Assembly: GCA_037447655.1 (NCBI GenBank)
Contig: JBBHKE010002895.1
Location: 62,001-126,000, forward strand
Direction of reading: 5' to 3'
Source of the DNA: Zygnema cylindricum
Lineage: Eukaryota; Streptophyta; Zygnematophyceae; Zygnematales; Zygnemataceae
Length of the DNA: 64,000 nt
Part shown: positions 1 through 64,000 of the stretch, one piece after another
Numbering within the stretch: the stretch's first letter is position 1
How the letters are laid out: every line of letters starts with the position of its first letter
Translations under genes and position numbers: made by a program
Notes under the pieces: model-generated
What the model was told of the DNA's origin: nothing
Database searches by the model: none
The model's input: the letters and a program-made list of their open reading frames with translations, nothing else

Positions 1-2
1 GT

Positions 3-3000
3 TTTCGTGCAATCATTGATGCTCACTCTTCTACTGGGGGGTCATTTCTTGAGTTTCAACAGGCAACTTTGCTTATTAGAGGTTTCCTTAGTAGCATGAA
101 GGGTGTGTTTGTTCAATTAAAAAGTCATGATAAAGCTAGCTGGTCATTTCAGTTAGCATATATTCTTATATTGGAGGAAGAGACTAATACTTAACTCTTT
201 GAAGGAGAAGGAAAGGTTGAAGCTTTTTCCACATACTTTGACAAAAGAAATCAGATTAATCAGAACAAGAGTCAGTTTAGCCATAATTAGAATCAGTTTA
301 CTCAGTATAATCAGAGGCAGAATAGGCCATCTTCTACTACTTGCTTTTATTGTTTTGAGAAGGGTCATGGATATAGGTACAGTCTTAAGTTGAAAAAGGC
401 TAATGAGACAGGTTTATACAGGCCATGTTGGCAGCAAACCCAATATCACAAAGGCTTCTCTGGGAATCCTACCTGTAGAAATGCTCTTTTTTCAGCTTCT
501 ACAATTGATGCAGATGAGTCTTTAAGCTTCAATGAGACAAAGGATGCGGAATTATTTGCTATGGCGGCAGCCATCGAGGGTCCTAAGGATGCAGGATGGA
601 TCATGGGCACAGGAGCGTCTGCCCACAAATGTTGGATTAAGGCGGCTTTTACGAATCTGCAGCAAACATCTCCAAAGATTATTTACTATGCTTGTGGCAT
701 GAGTGTTCAAAGCTCAGCTCAGGGTGATGTATCTTTGATGGTAGATCTGGGGGGAAAGTTGGTAGAAAGAACCCTTCACAATGTTTTGTTTGTTCCATAC
801 TTTAAGAAAAATATTTTTCTACATCATTAGTGGAGAGCAAAGGCTTTGAAGTCATTCTGAAAGGAGGTAGACAGGTTGTTAACAAGAAAGGGAAAGTAGC
901 AGTAACAAGAAGTAGAGATGATAGCAAAATGTACCTGATGGACATGGCAAAATATAAAAAAAATGATGTTCTCTACTATAGTGTCCAATCGGATAATGAG
1001 TTCTGGCATAAAAGATTAGGATATATGAATTATGATAGCCTTAAAAAAATGGTGAATTCGGGAAAAGTTGAAGGAGTTTCTCTCAGTTACCATCCTATAA
1101 AATCATGTGTTGGTTGTTCACTTGGCAAGATCCACAAATTGCCATTTCCACAGGATATATACCACAGATCGGAGAGAGTTTTGCAGCTCATACATTTTGA
1201 TGTTCTCGGTCCTTCACAAGTGGCTTCGGTTGGAGGCGTCCACTATATGGTTACATTTACAGATGACTACTCGAGATATACCAAAGTTTACTTCATGCAA
1301 CATAAAAGTGAAGTGTTTACTCACTTCAAACACTACAAAACATGGGCGGAAAAGCTTCATGGAGTTCTAATCTTGGCGCTGAGATCGAAGAATGGGGAGA
1401 ATATACATCAAAGGATTTCGAAGAGTTTCTTCTTAAAGAAGGAATCAGTCACAATCTTACAATTCCATATACACCGGAGCAGAATGGTGTTTTTGAGAGA
1501 TTAAATAGGACAGTGACCGAAAGTGCTCGGTCCATGCTTGCAGATAAAATGCTAGATTTGAAATTCTGGGCTGAAGCACTTAACTACGCTGTTTATATTA
1601 AGAATAGAACTGCTTCTAGATCTATTAGCACTACACCTTTTGAGCTTTGGACAGGAGAAAAACCTGATGTTAATCACTTTAAGATATTTGGCAGCAAGTG
1701 TTTTATTCTAGATACTTCACAGGATAGATAGAAAATGGATACTAAAGGCTTACCATGAATTTTCATGGGACATGATGATAATGCAAAAGGTTATAAAGTT
1801 TTTGTATTTGAGAAACAAAAAGTGGTTATCTCTAGAAATATCTAGATTAAAGATGAGATGGATTCGGTTGACTCTTTTCAAGTGCCAGACAAACCGGAAA
1901 AGGAAAACTAAGAATATGTCATTTTTCACCACACGCAGCGGGTTTACTTTCCACAGCCAAAAAGGACTACTCTTCCTCCAGTTCCCTTAATGACTTCACA
2001 AGAGGCTTCACCATAAGTTCCACCTCAAGCGGAACAAATTGTTACACCACATGTCGCGGGTCAGCAAAGGCAGTCAAATCGGAGACTGCCGACAATTTCA
2101 GCCTCAGAATTTTCGTGGGGAAAGAGACCTAGCAGCAGCCTGCAAGTAAGCTCTCACTTTGCTTTTTCTGCAGCTACAGAGGAGCCTCTAACAATTCAGG
2201 AGGCCTTTACATCACCTGAGAGAAATCATTGGATCGAGGCGGCGAACGATGAAATGAAATCTATTATGGAGGCACAGACGTAGGAGCTGGTCGATCTTCC
2301 TCCAGGCATAAAAACCATCGCCATCAAATGGGTATTCAAGGTGAAGATGAACCCAGACAACACCATTGAAAGGTATAAGGCCAGACTAGTGGCCAACGGG
2401 TATAATCAAAAAGAAGGTATTGATTTTGAAGAAACCTTCTCTTCGGTTGTTAGATTTCCTACTTTCACAATTTTGCTAAGTCTAGCAGCTATAGAAAATA
2501 TGGAAATACAACAAATGGATGTTAAAACTGCTTTCTTGCATGGAGAATAAGAAGAGACCATCTACATGAAACAACCTGATATGTATGTAGAAAAAGGAAA
2601 GAAGGAATTGGTGTGCAAACTGATTAAATCATTGTATGGGCTGAAACAAGCCCCAAAACAATCAAATTTGAAGTTAGATGAGTTTTTGACTGGGCTAGGT
2701 TTTAATAGAATTAGCTCAGATCATTTTGTATATGTTCAACAAGGGGAGGATGGGATAATTTACATAGCTGTATATGTGGATGATCTATTATTGGTAAGTC
2801 ATTGGATGAAATAAACCGCATTAAAGCGGCTTTAAAGTCTAGGTTTAAGATGAAGAACATCGGAGAGGTCAAGTATATCTTAGGTATACAGATAGAAAGA
2901 GACAGAAACAAAAGGTTGTTTATGTTGACTTAGAAAAAAGCAATAAGTAACATGCTGGAAAGATTTGAAATGAAATATGTTAAATGATCTATAACTCCCA

Positions 3001-3755
3001 TGGAATTCAGGCAGAAATTGGAAGGAATTGAGTTAGACTCAAACATAATGGTTTGTGAGAATCTAGAGACAGGGGAGGAAGAGTTTATGGCTTCAAAGCT
3101 ATATACACAGGTAGTTGGAAGTCTTATATATTTTATGAATTGTACGAGACCCGACACTACAGCAGTTGTGGGAGTCCCGAGTAGAAGTATGGAGAATCCT
3201 AAAAAGGCAAATTGGGAAGCAACAAAAAGGGTGTTAAGATATCTTGTAGGTACTCGAAATCTCAAGCTTGTACTCGGAGAATGAGAGGTGAAAATACAGA
3301 CATGGATCGATGCTAGCTTTGGAGACATGCCAAGCCGGAAATCTACGACCGGCTTTGTTCTGCAGATTGGAGATAGAACTTGTTGTTGGAGTAGCAAATT
3401 AAAAAAGGTTACAGCTCAATCCACAATGGAGTCAGAATATATGGCAGCATATTCCGCCCTTAAGGAGCTCTTATGGGTCAAGTCCATTTTACAGGAACTT
3501 GGGTTTATGCAAACTAGTCCTCAAGCTATCTTGTGTGACAACCAGGCAGTCATTGCAATTGCCTCTAACCCCAGCCATCACTTTAAGAGCAAACACATGG
3601 ATGTTAGACTTCATTTTGTTAGAGAAAAAGTACTTGCAAAAGTCGTTAAACTGTGTTATTTACCGGATGAGAAGATGGTGGCTGACATGTTAACAAAAGC
3701 CTTTCCTGCTCCTAAGTTACAGTTTTGTAGAGATGTTATTGGACTAAGTGAGTAA
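3..3755 (+). pseudogene. copia gag-pol polyprotein, broken
   Basis: One degenerate frame runs from position 3 to 830 with stops at 192, about 288 and 828. It holds a CCHC-type knuckle at 342-383 in which the final Cys is Ser, and a protease site reading GTGAS at about 606-620 where copia proteases have D-S/T-G-A, so the catalytic Asp is gone. Integrase follows at 830-1730: the WHKRLGYMN and CVGC motifs, a first Asp in HFDVLGP, then a frame change near 1380 that also removes the second Asp (RSKNG for RSDNG), and the Glu region QNGVFERLN. Reverse transcriptase (about 2200-2810) keeps YVDDLL. After another frame change near 2800, RNase H at 3288-3755 keeps DASF, ESEYMA, CDNQAVI and ADMLTK. Stops also occur at 1729, 2281 and 2548. 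Confidence 0.92.
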
Positions 3756-3771
3756 CTAAGTCTAACGATTT

Positions 3772-3778
3772 AGGGGAG
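3772..3778 (+). other. Polypurine tract of the copia element
   Basis: A short purine run (AGGGGAG) lies 17 bases after the RNase H stop codon and directly before a TG dinucleotide that opens LTR-like sequence. This is the expected plus-strand primer site. The minus-strand copia at 22.6-26.2 kb has the same arrangement (ATGGGGAG before TGTTG). Confidence 0.75.
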
Positions 3779-4794
3779 TGTTGTAATTTATAAATCTTTA
3801 TTTCAGTAAATAGGGGTAAAAATAACTTAGGATATTTTCCTAGTAGTGTATTGTAATACTTACCTTTATTAGCGTTACAATAGCAAATAGTACAGTAGAG
3901 TGTATCGTACTTTTACAGGGACACGTGTCGGCGAAAGAACGTATTCATGTTTTTCGGAGTGGCGCCGACAGTCAGCCATACATGTCAAACAGTTGACGAT
4001 TTGATTCACATGATCGGACGAACGGGATCTGACCCGGGTATTCCGGAAACATATGGTACAGTTCGACGCTACCATCATCGATCGAATTTGCTCCAACGGA
4101 CGCGATTCACCCGGGACCACAAGCGTGATTCACGAGGGACCACAAGCGTGATTCGCGTGGGACCACAAGTGACGAAGCACTCAGGTGCTTCGTACTACAC
4201 GACCACATTCGGCTAGAGCGCTGACTAAGTATTTGGAAGGTTTTGTGTACGGTTGGAATGTTTTGTGTACTTTTCAACATTTGTAAATATCTGAATAACA
4301 TTGGTTTGTAGTTTAGTGTAATAAAAAATAGTGTTCAATTAATCAGGTTTTTATAAAATAAAAATTAGGGTTTTAAGGTACAGTGACGTACAAGCAGGAT
4401 GCTTTGTCGTTAGTCAGGATAATAACCGTAGTAACGGTTACCCAAATTATTCTAGATCAGTAGATTCACATTGTGAGTATATAACTTAAGACTTAGCCAA
4501 TTTTGTAGTATCTAGTTTTGGGAATATGATTTTATGAGGGAAATTTTTTGGGAAACTTCCAAACATCATATCTTATGGTTCACTAAATATTTTCGGCTGC
4601 AATTCTGAGAATTTTCAGTTTACTGTATTGTGTATCAATGCGGCAAATTTGAGGCATATTGGTTTTTTGAGTCATATTTTGTGTCAGTTCAAAGTTGGCT
4701 GTTGAGTAGGTACTTTGATAGTTTCTGTTGGTGTTCATGTCTACTTCCACTACTACTGCTGGTTCTCCTCCTGCAACGGTGGTTGTAGAATAAC
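3779..4794 (+). repeat. 3' LTR of the copia element
   Basis: The sequence begins TGTTGTAATTT directly after the polypurine tract. It is recognisably related along several hundred bases to the solo LTR at 21039-22169: both share, in order, the TAATAGTGTTACA-like segment, a GGCGCCGAC block, GACGCGATTC, GTGACGAAGCAC, CAGGTGCTTCGTAC, and the GTTTGTAGTTTAGT segment before an AGTGTT stretch. The right end is approximate because a LINE fragment starts at about 4795. Confidence 0.82.
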
Positions 4795-5324
4795 ATGGAT
4801 GACTTTATTCTGATGGCGGTCGAGATCTTTGGTTGTCTGGGTGTTGCAATGGACGAGTTTGTCCGTACTTGTGCTCGACGTGCTTTCCAGCGCGGAGGAC
4901 CAAGGAGCCCCCCTCCTTCGGTCCTTACTTCTTTTTATCGTCAACGCTTATCTGTGGCCCTACAACGAGTGCAAGCTTTTATTCTCCTCCGATCGGCTGT
5001 TGTGGCTATGGATCGTCGCCGGGTTCCGGAACTCCCTCAACGTGCTCCCCCGGGATGGGAGCACTTACGGGGTTGCTTTTCGTAGTTATATAATTAGGTT
5101 GGGGTTGGGGTTGTAGTTTTGGCTTTGTCAATTGTTGTGCTTTTCATTTTGAGTTTGGGTTCTTTTATTTTCCTGGTTGTTGTTTCTTTTTGTTTTTGTT
5201 TTTGTTGTGCTGTTAATTTATTCCCCTGTTGGTAGTTTTCAGTTTCGGCCATGCCACCCCTTTTGTACCCCCGGACTCAGATGGTCTGTCGTGCATTTAA
5301 TTATATCCTGCGTTTTTTTTTTTT
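4795..5324 (+). mobile_element. LINE-type 3' fragment, plus strand, with oligo-T tail
   Basis: An open frame of 96 codons (4795-5085) matches the C-terminal part of the protein encoded at 59249-59701 on the minus strand, with shared blocks MAVEIFGCLGVAMDEF, SFYRQRLSVALQRV and PPGW. It is followed by a shared 3' untranslated segment rich in GGTTGGGGTTGGGG and TTTTG, ending in ATCCTGCG and then 12 T residues. The conserved Cys/Arg-rich domain resembles what is found at the C-terminus of algal and plant non-LTR retrotransposon ORF2 proteins; that family assignment is from memory. The copy is 5' truncated. Confidence 0.62.
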
Positions 5325-6591
5325 ATTGGAGGTGGATTAGCGGACACCATGAAATCATACACAAAAGAAAAGATCAGTGCATTGATGTAATAAATTGAAT
5401 TGAACTAGGGATGATTTCTTCAAATGAGAAATGGCCCTTATATACAAATCATAGTGCTAATTACTGTGGAGCGTAAATGCACTTTAAAGCGCTGTAACTT
5501 AAAGATCCCAGTTTAGATTCTAGTTTAGATTCTAATGAATGTATTCTATGTTCTATGGGTTTAAATAGGGCGATAAATTACTAAGAGAGACCTTAATGAG
5601 GTAGATTCGGATGACAAGAATGAAAAGAAATGTACGGAGATACGATCGAAGATAATAAACAAAAGTGAATCAAACATAAAAAATATTAAAGATATGCAGG
5701 ACAACAAGTAACAGAGGAAGGGAATCGGCGCGTAAAAGATTTGTACGTAAAACGTCAAGAAAAGGAGAGAGGGGAACAACACTCAATGACCGTTAACATT
5801 ATCCACACAACCATTTAATCACTAAAAGAAAAAACAAAATCATTCTTTTGGGTATAAAGTACATTCCTCTTTGTTACAAAGACGTCCATGTTTCTTCTTT
5901 TATGTTTGTTTGCTTTGTTTTGTTCCTTTTTCACCTATGTGGTTTAGTCTTAGTAAAAAAAAACACCAATGTTTTTGAAATTAGTAAACAAATAAAATAA
6001 AGAAGAAAAAACGAAAACATATAAAAGTTGTGACAAATCCATAGACGGACATATTACATATTTCTAACAAAAATCCGAAACCGAGGGATTAAGAAAAGAC
6101 AAAAGAAAAACTAAACACAAAAACTTTTGGGGTATCTTTATTTATACAATTGAACAAAAACTATTTCCTATAGCCTTCCTAAAACTTTTTGTGACCATAA
6201 AAAAGTTGTTATTTTTTTTTTTTACCGTTTTATAGAATTTCTTTTGTTGCGTTAAAATTTTTAACGAATTTTGAACATTGTTGTAATTCCCTAGAAATTC
6301 TTGTTTCCTCCAAACTTTTGTTTATCCACTCATTTTCGCATTTTCTCCATTTTCTCATTTTTTTCAATGTATTTTCCATATTACTTTATTATTTTCCCTC
6401 AAAAAAGTCAACGAGTCCATTTTCTCCATATTGTCTATTTTTATCATTTCTCACTCGCCAATTTCTCCATTTTCCCCATTTTTATAAGACCTCAATGTTT
6501 CCCTTAAAAAAAACCGCCGCGTCCGTTTCTTCTCCATTTCCTCCATTACTTTCATTTTTCAACTTTTTTTTTCATAATTAAAAAAAAAAAC
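5325..6591. other. AT-rich spacer downstream of EXO70
   Basis: I see no supported gene here. The stretch holds homopolymer A and T runs and, at 6300-6570, pyrimidine-rich sequence made of CATTTTCTCCATTTTCC-like units. It probably includes the 3' untranslated and termination region of the minus-strand EXO70 gene. Confidence 0.6.
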
Positions 6592-9500
6592 TTAAGTGGA
6601 TTTAGCGCCTCGAGGTTTTCCCTCGAAAAGGTCGCTGAGGAGGGCCTCCAAATCCTCCGGCTGATATTTTATATATTTTTGGGGGTTGGGCTGTTTTCCG
6701 AAAGTATTTCCTTGTTCCAAACTCGCACTAAAGAAAAAACAGAAGAAAAAAAACAAAATTTGGGGATTTTTTTTGGGTTTTTTGGAGTTTTTTTTTGCGG
6801 TTTTTTGTGGATTTTAAGGGAGGAGGGAATGATATATGTATTTTTTGGGGATTGGGTTGTTTTCCATAAGTACTTCTATTTTGACACTTCAAAAAAAAAA
6901 AGGGTTTTCAAGGATTTTTCAATGCGAGAGTGACATAGTAAGAAAACGAAAAATGAAAAAATGAAAACCTAAAAAAAACGCCAAACAAAAAAAAACAGTA
7001 TTCTACCCGAATCTCGAAAAAACCGCTGATAAGCTACAAGCAAAATAAAAAGGCCCAAAAAAAAACCCCCAAAAAATACCCAAAAAAATCCCAAAAACAT
7101 CAAAAACATCCAAAAAAAATCCCAAAAAATACCCAAAAAAATCCCAAAAAATACCAAAAAACACCAAAAAAAAATGGAAACAGATTTAATACCTGAATCT
7201 GGAAACAAAGGAGCGATAAGCCGGAAGTAAGATTTCGGCGACTTGCAATTGGACGGCAGATCGGAGCTCTTGGTCGGGAATTGTCCACAAACATTGTCGG
7301 GCGTGGAGCTCCTCGAAATGGAAATTAAATTGTTTAAATCTAATAAATTAAATAAAATTAAACATTGTAGAGCTTGAGATTATATCATTCGAGATTAAAA
7401 AAAGGAAGAGAGGAGGAAAAAAGAGGTATCTAGGATTGTCCACAAACATTGTCGAGTGTGAAGTTCCAAAAAAAAAGATTACATTGTTTGAACCCAAAAA
7501 AAAATTAAAATAAAAACATTGTCGAGCAAGGTTAACTTTTTTCTATTTTTTTTAAATGTAACAAAAAAGGAGAGAGGAGAAAAAAAAAGGTTTTAGGTTT
7601 TGCTGAACATTTTTGTTTTTTCCGGGGAGCGTGAAGTTCTTTGAAATGGAAAGTACATCTAAAAGGAAAAAAAATGCAAGAAAATAAAGAAAAGACAGGA
7701 AAAATATCGAAAAGAAAAAGAAAGAGGGAAAAAAGAAGAAAAACACCTTTCTTTGACAGCTGTACGATTAATGGAACTTTCGCCGCTTCCCGTTGTCAGC
7801 CCTTGAGTACTCAAAAGTTGCATAACCTGCAAAAAAAACAAAGGAAAAAAAAGAGCCTAAGAAAAAAAAAGAAACCCCAAATAAAAACAGAAAAAATAAA
7901 ATATATATTTCATGTATATTAAAAAATATTTTTGTACCTTTTGCCAAGACTGTCTCTGATAGGCCGTAGCGTGTTGCTGTACAACTCTCCTCTGTCTCTG
8001 GAGCCAATCGTCTCCCAACATATCCTTCGCATCCGACCTGTTTTCAGTTTTTTTTTTTTTTTCTTTAGAAACATTATTCTCAAACATTCCTTCGAAACAA
8101 ACCTAGAATGAGCTAAAAATCTCTTAAAAAACATTAAAAAACGGCAATAAACAGCCAAAAACGATAAAAAAAATTGGTTAAAAAAACGCCGGGAGCCAAT
8201 CGTCTGCCAACATATCCTTCGCATCTAACCTGTTTTCATTATTTTTATTTTTTTTACTTCAGAAACATTAAAATATAAATTGCCTTCTAAAAGAGCTGAA
8301 AATAGCTGAAAAATCCTTAAAACATTTAATAAACAGCAAAAACTACGACTTTAGGCAACCAAAAATGGCAAAAAACGGTAAAAAACGACAAAAAGAGAGA
8401 GAGATAGAGGGAGAGAGGGGGAGAGAGAAGGAAAGAGAGAGAGAGAGAGAGAGAGAGAAATCGATCGCACCATATGCAAATTGACCAACAAAAATATTGT
8501 CTTAAAAAGAGTTTCAATATGAAGCTTCACTTTTTCCCTCCAATTTCCCTCCGATCAGATCAGATCATTGCGCACAGAGTTGGGAAAACAAAAACCGCAT
8601 TGAGAGAGAGAGGGAGAGAGAGAGAGAGAGAGACAGAGAGAGAGAGAAAGAGAAAACAAAAACAAAAAAAAACCCTTCCTTTCCCGACTCACTTTTTGAT
8701 CGACCGCACCATATAATGTACGTTGTTCATCAAAAATATTTGACTTAAAGCCGGTTCCTTGTAAAGTTTTGCCTTTCCCTCCAAATTTGTTTGCAAAACG
8801 TTTAAAATCCTTGCTGTCACAACGGCCAATCGCGGCTTTCCGGCGCCCGAAGACGAAGAATTGTTGTTTGTTTCTGCGAGCTTCTCTGATTCACCGAAAA
8901 GTTGCTGGAGAGTGGCGTGGTACCTGACAAGGAGAGAGGGAGAGGGAGAGGGAGAGGGGGGGAGGGAGAGAGCGAGAGAGGGAGGGAGGGAGAGAGAGAG
9001 AGAGAAGAGAGATAAAGAAGGTTTAGTGGGTACTCGAAATTATTCTCCAGCGTGGTTTTTTCCAATTCGCCGAAAAGTCGCGGTTTTTTCCGCCGGTCGA
9101 CGAAGACAAAGAATTGTTGTTTGTTTCTGCGATCTTTTTTCCAAATTGCCGAAGAGTTGCTGGAGGGGCGCGGCACCTAAAATAGTGTGGATGTATAAAT
9201 AGAAGGGAAAAGAGTGGAGGTTTTGAGATGATAGAGGGTTTAAGATAAAGAGGGATGAGCGAATATTTTTGGTCTACATTCGAAATTATTCTCGTTTTTA
9301 AAATGAGGTAACCAAAAACCCACAAATAAAAAAAGGCGAAAAAAAAGCAAAAAAACGGAGAGATAGAGGAAAAAAAATTCCGGCTCACTCTGAAGGAAAA
9401 AATTGACATAATTTATGACATAACTCGTCAAAGGACAGACTGCCAAGTTTTCCAACTGGGAAAAAATCACCAAAAAACAACCAAAAAAAGGCGAAAAAAA

Positions 9501-12001
9501 ACAGCGAAAAAAACCAAGAGGGAGAGAAGAAAAATTCTTAACTCACTCGTACCAATATTTGACACAATTTATGACATAACCAGTCAAAGGGCAGACCGAT
9601 TCGTTCTCAAACGGAAGAAAAACTCACAAAAAAAACCCAAAAAACACCCAAAAACCCACAAAAGAAAGCAAAAAAAAAAACAGCGAAAAAACCGAGAGGA
9701 AGAGGAAAAAAAATCTCAACTCACTCGAACAATAATTTGACTTAATTTATGACGTAACCAGTCAAAGGATCGACCGCCCCTGTCTTTGAGCGGAAAAAAA
9801 TAACCAAAAAACCGCAAAAAATAGGCTGAAAAAAACAGCGAAAAAACCGAGAGGTAGAGGAAAAAAAATCCTGACTTACTCGAACAAAAATTTGACGTAA
9901 TTTATGACATAACTCGTCAAAGGATGGACGGCTCCGTCTTCGACAGGCTGTCGAGAGGCGTCTTTATCGACCGCATCCTCGAATTCCGTAAAAGTCTCTC
10001 TCGCGGTTTGGGCAAGACGAGAGAGAAGACTTTTGGCAGCTTCTCGGGAGGGTAAACAAGCTTTTCCGGCGAAGACGGAGTCCACCTGTGAGGGGGGAGA
10101 GAGAGAGAGGGAGAGAGAGGAGAGAAAGAGGATGTTTCTTGTGATTTTACGGGATTTTTTGGGATTTTATTGGATTTTTTAGGTGTTTCGGGGGAAAGAG
10201 AGGGCAAGACGAGAGAGAAGACTTTTGGCAGCTTCTCGGGAGGGTAAACAGGCATTTCCGGCGAAAACTGAGTCCACCTGAGAGGGATAGGAGAGGGAGA
10301 GGATTTTTTTAGGGTTTTCTGGGATTTTTTTGGAAGTATTTTGGGGTTTTTCGGGAATTTTCTTGGGTTTTTTGGATTATTTTTGGCAGCTTCTCGGGAG
10401 GGTAAAGAAGTTTTCCCGGCCAAAACGGAATTCACCTGAAAGGGAGGAGAGAGAGAGGGATAGGAGAGGGAGAGGAGAGGGAGAGGATTTTTTTAGGGTT
10501 TCCTGGGATTTTTTTGGAAGTATTTTGGGGTTTTTTGGGAATTTTCTTGGATTTTTTTTGATTATTTTTGACAGCTTCTCGGGAGGGTAAAGAAGCTTTT
10601 CCGGCCAAAACGGAGTCCACCTGAGAGGGAGGAGAGGGAGCGGAAGAAAGAGGAGAGAGAGAGGATTTTTTTTGTGATTTTTTGGGACTTTTCTGGATTT
10701 TGTTGGGATTTTTTTTTTTTTTCTTTTGGGTTATTTTGGCAAACTTCTAGAGAGGGTAAAAGGTCTCTTCCGCAAACCGAGTCCACCTGAGAGGGAGGAG
10801 AGGGAGAGGAGAGGGAGAGGATTTTTTTGTTATTTTTTGGGATTTTTCTGGATTATTTCGGTATTCCAGGAGGGTATAGAAGCTCGATCGAACGTCAGCT
10901 AGATCAAAAGGGGAGAAGAGAGTGCGAGGGGGAGAGGGGGAGGGGGAGAGCGAGAGAAAGAGACAGAGATCGTCCAACAAATCAAACTCGCGAAAAATCC
11001 TGGAGAGTTTCGTACATATCCAAAAGGACAAAAAGTTTTCCGAAACTTTTCGCTTCTCGCGATTGCCTGCCAGAAAACTAAAAAAAACACTAAAAAAAAA
11101 GAAAAAAATCCCAAAAGAAATATACAAAAAAAACTCCCAAAAGAAATATACAAAAAAAAATCCCAAAAAAAACAAAAAGACTTACCTGGGGCATTAAATC
11201 CCGGAGAGTTTCGTACATATCCAAAAGGACGAAAAGTTTTTCTGGAGATTTTTTGCTTCTCGCGATAGCCTGTCCGAAACTGAAAAGCATGGAGGCACCG
11301 TTATCCGCTAAATCCGCAAAAGTTCTCTCTCTATGGGGGTCCAAACCGTCCAAAATCTCGTCACAAAGTTTTTTTTCGCCAGCGAAAAGTACGAGAAGCT
11401 GCCCCGAAAAAAAATATAGCAGGAATTTTAGGTTTCTTTTAGGTGATTTTTGGGTTTTTTGAAAATGTTTGGGGAGGGTTCTCTCTCTCACTCTCTTCCT
11501 CCTCGGAATCTTCCAAAATAATCAAATTCTCATACTTCATATCGTCGTATTTTTCCTCTCTTTGTATTCTCCACTTCTCCTCCGTCCCATTTTTCCTCCT
11601 CTCTCTCTCTATCTCTCTCTGATACTCAGTTACTCGACTCTTCAATAATGCAATTTCCTCCTTCAAATCCTCAATATTGTGCTTTTCTTTCTTCCATTCG
11701 ATTCTTTTCCGTACCAATTTCTCCTCCTTGAGACTAATTTCTTTCGCTTTTTCCTCCAAAAATCTTTTCTCTCTCTCAAGCTCTCCTCTCTCCCTCTCCA
11801 TCCCATTATTCCTCTCCTCTTTCCCTTCCACATTCAAAAAATTCAAATTTCTTTTTTCATTTTCCCTCGAAAAAGTTGTGATTTTCTCGTCAAGTTCTGA
11901 CCGCAAATCTGAAATTTTCTTCTGTGCCTCAATTTTCAGATCCATCTGTCCCCAAAAGAAAACAAATAAATAAATCAAAATAAGAGGGAAAAAAAAGTAG
12001 A

Positions 12002-12065
<64 letters not shown>

Positions 12066-12887
12066 GAATAAAAAGGGTAAAAGAGAGGAAAACTAATCCA
12101 CCCACAACCGCCTTTAAGGACTTCTCCCAAGTCTTGTCACATATCTCCCTGGGGATAGAGGGAGAGAGGGAGAGGAGAGATTGGGGGAGAGTTTAGAGAG
12201 GGGAAAAGGGACAGGGAGAGTGATGGCGCATGGGACTGAGGTGGCGAGAGACATTAGAGAGAGGGAGGAAAAGGGATACAGTAGGGGGAGAGGGAGCTGG
12301 CAGAAGGAGCTGAAGGAGATTGATAGCTGGCAATTTTTGAATGCTCGTGGAGCACTAGAAAACAAAAAAAAATCAAAAATTACCAAAAAGAATACCAGAA
12401 AATCCCAAAAAAAAATCGCAAAAAAAATTCTCAAAATAAATTCACAAAAAATCCTAAAAAATCCCAAAAAAATCCCAAAAATTCCCAGAAAAAATCCCAA
12501 AACATCCCATCTCCCTCTCTCTCCCTCCCCCCCACCTGTAGGTGGCCGTACACTGGGTGTTCCCCCCCCCGGTACAGAGCCTCTCCCCAATAATATGGAG
12601 CTTCTGGACGACAGCTGGCGGCAGGAGCTGCGGGAGGTTGACAGCTGGCGTGTTTTGGACTGGAGCGAATTCGCTGGCGGGCGCCAGCTGGCGCTTGTCG
12701 GTGGAGGAGGGATCAAGGGCACTAGAGGACGAATCGGAGGGGGAGGGGGAGGGGAGGGCGGAGGAGGGGAGGGAGGTGGAGGAGGTGGGGGTGGAGGGAG
12801 GAGGAGGAGGTTTTGGGGTTTCGGGGAGGCAGAGGGTGAGTTCCTCGGGGGAGATGGATTTACTGGGGAAAAAAATTTGGGGGAGAG

Positions 12888-12950
<63 letters not shown>

Positions 12951-14525
12951 AAAAAAAAAAAAAAAAATGTCTTCTAGTCGAGAGGTAGAACTTAAAAGAA
13001 AAAAAAAAGGGAAAAAAAAAAAAGCCAAAAAAAAAAAAAATAATGCAAAAAGAAAAGGATTGGAAAAAAGGGCAATGATAACAAAAACAATAATAATAAT
13101 CATAACAATAATAATAGTTGTAACAATAACAATAATAATAGAAACAATAATAACAATCATAATGACAATAATGAAAATAATAACAATTTTAATGAATAAT
13201 AATAATAAGTCTAATAACAAAAAAAAAAACAATAAGAACAAAAAGCCAAAAGAACGCCAGAAAAAGGCAGAAAATATGCAAAAAAAATGAGAAAAAAATG
13301 CAACAAAAAGCCAATGGAAAAAAGAAAAGGAACCCACCTGTGAGTAGTCAAAAGGGACCGGAAATCGTCTTCTAGTCGAGAAGTCGCCTCCTTCAGAAGA
13401 TCCCGGGCACTCTGAAGAGCCGCTTCCGACGCTCGAAACTGCCCGGAAAAAATAATCATTAGAAAAAATCATTAAAAGTATATATATATATATATGTGTG
13501 TATGTGTATATGTGTATATATGTGTATATATGTGTATATGTGTATATGTGTATATATGTGTATATATGTGTATATGTGTATATATGTGTATATGTGTATA
13601 TGTGTGTATGTGTATATGTGTATATATGTGTATATATGTGTATATGTGTATATATGTGTATATGTGTATATGTGTATATGTGTATATGTGTATATGTGTA
13701 TAGGTGTGTATATGTGTATATGTGTGTATATGTGTATATATGTGTATATATGTGTATATGTGTATATATGTATATATGTATATATGTGTATATGTGTATA
13801 TAGGTGTATATGTGTATATATGTGTATATGTGTATGTGTGTATATGTGTATATGTGTGTATATGTGTATATATGTGTATATATGTATATATGTGTATATG
13901 TGTATATGTGTATATGTGTGTATATGTGTATATATGTATATGTGTATATGTGTATATATGTGTATATGTGTGTATATATGTGTATATGTGTATATATGCA
14001 TATATGTGTATATATGTGTATATATGTATATATGTATATATGTGTATATATGTGTATATGTGTATATGTGTATATGTGTATGTGTATATGTGTATATGTG
14101 TATATGTGTATATGTGTATATGTGTATATGTGTATATGTGTATATGTGTATATGTGTATATGTGTATATGTGTATATGTGTATATGTGTATATGTGTATA
14201 TGTGTATATGTGTATATGTGTATATGTGTATATGTGTATATGTGTATATGTGTATATGTGTATATGTGTATATGTGTATATATGTGTATATATGTGTATG
14301 TATATATATGTATATATGTGTATATATGTGTGTTTATATATATACATATATGTACATGTATACACATATCTACATATATACACATATCTACATATATACA
14401 CATATATACACATATACACATATATACACATATCTACACATATACACATATACACATATCTACACATATACACATATACACATATATACACATACACATA
14501 TACACACATATACACATATACACAC

Positions 14526-14556
<31 letters not shown>

Positions 14557-14741
14557 TATACACATATACACATATACACACATATACACATATACACATA
14601 TACACACATATACACATACACATATACACATACACATATATACACATATATACACATATACACATATATACACATACATATATACACATATATACACACA
14701 TACATATATACATATATACATATATACACATATACATATAT

Positions 14742-14785
<44 letters not shown>

Positions 14786-17700
14786 GCATTACAAAAATCT
14801 AAAAAATACAAAAAATATCCACGCACAGTAAAAAAACCAGAAAAACCAAAAAAAGAAGAACTTCAAAAAGTAAACAAAAAAAATAAAAATAAAAGAAAAC
14901 TCGCAGCACACACACACAAACAACTCCAGGAGAGCCGGTTCGGAGGCTCGAAACTGCCCGAAAAAAAAGGGGGCCAAAAAAATACGATAAACATACATAA
15001 AAAAAGGGCCAGAAAAAATACAATTAACATAAAAAAAGAAAAATCACCCACACACACACACACATAAAACCCTGCCCCAAAAAAGCCCCAAAAAAAAACT
15101 CAAAAAAAACCAAAAAATAAATAAAAAAAGAAAACTAAAGTAAAACCCAAAAAAAACCCAAAAAAACCACAGAAAAACCAAAAAAAAACCCCCAAAAAAA
15201 AACCTAAAAAACCACCAAAAAACCGAAAAAATATAAAAAAAAACCAGAAAAAAAGGTAAAAAAATCAAATTAAAATAAATATACCTGTCTATTTTTTAAG
15301 AAGAATTCAACCGCTTTTTGGAGTTTATCCACCGCCCTCAAATAGCTCTCGAGATCTCTTTTCGGACCCTCGGAAATACGGTTACTCTCCTGTATCGGAG
15401 GGGTTAAGCGGGGGTAGAGGAGAGAAATGAGGGGTAGAGCGAGAAGTGAGGGGTAAAGGGAGAGAAGTGAGGGGTAAAGGGAGAGAAGTGAGGAGTAGAG
15501 GGAGAGAAGCGAGGGGTAGAGGGAGACAAGTGAGGGGTGGGGAGAGAGAAGTGAGGGGTGGAGGGAGAGAAGTGAGGGGTGGAGGGAGAGAAGTGAGGGG
15601 TAGAGGGAGAGAAGTGAGGGGTAGAGGGAGAGAAGTGAGGGGTAGAGGGAGAGAAGTGAGACAAAATTTTGGCTTATTTTAAGCAGACGAAAGACGTGCA
15701 CACCACATTTTTTCTGGATATTTTCCAATTTTATTTTAACCCTTTTTATTAATTTATACATTTGTTTATTGTGGGAAGGGGGGAGAGAGTTCCTGACATC
15801 AGAAAGGAGGAGAAATGCATTCAAAAAAAAAAAATCTAAAAACCACCTCTAAAAAAAAGAAAAAGAAACGAAAAACAACAAAAGACAACAACCCCCAAAA
15901 AAAAAAAAACACAAAAAACAAATAAATATTTACTTGTCACACTGACATCATCTTCTGCGTCATTCATGCACCGATGCTGACATCATCCTATGGTCAATGC
16001 TGATGTCATCCTCCATGCTATGCTGACATCATCTTAACAATTGACATTATGCTGACGTCATCTTAGACATCATGCTGACCTCGTCTGACATCATCCTACA
16101 AGATATGCCAACATCTCCCTACATACTCACCCCGTGCTGACATCATCTTACACATCATGCTGACGTCAGTGTACACTATCTATCTGCCGATGCTGATGTC
16201 ATCCTCCATGATTTGCTGACATCACCCTAAATACTGACATCGTGCTGACATCACCCTTTTTACAACTTTACACCCTGGCCTCATCCCACCCATCGTATCC
16301 TAGACATCCTCCTGTAATCATCCTCTTTGTCCCCGCTGACGTCATCCTACGGATGACGACGAAATCATCTTTCAACTGATGCTGACGTCATCCTAGGGCT
16401 GATGCTGCTGACATCATCTCATGCGATGGCGGAAGATGACATCATCTCATCCCGCCGGAGCTTCTGCTGACGCGACCTACAGGTGATATGCTGACGTCAT
16501 TACACAGCTGATGCTGACGTCAGCAATGTTGTCCTCACCTGTCTGGGAACGTCGAACTGGCTGAGGACCTCCTCCGCCTGCTTAAGCGTGCGATCGATGT
16601 TCTCATGGGCCTTCCGGAAGGCGTGAGTACGGATCTGTACGGAATTGTACGGAATTGTAAGGTTGCGTTCGGGATATGGTTTTTTGTATTGTTTTTAAAG
16701 AGTTTTACGTTGAGATATTGTACGAATTTGCACAGATCTAAGGTTTTATCAGGATTGTACGGATTTGGGTTGTTTTGGAATTGTAGAGAGTAGGGATTTT
16801 TAGGATTGGAACCTTTGTAAAAATTAGGGTTTTTTAGGATTCTACGGATTTAGGGGTTTTTAAGATTGTTTTAGGGATTTTCAATAGTATTAAGGTTTAG
16901 GATCCGGAATGTACGGACAATCACATGTAGCACAGATTGTACGGATTATGCAGGTAATAAATGGAATGTACGGATTGAAAATATTGTACGGAAATGCTCT
17001 TGAAATACGGAGTGTACGGCTTATTAAGATTGTACGGAAATCGTAAGGGAAGTACAGATTTACAGAAGGAAACAGTAAATATGAACATTTGAGATGTGGA
17101 CATTGTTTGATTCATGTGTGAACTGTCTATTTAATTCATACTTTAATTGTTCGATTGTTTGGTTTTGTAATTTTTTTGGTTCATTATTTGATACATTGTT
17201 TGGTTTATAGTTTTGATTCATTATTTTGATTCATTGTTTTGATCCAAGTTTTTTTTTTGTTTGTTTGATTCGAGGTATAATTCGATTCCTTTTTTAATCA
17301 ATAATTCGATTCATTTTTTCATCCATTGTTGGATGGATTGTTTGGTTCATTGCTCCCTAACTTCCAATGCAAAGAGAGAGGGGAAAGAGTAGAGAGAGAG
17401 AGAGAGGGAGAGAAAGAGAGAGAGAGAGGGAAGGAGAGAGAGAGAGAGGGAAGGAGAGAGAGAGAGAGGGAAGGAGAGAGAGAGGGAAGGAGAGAGAGAG
17501 AGCGAGGGAAGGAGAGAGAGAGAGAACTCATTGTTATTTTCATTGTTTGACTCATTGTTCCATTCATTATCTTTTTCATTATTTCATTCATTTGATCCAT
17601 CTTTCAATTCATTGTCCACTCCATTTCTTGATTCATAGTTGTTCAATCCAATATTAGAAACATTGTCGGATTATCAGCTTGTTTGACTCACAGTTTGATT

Positions 17701-18173
17701 GTTTTTTAGGGTTTTTGTGGGTTATTTAGGGTTTTTAAGGGTTTTCAGAGTTTTTTAGGGTTTTTTTTAATCATGGTTCAATTGTTAGTTTCATAAAGTT
17801 ATAAAGATTGATAAAGATTGCAATGAACGTAAAAATTGTCTGATTCACAAATATTGTAAAGATTGTTCAATTTCAGTGCGTAACTGTAATTACTCGCTTC
17901 ATAAAGACTCTAAAGATTTATAAAGATTTAGAGACATTGTAAAAAATTGTTCAATATTAGTGTGAATAAAAAATAGTAAAACATAGTTCGTATTTAGTGT
18001 GTGTATATATATATATATATACCTACCTGTGTGGGCCTCATGGCCGCCTCGAGAGTACTGAGTCGGTCGTCGAAGCTTCCGAGAATCTGCGCCATTTGCT
18101 CACTCGCTCTCTGTCCCTCCCTCAGCCCCCCTCTCAAGGCTGCCGCCGCCTCCGCCAGTCTTTCCACGCCCAT
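6592..18173 (-). CDS. EXO70: EXO70 exocyst complex subunit, 13 coding exons, complete
   Basis: EXO70 subunits tether secretory vesicles to the plasma membrane as part of the octameric exocyst and bind phosphoinositides through the C-terminal domain. Coding exons in order: 18027-18173, 16539-16634, 15285-15389, 13338-13438, 12536-12862, 12106-12148, 11186-11398, 9880-10085, 8693-8923, 7938-8037, 7747-7826, 7193-7339, 6592-6727. All introns are GT-AG, phases agree at every junction, and the sum is 1932 bp (643 aa plus stop), close to plant EXO70A length. Family landmarks: ILGSFDDRLSTLEAAMRPTQ (exon 1), RTHAFRKAHENID (2), RDLESYL (3), LLFAGE-like LVLFAGEKKLCDEI and SPEKLFVLLDMYE (7), HPLTSYVINYVKFLFEY (8/9), IFLMNNVHYMV (9), DMLGDDW (10), VPDQEL-like IPDQEL and LLPAYRSF (12), PQKYIKY and DLFEGK (13). 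The start is the ATG at 18171-18173; an upstream TTG reading gives only four extra residues. Exon 5 carries a Pro/Ser-rich linker encoded by low-complexity DNA. About 35 residues normally found before LFAGE seem absent between exons 6 and 7. Confidence 0.95.
6830..6892 (-). pseudogene. Copy of the 5' edge of EXO70 exon 13
   Basis: In intron 12 the minus strand reads GGAAAACAACCCAATCCCC, nearly the same as exon 13 (6592-6727), preceded by an AAG acceptor-like site. The frame is broken after about 20 codons. It lies on the intron side of the true acceptor. Confidence 0.7.
7007..7042 (-). pseudogene. Copy of the 3' edge of EXO70 exon 12 with donor
   Basis: The minus strand reads GCTTATCAGCGGTTTTTTCG and ends GATTCGG before GTAGAA, mirroring the true exon end (GCTTATCGCTCC ... 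AGATTCAG before GTATTA at 7191-7193). It lies downstream of the true donor inside intron 12. Confidence 0.65.
7440..7660 (-). pseudogene. Two or three copies of the 5' edge of EXO70 exon 12
   Basis: Upstream of the true exon 12 acceptor (7339/7340) the intron holds fragments at about 7443-7496 and 7615-7660 that contain TTCAAACAATGTAAT, CGACAATGTTTGTGGACAAT and TTTCAAAGAACTTCACGC on the minus strand, plus a short CATTGTCGAGCAAGG piece near 7517-7532. All match pieces of the first 60 bases of exon 12. None keeps an open frame equivalent to the real exon. Confidence 0.65.
8188..8229 (-). pseudogene. Copy of the 5' edge of EXO70 exon 10
   Basis: An acceptor (AACAG before GT) and the coding start GATGCGAAGGATATGTTGG of exon 10 (7938-8037) are repeated here about 190 bases upstream of the true acceptor; the match ends after GATTGGCTCC. 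The GGAGACGAT of the real exon is GCAGACGAT here. Confidence 0.8.
9055..9176 (-). pseudogene. Copy of the 5' half of EXO70 exon 9
   Basis: The minus strand contains CTCCAGCAACTCTTCGG and CGCAGAAACAAACAACAATT, matching the first half of exon 9 (8693-8923), after an acceptor-like TAG. A second, weaker internal copy follows at about 9030-9085 (CTTTTCGGCGAATTGGAAAA). The frame differs from the true exon after about 35 codons. Confidence 0.78.
9389..9790 (-). repeat. Three tandem copies of the 3' edge of EXO70 exon 8, each with a donor
   Basis: Donor-like junctions at 9389, 9547 and 9725 repeat the true exon 8 donor at 9880, with spacings of 158, 178 and 155 bases. Each is preceded on the minus strand by a version of the coding segment for LTSYVINYVKF (for example GACTGGTTATGTCATAAATT-like text at 9560-9600). 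Each copy is followed by A-rich intron sequence with an AGCGAAAAAACCGAGAG-like element, so the repeat unit is exon edge plus intron start. Confidence 0.85.
10190..10890 (-). repeat. Four clear and one weak tandem copy of the 5' edge of EXO70 exon 8, each with an acceptor
   Basis: The true exon 8 acceptor is at 10085/10086. The same acceptor plus GTGGACTCCGT-like start recurs with upper ends at 10277, 10435, 10620 and 10786 (spacings 192, 158, 185 and 166 bases), and a degenerate one lies at about 10862-10890. The copies encode variants of DSVFAGKACLPSREAAK, for example DSVLAGKASLPSREAVK and NSVLAGKTSLPSREAAK, then run into GGGATTTTTTGG-type intron sequence. The copy at 10203-10277 extends furthest, through SLLSRLA. 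Confidence 0.9.
10960..11062 (-). pseudogene. Copy of the 3' edge of EXO70 exon 7
   Basis: The minus strand holds GCAATCGCGAGAAGC and AAACTTTTTGTCCTTTTGG, matching the segment of exon 7 that encodes AIARS and KLFVLLDMYETL. The two halves are in different frames, so it is a broken copy. It lies downstream of the true donor (11186). Confidence 0.85.
12001..12063. repeat. GA dinucleotide microsatellite in EXO70 intron 6
   Basis: Nearly pure (GA)n interrupted once by a T. Similar GA tracts occur at 8392-8458, 8600-8650, 8930-9012 and 12892-12944 in neighbouring introns and next to exon 5. Confidence 0.9.
12967..12992 (-). pseudogene. Fragment of EXO70 exon 4
   Basis: The plus strand reads TCTTCTAGTCGAGAGGTAG, matching TCTTCTAGTCGAGAAGTCG inside exon 4 (13338-13438). 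Unlike the other shards it carries no splice junction. Confidence 0.6.
13078..13222. repeat. AATAAC/AATAAT trinucleotide-rich tract in EXO70 intron 4
   Basis: About 145 bases of imperfect AAT/AAC units. Its translated frames are Ile/Asn-rich and not credible proteins. Confidence 0.85.
13478..14777. repeat. 1.3-kb TG/TA then CA/TA microsatellite with inverted halves (EXO70 intron 3)
   Basis: From 13478 to about 14340 the plus strand is built from GTGTATAT and GTATATGT units, including a very regular TATGTG block at 14060-14280. From about 14340 to 14777 it is built from ATACACAT units, the reverse complement of the first half. The switch is at the palindromic segment near 14342-14362 (ATATGTACATGTAT). 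The tract could fold into a hairpin of several hundred base pairs. Confidence 0.95.
14925..14957 (-). pseudogene. Copy of the 5' edge of EXO70 exon 4 with acceptor
   Basis: The minus strand reads CGGGCAG, then TTTCGAGCCTCCGAACCGG, matching the acceptor and first codons of exon 4 (CGGGCAG then TTTCGAGCGTCGGAAGCGG at 13438). It sits about 1.5 kb upstream of the true acceptor, on the far side of the TG/TA microsatellite. Confidence 0.85.
15420..15662. repeat. 21-bp minisatellite (EXO70 intron 2)
   Basis: About 11 units of GAGAAGTGAGGGGTAGAGGGA with small changes (GGTGGAGG, GGTAAAGG). It lies directly upstream of the exon 3 acceptor. Confidence 0.92.
15940..16535. repeat. Array of TGACRTCATC motifs (EXO70 intron 2)
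   Basis: More than twenty near-copies of GCTGACATCATC or GCTGACGTCATC occur at irregular spacings in about 600 bases up to the exon 2 donor. TGACGTCA is the core bound by bZIP (CREB/TGA-type) proteins; whether any are functional is unknown. Confidence 0.85.
17368..17526. repeat. GA-rich minisatellite (EXO70 intron 1)
   Basis: Imperfect GAGAGAGGGAAGGA units of about 20-24 bases repeated six to seven times. Confidence 0.88.
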
Positions 18174-18290
18174 CTTGGCCCCCAAAAAACCTTCTTAAAA
18201 CCCTTAAAATTCCCTGAAAAAACCCTAAAAAAGCCCTAAAAAACCCTAGTAAAAAGCCCTTAAAAAGCCCTAAAAAATCCCTAAAGTAGG
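17695..18290. repeat. Degenerate TTTAGGG-like runs flanking EXO70 exon 1
   Basis: 17695-17770 reads TTTTTAGGGTTTTTG-type units and 18180-18290 reads CCCTAAAAAA units, either side of exon 1. They recall the plant telomere unit TTTAGGG but spacing is irregular, so this is at most a degenerate relative of telomeric repeat. Similar text occurs at 32855-33000 and 40375-40430. Confidence 0.6.
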
Positions 18291-18334
18291 CCTGTACAAG
18301 GCCAAAGATGCCCTAGAGCCGCCTTAGATACACA

Positions 18335-18760
18335 AGTCAAATGTGACACGTGGCGAGTGGATATGACACGTGTAAATTGGATGTGACACGCGGCAATCGG
18401 ATGTGACACGTGGCACTGGTAGCGTCAAAAAACACCCTAAAAAACGGTCAAAAAATCCTAAAAACCCTAAAAAAAAAAAACGCCACAGCCGCCTCCGCCA
18501 GCCTCTCCACACACGTGGCGTCACAAATGTCACACGTAGGACAAAAAAAACATTAAAACATCCTAAGTAACCGTCACGGATGTCACACGTCCGATGTTGC
18601 AACCCTAAAACAACCATACACACACATTGGATGTGACACGTGGCACGAGAATGTGATATGACACGTGGCGCAAAGGACGATTCAAGTGTGTGACACGTGG
18701 CAGGTGGATATGATACGGAATGTGAGACACGTGGCAGAGGATATGATGGAATGTGAACAC
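18335..18760 (-). promoter_or_regulatory. Cluster of ACACGTGGC (G-box/ABRE-like) sites upstream of EXO70
   Basis: At least seven copies of GACACGTGGC or a one-base variant occur at about 18349, 18412, 18512, 18639, 18661, 18692 and 18728, with more divergent ones between (for example ACACGCGGC near 18390). They begin about 170 bases upstream of the predicted start codon. CACGTG is the G-box core and ACACGTGGC fits plant ABA-response elements; the regulatory role is inference from position. The repeating unit GGATGTGACACGTGGC suggests that the cluster arose by tandem duplication. Confidence 0.55.
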
Positions 18761-19011
18761 GGAAAGAATTGAAGAAACCCTAACAAAAAAAAAAAAAAAA
18801 TGTAGGAGAAAAGGACAAAAGTCGTTCGTTTATAAAAGCGGAAATTTCTAGGAACGTCGACATGTTCAATACCGTACGGAAAAAAGGATTGTACGGAGTT
18901 CCAAACTAAGTACGAACCGTACAAAAATACAAACGGCCAGATTTTGAATTTACGCGCGAACTGTCATACGAACTGTACACCTTGTATCGCTATTAGGGTT
19001 AATAATTTTTG

Positions 19012-20400
19012 GGAATTGCTAATCACAGAGACGATTTTTGCTGCGCGCAGGTACAGTACTGTAGTTGTCAGAAATTGTACATTTGAAGTACAATTTCGTA
19101 CTGGCTACGTACCTTTAATTTCAGATCTGACGGTCAATCCGTCGAACAACTTTGACTGGCGGAATATTGTACCGGCGGTTAAAAAAGTGTCGCGCTTGCA
19201 AACGTCGACCGTCATAAAAAAAAAAAAAATTCACACGGCCGGCGCAGGTTTACTGTAACCAAACTGCGGCAGCCACATATAAATAAAATGGCTGCGCGCA
19301 GGTACTGTACTGTAGTTTACTGCAAAAATGAAATCAACTCGCGAACCGTTACATTGAACTTGGACACATATTAAAGGACGACGTACAACATGTGTAAACT
19401 CGCACGAAACCAAATAAACTTTGTACAAAATAAAAATGCGTACCCGACTGCCCGCGTATAAATATCGATGAAACTAAAATGACACGTCGTCACATCCACG
19501 GTGGACGTGACAACGAGTTGATTTCATTTTGCGGCTAACATGAAGTGATACAGTACACCGCGCATCGTTATTAGTGTCAAAGTCACTAATTTGGGTTCTT
19601 AAAATTTTGATTTTTTTCCTCAAATAGGATACATGATTTTAATTTTTCCTTGACGTTAATTGAGGTACCGTACAAAATAGCGTAAAGAACTAAAGTTCAA
19701 TAAGATCTAAATAGCGTGGTGTACGGTCGATGTCAGACCGTACATAAATGTACCTTTTCAAGTGAAAATTTTACAAAAAATGAATTAAATCGGACGCGTT
19801 CGCATAGGAACGTGCGCTAAAAAAACGGGATTGGTCTGACATGTAAATAAGTCTGACATGTACGGATATTTAAATTTCACTACGGTGTACGATTTTTTAT
19901 ATTTTGTACGGATACATATAATAATGTATATAATCGTACAGAAAATTTTCCATTTTTGCTGTTCCAAATTAGCGTTAACACTGAAATTAGAATAAACCTT
20001 TTTTTTTTTAATTTTCAAATTCTTAATTAGCGTCAATGACGGTATATTTACTTACACACTATTTAAACTTTGACACTAATAACGATGCGCGGTGTACCTG
20101 CGCGCAGCCATTTTATTTATATGTGGCTGCCGCAGTTTGGTTTAAACCTCCGCCGCCCGTGTGAGTTTTTTTTTTTTTATGACAGTCGACGTTTGCAAGC
20201 GCGACACTTTTTTAACCGCCGGTACAATATTCCGCCAGTCAAAGTTCTTCGACGGATTGACCGTCAGATCTGAAATTAAAGGTACGTAGCCAGTACGAAA
20301 TTGTACTTCAAATGTACAGTTTCTGACAACTACCTGCGCGCAGCAAAAATCGTCTCTGCGATTAGCAATTCTCTAATTTTTTCAACTAAAAACATATTTT
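19012..20400. repeat. Long inverted repeat (about 300-bp arms) around a nested element
   Basis: The left arm (about 19012-19310) reappears as its reverse complement at about 20095-20385. Shared landmarks in mirror order are GCTGCGCGCAGG, AAATTGTAC, TCAGATCTGACGGTCAATCCG, GCGGAATATTGTACCGGCGG, CGCGCTTGCAAACGTCGAC and ATGTGGCTGCCGCAG-type text. The arms enclose a short unique segment and the complete TA-flanked element at 19556-20094. No coding capacity is evident. Confidence 0.82.
19556..20094. mobile_element. Non-autonomous TIR element, CACCGCG family, copy 1
   Basis: The ends are CACCGCGCATCGTTATTAG and its exact reverse complement CTAATAACGATGCGCGGTG, extending to about 28 matching bases. 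Both sides are flanked by TA (19554-19555 and 20095-20096), which would fit a TA target duplication. The 539-bp interior has no open frame of note. Confidence 0.82.
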
Positions 20401-20567
20401 CTCCGTACACACCTGTCCGATTTTCAATTTTAGACCGCCAATCGGAAGCTGAGAATCTTACCTTTCAATCGCAATCGTCAGATCCACAATCCGAATGTGT
20501 GTACGGAGAAAATATGTTTTAAGCGACAAAAAAAAGATTAACACTAATAGCGCTACACGGTGTACTG

Positions 20568-22244
20568 CACCGCGTATCGTTATTAGTGTCAAAGTTTAAA
20601 TAGTGTTGAAAAAAATTTACCGTACTTGATGCTAATTAAGAATTTGATTTTTTTTTTTAAAAAGGTGTATCCTAATTTAGGCGTTAATGTTAATTTGGGA
20701 ACAGCAAAAATGGAATATTCGCTGTACAACTATATACATTAATATATGTATTTGTACAGAATATAAGAAATTGTACGCCGTCGCGAATTTAAAAAAAAAT
20801 CCGTACATGCCACGCTAATTTACGTGTCAAACTAATCCCAATTTTTTTAGCGCACGTTCCTATGCGTGCGCGTCTGATTTAATTCATTTTTTGTAAATTT
20901 CACGTGAAAAGGTACATTTATGTACAGTCTGACATCGACCATACACCACACTATTTATATTTAATTGTACTTTCGGGCTTTACGCTGTTTTGTACGGTAC
21001 CTTAAAAAACGTCAAGGAAAAATTAAAATCATTTATCCTGTTGTGATTTGAAAGCTTTAGTACTCAGTAAATAGGTCAGTGAGAGAGGGACTAGTACTTA
21101 TAATATTTTTGAGTATATACACTTCAGTACTGACCCCTAATAGTGTTACACTAGTATGAGGACAATAGAGTGTATTGTACTTCTATAAGGACACGCGTCG
21201 TCGTATGAGGATTGTGCAATTATTTAGGAATGGCGCCGACACTTACATACACGTGTCGAATATCGAACAAGCAAATTCGCAGAGTCAGACAAACAAAGTT
21301 TGGACCGGACATCCGGTAAATGTACTGTACGAATTCAATATGGAATGTTGATTTGAATCGTGTCGACAGACGCGATTCGCGCGGGGCCACTAGTGACGAA
21401 GCACGTCGTACGCACTCAGGTGCTTCGTACCGCACGACAACAGTCGGCTGGACTTATATGAACTATGCTGACTAAGCATCCGTAGCATATTTTGTATAGA
21501 CACGTATCTGTAAATATATGGAAAACATTTGTTTGTAGTTTAGTATATTATAAAATAGTGTTTCACAGTTGCATTTAACGGCGGGTTGTAATTAGGGTTT
21601 TGACGTACCTCAGGTACATTAGACGTACATTGTTTAATTGTGAACAGTACTTAGTGACAGGTGTTTCTCCAGGATTAGTGTTGAACATAGTTAGTTTCTC
21701 TGCTAGTATAAACTTGTAGGACTTAGATTATTTTAATCATCAAAGTTAAGCTTGTCAAAGTAATGGCAGACTATTTTTCTGCAACTTTGACCTGATGGTG
21801 TGATCACCGTGATTGTTGTTTTTGTATGAAACTTAATGGAGTTATTTGATGACGTATAAACTATACGTGTACGTAGTTTCAGTCTGTTTTGTCAATTCTG
21901 TAGAATTATGTGGGAAGTCTACCTGTTTAGTTTGAATAGCTGCCAGTTGTTTTTGGGAAACTCTGGAGCTTATATCTTCTAGATTCCATGGTGGATTTGG
22001 CTTTAACTTTGGGAGTTTGCGTTTTCTATAGTATACTATATATTGGTGCAGTTTGAGGTGATTTTATTTATTGTGGAGTAATCTGTGTCGTCTGAAACAC
22101 AGTGGTTTTAGGGGTAAGTCTGTGGTGTTTCCGAGAGTACTCCATGGCTGAAATAGGCTATGGTAACCATATCCTATTTGAAAAAAAAATCAAAATTTTA
22201 AGAACCCAAACTAGAGTTATTCACACTAATAACGATTCGCGGTG
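20568..22244. mobile_element. CACCGCG-family TIR element, copy 2, split by a solo LTR
   Basis: It starts CACCGCGTATCGTTATTAG and ends CTAATAACGATTCGCGGTG (22226-22244). Its interior is the reverse complement of copy 1, with shared text such as GCGCACGTTCCTATGCG and ACGTCAAGGAAAAATTAAAAT. A solo LTR (21039-22169) interrupts it; removing the LTR and one TATCC restores the copy 1 order (TATCCTATTTGA). Confidence 0.82.
21039..22169 (+). repeat. Solo copia LTR with TATCC target duplication
   Basis: The 1131-bp segment starts TGTTGTGATTTG and ends GGTAACCA, and is flanked on both sides by TATCC (21034-21038 and 22170-22174). It is homologous to the 3' LTR at 3779-4794. It has no internal coding region, so it is most simply an LTR-LTR recombination product. 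It lies within the CACCGCG element copy 2 and is therefore younger than that element. Confidence 0.9.
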
Positions 22245-22256
22245 TACTGTACAGTA

Positions 22257-22473
22257 CTCTGCGAATCGCTATTAGCTTTAACAAATATTTAGTGTTGAAA
22301 AACAATAAGTGTGATTAACACTAATTGGGGGTTTGGGGATTTTGAAGGAAATTAGTCACTCTAATTTATTTTTTAGGGTTTTTTAAATGGAATTAATCAT
22401 TCTATTTAAGTTTTTGGGTCAAAATTTCAGGGCGCCGAATTAGCGTGGTTGACTCTTATAGCGGTTCGCGATG
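22257..22473. mobile_element. Short CACCGCG-family element, copy 3
   Basis: The ends are CTCTGCGAATCGCTATTAGC and a mirrored TATAGCGGTTCGCGATG, both next to TA. At 217 bp it looks like an internally deleted relative. It abuts copy 2 with only 12 bases between. Confidence 0.6.
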
Positions 22474-22639
22474 TACTGTACTGCTCGATACATTCACTGA
22501 TATTGAAGTGTATCTCATTGCCTCAAATGTATTGCAAAGTTGCATATCGATACGATATTTTGAACTTCAACATATCGTGATATCGGAAGTACAAATGCCC
22601 TCCATATTCCATGTGCAAACCAATAAAAACACATAAAAA

Positions 22640-23900
22640 ATAAGCGGTCTGTTGGTTTAATAAACAAGGCACTGTGTTCGCCCCAACCTACATCGCTATA
22701 ACTCAACTTTGGGTTAGATTCCTAAAAGTTGTCGTGCTAGGTGGATCTTACCTCAATACTTGTGTAAAACTGATAAAGATCACAAAATATCAACGTATCA
22801 TTAGACTATTGTCACTAATAGAAAGGAGGTTGTCCATCCCTTTAGGGTTTACTTAAAAGAAACAGAGGATAAACAAATGGTGTACCTTAATTGGAAGTTA
22901 TGGTATCTAGGATGTGTAATTCTGTGGCCTCCATTGGCCCACAAGATATACAGCTTATGTAAGGCATATAGGATAATATTTGCCCTTTTATTTTCCCACC
23001 GAATAAGTGCCATTGAATCAGTAAAATATTTTGACCAACCTCACCCCTATCAGGGCCCGACTCCTTTGAGTCAAATGCAAAAGAAATCAATGAATTTGCT
23101 CCCTTGAGCAGTTAGATATGGCTGCCCAAAGATGGCATATTTATACATAAGCACTCTCAAAGAGAGGCGCCCCCAAAACTTGCTAAGTCCTAAGTCCTAT
23201 ATCCCTATATGAACCCCCTACTACTGATGTACCTAACTAATCTAAAGACTGTACAATACAAAAAGGTACGGATGCTGCTGTACTTCTTCTACGGCCATGG
23301 TACGGTATGGCCCTCTCGTTGACTCCTTTCAGATCTCGAGCCATGGTTCCTCTCCCTAAATATCCACTATCTAGTGATATCGTGCCACGTGTCATCCGAT
23401 GATGTCGCCTTTATAAACCGCCAAATGTTCACTCCGGTATATCGGCTCTAATGTGAGCCGTCCGATTCGAAACCAACATTTAATTCCGTCCGTTCACGTA
23501 AATGTTGTTTTATTCATTTTATGCGTCTCCGTTAATTTCGTGCATCTGAGCTGGTTCTATGTACTTCCCAATCCGTAATATGCTAAATATAATATGTCCA
23601 GGAATACATTATTAAATACAAATCGTACCCCACGTGTATAACGCTTTATCAAAGACCTAATGGATACGACGAACGGCTATTTTGTACGGCAGTCACCCTG
23701 TAGGACCTATAATCAAATCCTGGTCTGGCTGCCTACCTTTTGCAAAAGGCTATAACTCCTGCTCCCTTAGTTTTTCTCCTTCACTATCTAAGGCAGCCAT
23801 GGCTATCTCGACTCTTCTGTGACTACGACAAGTGTGAGGATTTAAGAAAAACTAGCACAGAATGATATAAATAGATCTCTAGAAAATAACATTTTCAACA
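22640..23900 (-). repeat. 3' LTR of the minus-strand copia (lower end approximate)
   Basis: On the minus strand it begins TGTTGAAAATGTT at 23900, directly after ATATGGGGAG. It is related to the LTR and leader at 38490-39118: both contain GGGAGCAAATTCA, CTAATCTA/CTATCTACTGATGTAC-type text and a CCACGTGTCATCCGATG block. The lower end is not fixed because both copies share sequence past several possible CA ends. Confidence 0.65.
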
Positions 23901-23913
23901 CTCCCCATATTTT

Positions 23914-26213
23914 CTAATCTATTTTTTGCTTTAGTCCACACTTCTCCCTACAAAATATCAATTTGGGAGAAAGAACCGGCTTGGTCATCATATCTGCTAC
24001 CATCTCCCCGTTTGGTCTATTGTCAAAACTGATGATTGTATTCTCTAATTTTTCTTAAACAAAGCTTAACCTGATGTCCATATGCTTTGCTTTGAAGTGA
24101 TGTTTTGGATTTCGCGCGATTGCAATTGTAGCCTAATTATCACAAAATATTTTATACACTCCATTTTTCATATAACCAAATTCTTGAAACAATTATTTCA
24201 CCCACATCAATTCTTTCACAACAACACTAGAGACAATTTATTAAGCCTCCATGGTGGACTGAGCAATCACTTTTTGTTGTTTGTTGCGCAAACAGCAAGC
24301 CTTATTCCTAATATAACACATACCCATATGTCCACCTCCTCATTGGAACATCCCTATAACTGGCATATCAGTGTTATCCAATCCCAAATGCAACCATAAA
24401 TCTTTAGTTTGTATCAAGTACCTCATTACCCTCTTGGCTGCTTCCCAATCTCTCCCCCTATGGTAACTCAAACTCCAACTCAATACTCCTACAGTTGCCG
24501 CTATATCGTGCTTGGTATTGTACCATACAATAGAATAAGCTACCGACAACATGTTTGTAAAAAATATTTCTCATAAATTCTCTTTCATCTGGTCTTATCT
24601 CTGTTGGGATATTGGGCCAATCGGCGTCTGCCAAAATCGCGCCGTTTATGTGTTTGTTCGGTTGTACTTTATTTTATATATGTTTCAGTACAGTACTTTC
24701 GGTACTAGTTGTTTCTAGTGAATCGGACGTCTATCGAGTTGGTTCAATATTGGCAAAGAGCGACGCGATTCGCGTCACTGGAAATATTCAATGTGTACGC
24801 CGAAGCGTCAGTACAATTTGTACGGCCGCCCCTGTGGCGATCCCGTCACATTTTGGTTTGTTTACATAGAGAGAATTCTGGAAGAGAAGGGTAGCTTGAG
24901 GTAGCTCAGGAGCTGTAGACTATGGCCCGCGTACCTCTGCGTGTACCTGGTCATCTTTAGTGAAGGGATTATGCTTTGTATTGGTTCTAGAGATATTTTT
25001 TCTTTGTTTATGTGGAGGGTATTTAGTGGGAGTGTGTGTGTGAGGAAAGTATCACTGAATTTGTATTTTTGGAGGGGAAAAAGCCTCCGGTGAAATATAT
25101 GATATTTTGCCTGATTTCTTTGTTGTCCTTATCTTGCTTCCGCTGTGGTGTATCTTATCTTTTTATCAATCTCATCATCAAGTATTACAACTCCTCCTTC
25201 CGAGCTCCTCTCATTTCCCCTTATTTAAATCCATTGGAGTCGTACAACTATTTGTTTTATCCATTTAATTTTTTTTCGAGCATATTTCCGATTGCCTCTT
25301 TTTGGGTTAGTCTAATTATTTTCTTCCCTCTATCTCTCTCCATCTGAATTCCCAAAATAAATTTTGCTTGCCCCAAATCCCTCATTTCGAATCTAGTCAT
25401 TAGATCTTTTTTGAGTTTATTAATTTTCTCTATTGATTTACTAAGAACAAGCAAATTATGAACATAAATTGCAATGAAAATTATACCTTCCTCATCCTCG
25501 AATAGGTAGATGGAATGATCTGAACTAATTTGAACATATCCCAAATTCGTCAAAAACTTGTCCAATTTCTTGTTTCTTTGATTAGGAGCGTGTTCTAGTC
25601 CATAAAGAGACTTCATCAGTCTGCACACCTTGCTTTCTCCCCCCTTATCCACAAACCCTTCCGGCTGTCGCATGAAGATTTTTTCTTCAAATTCTCCGTG
25701 TAAGAAGGTTGTTTTTATATCCATCTGGTGTACTTCCATGTCTTCCGCTGCCGCCAAACTGAGAAGAATTTGGATGAAGGGAAACCTGACAACCGAAGCA
25801 AAGGTCTCCTCGTAATCAACCCTTTCCTTCTGTGTGTAACCTTTGGCCACTAATCTTGCGTTGTATCGCTTGATGGTGTTGTTTGGATCGAGTTTCAACT
25901 TAAATACCCACTTGCATCCAATTGGTTTTTTGACCGGTGGACATCCCAATAGATTCTATGTATTTGCTTCCATAATTGATGCCATTTCATCATTAATGGC
26001 TGTTACACATCTACTATTTTCCGGACTATTAATTGCCCCCAAGTTAGTTTTAAGTTCACTCAAATGTGACAGATTCGTTACCTTGTTGTTAACTTGTCTC
26101 TCTTGAAGCCTCTTGTTGCTTCTTCTCCTTCCTTCAAAATCTGATACCGGAATGTAGTGTAATCTCGGATTTTTTCGAATAATTTCATCTTCTCCCCTAT
26201 CCACTGATGCCAT
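23914..26213 (-). pseudogene. copia reverse transcriptase/RNase H, broken
   Basis: Minus-strand frames give the C-terminal part of pol: WVFKLKLDPN, DYEETFASVVRF, MDIKTTFLHGEF and SLYGLEHAP, then the polymerase site reading YVHNLL where YVDDLL is expected, so both catalytic Asp residues are lost. A frame change near 25265 leads to TTPMDLNKG, the solo LTR (24602-25168) interrupts the frame, then the coding region resumes with PDEREFM and WEAAKRVMRYL. RNase H ends with AKHMDIRL and MVADMMTK, with a stop at 23914. Confidence 0.9.
24602..25168 (+). repeat. Solo LTR with ATCTC target duplication inside copia pol
   Basis: The 567-bp insert starts TGTTGGGATATTGGGCC and ends TTTTTATCA, with ATCTC on both sides (24597-24601 and 25169-25173). 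Removing it and one ATCTC joins the pol frame, giving ILDDEIRPDEREFM on the minus strand. It is unrelated in sequence to the solo LTR at 21039, so it represents a second LTR family. It is younger than the copia it interrupts. Confidence 0.9.
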
Positions 26214-26235
26214 TTCTGGTCTTCACCGTCTTATC

Positions 26236-26980
26236 TTTTATCATTCGATATGCCATCAAACTAAGATCAAAAATATTGAAAAAAAGGAAAAAAAAATATA
26301 TTTCATTTGATACTATTATTGCTGTATTTTATTTAGAGAAGAGAGAAAGAGGAGCGCTCATGTGAGAAAGAGGGGGAGTGACGAGGACGAAGTAAATTTT
26401 TGCGAAGGACCCATGAATGAAAGTGGGGTCTGAGACCCCAATGAATTTTTTGTTGTACATGTTTGTCATTTTCGTACGTCTATGCGCGTGACGAGCAGGA
26501 AAAAAAAGGTGTGTATTCTCCCTCGTCCAAAAACTTTCGAAAACGTTTGACGCGTGCAATCCCGATTTTATATTCGTCAATAGGTTATTATTTTAATTAA
26601 AATCATATCACGATTTGATTCCAGTACAAATGTGAAGGTGAGCTGGCGTGACGTGGAAGTGGGTCGCGATGATAATAACGCCAAATTGACGTACCATCCA
26701 AGTTATAAGATGACGCAAAATATACTTTGGTTTTTGCCCATTTTTCGTACGGCGTAAGATTTTCCCGATGCAAGTCCCATTTTCTGTGAAAACGACGGAC
26801 TCAAATCCTTGAACACATGGGCACACACCCTGACATGTCTTTACAAAGTACGACGTCGAGAAAAGGACTGGCCGATCGACATAACAGTTATGTACTTTAT
26901 TGTCGTTTTTTGGGAGTTTCTCCGAAACATAGTTCAAAAGTAGGTGAAAGTACACCCATACAATATGCTTATTGTACGCA
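26236..26980. other. Noncoding stretch
   Basis: No gene or repeat with defined ends was recognised. Short open frames here lack any family features. Confidence 0.5.
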
Positions 26981-26984
26981 AAAA

Positions 26985-27360
26985 TACAATATACCCTTAA
27001 GACCCATATTGTATTGGCTGCAAAATGAAATAAAATAGTAACAGGGTTGAGTTGCACATGGATCGATAGAGAATTAAACGTCATGTCAAAATTTGAAAAA
27101 AAAAACGGACAAAAAAATCTTTTTCTGTGAGTTTTGAGCGACTTTTTATATAAACCGTTAGATTTGGACGATCGGACGGTCGCTGATCAAAGTAGCGATC
27201 GAAGAAGATCACATGAAAAGCCTATAACACAACTTACGATAGGACTATCGTCAGATTTGGACGATCGGACGGTCGCTCATCAGAGTAGTGACTTAAGACG
27301 ATCACATGAAAAGCCCATAACACAACTTACGATGAAGGCGCCGACAAAAGACCTACAATA
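26985..27360. repeat. Dispersed repeat (second copy at 58370-58600) ending in a two-unit tandem repeat
   Basis: The segment from about 26985 shares TTAAGACCCATATTGTATTGG, GTAACAGGGTTGAGTTGCAC and ATCGATAGAGAATTAAACG with 58375-58465. From 27160 a unit of about 106 bases is repeated twice, starting GATTTGGACGATCGGACGG and ending ATAACACAACTTACGAT. Confidence 0.8.
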
Positions 27361-27428
27361 GAAACGCCTACTTTTTAACTATGCTCCGAAACAAGACAGA
27401 TCGTTGGCAAAGGACGTAATGTACTGTA

Positions 27429-28033
27429 CACCGCGAATCGTAATTAGAGTAAATTACTCTAATTCGGTCGCTCGAAATTTCGACTCTATCACATCAAATA
27501 GAGTAAATGATTCTAATTTTTTCATTATTCTAATTTAGGTAAGTTTAATTAGCGTAACAGAATTGTAATATAGGTTCGTTTTAAATAGTGTGGAATACGG
27601 ACGACGTTCGACCGTGCAAAACTGTACTTTTTTAAGTAAAGAGGTACAAATAATGATTTAATAGAATCGCGCTCGCACGTGAAATCGCACTAAACGAAAT
27701 ATCAATCACGTCGAAAAAAAGCCGTTCGCATAACTCTCGTCCGTCGACAGCATCGTCGTCAGTGTGAACATTAACTGACATTCAGCGCGACAAATAATAC
27801 TTGACGTCAAAACTATACGGACTGACAGATTTTGTACTTCTACGTAATTTAGTGTTCATAATCTCAGCGCGGATATTTATTGCCGACATAACCCAATATA
27901 GAGTACTTAAATAAATTAGAGTAAACTTCCTCTGTGAAAAAGTTCTATCACATAAATTAGAGTTCATTACTCTAATTGTTTTTTTTTGTTTTTTTACTCT
28001 AATTTTTTCATTACTCTAATACGATTCGCGGTG
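27429..28033. mobile_element. CACCGCG-family TIR element, copy 4
   Basis: It opens CACCGCGAATCGTAATTAGAG and closes with the mirrored CTCTAATACGATTCGCGGTG. Flanking TA dinucleotides are at 27427-27428 and 28034-28035, within larger GTACTGTA palindromic text. The interior (605 bp total) resembles copy 1 in parts (CGACGTTCGACCGTG, GTAAATGATTCTAA) and has no coding capacity. Confidence 0.8.
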
Positions 28034-28637
28034 TACTGTACTATGATGTACTTTTACAGTTGTCAATAACGGGAATTATGTACGTCAAAGTCAGCTCACC
28101 CGTCTTTCGACTATATATTTAGAAAAAGTACATTGAAAAACTAGTACGGAAAACCCGTGCTCGTTTAAAACTAGTACGAAACTGACAGTTGACACGTGCG
28201 GAGAAATATATTTGGAAGGTGTACCTGCCTGATTTGATGTCCGTGGAAATTCCGTACAAAACCGCCAGCTGTCACAATGTAGGGTATTTATTTCGAATCG
28301 CGAAAGTACAATGACTGCTGCCAAAGTGTGTAGTATTACAGGAAAACAAGTTTAGGGTTTCCGGGTAGATTTTTAGGGTTTCTGCTCAGATTTTAGGCTC
28401 AAATTGTCCATTTTTTTTAAGGATTTTTTCTACGAATTTGAATCCACAAATTGTGCCAAATTTCTCTTTTTAAATAGAGATAATATTTTTTGTTTTTTTT
28501 TGTCGTTTTCTCATCTTTTTATTGTGCATTTTTCTTCTCTTCTAGACTTTTCATATTCTCTTTGCTTTTTTACCGAATTATTCTTTTTTTTTTATTGATT
28601 TTTTTTTTCTTTTTATTTCTGGAAATAAAACACAAAG
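28034..28637. other. Upstream region of the small gene at 28638
   Basis: The last 250 bases are T-rich and could include promoter and 5' untranslated sequence of the plus-strand gene. I cannot point to a TATA box with confidence. Confidence 0.4.
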
Positions 28638-31350
<2,713 letters not shown>

Positions 31351-34300
31351 TTTTTTTCTTTTTTCGAAAAAAAAAATGGTACATGGACGAAAAGTTGTAA
31401 GGTTTCCACACTTAATATACATGTAAAATAAAAAATCGAATCGAAATGAAAATCAAATTATAAGTATTGAAAAAAAAAGGCAAATACACCTTCGGATGAT
31501 AAGGATTTTTTTTTTTGAGTTTTTCGGAGTTTATTATCAACTTAACTTTTTTAAAGTTACCGGCAAAAAATTATCGGCGAATTTTTTTTATTACTAAAAA
31601 AATTTTATCGATACTTTCATCGATTTCTCAAATTCTCAAACATCGATTGGTTTTAAATTTCGAAAGAGCTAGGAATGAAAAAAAGAAAAAAAAGAAAGAA
31701 AGAAAAAAAAACGAGGAAGTTGTCAATTTTTTTTAGAAAAAAAATCGTATAATGACTATAATTATACGTATATTTTGTATCGGTTGTAAAAAAAAAAAAA
31801 AAAAAAAAATAAGCCCTTGTCACGTCACATGATGTGACGACGCCGTAGGGTTGCGGTGTGTCACATGTGAAAAAAAAAGTTTTTTTTTTTTAAATAATTA
31901 AATTGAAGGTGTCTAGAAATAAACTTCGACGTGGATGGCATTTGTAACAAAATATTGGGAGAGAGAGAGGGAGGAGTGGGAGACGGAGAGAGAGGGAGAG
32001 TAGGGGAGGGAGGAGGAGAGGGAGAGGGAGGAATATAGGATTAGGCAGTATAGATGAGGGAGAGAGGTAGGAAGAGTGAAAGCGAGCTGGATAGAGAGAT
32101 GAAGAGAGCTGAGAGAGAGAGAGGAGAGAGGAGAGAGGGGAGAAAGAGAGAGGGAGAGGAAGGATGTGAGAGGGTAGCAGGGAGAGAGGTAGAGTGAGGA
32201 GGAAATTAGGAAGTCTTTCGCCATCATCTTTCATAAGTTGTATTTGTATCCATTTTGTTTGTTGTGTGTGTGTGTGTGTTTTTTTTTTCCTTTTTTTGTT
32301 TTTATGAATTGTCGGAAATCTCTATTGTAATCCTCAAATAAAAAACGGTTTTAAGAGAAGTGCACCTTTTGTTTTTTTTTGTTTGTATATTTTTTCCCTC
32401 TCATTTTGATAATGTTATCTAATGTTTATTATTATATTTATTATTCAAAGGCTCTTGATTTTTTTTTTTTTTTTGTATTTATTTTTTCTTGACCTTAAAA
32501 AAACTCGATATGTCTATGATTTCCACACATCCACCTGTGTTTTGTCTTTTAGTGAGATCGTAAAATTCGTATATTTAGATGCTATTATTATTATTGAATG
32601 TTATTAATTATTTTATTATTGTTATTATTGCTAATATTGTTATTACAATTATTTTTCTTTTTATTGTCATTTTTATATGCGGTATATTTTAGTGTTACTA
32701 GTTTTTGTATAGACTTGAGTGACAAGGAAGATCTTTAACTGTTTAACAAACTAGTTTGTTAAGAGAAGAAAAATTAGTATAATCATCGCTATTTTATGTT
32801 TATATTTTTGTTCTAAAAAAATGGTACTGAAAGTTATTGTTTCTTGAAAAGTCTCCAAAAAAACCCTAAAAAATCCTGAAAACCTTAAAAAAACCTTTAA
32901 AAACATAAAAAACCTTTAAAGACTTTCAAAACTTTAAAAACCTTGAAAACCTAAAATGACCTTAAAAAACCTGAAAAAAACCCTAAAATCCTGTAAAATC
33001 TTAAAAAAATCAAAAAAACTGACTCTATTAAGGAAGAATGATGGTAAACCATTTGAGTGCATGAAAACAAATATAGGTGGTAAAGGCAGAACAGAAAAAC
33101 GGTTTGTACAAAATCAATGCTAACAGTTAACGGTGTACTTTTTTAAGTTTACGGTCGTTCAGTAATATAGTTTTTCATACCAATCGGAGATTTTAAAACA
33201 CTTCGGGGTTTTAATGCAAGTGACACTTGCCGTATTTTCAAATGGAGACCCGCCAATCGGAAGGCGAGAATCTTCCCTTGCACGTAACCGTCAGATCTAT
33301 AACCTAACAAGTGTGCACGGAGAAAGGATGTCTTAAGTGGCGAAAAAAACATTAATACATAATGATACATGGTGTACCTTCTAGGATCCTACCCAGAGTA
33401 CCACGACTTCGAGTTTTTGAACCTTAAGACGCTCCGGATATTCGTAAATATCGGTTTTAGGACACCTTGTGCCTCGGGGTTTCCAATACGCGTGACACTT
33501 TGCTTTATGGATTATATATGGTTTTGTAGGGTTTTTTAGAGTTCCGTACACCCTTGAATTTTGGGTTCAGGGCACCCTTTGACTTTTGGTTTCAGATACA
33601 CGTGACTTTCAAGTTCAAAACCCCTTATGACTTTGAGTTTTGAAGAACCTTGACGCTAGGTCACAGAGCTCCCTTTGCCTTTGGGCCATGGGACTAACAT
33701 CTCTATTTGACTTCACATGTCTATTTGACTTCACATGTCTTCGGTGCAAGCTTGGTTGAAGTACAATATTAAAGTACAACATTAAAAGCTTGTTGAAAAG
33801 CTTAGAGCAAGACCTATAGAATATATATATAAAATTTGGAATATTGGATTTGGATTTGTGTGGGAAGAGTTTTTCCGGAGTAAAAGATGGCTCTAAGCTT
33901 AAGGGGTCCAATGGGGTCATTACTGCAACAAATAATAATTATAAAGAAACTTCAGGGGTCGGTGTCGAATCCTCATGGGAGCTGATTCACAGCTAAAGGA
34001 CAACCTATTTTATTTTCTCTATTTGTTTATTTTTTTATTTCATTTTTTTTTATATATATTTGTTTGGACAAAAACAAAACTCTACAGAGTTTACTTTTTT
34101 TTCGTTCTTTTTCCTTTTTAATCTGATGTTTTGCGGGCGAGAGGACGTTTCCGTGAAGGGATGGTGGGTTTGGGACCCATGTGAATTCCATTTGTTGAGG
34201 GCTAGGAGGGCCAGTATTAGAGGGCTAGGGTGTGAGGGTCGTGAGGTGAGGCCCGAGGTCAGCAAGGCTGTGAGGCCATAAAAACCCTGGCGACCTTCTT

Positions 34301-34841
34301 GAATCAAGTATTTTATGGTGCTAATGATTTAAAAAATTTTTGATTTTTTTAATATCTATTGCAATGAGATAACTATTTTCATAATTTTTATTTTTTATAT
34401 GTCAATTAAAAAAATATTCACACCACATCGTTTTTATTAGAAGAATAATCGCCTCAACCTTCCTCTCTATCCCTCCCCCTCCCTATTCCTCTCTCCCTCA
34501 CTCCACTCACCTTCTCTCCCTCTTTCGCCCTCCCTCTCCCTCTTCATCCCACTCCCCTTTTTCCCTCTCCCCCTCTCACTCTTTCTCCCTCACCCATTAA
34601 CTAATTTTATTTTTTTATTTTCCTCAAACATTTTTGAATGAAAGCCGTTTTCATCATCCCTTCTCCCTCCATCTTTGGAAAAAAAAAAAAAAAATTAAAC
34701 CCCCCCCCCCCCCTCCCTCCCTCCGCTCCGCCCAAAAAAACACAAAAAAAACCCAAAACCTCACCAAAAAAAGATCTTAAAAAAGTAAAAAAAAACCCCA
34801 CAAAAAAAAAGAAATAAAAAAAAACGGGTCCAATTTTTCCA
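31351..34841. other. Intergenic region between two convergent genes
   Basis: No supported gene. It contains a GA-rich block at 31955-32200, a TG run at 32265-32280, AACCTTAAAA-type repeats at 32855-33010, and short degenerate CCTTGACTTTGGGTTT-like units at 33400-33690. The 3' ends of the small plus-strand gene and of the minus-strand TXNDC9-like gene face each other across it. Confidence 0.55.
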
Positions 34842-35347
34842 TCAATCCGAATCCGAATCTCCCTCCCAATTTCCTCTCCGTACTGTATTTGGTAAAACCG
34901 TTTTTTTCCCGATTTTTTGTCTTATACTGTCTCCCTCGGAAAAAATAACGTTCGATTTCGATAATCTCGACTCCAAAACTTCCGTTTTAAAATCATCTTT
35001 CCCTCCCAATTCGTCAAAACCGACCTAAAAAAGAAGAAAAAAAAAACTTAATTGAAAAAAATTAGGTATTTATAAAATCATATACGCGCAAAAAACAAAA
35101 AAAATAAAATGAATAAAATAATATGATGGAAGGGATTTTAAATTATTCTAACATCGTCTCTCCCTTCCAATTCATCAAAACCCACCTACGTAAAAAAAAA
35201 AGTAAAAGATAAAAAAAGAAAAAGACATGAATTGAAAGATTTTAGGTATTATAAAATTTTATTTTCACGATACTAACAAAAAAAATTCCCATGATTGCAA
35301 GGATATATATTTTAGAATTGTGTACTTCTATATTTACATAAACATAC

Positions 35348-35382
<35 letters not shown>

Positions 35383-35410
35383 CATATATATATGTATGTA
35401 TATATATATG

Positions 35411-35456
<46 letters not shown>

Positions 35457-36317
35457 ATACATAAATATGTATATATCTCTTTTCCTCTCTCTCCCTCTCG
35501 CTCCCTCTCTCTCTACACATATTTATATACATGAATATCAAAACAAAAAGTATAAATTATGACAAAAAAAAATCCCCTAAAAAAAAAAAAAAAAAAAAAA
35601 CTTACGACGTAGTCTTCCACTTTTGCGTTCAAGACGAGAGCGAGAGTCGGTAAAACAGTAATTTTTAATTTTTCGGTCAAAAAAGGACTTTTCTCGGCGT
35701 TTATTTTAATAAAAAGAGTTTCCAAATGGTCCTTCGCCAACTCATGTAAGTGCTTGTCCAAAACCTGCCCAAAAAAAAATAAAAAAATAAATTATCTCTA
35801 AATTTGGTTAGACTGAGGTGGTTACCCAAACTTGGCTCCCAAAATATATACATAAAAACACATCCCTCCCTCCCTCCCTCCCCCCCTCCCTCTCCCTCCC
35901 TCTCCTCCCTCTCCCGCACCTGGGATTTAAGATAAGATCGACTATTTCCCGCCCCCATCCACTCCCTCTCCCCTCCCTCTCCCTCCCTCCCTCCCTCTCC
36001 CTCCCTCCCCCCCTACCTTACACGGCCAATTCTCCCTATAAAAGTGACAAACCACTCTCTCGCTCGCCTTCACTTTTGCGAAAAATTCCTTCTCTGTTAA
36101 AATCTCCTGGTAACCCCCCTGGCCCTTAGCTTGCCAGTTTTGTCTTTTAGCGGCCTGACGCTTCATCTCCTCCAATCGTTTCTCTCGAAGTTTTTCGAAA
36201 TCGGTATCGTCGAAATTTTCGAGTTTTTGGAGTTGGGAGTCGAGTTGGGATTCGACGGCGGACGCGACGGCCAATAGGATTTGTTCGGAGGAGCTGCCCG
36301 GAGCTGCGGGCTGCCCG

Positions 36318-36348
<31 letters not shown>

Positions 36349-36895
36349 AAGAAAAAGGAAAAAAAAAAAAAAAAAAGAAAAAATAAAAAAAAAAAAAAAA
36401 AAACAACAAAAAACGGAAGTGAAAGGAAAAAAAGAAGAAGAGAAGGTTGATTCAGAAACAACCAAAGCGAAGAGAAGGGGGGAGGGAGAGGGAGAGGGAG
36501 AGGGAGAGGGAGGGGGAGAGGGAGAAAACAAATAAATATTGCCATTTTTTTTATTTTTTTAAGTTTAAAAAAAAAAATTAAATTTGATTAAAAACAAATC
36601 CAAAAAATAAGATTTAGAGAATTTTTTTATAAACCGAATTGGCAAAAAGATAAACCCTAAAACTCTTAAAAAAAAAAAAAAAAAAAAAAAGACATAAAGG
36701 AAACAATTGAAATTGAAAAAAAAAAACAAATGGAAACCCTAAAAAAAGGTGAATAAAAAAAAAACCCCAAAAATTGCATAATGAACCAAAAACCTCCGGA
36801 CACATGTGAAAAAAATGAAAAAATATATTAAAAATAGCATTGTAGCAACAATTTTTTTTTTCTTTAAATTCAAAAATTACCTTTCCTGACTCCAT
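34842..36895 (-). CDS. TXNDC9: TXNDC9/APACD-type thioredoxin-fold protein, 4 exons, complete
   Basis: Proteins of this phosducin-like/TXNDC9 group bind the TRiC/CCT chaperonin and affect tubulin and actin folding; they act in the cytosol. Exons: 36881-36895, 36017-36310, 35606-35764, 34842-35024; all phase 0, GT-AG, giving 216 aa, close to the usual 210-230. Residues 6-103 contain the N-terminal helix ([26 protein letters not shown]) and the start of the thioredoxin fold ([13 protein letters not shown], one Cys instead of a CxxC site, as in the family). Exon 3 gives [31 protein letters not shown], and the cis-Pro motif VLPTLAL. Exon 4 gives [11 protein letters not shown] and an acidic GDSDSD tail, matching the family's C-terminal DSDSDDD. 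The first exon encodes only five residues. Confidence 0.94.
35158..35202 (-). pseudogene. Copy of the 5' edge of TXNDC9-like exon 4 with acceptor
   Basis: The minus strand reads GTGGGTTTTGATGAATTGG, matching the start of exon 4 (GTCGGTTTTGACGAATTGG at 35024), and is preceded by a TACGTAG acceptor-like end. A stop follows after about 15 codons. It lies 140 bases upstream of the true acceptor, the same arrangement as the EXO70 exon-edge copies. Confidence 0.8.
35335..35482. repeat. TA/TATG microsatellite in intron 3 of the TXNDC9-like gene
   Basis: Perfect TA runs alternate with ATATATGTATG and CATATATATA units. Confidence 0.9.
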
Positions 36896-37283
36896 AATCT
36901 GAGTTTCTTTTTAGTTTTTTGATAATTTGACAGCTTCAAATTCCTGCACCACGAAAGCTCCCAGAAAACGCAATTTTTTCGTACGGAATTTTTAGGGTTT
37001 TGATTTAATACAATAGAAATCAAAATATTGAAGTCTAGTCTAACGTAATTTAAAAAAAAAAAATATCAAATTAATAAAAAGAAAACAGAATACATGGTTT
37101 TGTGTAAAAAGAACATAAAAAAATTAGGGTTTTCTATCTGGAAACGTATTTTTAGGGTTTTCCAATTTCAGTACAGTAAACGGCGAGTTTCGGAAGTTTC
37201 ATAAAATTATTTTAGTGCGATGTTTTGAATTTCAGTGTATATTAGGGCAAATATCTTTTAGTGCGGTATACTTTTATGCATAC
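36896..37283. other. Upstream region of the TXNDC9-like gene
   Basis: AT-rich, with AGGGTTTT fragments and a CTGTACGGA-like text typical of this genome. It probably holds the promoter, but no element can be named with confidence. Confidence 0.4.
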
Positions 37284-37291
37284 GTTTTTAG

Positions 37292-37733
37292 TAGTGTTGT
37301 GTATCGGTAAGCATTTACCGATAACCGATATGGACCTTTTTCGAGTTCCCGATAATCGATATATTGGTTCGATATATCGTTATCGGTCTTATCGCCGATA
37401 AGAAACCGATAATATCGGGTACTTATCGGCGATAACACCGATAACGATAACTATTGGCGATAAATGTACGGCCGTACAGATAAATGTACGGGAAAAACAT
37501 ATAAATGTACGGAATGTACACTCAGCTGTACGTCTTATTCTTCGGACACGCAGAAAGTACAGTAGCCGCCATGACGTCTGTACGGTTTTAGTACGGATCC
37601 AATTTAAGCGACGTACCTTTCACATCCGACGCCATGGCTTTGTCCCTTTATTCCTTGGGATCCACTAGACACCTGCCACGTGTCAATCTGTCAGCTTTTT
37701 TGGCATATGCTGCCAAAAGAGCCATTCCGGGAT
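37292..37733. mobile_element. Left part of an hAT-like element, interrupted by copia
   Basis: It begins TAGTGTTGTGTATCGG and is preceded by GTTTTTAG (37284-37291). It is almost identical to 39119-39558, up to CATTCCGGGAT, where copia gag sequence begins. The interior has many TATCG/CGATA units and GTACGG words. Confidence 0.8.
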
Positions 37734-37735
37734 CT

Positions 37736-38482
37736 CAATCGTATTCTCCCGAACGAGAATCATCCCTACCACTGAGTTCCATATCCACCTTGAGTCCGGC
37801 AAGTCCTGCACACGGTTGACTATATTTTCGAACTCATCGGGTAACTTCATCAGTAAACAGTCAACCTTTTCTTTTCACTAGAATCTTTTCCCGCACTCTC
37901 TAGCTCCATAAAGAGTGTAGCAAGCTCATTGCAAAAATCCAACATCTTCCCCCATTTGTATACATATTCTTTAACTTTTTGATCAGTCAACTGTTGTTGC
38001 TGAATCGTACCACTTCGGTACATCTCTATGAGAGCCATCCAAAGATCGGATGCCATTTCTACCTGCAAATGAGGACATGCAAGTCGTTGAGTGAGATGGC
38101 GTAGGATGAAGTGTTTTGCCGCCATATTGTTCAAGTCCCAGATTTCAGTATCATTCTCCTCGTTCCTCGGAATAGGTGACATGAATGCCGAACCAGTTGC
38201 TATTGGTGTGGTCGCCTCTTTCTCCTTTCCTTTGTCCACCACCTCTCCTTCTTTTGTTTCCTCCGTTGAATGTGGATCCTCTTTCCTGGTGAATCTGCTT
38301 CCTTTAAACCTTGGAGGAATTCCTTGACTTGATTGACGCCCCAACCGTCCACTCACTATCCCCCAAAACCTTTTTTCGCATAGAGCTCCGATCATCATAA
38401 TTTCCCAGTATATGAAGCCAGTTCCATTAAAGATTGGTACCCTAGAGGGTGGGCCCATAACCTGAAACTCTGAGACCTCCAT
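37736..38482 (-). pseudogene. copia gag fragment
   Basis: The minus-strand frame from 38482 encodes a copia-type gag start (PIFNGTGFIYWEIMM) and a UBN2/gag segment (LRHLTQRLACPHLQVEMASDLW, QKVKEYVYKW). It stops at 37850, but the next frame continues with LLMKLPDEF, typical of gag, until the junction with the hAT-like element. No zinc knuckle or pol follows, so the element is cut here. Confidence 0.82.
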
Positions 38483-38489
38483 AAGTCCT

Positions 38490-39118
38490 CAGAGTGGACA
38501 GCTTCCAAGAAGCCTCTAGGATAACCCTGACCCCTTTGTGTTTCAACAAAAATAACTGCCACCCTGGCTGACAATAACACTGACCAGCTTCACCCAGTGA
38601 AGGCAAGACTCTCCTGAGTCGATAGCAAAAAGAATCTCTGAATTTGCTCCCTTGAGCTGTAAGTTATGGAGAGTCAAAGTTGACCTTTTGTACAGAAGCT
38701 CTCTGGGAGAGAGGGTCCTATCTTCTAATTTTTCTAAGTCCTATCTCTCTCACAGACTCTATCTACTGATGTACGGAGCCAATCAGACTACTGTTTCGTA
38801 CACAAAAGTACAGCTGTCGGTGTACTTTCTGTACGGACACTGTACGACATGGCCTTAATGTCGACACGTGGTATGTCTGGATTCGCTCCCTTAATCCTCA
38901 GAGATGCCGCGATCCAATGTAATTCCGCCACGTGTCATCCGATGTGGCGATGACCACAAACCGCTGAAATCCTCTTCCGCGATCTCGGCGTTAATTCCGG
39001 CCGTCCGATCAAATTCACATTTAATCGTAACCGTAATAAATACATGCGCGGTATTCGTTTCATTAAAGAAATAAATGCGCGGTATTGGTTTCTTATACGT
39101 ACCGTAATCCGTTTTTTT
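38490..39118 (-). repeat. 5' LTR and leader of the copia remnant
   Basis: This sequence lies upstream of gag on the minus strand and is related to the 3' LTR at 22640-23900 (shared GCTCCCTTGAGC, CTACTGATGTAC and CACGTGTCATCCGATG). The upper end is cut by the second hAT-like copy starting at 39119. Confidence 0.65.
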
Positions 39119-40024
39119 TAGTGTTGTGTATCGGTAAGCATTTACCGATAACCGATATGGACCTTTTTTTGAGTTCCCGATAATCGATATATTGGTTAGA
39201 TATATCGTTATCGGTCTTATCGCCGATAAGAAACCGATAATATCGGGTACTTATCGGCGATAACACCGATAACGATAACTATTGGCGATAAATGTACGGG
39301 CCGTACAGATAAATGTACGGGAAAAACATATAAATGTACGGAATGTACACTCAGCTGTACCTCTTATTTTCGGACACGCAGAAAGTACAGTAGCCGCCAT
39401 GACGTCAGTACGGTTTTAGTACGGATCCATTTTAAGCGACGTACCTTTCACATCCGACGCCATGGCTTTGTCCCTTTATTCCTTGGGATCCACTAGACAC
39501 CTGCCACGTGTCAATCTGTCAGCTTTTTTGGCATATGCTGCCAAAAGAGCCATTCCGGGATGCCAGCGCTCACGCTGGCCGTCCGCTCGTACTTTTTCAT
39601 TCCAATTCGTCTGCTCGATTCCGGCGGCGCGCAGAATATTATTTTGCGTCCGCTGTACTTCGAGTCCGCCGTCCTTTTTCCGTTCCATGTTCACTAGTTT
39701 GTCTGTAAATTCCGTACGTCGCCGTAAAAAATGCTTGTTCAGTTAACCGGCCAACGTTTTCTGTGCTGCGTTGTCCGTAATAATTTGCAATTAATAGTTA
39801 CGGAACAGAATCGTACACGTGGCATGACACGCTATATAATGTAAATAGTATAATACAGTATTTAATAAGGTAATATAGTATGCAATCTATATATTTTTAT
39901 AGTTATCGCCGATATGGAATTTGTTGGTCTCGGACCGATATATCGGTACCTCTGACCGTTCGATAACCGATAACTATCGGTATCGGTGTTATCGCGATAA
40001 GTTTTTTACCGATACACAACACTA
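39119..40024. mobile_element. Complete hAT-like non-autonomous element
   Basis: It has 16-bp terminal inverted repeats (TAGTGTTGTGTATCGG and CCGATACACAACACTA). The right flank is GTTTTTAG (40025-40032), identical to the 8 bases left of the interrupted copy at 37292. The left flank GTTTTTTT matches only six of eight. Terminal TAGTGTTG with 8-bp duplications is typical of hAT. The 906-bp interior has no transposase. Confidence 0.82.
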
Positions 40025-40200
40025 GTTTTTAGCACGGTATTCATTTAATACATGTATATTTAGTGCGGTATACTTTTATGAATACGTTTTTAGCACGGTA
40101 TTCATTTAATACATGTATATTTAGTGCGGTATACTTTTATGCGTACGTTTTTAGCACGGTATTCATTTAATACATGTATATTTAGTGCGGTATATTTAAA
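40025..40200. repeat. Tandem repeat, 61-bp unit, about 2.9 copies
   Basis: Units start GTTTTTAGCACGG at 40025, 40086 and 40147 and contain ATTTAATACATGTATATTTAG. A related partial unit lies left of the hAT-like copy at 37254-37291. Confidence 0.88.
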
Positions 40201-41604
40201 CGTGCGATATTTTATGCTTATGTCGGTGACGTTCCATTAAGGCTGTTCTTTGGTGGCACACATTTTTCATTTTTCTTTGGATCGCAGTTCTTGAATTGGC
40301 CAATCATAACAAGAGCTGGTCGTGGCCACTTGATTGGCTGACATAGGTGGTAATCATTGCACGGGCTCAGGGGGTTTTAGGCTTTTTTAGGGTTTTAAGG
40401 GTTTTTTAGGATTTTTAAGGGTCCCATGTAGCCGTAGTTTATAGAGCGAACTATGTTCTGGTGTGAAGATTCTGCGTACTACAGTACAGTGTAATTTGAG
40501 TTACGGATTACTAGTACGTTGAATTACAGTAATTTACCGTAGTGTACTGTAGAGTACTGTACTTTACAGTACTGTACTATAAACTGTGAATCGCTATTAC
40601 ACCGTGAATCGCTATTAGCGTGTTGGTCGCTAATTGAGGTACCCTGTTTTTTGGGGAAAATTCTCAAATAGAATTAGACATTCTAAATGTTCCTACACGT
40701 TATTTGAGGTGTTCCATAAAATAGGATTCATGACTCTAATATAGTGCCATAGTAAATAGTGTGGTGTACGCTCTGTCAAAGTCGTACAATTTAGTACTAT
40801 TTTTAGTAAAAAATAACGAAAAAATATTTACGTTGTCACGTGCGCATGTAAATGTGCTCTATAAAAACACGATCAAATGATGTCGGTAAAAAACGTGTTC
40901 ACATATGTTCGAATGTCGTTGGCGTGGTCGACCGTGTGAACACAGAACATGCGTGTACGTCGGAAGTTACGGAATTTTGCCGTAAAACAACGCAACAGTG
41001 TGACTTGTGATTCTGGCGTTTTAACTGCCGTCCTCAACTGTTTACCTGGTCACTGTAATTAAAGGTGTACATATAATAAGGGTAAACCTAAACTCTATTT
41101 CGCGACGACAGTCTATTTATCGTAAATGTAAACCCTAATTTGACGCAAAAGTGCAAAATGACAACCAAATAGAGTATGACATTAATATGGGTGTAAGTTC
41201 ACAATGGCACACATATAAGAGTTAATAAAAAAAAAACTAGAGTTAAAATACAACATTTGGCGTTGGTGATATGTGGCTTGGGGTAACGCCAAATGCGGAC
41301 AGACCCCAGAAAAGAGATTTTTTTTACACGAATCACAACCATCCTTTGGTTTTTTTTTTTAACGTGAGTTGTCATGCTTGCGCTGCCACTTTCGAAATCT
41401 TCCAATTTTTTAGGCATGACGCACGCGAATGCCCGGCCGCCATGGTTTCCATGTCATCACGGTATCCAACCCGTGTATCTCCTCCATTATTTTTTTGGTT
41501 TTTTTGATGAAAAAGTAACGAGAATAAAATCGTGTAAGTTTTATACATTTTTTTTCCCTTCTCACTTTCCCTATCCTCTCTCCCTAATCTTTACCCGATC
41601 TTAC
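40201..41604. other. Noncoding stretch with a CACCGCG-family end
   Basis: At 40570-40625 the text reads GTGAATCGCTATTA twice in tandem, resembling the left end of the CACCGCG elements, followed by CTAATTGAGGTACC. No right end was found. At 41255-41296 an 11-bp stem (CATTTGGCGTT/AACGCCAAATG) matches a similar segment at 47060-47097. Confidence 0.45.
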
Positions 41605-44600
41605 CTGTCTCTCACCCTCTCCATCCGCCCATTCTTTGTTTATGATTCCCTTCACTTTCCAACTCTCCCATTTTTTACTCCAAACCTCCTTTATTTTCGA
41701 GATGACAAATGAGTCCGCCGGTTGAACCAAGTGTGTAGCACACGGAGGGAAGAAATGAAGAACGGTGTTTTTTGCAACCATTTGCCGATTGAGCTCTTCC
41801 GACATGTTGTGGCCCCCACAATTGTCGAGAAACATGATTTTTTGTCGTATTTCTCGATCTCCTTGGTATGATCGGTCATCCTCAAACCATTGAGGGAATA
41901 CGATCTTATCATTCCACCCTTTGGGGCCGGTGCGATAACACACTCCTGCAAATAAAAGAAATGGGCAATATCAAAAAATGGAAGAATAAAAGACTTTGGT
42001 GGGGATGTAAAAAAAAAAAGGAAATTAAGGAGAGATTATTTGGGGAGAAGAAGGAGAGAGAGGGGGGGAGAGAGGGGGGAGAGGGAAGGAGAGGGGAAGA
42101 GAAAGAGAGAGGAGGGTTGGAGAAGAGGGAAAGGGAGAGGGAGAGGGAGAGGGAGAGAGGGAGAGAGGAAGAGAAGGAGAGAGGAGCGGGGGCAAACAAA
42201 GAGTGAGAGGGGGGGATAGAGGGGGGGAGGGAAGGAGAGAGGGAGAGAAGATTAAATGAGGGAGAAGGGAGAGAGGAAAAAAATGTTATTTTAGAGAAAC
42301 GTACCCGGTATGTTGTCGGGTAGCTTTTGTATCGGGTAATTTCGTTGTTTGTTGGTGAATATTAACATGGGGGCCTCTATCATAGCGTTGACACCTCCGA
42401 TTAGACGGACCATTAGGGTCATGGAATCTCCGCCACCCGCTACACCCGCATACTTTACCACCTCGTCTCCCCGAAAACCCAATGTTTTAGCATTATCCAT
42501 GTTGACCACAACGTGAGTTTCATCCATGTTCTCAATCAAGTCCTCGTTGAACAAACCTAGTTTCCAAAAACCACCCATATAAAACAACAAAACCCACAAA
42601 ATAACAAGTAAGTACAACGATAGACGAACCATTTCCCACCTTTAATATTTTTAAGTGCAAATAATACGGGAATTACATTGACTAAGTTTGACAATCACAT
42701 TTTGTGGTAACATGACACAAAGAAATGAAATAGGTGGGAAAATAGTCGTAATCTCACCCGATTTGAAACCCCTTTTTAACACACCCAAATGGTATGCCAG
42801 CGTCTTTTCGATATGAATCTCCTTCTCCGGACTCAATTGTAATTTTCCCATTTGAGCACGCGTCACTATGTTGAACTTTTTTTGGAACCTTTGTAACCAA
42901 TGTTTTGTAATACATAACTTTATCTCATTTCCCACTTGATCATAAAATTCCTGTTTATATTTATTTTTCAACCGATCAATTATGTCGACCACTACTTCCT
43001 TAAGAATAGACGCCGACAATTTCATTCCCGCTTTCTTGAATTGTAAAAAATCTTGAATCAATTCATCGTGAACAATTGTCACCCATGGCAATTCGTTCCT
43101 TCCCCTTCTCGGTAAGGCCTTCAAGACGGCCACGCTTCGCCCACCGAACCCGAAAGTGGACATGGTACTTGTTGTCTCCCGGATAGATTGTAGAATCGCA
43201 TGCCGTCCTGACCACCACCTGCTCGCCTTTTGATATTCTGCAATGGAAACAGACAACCTTAAAAGGTGTTAATATATTGTCAAAAAAAAATACAACGTTT
43301 GATTTTAGGGTCTTTCAGCGACGACAGTATGTCATCGCTGGGTCAAACTGTTTTAGCGATAAGTCAGTCTTGTCCTAAAGCAGCGATGAGACAGTCTCGT
43401 CGCTAAAGCAGCGATGAGACAGTCTTGTCGCTAAAGCAGCGATGAGACAGTCTCGTCGCTAAAGCAGTGACGAGACATCGTCGTCGCTGAAACGCATAAG
43501 CGACCAACAATTCTCACCGTTTGGCCACATATGCGGAAAAACCTGCCTCATTCACAAAGAGTGCAAGTTGTTAGACAAAGGTAAGTAAATTAAAAGAGGT
43601 AGAGGGAAGGGGTGAGGGTGTGGGTATACGGTTACCTACCAATTACCGTTTTTTTCTTTTCTTCAATGAACGTGTGAGTTTGGCTATGGTCTCTTAGAGA
43701 CTGATATTTTGCGCATCCCTCTCTGAAAATTCCCGCGTGAGTTCAGCAATCGTAGTTGGTAACTTCTCTTCTCCCATCGCTGGAGGAGGCAACATAGGAG
43801 GACGCACTCTTGGAATCTCCCATAAAAAACACGTCTCAATGGAATATTGCGGAAACGGTGTAAAACATCCGTCCGAGCTTCTCGGAGCGCTCGTAACGCG
43901 TGAGTTATTTGTGCATTACAGAGAACGGTATATAACCGGGGGTCCCACGGATGATAGTTCCTCAACAATTGGGGTACATCAATGACATACCCGTGGCGTC
44001 GACGCCTAATCCACGCGAATCGTGGATCGCGCGGGTTGAATTGTCTTATGTGGGCAAATGTTGAGCCGCTTCTCTCGTGGGCGTTGAAAAGCCATGTGGG
44101 ATGTGCGGGGACATCGGGAGGGATGTTGAGCACTTCCGGTACGGGATTCCTCCTCGGGTGGAGGAGGGGGGGTTCTCCATACCTCCAATTTTCGGGCCAC
44201 TCCTCGACCCGAATGAAATGCTCCGCCCTTGGCCAAAAACTGTTCATGGCCTCCTCACCCGTCGGAGGCGGAAAAAACCAATCCGCTTCCTCGACCCGAT
44301 AATGAGGTTGAGGATATTCCGGAGCAATTACAAGTGCTCGATCGGAATTGGGTGAAGGGGGAGTAAAAAGAACCTCTTCATTGCTTTCATTCTCATCCTC
44401 TCTTTTTCCTTCCTCACTCTCCTCACTTTGCTCGTCTGGGGTTGGTGGGTCACCCTCGAATTTGGTGACCAGAATTTTGGAGGGGAGAACCTCCTCCGGG
44501 GTACGCTCCTCCTCGCTCGGTTTGTCACCTTCCACAATGCTCTCGTCGGTGTGGGATGAGGAGGGCTCGTAATCCTCGTCGCTAGTCTCTTTCACTTTAG

Positions 44601-46640
44601 CTTTCCCTTTTGCTATTTCCTTTCTCCTCTCTACCCTACCTGGTGATTCTCTCTCCTTGACTTCCTCATCCATTTCCTCTCCCTCCCTTCCTTTGATTAT
44701 TCGCCGTTTTTATTTATTCAGCAAGCGGATTTCTCATTTGTTCCCTTTGATTTGATTTCATTTCCCTTTGATGCTGATTTTGCCTGGACGAAAAGATTTT
44801 GATTGATTCGGACAAAGCCGGATTTGATCTGGATTTTAATTGCCTGATTCGTTTGATCCATTTCTGATCGAAAGACTTTGACGGATTTATCCGCTGATCC
44901 TCTTCGGGTGATTGGTTAGGGTTAGGTTGTAATGGCAGAAAACGAAGACGCACCAACCTCGCAGTGCGTAGTCGCTTGGTTGTCCATTTGGTTGGGTGCT
45001 TGGTTGGTCGCTTACCACCCTTCACCATGATGTGTCACACTAGAGTGGAAAGAAGAGTGAGCTCGTAAACGACTACGAACGAGACAGTGTGGTATCTGAG
45101 AGTGACCTAAAAATGCGGATTGTCTGCAGCGTATAGGTTGATGACATATTTATACACATGTATACGTTAGACAATAACGTACAACACATGTATTTAGCGA
45201 CGTCACCAATCCGTCGCTACGTTAGATAATTACATACAACACATGTACTTAGCGACGTGACCAATCCGTCCCTTATACATTTATTCCAACGATGTACATA
45301 CATCATAACAAACCGAACTGTTCATTGAAGACGTCGTGTTATTTTCAAAAAGATTCCAACATTTAGGCGACGCCAAATGAAACGTTATTTGGACATTTAC
45401 AAACTTATACCGGAATCCAACATTGAAACGACGACAGATTCGTCCCCCTAACAAAGGCACATACGTGCATCATACCACCACGCAAAACAATGAAACACGC
45501 CGTGTATTTCACTATCTGTGTAAGCATTGTGGTGGCGTCACACGTCCATCAACGCTTCAACTAATCCACTATTTAGTGACGACGGGATAACTTCAGCACA
45601 ACCTTAAAAAACCGTAAAAATGCTAAGGTGACGACACAACGTCGTTGCTTATGCTTTATGACATGATTAGAGCAATGAGTCACTCTCGAGCTATTATCAT
45701 AAAACACACAATCCTGAAGTACAGTGAACCCAATTACAAGTTAACATCAACGACGATGCACAACAGATGATATGCGTTGCAATTTTTAAGTGGAAGAATG
45801 ACTAAATGTATGAGAGGAGGGAGTGAGAGATGGGTGATAAGGAGGGGAGCGGTGTAAGGAGAGGAGAGGGAAAGATAGAAAAAGAGGGATAAGGATAAGG
45901 AGTGGGGGGGGGGAGAGAGAGAGGGGAGAGAGAGGGAGAGATCGAAAAAGAAGGATAATGATAAGGAGAGGGTGGAGGGAGAGAGAGAGGGGAGAGATAG
46001 GGGAGAGAGAGGGGTTGAGAGAGTGGGGGATAGGGATGGAGAAAGAGAGAGAGCGCGGACGAGGGGCAAGGTTTATGGTGGGGAGAAGTATAGGGCAAGG
46101 GAAAAAAAAGGAGGAGAGAGGGAAAATAAGGGAGGGGGATAAAGCAGAAAGGTAACAAAGAGAGTGAGGAGGGGAAAGAGAGAGTGGAATAGTGATCAAC
46201 CATCGAGAGAAAGTGCCAAGCATGTAGATAGCCAGTATTTATGCAATAATGGAAAATAGTAATGGTTATAACACTTACTACAATTATAGTCTCCCGAGAA
46301 GTGTTTGGGGAATTTCCTCACGGTCCTCGGAATAAGTTTTTTTTTCCCGTTGTCTTGTTCGTCGGCGATCATCCACATGATTACTCCCATGCGAGTAATC
46401 TTTGTCGAAACATGTTGAGTTTTTCGGGGTGTACGCGGGAGCTTAAGGTAGCTTCTACCCTCCTCTTCAAGATCTCCGGTGAGAGCTTTTTCATCGAGAG
46501 GCTCCCCATACTCTAATTCTTCTCCATCGCTCGGCATTTGCGTCTCCTCCGTATCGCGGATGTCCCCTCTCCCAAAGTCGTTTTCGATTGGTAATGGAGG
46601 GACACGAACATTTCCGGAGTTTCTCGCACAATAACTCCCA
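41605..46640 (-). CDS. DDE-type transposase-like gene, copy 1 (first and last exons uncertain)
   Basis: The exons form a consistent chain on the minus strand: about 46640-46279 (start not found), 43237-42758, 42556-42305, 41945-41605. Phases match at each GT-AG junction (the first join creates NCKYQKASRWW). Exon 1 encodes an acidic N-terminal part with KLPRTPRKTQHVSTKIT. Exon 2 encodes basic sequence with a KHWLQRFQKKFNI block reminiscent of a CENP-B/pogo HTH. Exon 3 has ENMDETHVVVNMDN, a candidate first Asp. Exon 4 has IMFLDNCGGHN (second Asp), FFPPCATHLVQPAD and a third candidate acid. This order resembles the DDE_1 domain of pogo/Tigger-like transposases; that assignment is from motif memory. 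The frame is open after splicing, but the C-terminus after the GTAAGA donor at 41604 was not found. Terminal repeats and target duplications were not identified. Confidence 0.6.
43305..43500. repeat. 28-bp palindromic tandem repeat, about 5 units
   Basis: Units of GCGATGAGACAGTCTCGTCG plus CTAAAGCA repeat from 43330 to about 43475, with divergent flanks. Each unit is close to a perfect palindrome around GAGACAGTCTC/CGTCG. Related units occur at 48426-48748. Confidence 0.88.
43684..44673 (-). CDS. Unrecognised 330-codon ORF within intron 1 of transposase copy 1
   Basis: Not recognised. The N-terminal 110 residues are acidic and Ser/Glu/Lys-rich (EESEEGKREDENESNEE). The middle is rich in Trp, Pro and Arg (DWFFPPPTGEE, NPRDPRFAWIRRRRHGY). 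The C-terminal part is basic with Leu/Cys runs (VLLCCLLQRW) and may already be read-through. It begins with ATG and is the longest clearly non-repetitive ORF in the window. It is on the same strand as the surrounding transposase exons. It could be an accessory ORF of a nested transposon or a gag-like protein; I do not assign a function. Confidence 0.4.
   Translation of the reverse strand: MDEEVKERESPGRVERRKEIAKGKAKVKETSDEDYEPSSSHTDESIVEGDKPSEEERTPEEVLPSKILVTKFEGDPPTPDEQSEESEEGKREDENESNEEVLFTPPSPNSDRALVIAPEYPQPHYRVEEADWFFPPPTGEEAMNSFWPRAEHFIRVEEWPENWRYGEPPLLHPRRNPVPEVLNIPPDVPAHPTWLFNAHERSGSTFAHIRQFNPRDPRFAWIRRRRHGYVIDVPQLLRNYHPWDPRLYTVLCNAQITHALRALREARTDVLHRFRNIPLRRVFYGRFQECVLLCCLLQRWEKRSYQLRLLNSRGNFQRGMRKISVSKRP
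44714..45028 (-). CDS. Possible small basic ORF upstream of the 330-codon ORF
   Basis: It has 104 codons with a strongly basic Gln/Asn/Arg composition and no recognised domain. It ends 40 bases before the ATG of the next ORF in the same direction. It could be an upstream exon, a leader ORF or chance. Confidence 0.2.
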   Translation of the reverse strand: MVKGGKRPTKHPTKWTTKRLRTARLVRLRFLPLQPNPNQSPEEDQRINPSKSFDQKWIKRIRQLKSRSNPALSESIKIFSSRQNQHQREMKSNQREQMRNPLAE

Positions 46641-46870
46641 AAAAAATTAGTGATTGGAGAAGAGATTGGCCACATATTGGTAAACAATAATAAGTGACAG
46701 TTGAGATAAAGAATGGATGCCAAACAAATAAAGGTAAGGTGAAAGAAGATTGTAAAAATACAATAAGTGCTGCTATGATTGTCGAAAAATAGAAATATAT
46801 ATAGCAAAGAAGAAGATCCCAAAGGGAAGAAAGAGCGGGAAAGGTGTATCAATCCAAAATCCAATTTTTT
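45786..46870. repeat. Segment duplicated at about 50960-51960
   Basis: It covers the GA-rich intron tract and exon 1 of transposase copy 1 and upstream sequence. Long identical runs such as AGTGATCAACCATCGAGAGA and GCCAAGCATGTAGA are found in both, in the same orientation about 5.1 kb apart. The partner's lower end is hidden by the N gap. Confidence 0.85.
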
Positions 46871-47059
46871 AAATTTCGGTCGAATTTTAGACGCCGCAAC
46901 TTTTGAGAACTGTACAAAAACGTATGATTTGAAATATGATTTTGATTTTTTTTTGAAAACGTCAAAATAAAAGCGGGAATGAACGAAAATGAGCGAAGTG
47001 ACAATGGACCACAAATTAAAATTAATGAATTAAAATAAATAGAATAAAAAACAACATTT

Positions 47060-48930
47060 GGCGTTGATGATATTTGGGACGGCTTAACGCCAAATGCGGA
47101 TAATTCACAGAAAAATGGATCCCTTATTGAACGAATCTCATCAATCCATTTTTTTTTATGTTTATTTAGAGATCTGACGTTGCATCGTCATTTTGTCAAA
47201 CGAACACATTCTCATTTGTTTCATGAAGAAGCAGGCAAAAATACCGCCGCCACCTTCGTTTTAATTCCAGGGATTCGAGGTCGCATGTGGCAGCTCCTTC
47301 TCCCTCTGCATATGGCGCGTCACTCCATTTACCTTTCATTGCCTCCACCCCACTTTCACCCTCCCTTTTTTTCCAAACCTACCTATGCTGATCTCCCTCT
47401 TCTATTTTTGAAAGTTTTTTAAAATGTGCTCTCTCTCGTTTATGCCCTCTCCCTTCACCTCTCTCTCTCCCTCTCAATCTATCTCTATTTCCTCTCCCTT
47501 TCCCTCTCCCTTCCCCTCTCCCTCTCCCTCTCACCCTCTCAATCTGTCGCACTCTCATCCATTACCTCATACTCTCCCTCTCCCTCACCCTCTCAGGCTG
47601 CCACCTCTCCCACTCCCTCATCCTCTCCTTTTCACTCTCCCTCCCCCGTTCAAATTGTTGTACTTTTAACTCTCGATCTCCCTCTTCCTCTCCCATTTCC
47701 TTTTCCCTATACTCAAAATCATGTGGTTTCTCCTTCCCTTTCTCTCTCTCCCATTTACTCCCCTCTTTCCTTCTCCCGTTTACTCCCCCATTAAAATTAC
47801 ACATTAATGTCATTAATTTTTATAACTAACTCCATTGTTGTGTTTTTTTCTTTGTTGTAGGCACGAGATTTTATTCAGTTAGTTGATTGTGATGGAGGAA
47901 CAAATGCACGGATTGTGGGAATGTCATGGAGTTATCTTTACTCTATTTAATATTAGTACTTCCAAACACATTTTTACATGAGTTAGAGAAGGTTATTAGA
48001 ATATCATTTGTTACAAAGGATAATTTTTATGAGCGATGTACATTTCGTTCATGTAGACTAATATTTTATTTAATTTTGAAAAATAGGTTGGTTGTACATA
48101 TTGTAGTTTTTTTACGGTGAACCTTTTGTCATTTCTTAGGCGAAAAGGATTGAATTTATTTCCAAGCGTATTATTGTAATATTTTTATAATTGTAATTCA
48201 TTTTGATGTTGTTGCAATGACGAGTGCTGTGATTTTAATTCTACATGTTTTGTAAATGTTAAGCGATACACTTGATGAAGTGCGTGGTCATTGTTAACTA
48301 GTTTCGTTGTCACACATGTGATTGTTTATCTCACTTTTTTTTATATATTTGTCACACTATTTTCATTTTATTATTTATTTTATCTCAGTCAATCTCCCTT
48401 TTTTTTATGTCTCTCTCTCCCTTACGGTACTCAGCGACGTCTCATCACTGAATGGTAATTTTTTTTATCCTGCCAATCAACGACGAGAATTCCTTGGTGC
48501 TGAATGGCATATTTTATTTTTCACCATTCAGCACAAACACTAAGTCAAAACAAGGTCTTATGGTACTCAACGACGAGACTGTCTCGTCGCGACTAGACTA
48601 TATTTTTCTATCCTGCCAATCAACGACGAGAATTCCTCGGTGCTGAATGGCATGTTTCATTTTTCACCATTCAGCACAAACACCGAGTCAAAACAAGGTC
48701 GTATGGTACTCAGCGGCGAGACTGTCTCGTCGCTGAACGGGAGCATGATACTCCAAACATAGATATAATTTTACACCGTCACTACAAATACATTTCATCC
48801 ACTTTTTTGGCCATTCAGGTATCATAAACAATATGAAAACAAAAAAATGAAAGATGGATATATAATATTCAAAGTCAAAGAAAGGAATACAATGTATACT
48901 GCTTACTGTAGTTAAAGAAAAGTAAATGTA
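47060..48930. other. Spacer between the two transposase copies
   Basis: It contains CCCTCTCCC-type text at 47410-47780, AT-rich sequence, and the tandem repeat listed separately. No gene is supported. Confidence 0.5.
48426..48748. repeat. Tandem repeat of 136-143 bp with palindromic ends
   Basis: Units start GGTACTCAGCGACG at 48426, 48562 and 48705 (the last is partial). They contain TCCTGCCAATCAACGACGAG and CACCATTCAGCACAAACAC. The junctions carry GACGAGACTGTCTCGTCG, the same palindrome as at 43305-43500. Confidence 0.88.
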
Positions 48931-49033
48931 TTAACCTATAAAAATAAACATAAAAAAAATAATTATAAAAAATCCACACTATTAGTAAAAAGTTATGCAA
49001 ACGGCCCATAATCCATTATACCGCCACTCCTAA

Positions 49034-51715
49034 TTAAACCACCTCTCTAAAAAGTGCCTCATAATCACTGTATTCCTCTAAGTCTTCGGCAGGACTGGCT
49101 TCATCATCTTGAATGTCGGCCTCTCGAAGGAGTTGGAGTAAATCTCGTGCAGGAGCCGAAGGAGGTAGCACCTCGTCGCCATCGAAATGATTTTGCCATT
49201 TCATTATTATGACTTGCAAATCTTGCGTAAGCATGCTCTCCTCCCATTTGCCATCCTTTAATTACAATCCACACTGGATCATCGCCTTTCGTGCATATCC
49301 CATGCCATTTTTGTCCTTCATTTCATTCACCTCTCGTATCGAATCGCGTGCCAACTTTAAGAAAAAGGCTTTACCCGGTCCAACTAACTTATCAAACCAT
49401 TTTTGGCCCCTAGGTAAGGACCGCTTGTGGCTCTCTACCCCCTTCATCTTCCAATATTCCCATTTTTTTTACCACACTTCTTTGATTTTAGAAATTACAA
49501 ATGAATCGTCATGTTGCACTAAATGCGTTACACACGGAGGAAAAAATTGGAGTGTAGTTCTCTTTGCGCGTAAAGCAGTGTTTAATTCCTCCAGCATATT
49601 GTGACCACCACAATTGTCCACAAATATAACCTTTTCACGCCCATCACGGTCTCCTTGGTATGACCTCGGTTCGGCGATCCATTGAGGGAAGACCGTCTTG
49701 TAGTTCCAACCTTTCGGCCTGGTACAGTAACAAACTCCTACAGAAGAGAGTGGGAAAAGATATTGAGTGAGGGAGGGAGAGAGAGGGCGACAAGTGTATA
49801 GGGAGGAATCAATATAAACAGCATATCACTCCGTATATAATATTTTGGGTGTGGAGTACAAGGGAGAATAAGTGAGACAATAGCGTTAATACTTATAAGG
49901 AAAAAGATTCATAGGGAAAGAAAAACACCTGGTATGTCATCGTGGATGCCCTTGATCGGGTAATTACGGAGCTTGTTGGCGAAGATTAACATAGAAGATT
50001 CAATTCGGGCGTTCACTCCGCCCGTGAGTCGAACCATCAAAGTCATTGACTCTCCATCTCCGGCAACATCTGCGTATTTGACCACCTTGTCCCCGCGAAA
50101 ACCCAACGTCTTTTTGTTATCCATATTTACAATCACGTAGGTCTTGTCCATGTTTTCGACTAGATCCTCGTTGTAGCGACCTATAATCACAAGAACACAT
50201 AAAATTGTAAGAAAAACACAACACAAAAAAATATGATGGTCGGGGCAACTAATTTCATTCGCTTTTTTGCATTTATATCCCTAGAAAACAAAATTTAAAA
50301 TAATATATGTAACATATATTACAGCATATAGCAATGAGTTGTACAAATGTTCAAAAAACTTACCCGATAAAAATCCTCTTTTTAATTCGCCCATGTGATA
50401 TGCTACTGTTTTTTTGATGTATTCCTCTTTCTCCGAGCTTAGTTGTAACTTTCTTTTTTGAGCCCTCGTCACAATACTGTGTTTTTTCGCAAAACCGTTG
50501 AGTCCATTGTTTTGTCATTTTCATTTTTATCTCCTTACCCTTATTGTCGACGAATAGTCTCCCATTCTCCTCCCTCATATGTTTAATGATAGGAGCAGCC
50601 ATGGTCCCTACAATGGTTTGTGACATTTTCATACCCGCATTCTTGAAGCGGTAAAACTCCTTCACCAACTCCGAGTGCACTGTTGTGACCCATAAAAATT
50701 CCTTCCTCCCCCTACCCGGCAGTGCCTTTGTCACCACCACAATTCTTCTTCCAAATATCGCAGACGACAAAGTATGTTTCATCGCCCGTATGTCTCTCAA
50801 TGTCGCAACCCGACCCTTCCACCACCGACTTGCTTTTTGGTATTCTGCAACGAAAGGAAAGGAAAAAAAAAACATAAAAAAAAAAAAATTGTCAATCCTA
50901 ATTCACTTAAAAAAAATTATATATATCGTAATAAATTTGGTTCANNNNNNNNNNAGGGAACGGGAGATATGAAGAGGGGTGGTATTTGGAACGGGGAGTA
51001 GGGGAGAGAGAGAGAAAGAGGTGAAAAAAAGGGATAAAGATAAGGAGAGGATGGATGGAGAGAGAGAGGGGAGAGATAGGGGAGAGAGGGATTGAGAGAG
51101 AGGGGGATGGGGATGGAGAAAGAGAGAGAGAGGGGATGAGGGGCAAGGTTTATGGTGGGGAGAAGTATAGAGGGCAAGGGAGAGAAAAGGAGAGAGGGAA
51201 ATAAGGGAGGGGGATAAGGGATAAAGGTACGGAAGAGAGTGAGAAGGGGAAAAAGAGAGTGGAATAGTGATCAACCATCGAGAGAGAGTGCCAAGCATGT
51301 AGACAGCCGGGATTTATGCAATATTGGAAAATAATAATGGTTATAACACTTACTACAATTGTAGTCTCCCGAGAAGTGTTCGGGGAATTTCCTCACGGTC
51401 CTCGGAATGAGTTCTTTTTTCCCGTTGTCTTGTTCGTCGGTGATCATCCACATGATTACTCGCATGCGAGTAATCTTCGTCGAAACATGTTGAGTTTTCC
51501 GGGGTGTACGCGGGAGCTTAAGGTAGCTTCCACCCTCCTCTCCAAGATCTCCGATCGGAGCTTCTTCCTCGAGAGGCTCCTCATACGGTAATTCTTCCTC
51601 ATCGCTTAGCATGTGCGTCTCCTCCGTATCGCGGATGTCCCCTCTCCCAAAGTCGTTTTCGATTGGTAATGGAGGGACACGAACATTTCCAGAGTTTCTC
51701 GCAGAATAACTCCCA
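49034..51715 (-). pseudogene. DDE-type transposase-like gene, copy 2, broken
   Basis: The exons correspond one to one with copy 1: about 51715-51354, 50844-50364, 50180-49929 and 49737-49034. Exon 2 is 481 bp against 480 in copy 1, and its frame shifts after QRF. The last exon has an in-frame stop where copy 1 reads VWSKKW and another at 49260-49262. Past that stop the frame continues with LQVIIMKWQNHFDG and an acidic tail to 49034, which shows the C-terminal part missing from copy 1. The candidate catalytic region is FVDNCGGHN. A 10-N gap lies in intron 1. Confidence 0.7.
50945..50954. other. Assembly gap (10 N)
   Basis: Ten N bases separate an AT-rich sequence from GA-rich repeat. The real length is unknown; by comparison with copy 1 this intron could hide up to about 2.5 kb or a misjoin. 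Confidence 0.99.
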
Positions 51716-51959
51716 AAAAAATTAGTGATTGGAGAAGAGATTGGCTACATATTGGTAAACAATAATAGGTGACAATTGAGATAAAGAATGGATGCGAAGC
51801 AAATAAAGGTAAGGTCAAAGAAGATTGTAAAAATAGAATAAGTGGTGCCATGATTGTCGAAAAATAGAGATATATATAGCAAAGAAGAAGATCCCAAAGA
51901 GAAGAAAGAGCGGGGAAGGTTTTTCAATCCAACATCCAATTTTTAAAATTTCGGTTGAA

Positions 51960-53589
51960 TTTTAGAGTAAAAAAAATATAAAAGTAGAAACAGTAAAGAA
52001 AAAAAGAAGCACGAAATGATTTAATGCAAATTCGATTCCTTCCTCCTGCTCAAAGCATCAAATGAAACTGGTTGGTTATTTCCTAATTTACAATAACGAC
52101 AATAACAACAAAAAGGTACAATCAAAAGTACAATAAGTAAGCAAAAAAAAACAAAGCAATGATTTAAAGCAGGTTAATTTCTTCCTCTTCCTAAAAACAT
52201 CAAACGGAACTGCTTCGTTATTAATGATTAGCCATAATAATAACAGAAAAGTTAAACCAATACGGAGAAAAAGAACACACAAATTATTTGCTCAGTCAAT
52301 ACATTACAAGTAACAGCTACCGTACATATACTCGTTTTATTAGGGAAAGTGAAAGCGAAAAAAAAAGGTAAAAGAAAGTTTATAACAAGTAAATCTCTTC
52401 TTTACTTTTGCTTTCTTTTCTTTTTAAGAAAGACATCCATAGAAAGAAATGTTTTGGCATGTTTAAAAACACACAAATAATCACAAAAAGGGAGCGGCGT
52501 AAAGAGAACATAAAAACGGAAAAAATAAAGGAAAACTAAAGTAGTTATTTGAAATATTCCGAGGTCGCTTTAGAAACAGGATGTAAAACGAAGTCATTAC
52601 AGGAAATTACACACAAAAACGAAAAAAATGAAGGAAAAACTTTACACAATAAAACGGAGAACGGTACAAAAACGTATGGTGTGAAATATGATCGTGAAAA
52701 TATTTTGAAAACATCAAAATAAAAGCGGGAATGAACGAAAATGAGCGCGGGTTACAGTGGGAAAATACGCACGTGGTAGGCGACGATTATTTTGGGTGAA
52801 AGCGTCATGGAAAATGCTGCAGGTTAATGAATGTGCGGAAATTTTTTGGAATAGGCGTTGGGCCCTAAACTCGGTTGGTGCTACATTATGGACGACAATT
52901 TGCAGCCATAAATTTAAGTGGATTAGAAAAATGCCACGTGTAATGTTGATCGACCAATCATATAACGAGTTGCCATTGACAAGTCAGATTTTTTCGTATA
53001 AGAACCTTTTTCAGAGTTAAGATTAACGCTAATAACGGTTCTTTTTGTGAATGTGGACGCCGAAAAGCAATCACTTTAGAATTAAGACACATATTAACGT
53101 TAATATACTCTAATAGAACCGTGAAACAACAACGTAATTAAAGTTAAGGGACAGTTTTAGTGTATATTTTACCACAAGCGACGAACAGGCGACGACAGTT
53201 TTGGACGCAACAGCGTACCACGGTCAGTTCTAGATTCGTAATTACGATAGACGTAACTGATCACGCGTTACACGATTACCGGAGTCGCGTTGACACGTAA
53301 CTGCGTTAAAATTATCCGACACGTACGGATGTCAAAAATACGCGATGTCGTGCGATTTGACCAATTTCGTACATTCACATATTTTAGTGTGAAGATATTG
53401 TGCGCCGACAATTATTACAAAAGCAATGTCCAATTTAAAGTGTATGAAAAATTAGAATAAAAATTATTTCTCCAAAAAATGAAATTCTCAAATAGCGTAA
53501 ATGTTGCTAATTGTTTCATTACGCTAATAGCGATTCACGGTGTAGTTGCGTCAGCTTGTCAAAAACTGTACATTTTAAGTACATATTAG
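51960..53589. other. Noncoding stretch upstream of transposase copy 2
   Basis: 52700-52745 repeats text from 46950-46995 (AAAAGCGGGAATGAACGAAA), so it belongs to the upstream part of the transposase gene. About 700 bases before that are absent from copy 1. At 53520-53545 a CACCGCG-family right end (GCTAATAGCGATTCACGGTG followed by TA) is present without a clear left partner. Confidence 0.5.
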
Positions 53590-54421
53590 TAGTGTTGGGT
53601 ATCGGGTAAATTCATATCGCGATAATCTCGATATTCGATATATCGAATATCGATCGAGCAGGATCCTCGATATATCGTACCGAGACCAACATAAATTATC
53701 GCGATATATATCGCGATATATAGTATTTTTTAAATTTATTATTTTTTTATTTTTTTATATAATATGTTATTTTAGCGAAAAAGTTAAATTGTCTAATACG
53801 CCACGTACGCCGTGATTTTCGTTCCGTGACTTAAATATAGACGCCGCAAAATGTAACCGACAAAAAGTACTAATTCTGAAATTATAATGTTTAATTATTT
53901 GGGGTATCGTTACACGAGGAGGTCATTGTAATAGTACGGACAACAAAATTTATGTATTACAGAGGCCTCGGGTACATCGCGTATCTTTTGTCAAAAAGTT
54001 TTACATACGTGTTCTGATATGAGTGGTTCCACGTAAGCTGACTACCAAATCTCAAAAATCATCGAATATCTGGAAACCGACTTTTTTCGTCTGGAAAATC
54101 GTACCTGCGTATGACGTACGTGTACTTCAGAAGTGTACCTCGTTAATGTACCTCAGAGATCTCCTTCACTCTGCTGACTTTCAGGAAAAAACCGTATTTT
54201 TTTCCGGCAAAGATTTTACAGTCACTTTGTCCGAAGTCACGAGACTTTGAAAACCTGTGGGATTTTTTTTTTTTTAGCTTCGATATATTGAAGATATGAT
54301 ATATCGGCGATATATCGCGATAATTTGAAATTCGATATATCGAAGCGATATATCGATTATCGGGTACCTGAAATTCGATATATATCGAATATCGGCAAAC
54401 GGTCCTCGATACCCAACACTA
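53590..54421. mobile_element. hAT-like non-autonomous element with CATATTAG target duplication
   Basis: It has 15-bp perfect terminal inverted repeats (TAGTGTTGGGTATCG and its complement) and identical 8-bp flanks CATATTAG at 53582-53589 and 54422-54429. The 832-bp interior is rich in CGATATATCG near both ends. It has no transposase. Related to the element at 39119 by the TAGTGTTG.GTATCG end. Confidence 0.92.
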
Positions 54422-54449
54422 CATATTAGTACAAGTTGCATACCGTAGT

Positions 54450-55201
54450 CATAGGTCGCAAACGGTAAACCGGAACCGTGACCGACCGTTAACCGACCGC
54501 CCGCGCCGGATCCGGAACGGATTCGGTTGCCAAATTTTGGGGGTCGGGGGGTTACGGTCGGTTGATTCACCAGGAAAAAAAAAACGGTCGGTTACGGTCG
54601 GTCAACCAAAAAACCAAAAAAAATGAAAATTTTGTACTGTCCCTATATTCCAACATTCTTGTACTTTGTACTCTTTGGCATCATGGAAGTACGTGACATC
54701 ATGATTAACGTCGCAAATCTGACACGGTACCGTAGTTAGCTATTTATTTCGCAAATCAAAGGGAACGCGACCAAGCCTCGCAAATCTGACACGGTAGTAC
54801 ACTATTCATTTCGAAAATCTTAGGCAACGCGACAAAGCGTCGCAAATCTGACACGGTAGTACACTATTCATTTCGCAAATCTTAGGGAACGCGAGAAAGC
54901 GTCGCAAATCTGACACGGTAATAACACTATTCATTTTGCAAATCTTAGGGAACGCGACAAATCGTAATTATTGGCTTATTCCGTAGTACATTGATTAATT
55001 TTGTACTTTTTCGGTTACGGGCGGGCACGGTTAGTCGCGAAAAATCAAGATTCGGTTAATTTTTTTTTTCGTAAACGACGGTCGGTTAACGGTTAACAAT
55101 TTTGGAGCGTGACAAAACTCGGTCGGGCGTCGGTTACTCAGACTTTGAAAAAAAAAACGGTCGGTTTCGGGTATGGTTTTTTTTGACTTTTGCGACCTCT
55201 G
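54450..55201. mobile_element. Second hAT-like element with ACCGTAGT target duplication
   Basis: The ends are CATAGGTCGCAAA and TTTGCGACCTCTG (one mismatch to a perfect inverted repeat), flanked by ACCGTAGT at 54442-54449 and 55202-55209. The interior (752 bp) is rich in CGGTCGGTTAACGG and contains three to four units of CGCAAATCTGACACGGTA at 54710-54950. It starts 20 bases after the end of the preceding hAT-like element. No transposase. Confidence 0.9.
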
Positions 55202-55592
55202 ACCGTAGTGATATTAGACATTGGGGGGAGGTCTTATTTGGCGAGCGGCGGAGACGTTCGAGGAAGATTTTGCCCGGGCAACGTAAATCCCTCCAAGTTA
55301 TTGATAAGGACAGAAAATTATCAAGCGAAGCACGGAGATTTTTTTGTTAGGAGTCTCTTCGCAGATTAGGTCAGGTGGACAAAAAAATAAAAATAAAAAA
55401 TGTTCATACTTAAAGCGTTCTCATATAGAGCATTCACTGTATGCCCTGCAAGCCTTATACACCCCACTGGCAATAGCTATTTAGCGTTAGTAACACTAAT
55501 TTGGTCCCGGTTTTGTTTGCCCTTTGAACACTTGACTATCTTTGACTGTGTCATTGACTATGGTTTCGGTTTTGCTGTTGGTTTCGATGCAG

Positions 55593-56553
55593 TGAACTTT
55601 CCTGTCAAAAATTTGGAACTTAAGGATTACCTTCCTCTCCAAGCCACGGGAGACGGTGAAAAGTTGAAGTCAAAATATGACCTTATTGCAAATGTAGTCC
55701 ATGATGGGAAACCAGGAGAGGGAGCTTACCGCGTTTTCGTGCAACGAAAGTCGGAAGAAGCCTGGTAAGAATCTCTCGCCACATATAGAAAACTATCTTA
55801 TCTATCTTATTTTATTTTGTATTTCTGTCTGTGTTGTTCAATTTGAAGCGTTTATTGTTAGTTCTTTGGGGGAATTTGTCTGTTTTACTTCTTGTCTGTG
55901 AATGCTGCGACTTCCTGAAGATTGCAAAAAGTGTTTTGTTTCAATTTATTTATGTTTCTAACTACTTCTGCTTGGCTTCATTGCTACTTCTGTTTTGATT
56001 GATTTTTCTCTTTATTTCCTTTTGTTTTGATTTTTTTTTTCTTCGATTTATTTCTGTTCTGTCCATTTTAATGTTGATTATGGCGAGGCTGCTAGGAAGC
56101 TTGCAGAAAATAATTTGTTTTTTTCTGTTTCCACTGTTTTCTGTTTCGATTTATTTCTTTCGTCATTTACTTCTGCTTTGACTATCTCAGTTTTGATTTG
56201 ACTTCTGTTTCGACTTACCTCTGTTTCGACTTTTCTCTGTCTCGACTTATTTCTGTTTCGATTTATTTTCTTATTCGATTTACCTCTGTCTCGAGTTATT
56301 TCTGTTTCCACTTATCTCTATTTTCGTTGTTTCGTTTCGATTTATCTCAGCTAGATGTATCTCTTTCGATTTATCTCTGTCTCAATTTACATTTCTTCCG
56401 ACCTGGAGTTGCAGGTATGAAATGCAGGACTTACACGTGGCAGAAACTCTCCCTCAAATGGTGGCTCTCTCGGAGGCCTACATGCAAATCTATGAACAGC
56501 AAATGGAGAACCAGGACAAGCAGATGGTCGAGGAAACGCTCGCGGGTTCTTAG
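55593..56553 (+). CDS. USP39: USP39/SAD1-type tri-snRNP protein, last two coding exons
   Basis: USP39 (yeast Sad1) is an inactive ubiquitin-protease-fold protein needed for U4/U6.U5 tri-snRNP assembly in pre-mRNA splicing. Exon 55593-55764 follows GTTTCGATGCAG and gives VNFPVKNLELKDYL and YDLIANVVHDGKPGEGAYRV. Exon 56415-56553 gives YEMQDLHVAETLPQMVALSE and YMQIYEQQ, stop TAG at 56551. The split Trp codon (TG/G) confirms the GT-AG join. These match the C-terminal end of the family closely, with a short extra tail (about 20 residues) after the YMQI segment. The upstream exons, including the KRF-type region, are not visible; the insertion of two hAT-like elements just upstream suggests a long intron. 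The ATG at 55400 lies in that intron and is not the start. Confidence 0.9.
55990..56400. repeat. Degenerate TCTGTTTCGATTTAT minisatellite in the USP39 intron
   Basis: About twenty imperfect 15-20-bp units (CTGTTTCGACTTATT, CTGTCTCGAGTTATT) fill the intron up to the branch/acceptor region of the last exon. Confidence 0.85.
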
Positions 56554-58893
56554 GAAACAGGAGAAAGTTTTGACAGGAAATTTTTTTGTCCGGAAATTTT
56601 TTTGTCCAGAGATTTTTTTGTCCTTTGTTTCGTTATGTTTCGTGAGGGAGTTTTTTGTCGGAGGGAGGTGGGGCGTTGCAACTTTTATGGTGTTATACAG
56701 GTTCATGAGAAAAACGAGTGTGGAACCAAAATTAGTGTATAATCAAGTTGTGCAACATGGAAGTTTGCCTCCTAATCCAGAAGAAACGAAACGAATTATG
56801 TTAGGCTGTACCGTGTGGTTAACAATAAGTAAGAAATTGTGGGACAGAGCTCGTTTTGTTGATGAGATTTTACTTGGTTTGAAGTGTTTTGGAGGGCTAA
56901 TGTGACACTTTTTTTGCATGTTGAGAATATAGTACATTTTAAATCGTCATAATCATGAATAGCATTAATCCAGTGCCGGTTCTTTTCCTCCGCTTTGACC
57001 ACACAATAGTACAGAACACTAGTTGCGTTTTTCTCAACGCTAATAAAAATAAAATCTAAGAACAACCACATCATTTGGAACTGAATTAGAATTCAGTAAA
57101 GCTAATATAAACCCACTGCTAATAATCTCTTTATTTTTACGAACAATTCACGGTTTGCTTGTGAGGGTTGATGAAGATATTAAATGTCTACTTCCTTTTT
57201 GCAGCTACTTTTCAAAGAGGAGGGTCTAAATCTCACGTAGTTATCACCTCCACGCATGAGGATTTTTCTTATTTTAGTGTTGTACCAATCTCTTGTTATT
57301 CCGCGCTTTAGAAGTTGGTCATTGTTAACCGTTGTTCCTCTATGCAATGAACCTTAACTTAGTATCAGCTTTTTTTGCGTCCGTAAGTGCCATCTTGATA
57401 CAAAAAATGGTTCTGGTAGAAGTCTGACACATATTAAGCGAATCTTTCTACACTGCCTACAAAATTTGCATGTATTGAATTTGCACAATCTCAACGGATA
57501 CTCGAATCAAGAAGTTTCAATGACCATCGCTCGAAGGAGTGCCTTTACACTGCGAACATGATGTTTGTCTTACTAGCTTCAAGCAGTCATCGTAAGCATA
57601 GACGAAGAGTGTAGAAACGCGTGCAACGCTACATCTGATAGCACCGTATTATAGGCATATTGTGTGGTGCCATAGTTGTTCAAATCGCGCGATTTTTCCA
57701 TTTTTTCCAATTTTTACGTATTATTCGTGACTTTGGAAAAAATCGCAAAAAAACGCAATGTACTTTCTGTCCGGTAAATTGAACGGACAATTTACGAAAT
57801 CTGTACGGTATTTTACGGTAACTGTACAGTTTTATTACGGAAAATGTACGGAATTTGACGAAAAGATACGCTGCACGTAATAGTACTTTCTGTCCGGTAA
57901 ACTGAACAGAAATTTCACGGATAATGTACGGAATTTTATCATTCATGTACGAACAATTTTGAAAAGAGACGTTGCAGCGTCACACTATTTGCGCGCGGTA
58001 AGTTAGAAATGTGTACCAACGTCTTCTTCAATTTTTTTTCAAAGAAGCCGCCATAAAAAGAAAAAAAAAAGGATATGACCTGGCCCTACAGATTGACGCA
58101 GTATGCTAGGAGAATGTCGTCAATACCCAGTTGATGTAGATGTTTCGATACGCGCATGGTGTGTGATAATTATTTAAATCATTACAATTTCTTACCGCTC
58201 ATGCAACGGAAAACGTACAAACTGCGGAACATGTTCAAATCAATTTTTTTACATGTACGGAATTGTACGGAACATAAATTCATCAACGATTTTTACGATT
58301 TTTTTCAAATCGGCCTCTCCGATTTCTACGCATTATTTGCGCGTAAAATACGAGTCGCATAACATACAATATGACCTTAAGACCCATATTGTATTGGCCT
58401 CAAAATGAAAAAAAAAGGGTAACAGGGTTGAGTTGCACATCAATCGATAGAGAATTAAACGCCATGTCTAAATTTTGAAAAACATTCGGACAAAAAAAAA
58501 AATTTCTGTGAGTTTTGAGGTATTTTTTATTTAAACCGTCGCGATCTAAAGAAGATCACATGAAAAGCCCATAACACAACTTACGATAGGACTATCTGTC
58601 ATATTAGCGTTTGCAATTTTGAAGGCCACACTAAATAAAGCCTCAAATTGACCAACCAGGCAGCATGTTTGGTTGCACGTCCGCGTTTATTTTTTTTTTC
58701 CGGGTTTTCTTTCCTGCGGAATGTCATCCTACGCCGTGTCAGTTCGCTAAAAAAATCCGTCCGGCGGCGTGCGCTGTACTATGATCATAAGTTAGATTCG
58801 TACGTCCGTACAAGAGTGTGCACAACTTACACACATACAGTATGCCTACTCTTCGCGAGTTTTGTGCCAAGTTTTGTGCGCATACCAAAGCCC
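56554..58893. other. Region downstream of USP39
   Basis: It starts with three units of AAATTTTTTTGTCCGG in the likely 3' untranslated region. At 57740-57960 a unit of about 122 bases containing TACTTTCTGTCCGGTAAA occurs twice. 58370-58600 is the second copy of the dispersed repeat at 26985. No further gene is supported. Confidence 0.55.
58370..58600. repeat. Dispersed repeat, second copy of 26985-27250
   Basis: It shares ACCCATATTGTATTGGC, AACAGGGTTGAGTTGCAC, CTGTGAGTTTTGAG and GATCACATGAAAAGCCCATA in the same order and orientation as the copy at 27 kb, with small indels and one internal deletion of the tandem part. Confidence 0.82.
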
Positions 58894-60012
58894 AAAAAAA
58901 AAAAACGCAGGATATATTAAAATGCACGATGGTAAACCATCTGAGTCCGGGGGTACAAAAGGGGTGGCATGGCCGAAACTGAAAAACTACCACCAGGGGA
59001 ATAAAATAACAGCACAACAAAAACAAAAACAAAAAGAAAACAACAACCAGGAAAATAAAAGCCCCCAAACTCAAAATGAAAAGCACGACAATTGACAAAG
59101 CCAGAACTACAACCCCAACCCCAACCTAATTAAATAACTACGAAAAGCAACCCCGTAAGTCCCCCCATCCCGGGGGAGCACGTTGAGGGAGTTCCGGAAC
59201 CCGGCGACGATCCAGAGCCGCAAGAGCCGATCGGAGGAGAATAGAAGCTTACACTCGTTGTAAAGCCACAGATAAGCGTTGACGATAAAAAGAAGTAAGG
59301 ACAGAAGGAGGAGGGCTCCCTAGTCCTCTGCGCTCGAAAGCACGTCGAGCGCAAGTACGGACAAACTCGTCCATTGCAACACCCAGACAACCAAAGATCT
59401 CGACCGCCATCGGAATAAAGTCATCCATAGGGTCCCGGTGGGCATAATCACGCTCCTTCGCCTTAGCGGCATCACGAGCCGCCACCCCAACATGTCGAGC
59501 CGCTTGACCAACAATTGTAGCTGAAGTAGGGTTCACCAAAACAATATCACCGAAGATGCGACGGGCACCATCAATTAGAACAACATCGATCCGACGCTTG
59601 GGAATAATATGAGAAACTAAAGGCCTACCATAGAAAACGGCTACTTTTGAACTATGAGTTGAACAACTGTGTCGTGCAAGCATATTGTTAAGGTTTGACA
59701 ATTTGATTCAAGCTTCACATCGACCGAAATAACTCTAAGGCGTCATTCTACATGGGATTCCAATTGCGTTATAGTTGGCGCCATGACATTGGTTCACAGT
59801 AACGTACACTATTACAGGATTGAGCGGTACGGTAAATCCAACAACAGACTACAGAATAACGGGAAATGGACCTTCCATGGAGAAGCACAAACTTCAAAGC
59901 CTAAACACTGGACATATTCACCATCGCTCAGCTCTTGTGGTTCCGAAAATAGTCAGCGGGCACCGATGCGTCGTCAGATAGAAAAGATCCGACGACGCTC
60001 GCGTCTTCTTCC
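58894..60012 (-). mobile_element. LINE-type 3' fragment, minus strand, copy A
   Basis: The frame 59701-59249 contains DVVLIDGARRIFGDIVLV, ARHVGVAARDAAKAKERDY and MAVEIFGCLGVAMDEF, then a premature stop after LQRV where the copy at 4795 reads on. The D..GDIVLV spacing recalls the restriction-like endonuclease at the end of some LINE ORF2 proteins, by memory only. The 3' region ends CCTGCG plus 12 T on the minus strand (A run at 58894-58905). Upstream of the ORF about 310 bases with stops in every frame are also shared with copy B. Confidence 0.62.
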
Positions 60013-60673
60013 AAATCTGGTGATTCTGCGGATTTCGCAATCCACGCGTGTCGCCAGGCATCACTATTTAAACTGTGTCGTACACGAAGCTTCTTCGATA
60101 CAATTCAGGTACTGCGGTCTTGTAGGACACGTTTGCAGAAGTACAGCATGACGTACGCTACGTACCGACAGTGTATATGTACCTGTAGAACTCTGCCAAT
60201 CTATTTGTCCCCAGTAGTTAAACCAAGGACTTGAAAAACATTTGAAGTCCTAATTCTCCTTCTCACAGGCTGCTCTACCACTGAAAGATAGGAGTTACTT
60301 CCAATAGTTGCAATTACTTTTAATATCCTTATTCAGAAACAGCTAGGCTTTAGTATCGAGGATAGGATTAACTTTCTAGAGGAGATTTTTTTTCTCTGGA
60401 AAAAAAACTTGGAAGTTTAAGCACACAGACAAACGGCTAAAAAAAATATCCTCGATAGCAATGAGTATGTATAGCCCTCTAATACTCCACATAGATCGCA
60501 GTCAAATGTAGAGACACCATGTGACAGATATATAATCAAAAAGCAAACAAGCCTTGGATATTTGCCGCTTCAAATTTACAGGATAATAAAAAATCCTTAC
60601 ATATATGATATCAACATCGCCAGGGATGAACAAACGTGACTTTTGTAAATAGACTCTTGATACCTTCCACAAA
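60013..60673. other. Spacer downstream of the J-protein gene
   Basis: No gene is supported; it probably holds the 3' untranslated region of the minus-strand J-protein gene near 60500-60670. Confidence 0.45.
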
Positions 60674-61987
60674 TCAATCAGACCCTTTTTCAACTGTCGA
60701 CCTTCCTTCCCTTGCTTTCTCCATTAACAAATTTGCGATCCTCTCGCGTTTGTCTGTATCTGCCGTCGGGTATATGACCCGAGAAGGCCCTTTACGATGC
60801 AAGTTATGATTGTACATTTCTGTATGTCCAAGGAAAAGAGCCGTTCCAAATAGACAACATCCAAATGCTAATCCCAACCCCCATGTAGCTGCGGCTGGCC
60901 CCCCAAAACCAGCTGTTAAAGGGCCACGGCGTATGGTTGCCCGAGGACCGTTCCGTCGAAATGGAGGATAAGACGATGTTGTTGTCTCCAATGTGATTTG
61001 CTGCGGTCGCAGAAGAGCTTCATATGCTTCTGTTATCCGCTTGAACTGTTCAGCATCTCCGTTGTTTACGTCGGGGTGACTGTAAAACACATTCAGACAC
61101 GCAAATGACAACATCAGCCAAAAGAAATACGTGAGAATGTGAAGCTGATAGAACTGATTGATATTGTTCACTACTGCCCAGTATAAACTGTTTAATGACT
61201 CGATTCTCAAAGCTTGTCAATCTTACTTTCCAAACAAAAAATAACACAAATTGGTTGTTAAGAACCAATAGCACATTCCCAAGTAGATTTGCTGATAGTC
61301 AAGTGCCTAATTTTGCTCAATTGTGTCTGAATATCTACCTACGGTTTGGTGATAACTGGCAATATCAGCTGGTCAATACGAAGCAGGATTCAAAGGAGCA
61401 AATGTGTCATGGGACCAAACATCCAAACATCTAAACATGGTTTAGACATGGCTTAAAGATCTAAACATGAACACACCTCATTAACTCGTTACAACACCAC
61501 ACAATGACACATGCATCTGTTAGTTCCACTAACTTACCGGCTTACATCCAAAAACTATTCCAGACCGTGTTCTGGGCCAAAAAAACTGCCAACTGCAAAT
61601 CCAGTTTGTTTTTTTTTCTGGGGACAATCTTAAGAAGAGTCACAGGTGAAATCACAGGGACCTTTTGGTCGTCCAAGAGCCTTTCTCATGAAAACTTTTA
61701 CTTTTTTTAAGTTGGCACCGTAGTTTCTAGTTTACGTACTTCGTGATTCCCACATTACTTTCAAGGACTCAATTTTCCAACAAAGCCCAGCAACAAGCAA
61801 TAATGTGGATACATATTACCGACTTCTTCAACATTAATGCGGTCGTCCCCAAAACAGGACATACTGGATACGGATAAAACAAGAGCTTGCAATGGATTTT
61901 CTCACCAACGCAATGCTGCCTTCCTGTAGGCCGCCTTCACTTCCTCTGCTGAAGCCCCTCTTGAGATGCCGAGAACTGAATGAGCAT
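60674..61987 (-). CDS. J-domain membrane protein (DnaJ family), 3' two exons
   Basis: J-proteins stimulate Hsp70 ATPase through an HPD motif. Exon 61987-61906 gives helix I/II (SVLGISRGASAEEVKAAYRK) and exon 61079-60674 gives HPDVNNGDAEQFKRITEAYE and the rest of the protein, stop TGA at 60674. The 826-bp intron splits a Cys codon right before HPD; both splice sites are GT-AG (TG/GTGAGA and TTTTACAG). After the J domain comes a basic Thr/Ser/Arg linker and one hydrophobic segment (WGLGLAFGCCLFGTALFLG), then a polar tail of about 45 residues. J domain plus a single C-terminal membrane span suggests an organelle- or ER-anchored co-chaperone, but the exact subfamily is not recognised. The exon encoding the N-terminus lies upstream of 61995 and was not found. 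Confidence 0.87.
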
Positions 61988-62559
61988 CTGCAAAGTTAAC
62001 AATGACCACTTTGTTACGATAAGTCTAACATGCCCAAGAAAGTGCACCAGGCCATAAGAAGCAAATTAAAAATATAGATAAATGAAAAAAAATAAAAAAA
62101 AAAATCAAAAGAAAAAAACACTTAAATAAGGACAAGCCAACGAGCGACAATGAAAGGAACAACAAGCATAATAACAAAAACAAATTAGCGTACCCAAATC
62201 GAAAATTACACCCCTCTGATATTCATTTTAAGGATTTATCAGTGTTGGTTTGAAATCATAATATGTAATACTAAATCAGTGCAGGGAGACGTAGCGTGCT
62301 TTAGTCAACTTCCTCCAATTGTGTGGTTAACACTATTTTACGAATCTTTTTGACCAGCAAAAGTCGCAATCTTATTGGTATTCTCAACTCTAACAGCGGT
62401 GGCCGGTAAAGACGACAAGAACCAAAAGATTGGGCACTTCTCTCGAACTCCTACCCCCCCTCCTCTCCCTCCTCTCTCCCACCCCACCTATGATTTTTCT
62501 CTCACACTATCATTTCATCACCCATTCCCCGTGTTTTCTCTTCCTCTCCATCGTAAGGG
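61988..62559. other. Intron or upstream region of the J-protein gene
   Basis: The missing first exon(s) should lie here or beyond the LINE fragments; I could not identify a convincing coding segment ending in a donor. Confidence 0.4.
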
Positions 62560-62888
62560 AGTTTCGAAACATGTCGACGATCCATAAAAACAATAGCAAA
62601 TCGAAGGAGGATAAAAGCTAGCATTCATTGTAAAGCCACAAATAAACGCAGACAATAAAGGGAAGAAAGGAATGCATAGAGGCTCCCAAATTTCCTCCTC
62701 TCCAAAGTACGTTGACCACAAGAACAAAGAAACTCATCCAAAGCAACCCCCACACAACCAAATATCTCAACTTCTTCCCAGAATAAAGTCATCCACACAA
62801 TCGTCATGTGCATAATCACGCTCCTTCATAAAACAACGTCACGAGTGAACACTCAATTATATCGAACAACCTAATCAACAACTATCAG
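62560..62888 (-). mobile_element. Older, diverged LINE-type fragment
   Basis: The minus-strand frame near 62625-62819 contains VEIFGCVGVALDEFLCSCG, matching VEIFGCLGVAMDEFVRTCA of the other copies with several changes and some indels. Its sequence stops where copy B's 3' end begins. Confidence 0.6.
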
Positions 62889-64000
62889 AAAAAAATCACG
62901 CAGGATATATTAAAATGCACAATGGTAAACCATTTGAGTCCAGGGGTACAAAAGGGGTGGCATGGCCGAAACTGAAAAACTACCAGCAGGGGAATAAAAT
63001 AACAGCACAACAAAAATAAAAACAAAAAGAAAACAACAACCAGGAAAATAAAAGCACCCAAAATCAAAATGAAAAGCACGACAAATGACAAAGCCAAAAC
63101 TACAACCCCAACCCCAACCTAATTAAATAACTACGAAAAGCAACCCCGTAAGTCGCCCCATCCCGGGGGAGCACGTTGAGGGAGTTCCAGAACCCGGCGA
63201 CGATCGATAGCTGCAACAGCCGATCGGAGGAGAATAGAAGCGTGCACTCGTTGTAAAGCCACAGATAAGCGTTGACGATAAAAAGAAGTAAGGATCAAAG
63301 GAGGAGGGCTCCCTGGTCCTCGCCGCTCGAAAGCACGTCGAGCGCAAGTACAGAGAAACTCGTCCATTGCAACACCCAACAACCAAAGATCTCGACCGCC
63401 ATCGGAATAAAGTCATCCATAGGGTCCCGGTGGGCATAATCACGCTCCTTCGCCTTAGCGGCATCACGAGCCGCCACCCCAACATGTCGAGCCGCTTGAC
63501 CAACAATTGTAGCTGAAGTAGGGTTCACCAAAACAATATCACCGAAGATGCGACGGGCACCATCAATTAGAACAACATCGATCCGACGCTTGGGAATAAT
63601 ATGAGAAACTAAAGGCCTACCATAGAAAACGGCTACTTTTGAACTATGAGTTGAACAACTGTGTCGTGCAAGCATATTGTTAAGGTTTGACAATTTGATT
63701 CAAGCTTCACATCGACCGAAATAACTCTAAGGCGTCATTCTACATGGGATTCCAATTGCGTTATAGTTGGCGCCATGACATTGGTTCACAGTAACGTACA
63801 CTATTACAGGATTGAGCGGTACGGTAAATCCAACAACAGACTACAGAATAACGGGAAATGGACCTTCCATGGAGAAGCACAAACTTCAAAGCCTAAACAC
63901 TGGACATATTCACCATCGCTCAGCTCTTGTGGTTCCGAAAATAGTCAGCGGGCACCGATGCGTCGTCAGATAGAAAAGATCCGACGACGCTCGCGTCTTC
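62889..64000 (-). mobile_element. LINE-type 3' fragment, minus strand, copy B (cut by window end)
   Basis: Nearly identical to 58906-60007 over its whole visible length of about 1.1 kb. Differences include a one-base loss in the CTGGGTGTTGC region, which shifts the frame between FGC and VAMDEF, and a codon change that removes the premature stop of copy A. The 3' flank differs from copy A, with seven A residues then a TCACGCAGG start. Confidence 0.62.

Follow-up and report, generated by a model that had tools for sequence, protein, structure and literature searches.

The closest described counterparts of the structures reported here are the 'mirages' of amphioxus, found in the globin genes BflGb6 and BflGb9 and in Adh3, troponin C and PGBD5 (PMC3087553, PMC3902484). 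There, a minisatellite-like tandem duplication runs across an intron-exon boundary, at 5' and 3' boundaries alike, the globin units are 150-160 bp long, and many units, not all, keep the AG or GT (PMC3087553). An EXO70A-type gene of the alga Zygnema cylindricum, contained in the 64,000-nucleotide stretch of DNA that was analysed (the window), has the same characters: the boundary lies inside the repeat unit, donor and acceptor sides are both involved, and AG or GT is kept in many copies, although not in all. This type of structure is thus not new (PMC3087553). The two systems differ in their hosts, a cephalochordate and an alga, and in the alga both sides of one exon are expanded and three gene families are affected. 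The BflGb6 units are 81-100% identical (PMC3087553, PMC3902484), whereas the exon parts of the algal copies are 73-95% identical to their exons. For the amphioxus mirages, alleles of different length, concerted evolution inside clusters and, by RT-PCR, regular splicing are described (PMC3087553, PMC3902484), whereas the algal copies are described from genome sequence.

Related structures share some of these features. Direct tandem duplication is also described for Drosophila (PMC2891723) and for the potato RdRp gene (PMC4974935), and in potato the duplicated segment contains the parental intron-exon structure; however, in both of these cases a new intron was made and used, whereas here the duplication makes an existing intron longer and leaves the modelled coding sequence as it was. 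Internal tandem repeats of human segmental duplications likewise place minisatellite units at exon-intron boundaries and alter gene structure (PMC2812944), but those units average about 30 bp, often yield alternative transcripts and belong to recent primate paralogues, unlike the present case. The potato gene was the only plant report of such structures among the matches listed in open-licence PMC papers. The Zygnema gene extends mirages, described in lancelets, to an alga related to land plants. It offers one organism in which two questions can be tested, namely what share of intron length short tandem duplications account for and how splicing proceeds past intact site copies 150-700 bases away.

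The gene and its exons, all on the minus strand, are as follows.

6592..18173, minus strand: EXO70A-type gene, 13 exons modelled
18173-18027, minus strand: exon 1
16634-16539, minus strand: exon 2
15389-15285, minus strand: exon 3
13438-13338, minus strand: exon 4
12862-12536, minus strand: exon 5
12148-12109, minus strand: exon 6 (donor uncertain)
11398-11186, minus strand: exon 7
10085-9880, minus strand: exon 8
8923-8693, minus strand: exon 9
8037-7938, minus strand: exon 10
7826-7747, minus strand: exon 11
7339-7193, minus strand: exon 12
6727-6592, minus strand: exon 13

The exons were supported one by one with tblastn, and in the model the AG/GT-bounded exons share one frame whose sole stop is the terminal one. 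Among the 120 proteins listed as homologues, the highest identity is 58% (a EukProt transcriptome entry), with 49% for an entry labelled Mesen1, read as Mesotaenium, and 43-49% for land plants.

Copies were sought by local alignment of each exon, without its flanks, to the adjacent introns, and scores of at least 30 were counted over the 24 exon sides of EXO70. Same-strand copies are present at 11 of these sides (both sides of exons 4, 8 and 9, the downstream sides of exons 5 and 7, and the upstream sides of exons 10, 12 and 13), compared with 2/24 on the opposite strand. Non-adjacent introns, used as a control, gave 4/132 matches on the same strand, all of them with exon 5, whose sequence is of low complexity, and 4/132 on the opposite strand. 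The same-strand copies are better than chance, as none of 100 dinucleotide shuffles of the intron concerned reaches the score of any of the 11. The initial annotation had described same-strand copies in the introns next to exons 4, 7, 8, 9, 10, 12 and 13; all seven are confirmed and exon 5 is added. Exons 4-12 and the exon-13 copy fall within the range 6830..15000 that it gave for the pattern, but exon 13 itself (6727-6592) lies just outside. The individual copies (orphans) and one array of purely intronic sequence are listed below.

15970..16428, no strand assigned: minisatellite-like array in intron 2, without exon sequence (intron-only tandem duplication)
14931..14967, minus strand: exon-4 acceptor-edge orphan, about 1.5 kb away, AG kept
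12965..12986, minus strand: short exon-4 copy (bases 54-77 of 101), downstream, off the edge; score 34, above each of 100 shuffles
12295..12339, minus strand: exon-5 copy (bases 205-250 of 327), downstream, off the edge
10995..11084, minus strand: orphan of the exon-7 3' part (exon bases 112-203 of 213), offset 201 bp; found by self-BLAST and alignment
10202..10865, minus strand: four orphan exon-8 acceptor-edge copies (exon 5' part, AG and intron end), in tandem, upstream; self-BLAST E 1e-134 to 1e-13
9309..9800, minus strand: three orphan exon-8 donor-edge copies, in tandem, downstream, period about 155-158 bp; found by self-BLAST
9078..9178, minus strand: exon-9 acceptor-edge orphan, offset 253 bp, AG kept
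8460..8546, minus strand: orphan of the exon-9 3' part (exon bases 136-225 of 231), score 42
8192..8383, minus strand: exon-10 acceptor-edge orphan, offset 192 bp, AG kept; 35/38 exon and 114/142 intron bases identical
7435..7600, minus strand: exon-12 acceptor-edge orphan, offset 155 bp, AG changed to GG
6830..6876, minus strand: orphan of the exon-13 5' part, offset 166 bp, acceptor itself missing

The arrays on the two sides of exon 8 are the most developed, with five acceptor units and four donor units when the true edges are included, all arranged head to tail. The exon parts of the acceptor orphans are identical to exon 8 at 72/76, 48/55, 51/55 and 44/50 positions and AG is kept in 4/4, while GT is kept in 3/3 donor orphans, as GTGAG, the true site being GTAAG. 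Orphan copies make up 69% of intron 7 and 62% of intron 8. Most EXO70 copies are tandem duplications that pass from exon to intron, at an offset of about 155-320 bp.

The copied part is the exon half nearest the intron concerned in 11/11 cases, in agreement with the earlier claim that the copies lie on the intron side of the boundary they copy. The further claim that nearly all of them include the boundary was too strong, since 11 of the 16 EXO70 orphan copies, counted from the alignments, span it, whereas the exon-4 downstream, exon-5, exon-7 and exon-9 donor-side copies fall short. The exon-7 copy ends 10 bases before the edge, and the donor is not reached; the exon-9 copy ends 6 bases before it, with a CT-rich repeat at the expected donor position.

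These are very probably mirage-type structures, produced by short direct tandem duplications whose unit starts in an exon and ends in the adjacent intron, or the reverse. The copies are local and on the same strand, most hold exon together with intron sequence, and at exon 8 they stand head to tail. When such a duplication spans a junction, one copy would stay attached to the exon body and the other, splice site included, would be stranded in the intron; a series of such events, possibly accompanied by exchange among the copies, could then build arrays like those of exon 8 and lengthen the intron. In a genome rich in repeats the cause may be an ordinary one, namely slippage during replication, template switching or unequal exchange. 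The copies might persist at junctions because the mRNA would not change while the site attached to the exon body remains in use, and the orphan sites would decay neutrally and be ignored by the spliceosome, perhaps as they have no partner site across a complete exon. The same strand and the same side are an automatic result of tandem duplication across a junction, so that the strand-and-side rule proposed as a signal holds but adds nothing shown beyond it. The local, same-strand duplication of junction-containing DNA is nevertheless supported over transposition or processed copies. Growth of introns by this route is supported as well by the large share of introns 7 and 8 that the copies occupy; we infer this growth from the copies rather than from a shorter ancestral intron. 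Some observations fit tandem duplication less well, as the exon-4 downstream and exon-5 copies are off the edge and the exon-4 copies are 0.4 and 1.5 kb away.

The pattern recurs in other genes of the genome, as had been suggested should be looked for, and was found in three gene families (EXO70, chaperonin and kinesin) on other contigs. Among the other EXO70, chaperonin and kinesin exons, copies occur at 11/222 sides on the same strand and at 0/222 on the opposite strand, and 11/11 again copy the half of the exon that adjoins the intron concerned. The orphans compared between EXO70 genes have an identity of 0.73-0.93 to their own exon and of 0.36-0.77 to the paralogues' exons, the former being higher in 13/13, and therefore they are younger than the split of the paralogues or have been homogenised since. 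Among the matches of the genome searches there was no second EXO70 allele, and none with another copy number. Presumed haplotigs differ by about 1.7%. Five pairs of haplotigs or duplicates were compared, all of them free of orphans, and no tandem difference was seen at a junction.

A special case of the tandem-duplication explanation, compatible with it, holds that junctions are specific duplication hot spots (owing, for example, to a nucleosome edge, to polypyrimidine tracts or to breaks coupled to transcription or splicing) and an engine of intron growth; this is unlikely. It would account for the 8/9 local tandem families of EXO70 that touch exons compared with 3.3 expected (P 0.002), for the 16/35 compared with 9.1 over all loci analysed (P 0.006), and for the separate copies that the paralogues carry at junctions also copied in this EXO70 (exon-7 donor, exon-8 acceptor and exon-8 donor). 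However, the overall figure becomes 16/35 compared with 12.3 (P 0.10) when placements containing a whole exon are not excluded, and detection is biased towards copies with exon sequence, since low-complexity masking leaves exons untouched and just one of the two partners is free to diverge. As intron-only tandem arrays also occur (L019, intron 2), and as 8/26 families outside EXO70 touch exons compared with 5.8 expected (P 0.20), junction targeting is unsupported outside EXO70, and a general junction hot spot was rejected for this want of significance. The EXO70 count does exceed the prediction of blind duplication, though exon-bearing copies are easier to detect. It is equally doubtful that the junctions of this lineage are hot spots at which repeated, independent mirage formation in paralogues is a main route of intron growth, with a genome-wide load of intact decoys for the spliceosome to ignore.

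Intact decoy splice sites, as predicted by the initial annotation, do exist: among 25 aligned orphans, 23 reach the splice dinucleotide, of which 17 keep it (74%) and 6 have lost it. The retention expected without selection is 72%, the square of the 84.9% identity of the exon parts, and thus the orphan sites appear, from this comparison, to decay at about the neutral rate, which lends no support to a role for the decoys. It is very unlikely that they are maintained for recursive splicing steps, splice-site competition or regulated intron retention. The complete retention at the exon-8 orphans and the AG|GT found at the starts of exons 8-11, which could regenerate a donor, would suit such a function, but retention over all 23 is close to the expectation without selection, and splicing at any one of the seven orphan sites of exon 8 brings a premature stop into the translated gene model. 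Selection on these sites was rejected accordingly. For gene predictors the orphan edges are a hazard, as they may be mistaken for real exon ends.

It is highly improbable that the copies are leftovers of intron birth, as in the Rogers model, in which an exon segment carrying AGGT is duplicated and a new intron results. That model also involves tandem duplication and would give the same strand-and-side rule, but aligned intron bases (10-146) accompany the exon bases in 23/25 aligned orphans, indicating that the intron predates the duplication, and one-sided arrays of 3-4 copies are not predicted by it. Gain of an intron made of duplicated exon sequence between duplicated AGGT bounds was rejected because the copies carry intron sequence. 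Misassembly, with repeats left unresolved or wrongly joined, is scarcely credible even in a microsatellite-rich sequence, since the exon parts of the copies differ by 5-27%, the same geometry occurs in other genes on other contigs, and the window's only N run (10 bases at 50944) is outside EXO70. Transposed or processed exon copies were rejected, as the copies are on the same strand in the adjacent intron and, when the whole genome was searched with the 1.6 kb of DNA surrounding exon 8, no exon piece of an exon-8 orphan was covered by more than 7 bases in any of the 97 matches listed outside the locus (40/101 first-look candidates scored, coverage judged from match coordinates).

Two minor observations concern single exons. 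A TATATG/TACACA microsatellite of 1.3 kb separates exon 4 from its acceptor-edge orphan, and a possible weak third copy of exon 12, in an alignment judged by eye, lies at about 7600-7660.

The window corresponds to C2173:62001-126000 in a genome of 352.8 Mb and 2689 contigs, and the gene under study was modelled as follows, its exons being numbered in the gene direction:

18173-6592, minus strand: EXO70A-type gene; 13 exons modelled, all internal borders AG/GT, a single open frame to the terminal stop.

The encoded protein gave 914 protein matches from 8000 candidates scored; among the 120 matches listed, a EukProt transcriptome entry had the top identity (58%), and 49% was reached by the entry labelled Mesen1, which we take to mean Mesotaenium. 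All five aligned EXO70 relatives carry a stretch of ~33 residues between the parts encoded by exons 6 and 7 (RLGVEKL...LRIA), and tblastn with three of the five did not locate it in the window, so the exon-6 donor is uncertain. Where the corresponding exon would be expected (11399-12108) there is instead an open frame on the minus strand, at about 11.44-11.95 kb, that codes for ~170 charged, coiled-coil-like residues and has ACAG before it.

The initial annotation reported same-strand copies of exon edges in the adjoining introns, and exon-intron alignment bears this out. Each exon without its flanks was aligned against all introns of the gene on both strands, with a cutoff score of ≥30. In the adjacent intron, 11 of 24 sides reached this score on the same strand versus 2/24 on the opposite strand; for non-adjacent introns the counts were 4/132 (all exon 5, of low complexity) and 4/132, respectively. 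Chance-level similarity, one of the two refutations named at the outset, does not account for the copies, as all 11 adjacent same-strand copies outscored every one of 100 dinucleotide-shuffled versions of the intron concerned. The claim that nearly all copies include the boundary was too broad: counted from the alignments, 11 of 16 orphan copies (duplicated exon edges left in an intron) span it; the exceptions are the copies of exons 5, 7, and 13, the downstream copy of exon 4, and the donor-side copy of exon 9.

Upstream copies all derive from the exon's 5' half and downstream copies all from its 3' half. Any tandem duplication that crosses a junction leaves a same-strand orphan on the intron side; thus, the strand and side rule holds for the copies but is no separate fact. 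The local families have offsets of 155, 158, 166, 192, 201, 253, and 318 bp; multiples occur at exon 8, and the two exon-4 copies are 0.4 and 1.5 kb distant. Exon 8 is the extreme, with five acceptor-side and four donor-side units (true ones included) arranged head to tail, each containing exon sequence and the splice site together with 73-102 intron bases in the alignment. The mechanism may be any of the ordinary candidates, namely slippage, template switching, or unequal exchange; no breakpoint feature for choosing between them was noticed. A 1.3 kb microsatellite in intron 3 (13479-14777) sits between exon 4 and its orphan acceptor copy; its repeats change from TATATGTG to TATACACA along the way, which makes the two halves roughly inverted. 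At another EXO70-related locus (L019), the intron after the exon-8 equivalent contains an array of intron-only units of roughly 95 bp (3.8-5.0 kb, gene orientation), which lies close to a copy of the donor edge; therefore, there is no sharp line between junction and intron-only duplication.

The orphan share is 69% in intron 7, 62% in intron 8, 43% in intron 9, and 41% in intron 11, and 0-12% in each of the remaining eight introns; over all intron bases it is 20%, as computed from copy ranges listed by hand. The copying is local, as initially proposed, as far as a genome search with 9300-10900 can see: with 40 of 101 first-look candidates scored and simple repeats skipped, 97 matches outside the locus were listed, none overlapping the exon-derived part of an orphan by over 7 bases, and by coordinates they fall in simple-sequence intron parts.

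The 12 kb of the EXO70 gene contain 9 local same-strand tandem families, and the remaining 72 kb of the 84 kb region around it contain 16. A preference for junctions was assessed over this gene, L019, part of L020, 18 kinesin loci, and 24 non-redundant chaperonin loci, leaving out the EXO70-related loci L021-L024. The exon core was touched by 16 of 35 families, where random placement expects 12.3 (P 0.10), or 9.1 (P 0.006) when placements that contain a whole exon or lie within one are left out. The source of the excess is the EXO70 gene of the window (8/9 families, expected 3.3, P 0.002) and not the other loci (8/26, expected 5.8, P 0.20). Because exon-bearing copies are easier to detect, junction targeting is not claimed.

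Among 25 orphans aligned across the junction, the splice dinucleotide is kept in 17, lost in 6 (including the exon-13 copy, whose alignment lacks the acceptor), and not reached in 2; this table leaves out the exon-4 and exon-5 downstream copies, a kinesin acceptor copy on C1093, and the L019 copy. The orphan exon parts are 84.9% identical to their source (1147/1351), so that two bases would be retained by chance in ~72% of cases versus 74% observed, and the sequences do not suggest that selection preserves or removes these sites. Splicing at any one of the seven orphan sites of exon 8 would create a premature stop (a two-base misplacement of the third donor site is immaterial, as the stop follows exon 8 at once). 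Normal splicing presumably ignores the orphan sites; this is reported for the amphioxus globin and Adh3 genes (PMC3087553).

The pattern is also present in other genes of the genome. Same-strand copies scoring ≥30 were found at 3/40 exon sides of EXO70-related loci (five of six fetched, L023 left out), 5/60 of chaperonin TCP-1 exons (loci for 30 of 63 hits, including five that nearly duplicate another locus), and 3/122 of kinesin exons (61 of 75 hits), versus 0/40, 0/60, and 0/122 on the opposite strand. Pooled, this gives 11/222 versus 0/222, with the exon half nearest the intron copied in 11/11 cases (strand-corrected). The majority of exon sides outside the window's gene have no copy, and that gene, with 11/24, is an outlier. 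In the EXO70 gene on C2306, the four orphans that were compared are closer to their own exon (identity 0.74-0.92) than to the window's exon (0.52-0.62); therefore, either duplication struck the same junctions independently or the copies were homogenised within each gene. The contig pairs C315/C2488 and C1878/C2437, ~98.3-98.5% identical over 3 kb, are probably unmerged haplotypes of a heterozygous genome.

The EXO70 structures are of the same kind as the mirages of amphioxus, tandem duplications spanning intron-exon boundaries (PMC3087553, PMC3902484); here they occur in a distant lineage and recur in several genes. In amphioxus, mirages are also accompanied by allele instability and unaffected splicing. 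The closest plant report found in the literature is a single potato gene in which duplication of this sort created a new intron (PMC4974935).

Elsewhere in the window, long open frames at 300-3750, 25260-25955, and 41.6-51 kb resemble, by eye, copia-type retroelement and DDE-type transposase genes, and the same reading frame occurs twice in direct orientation, ~4 kb apart (59252-59707 and 63298-63699).
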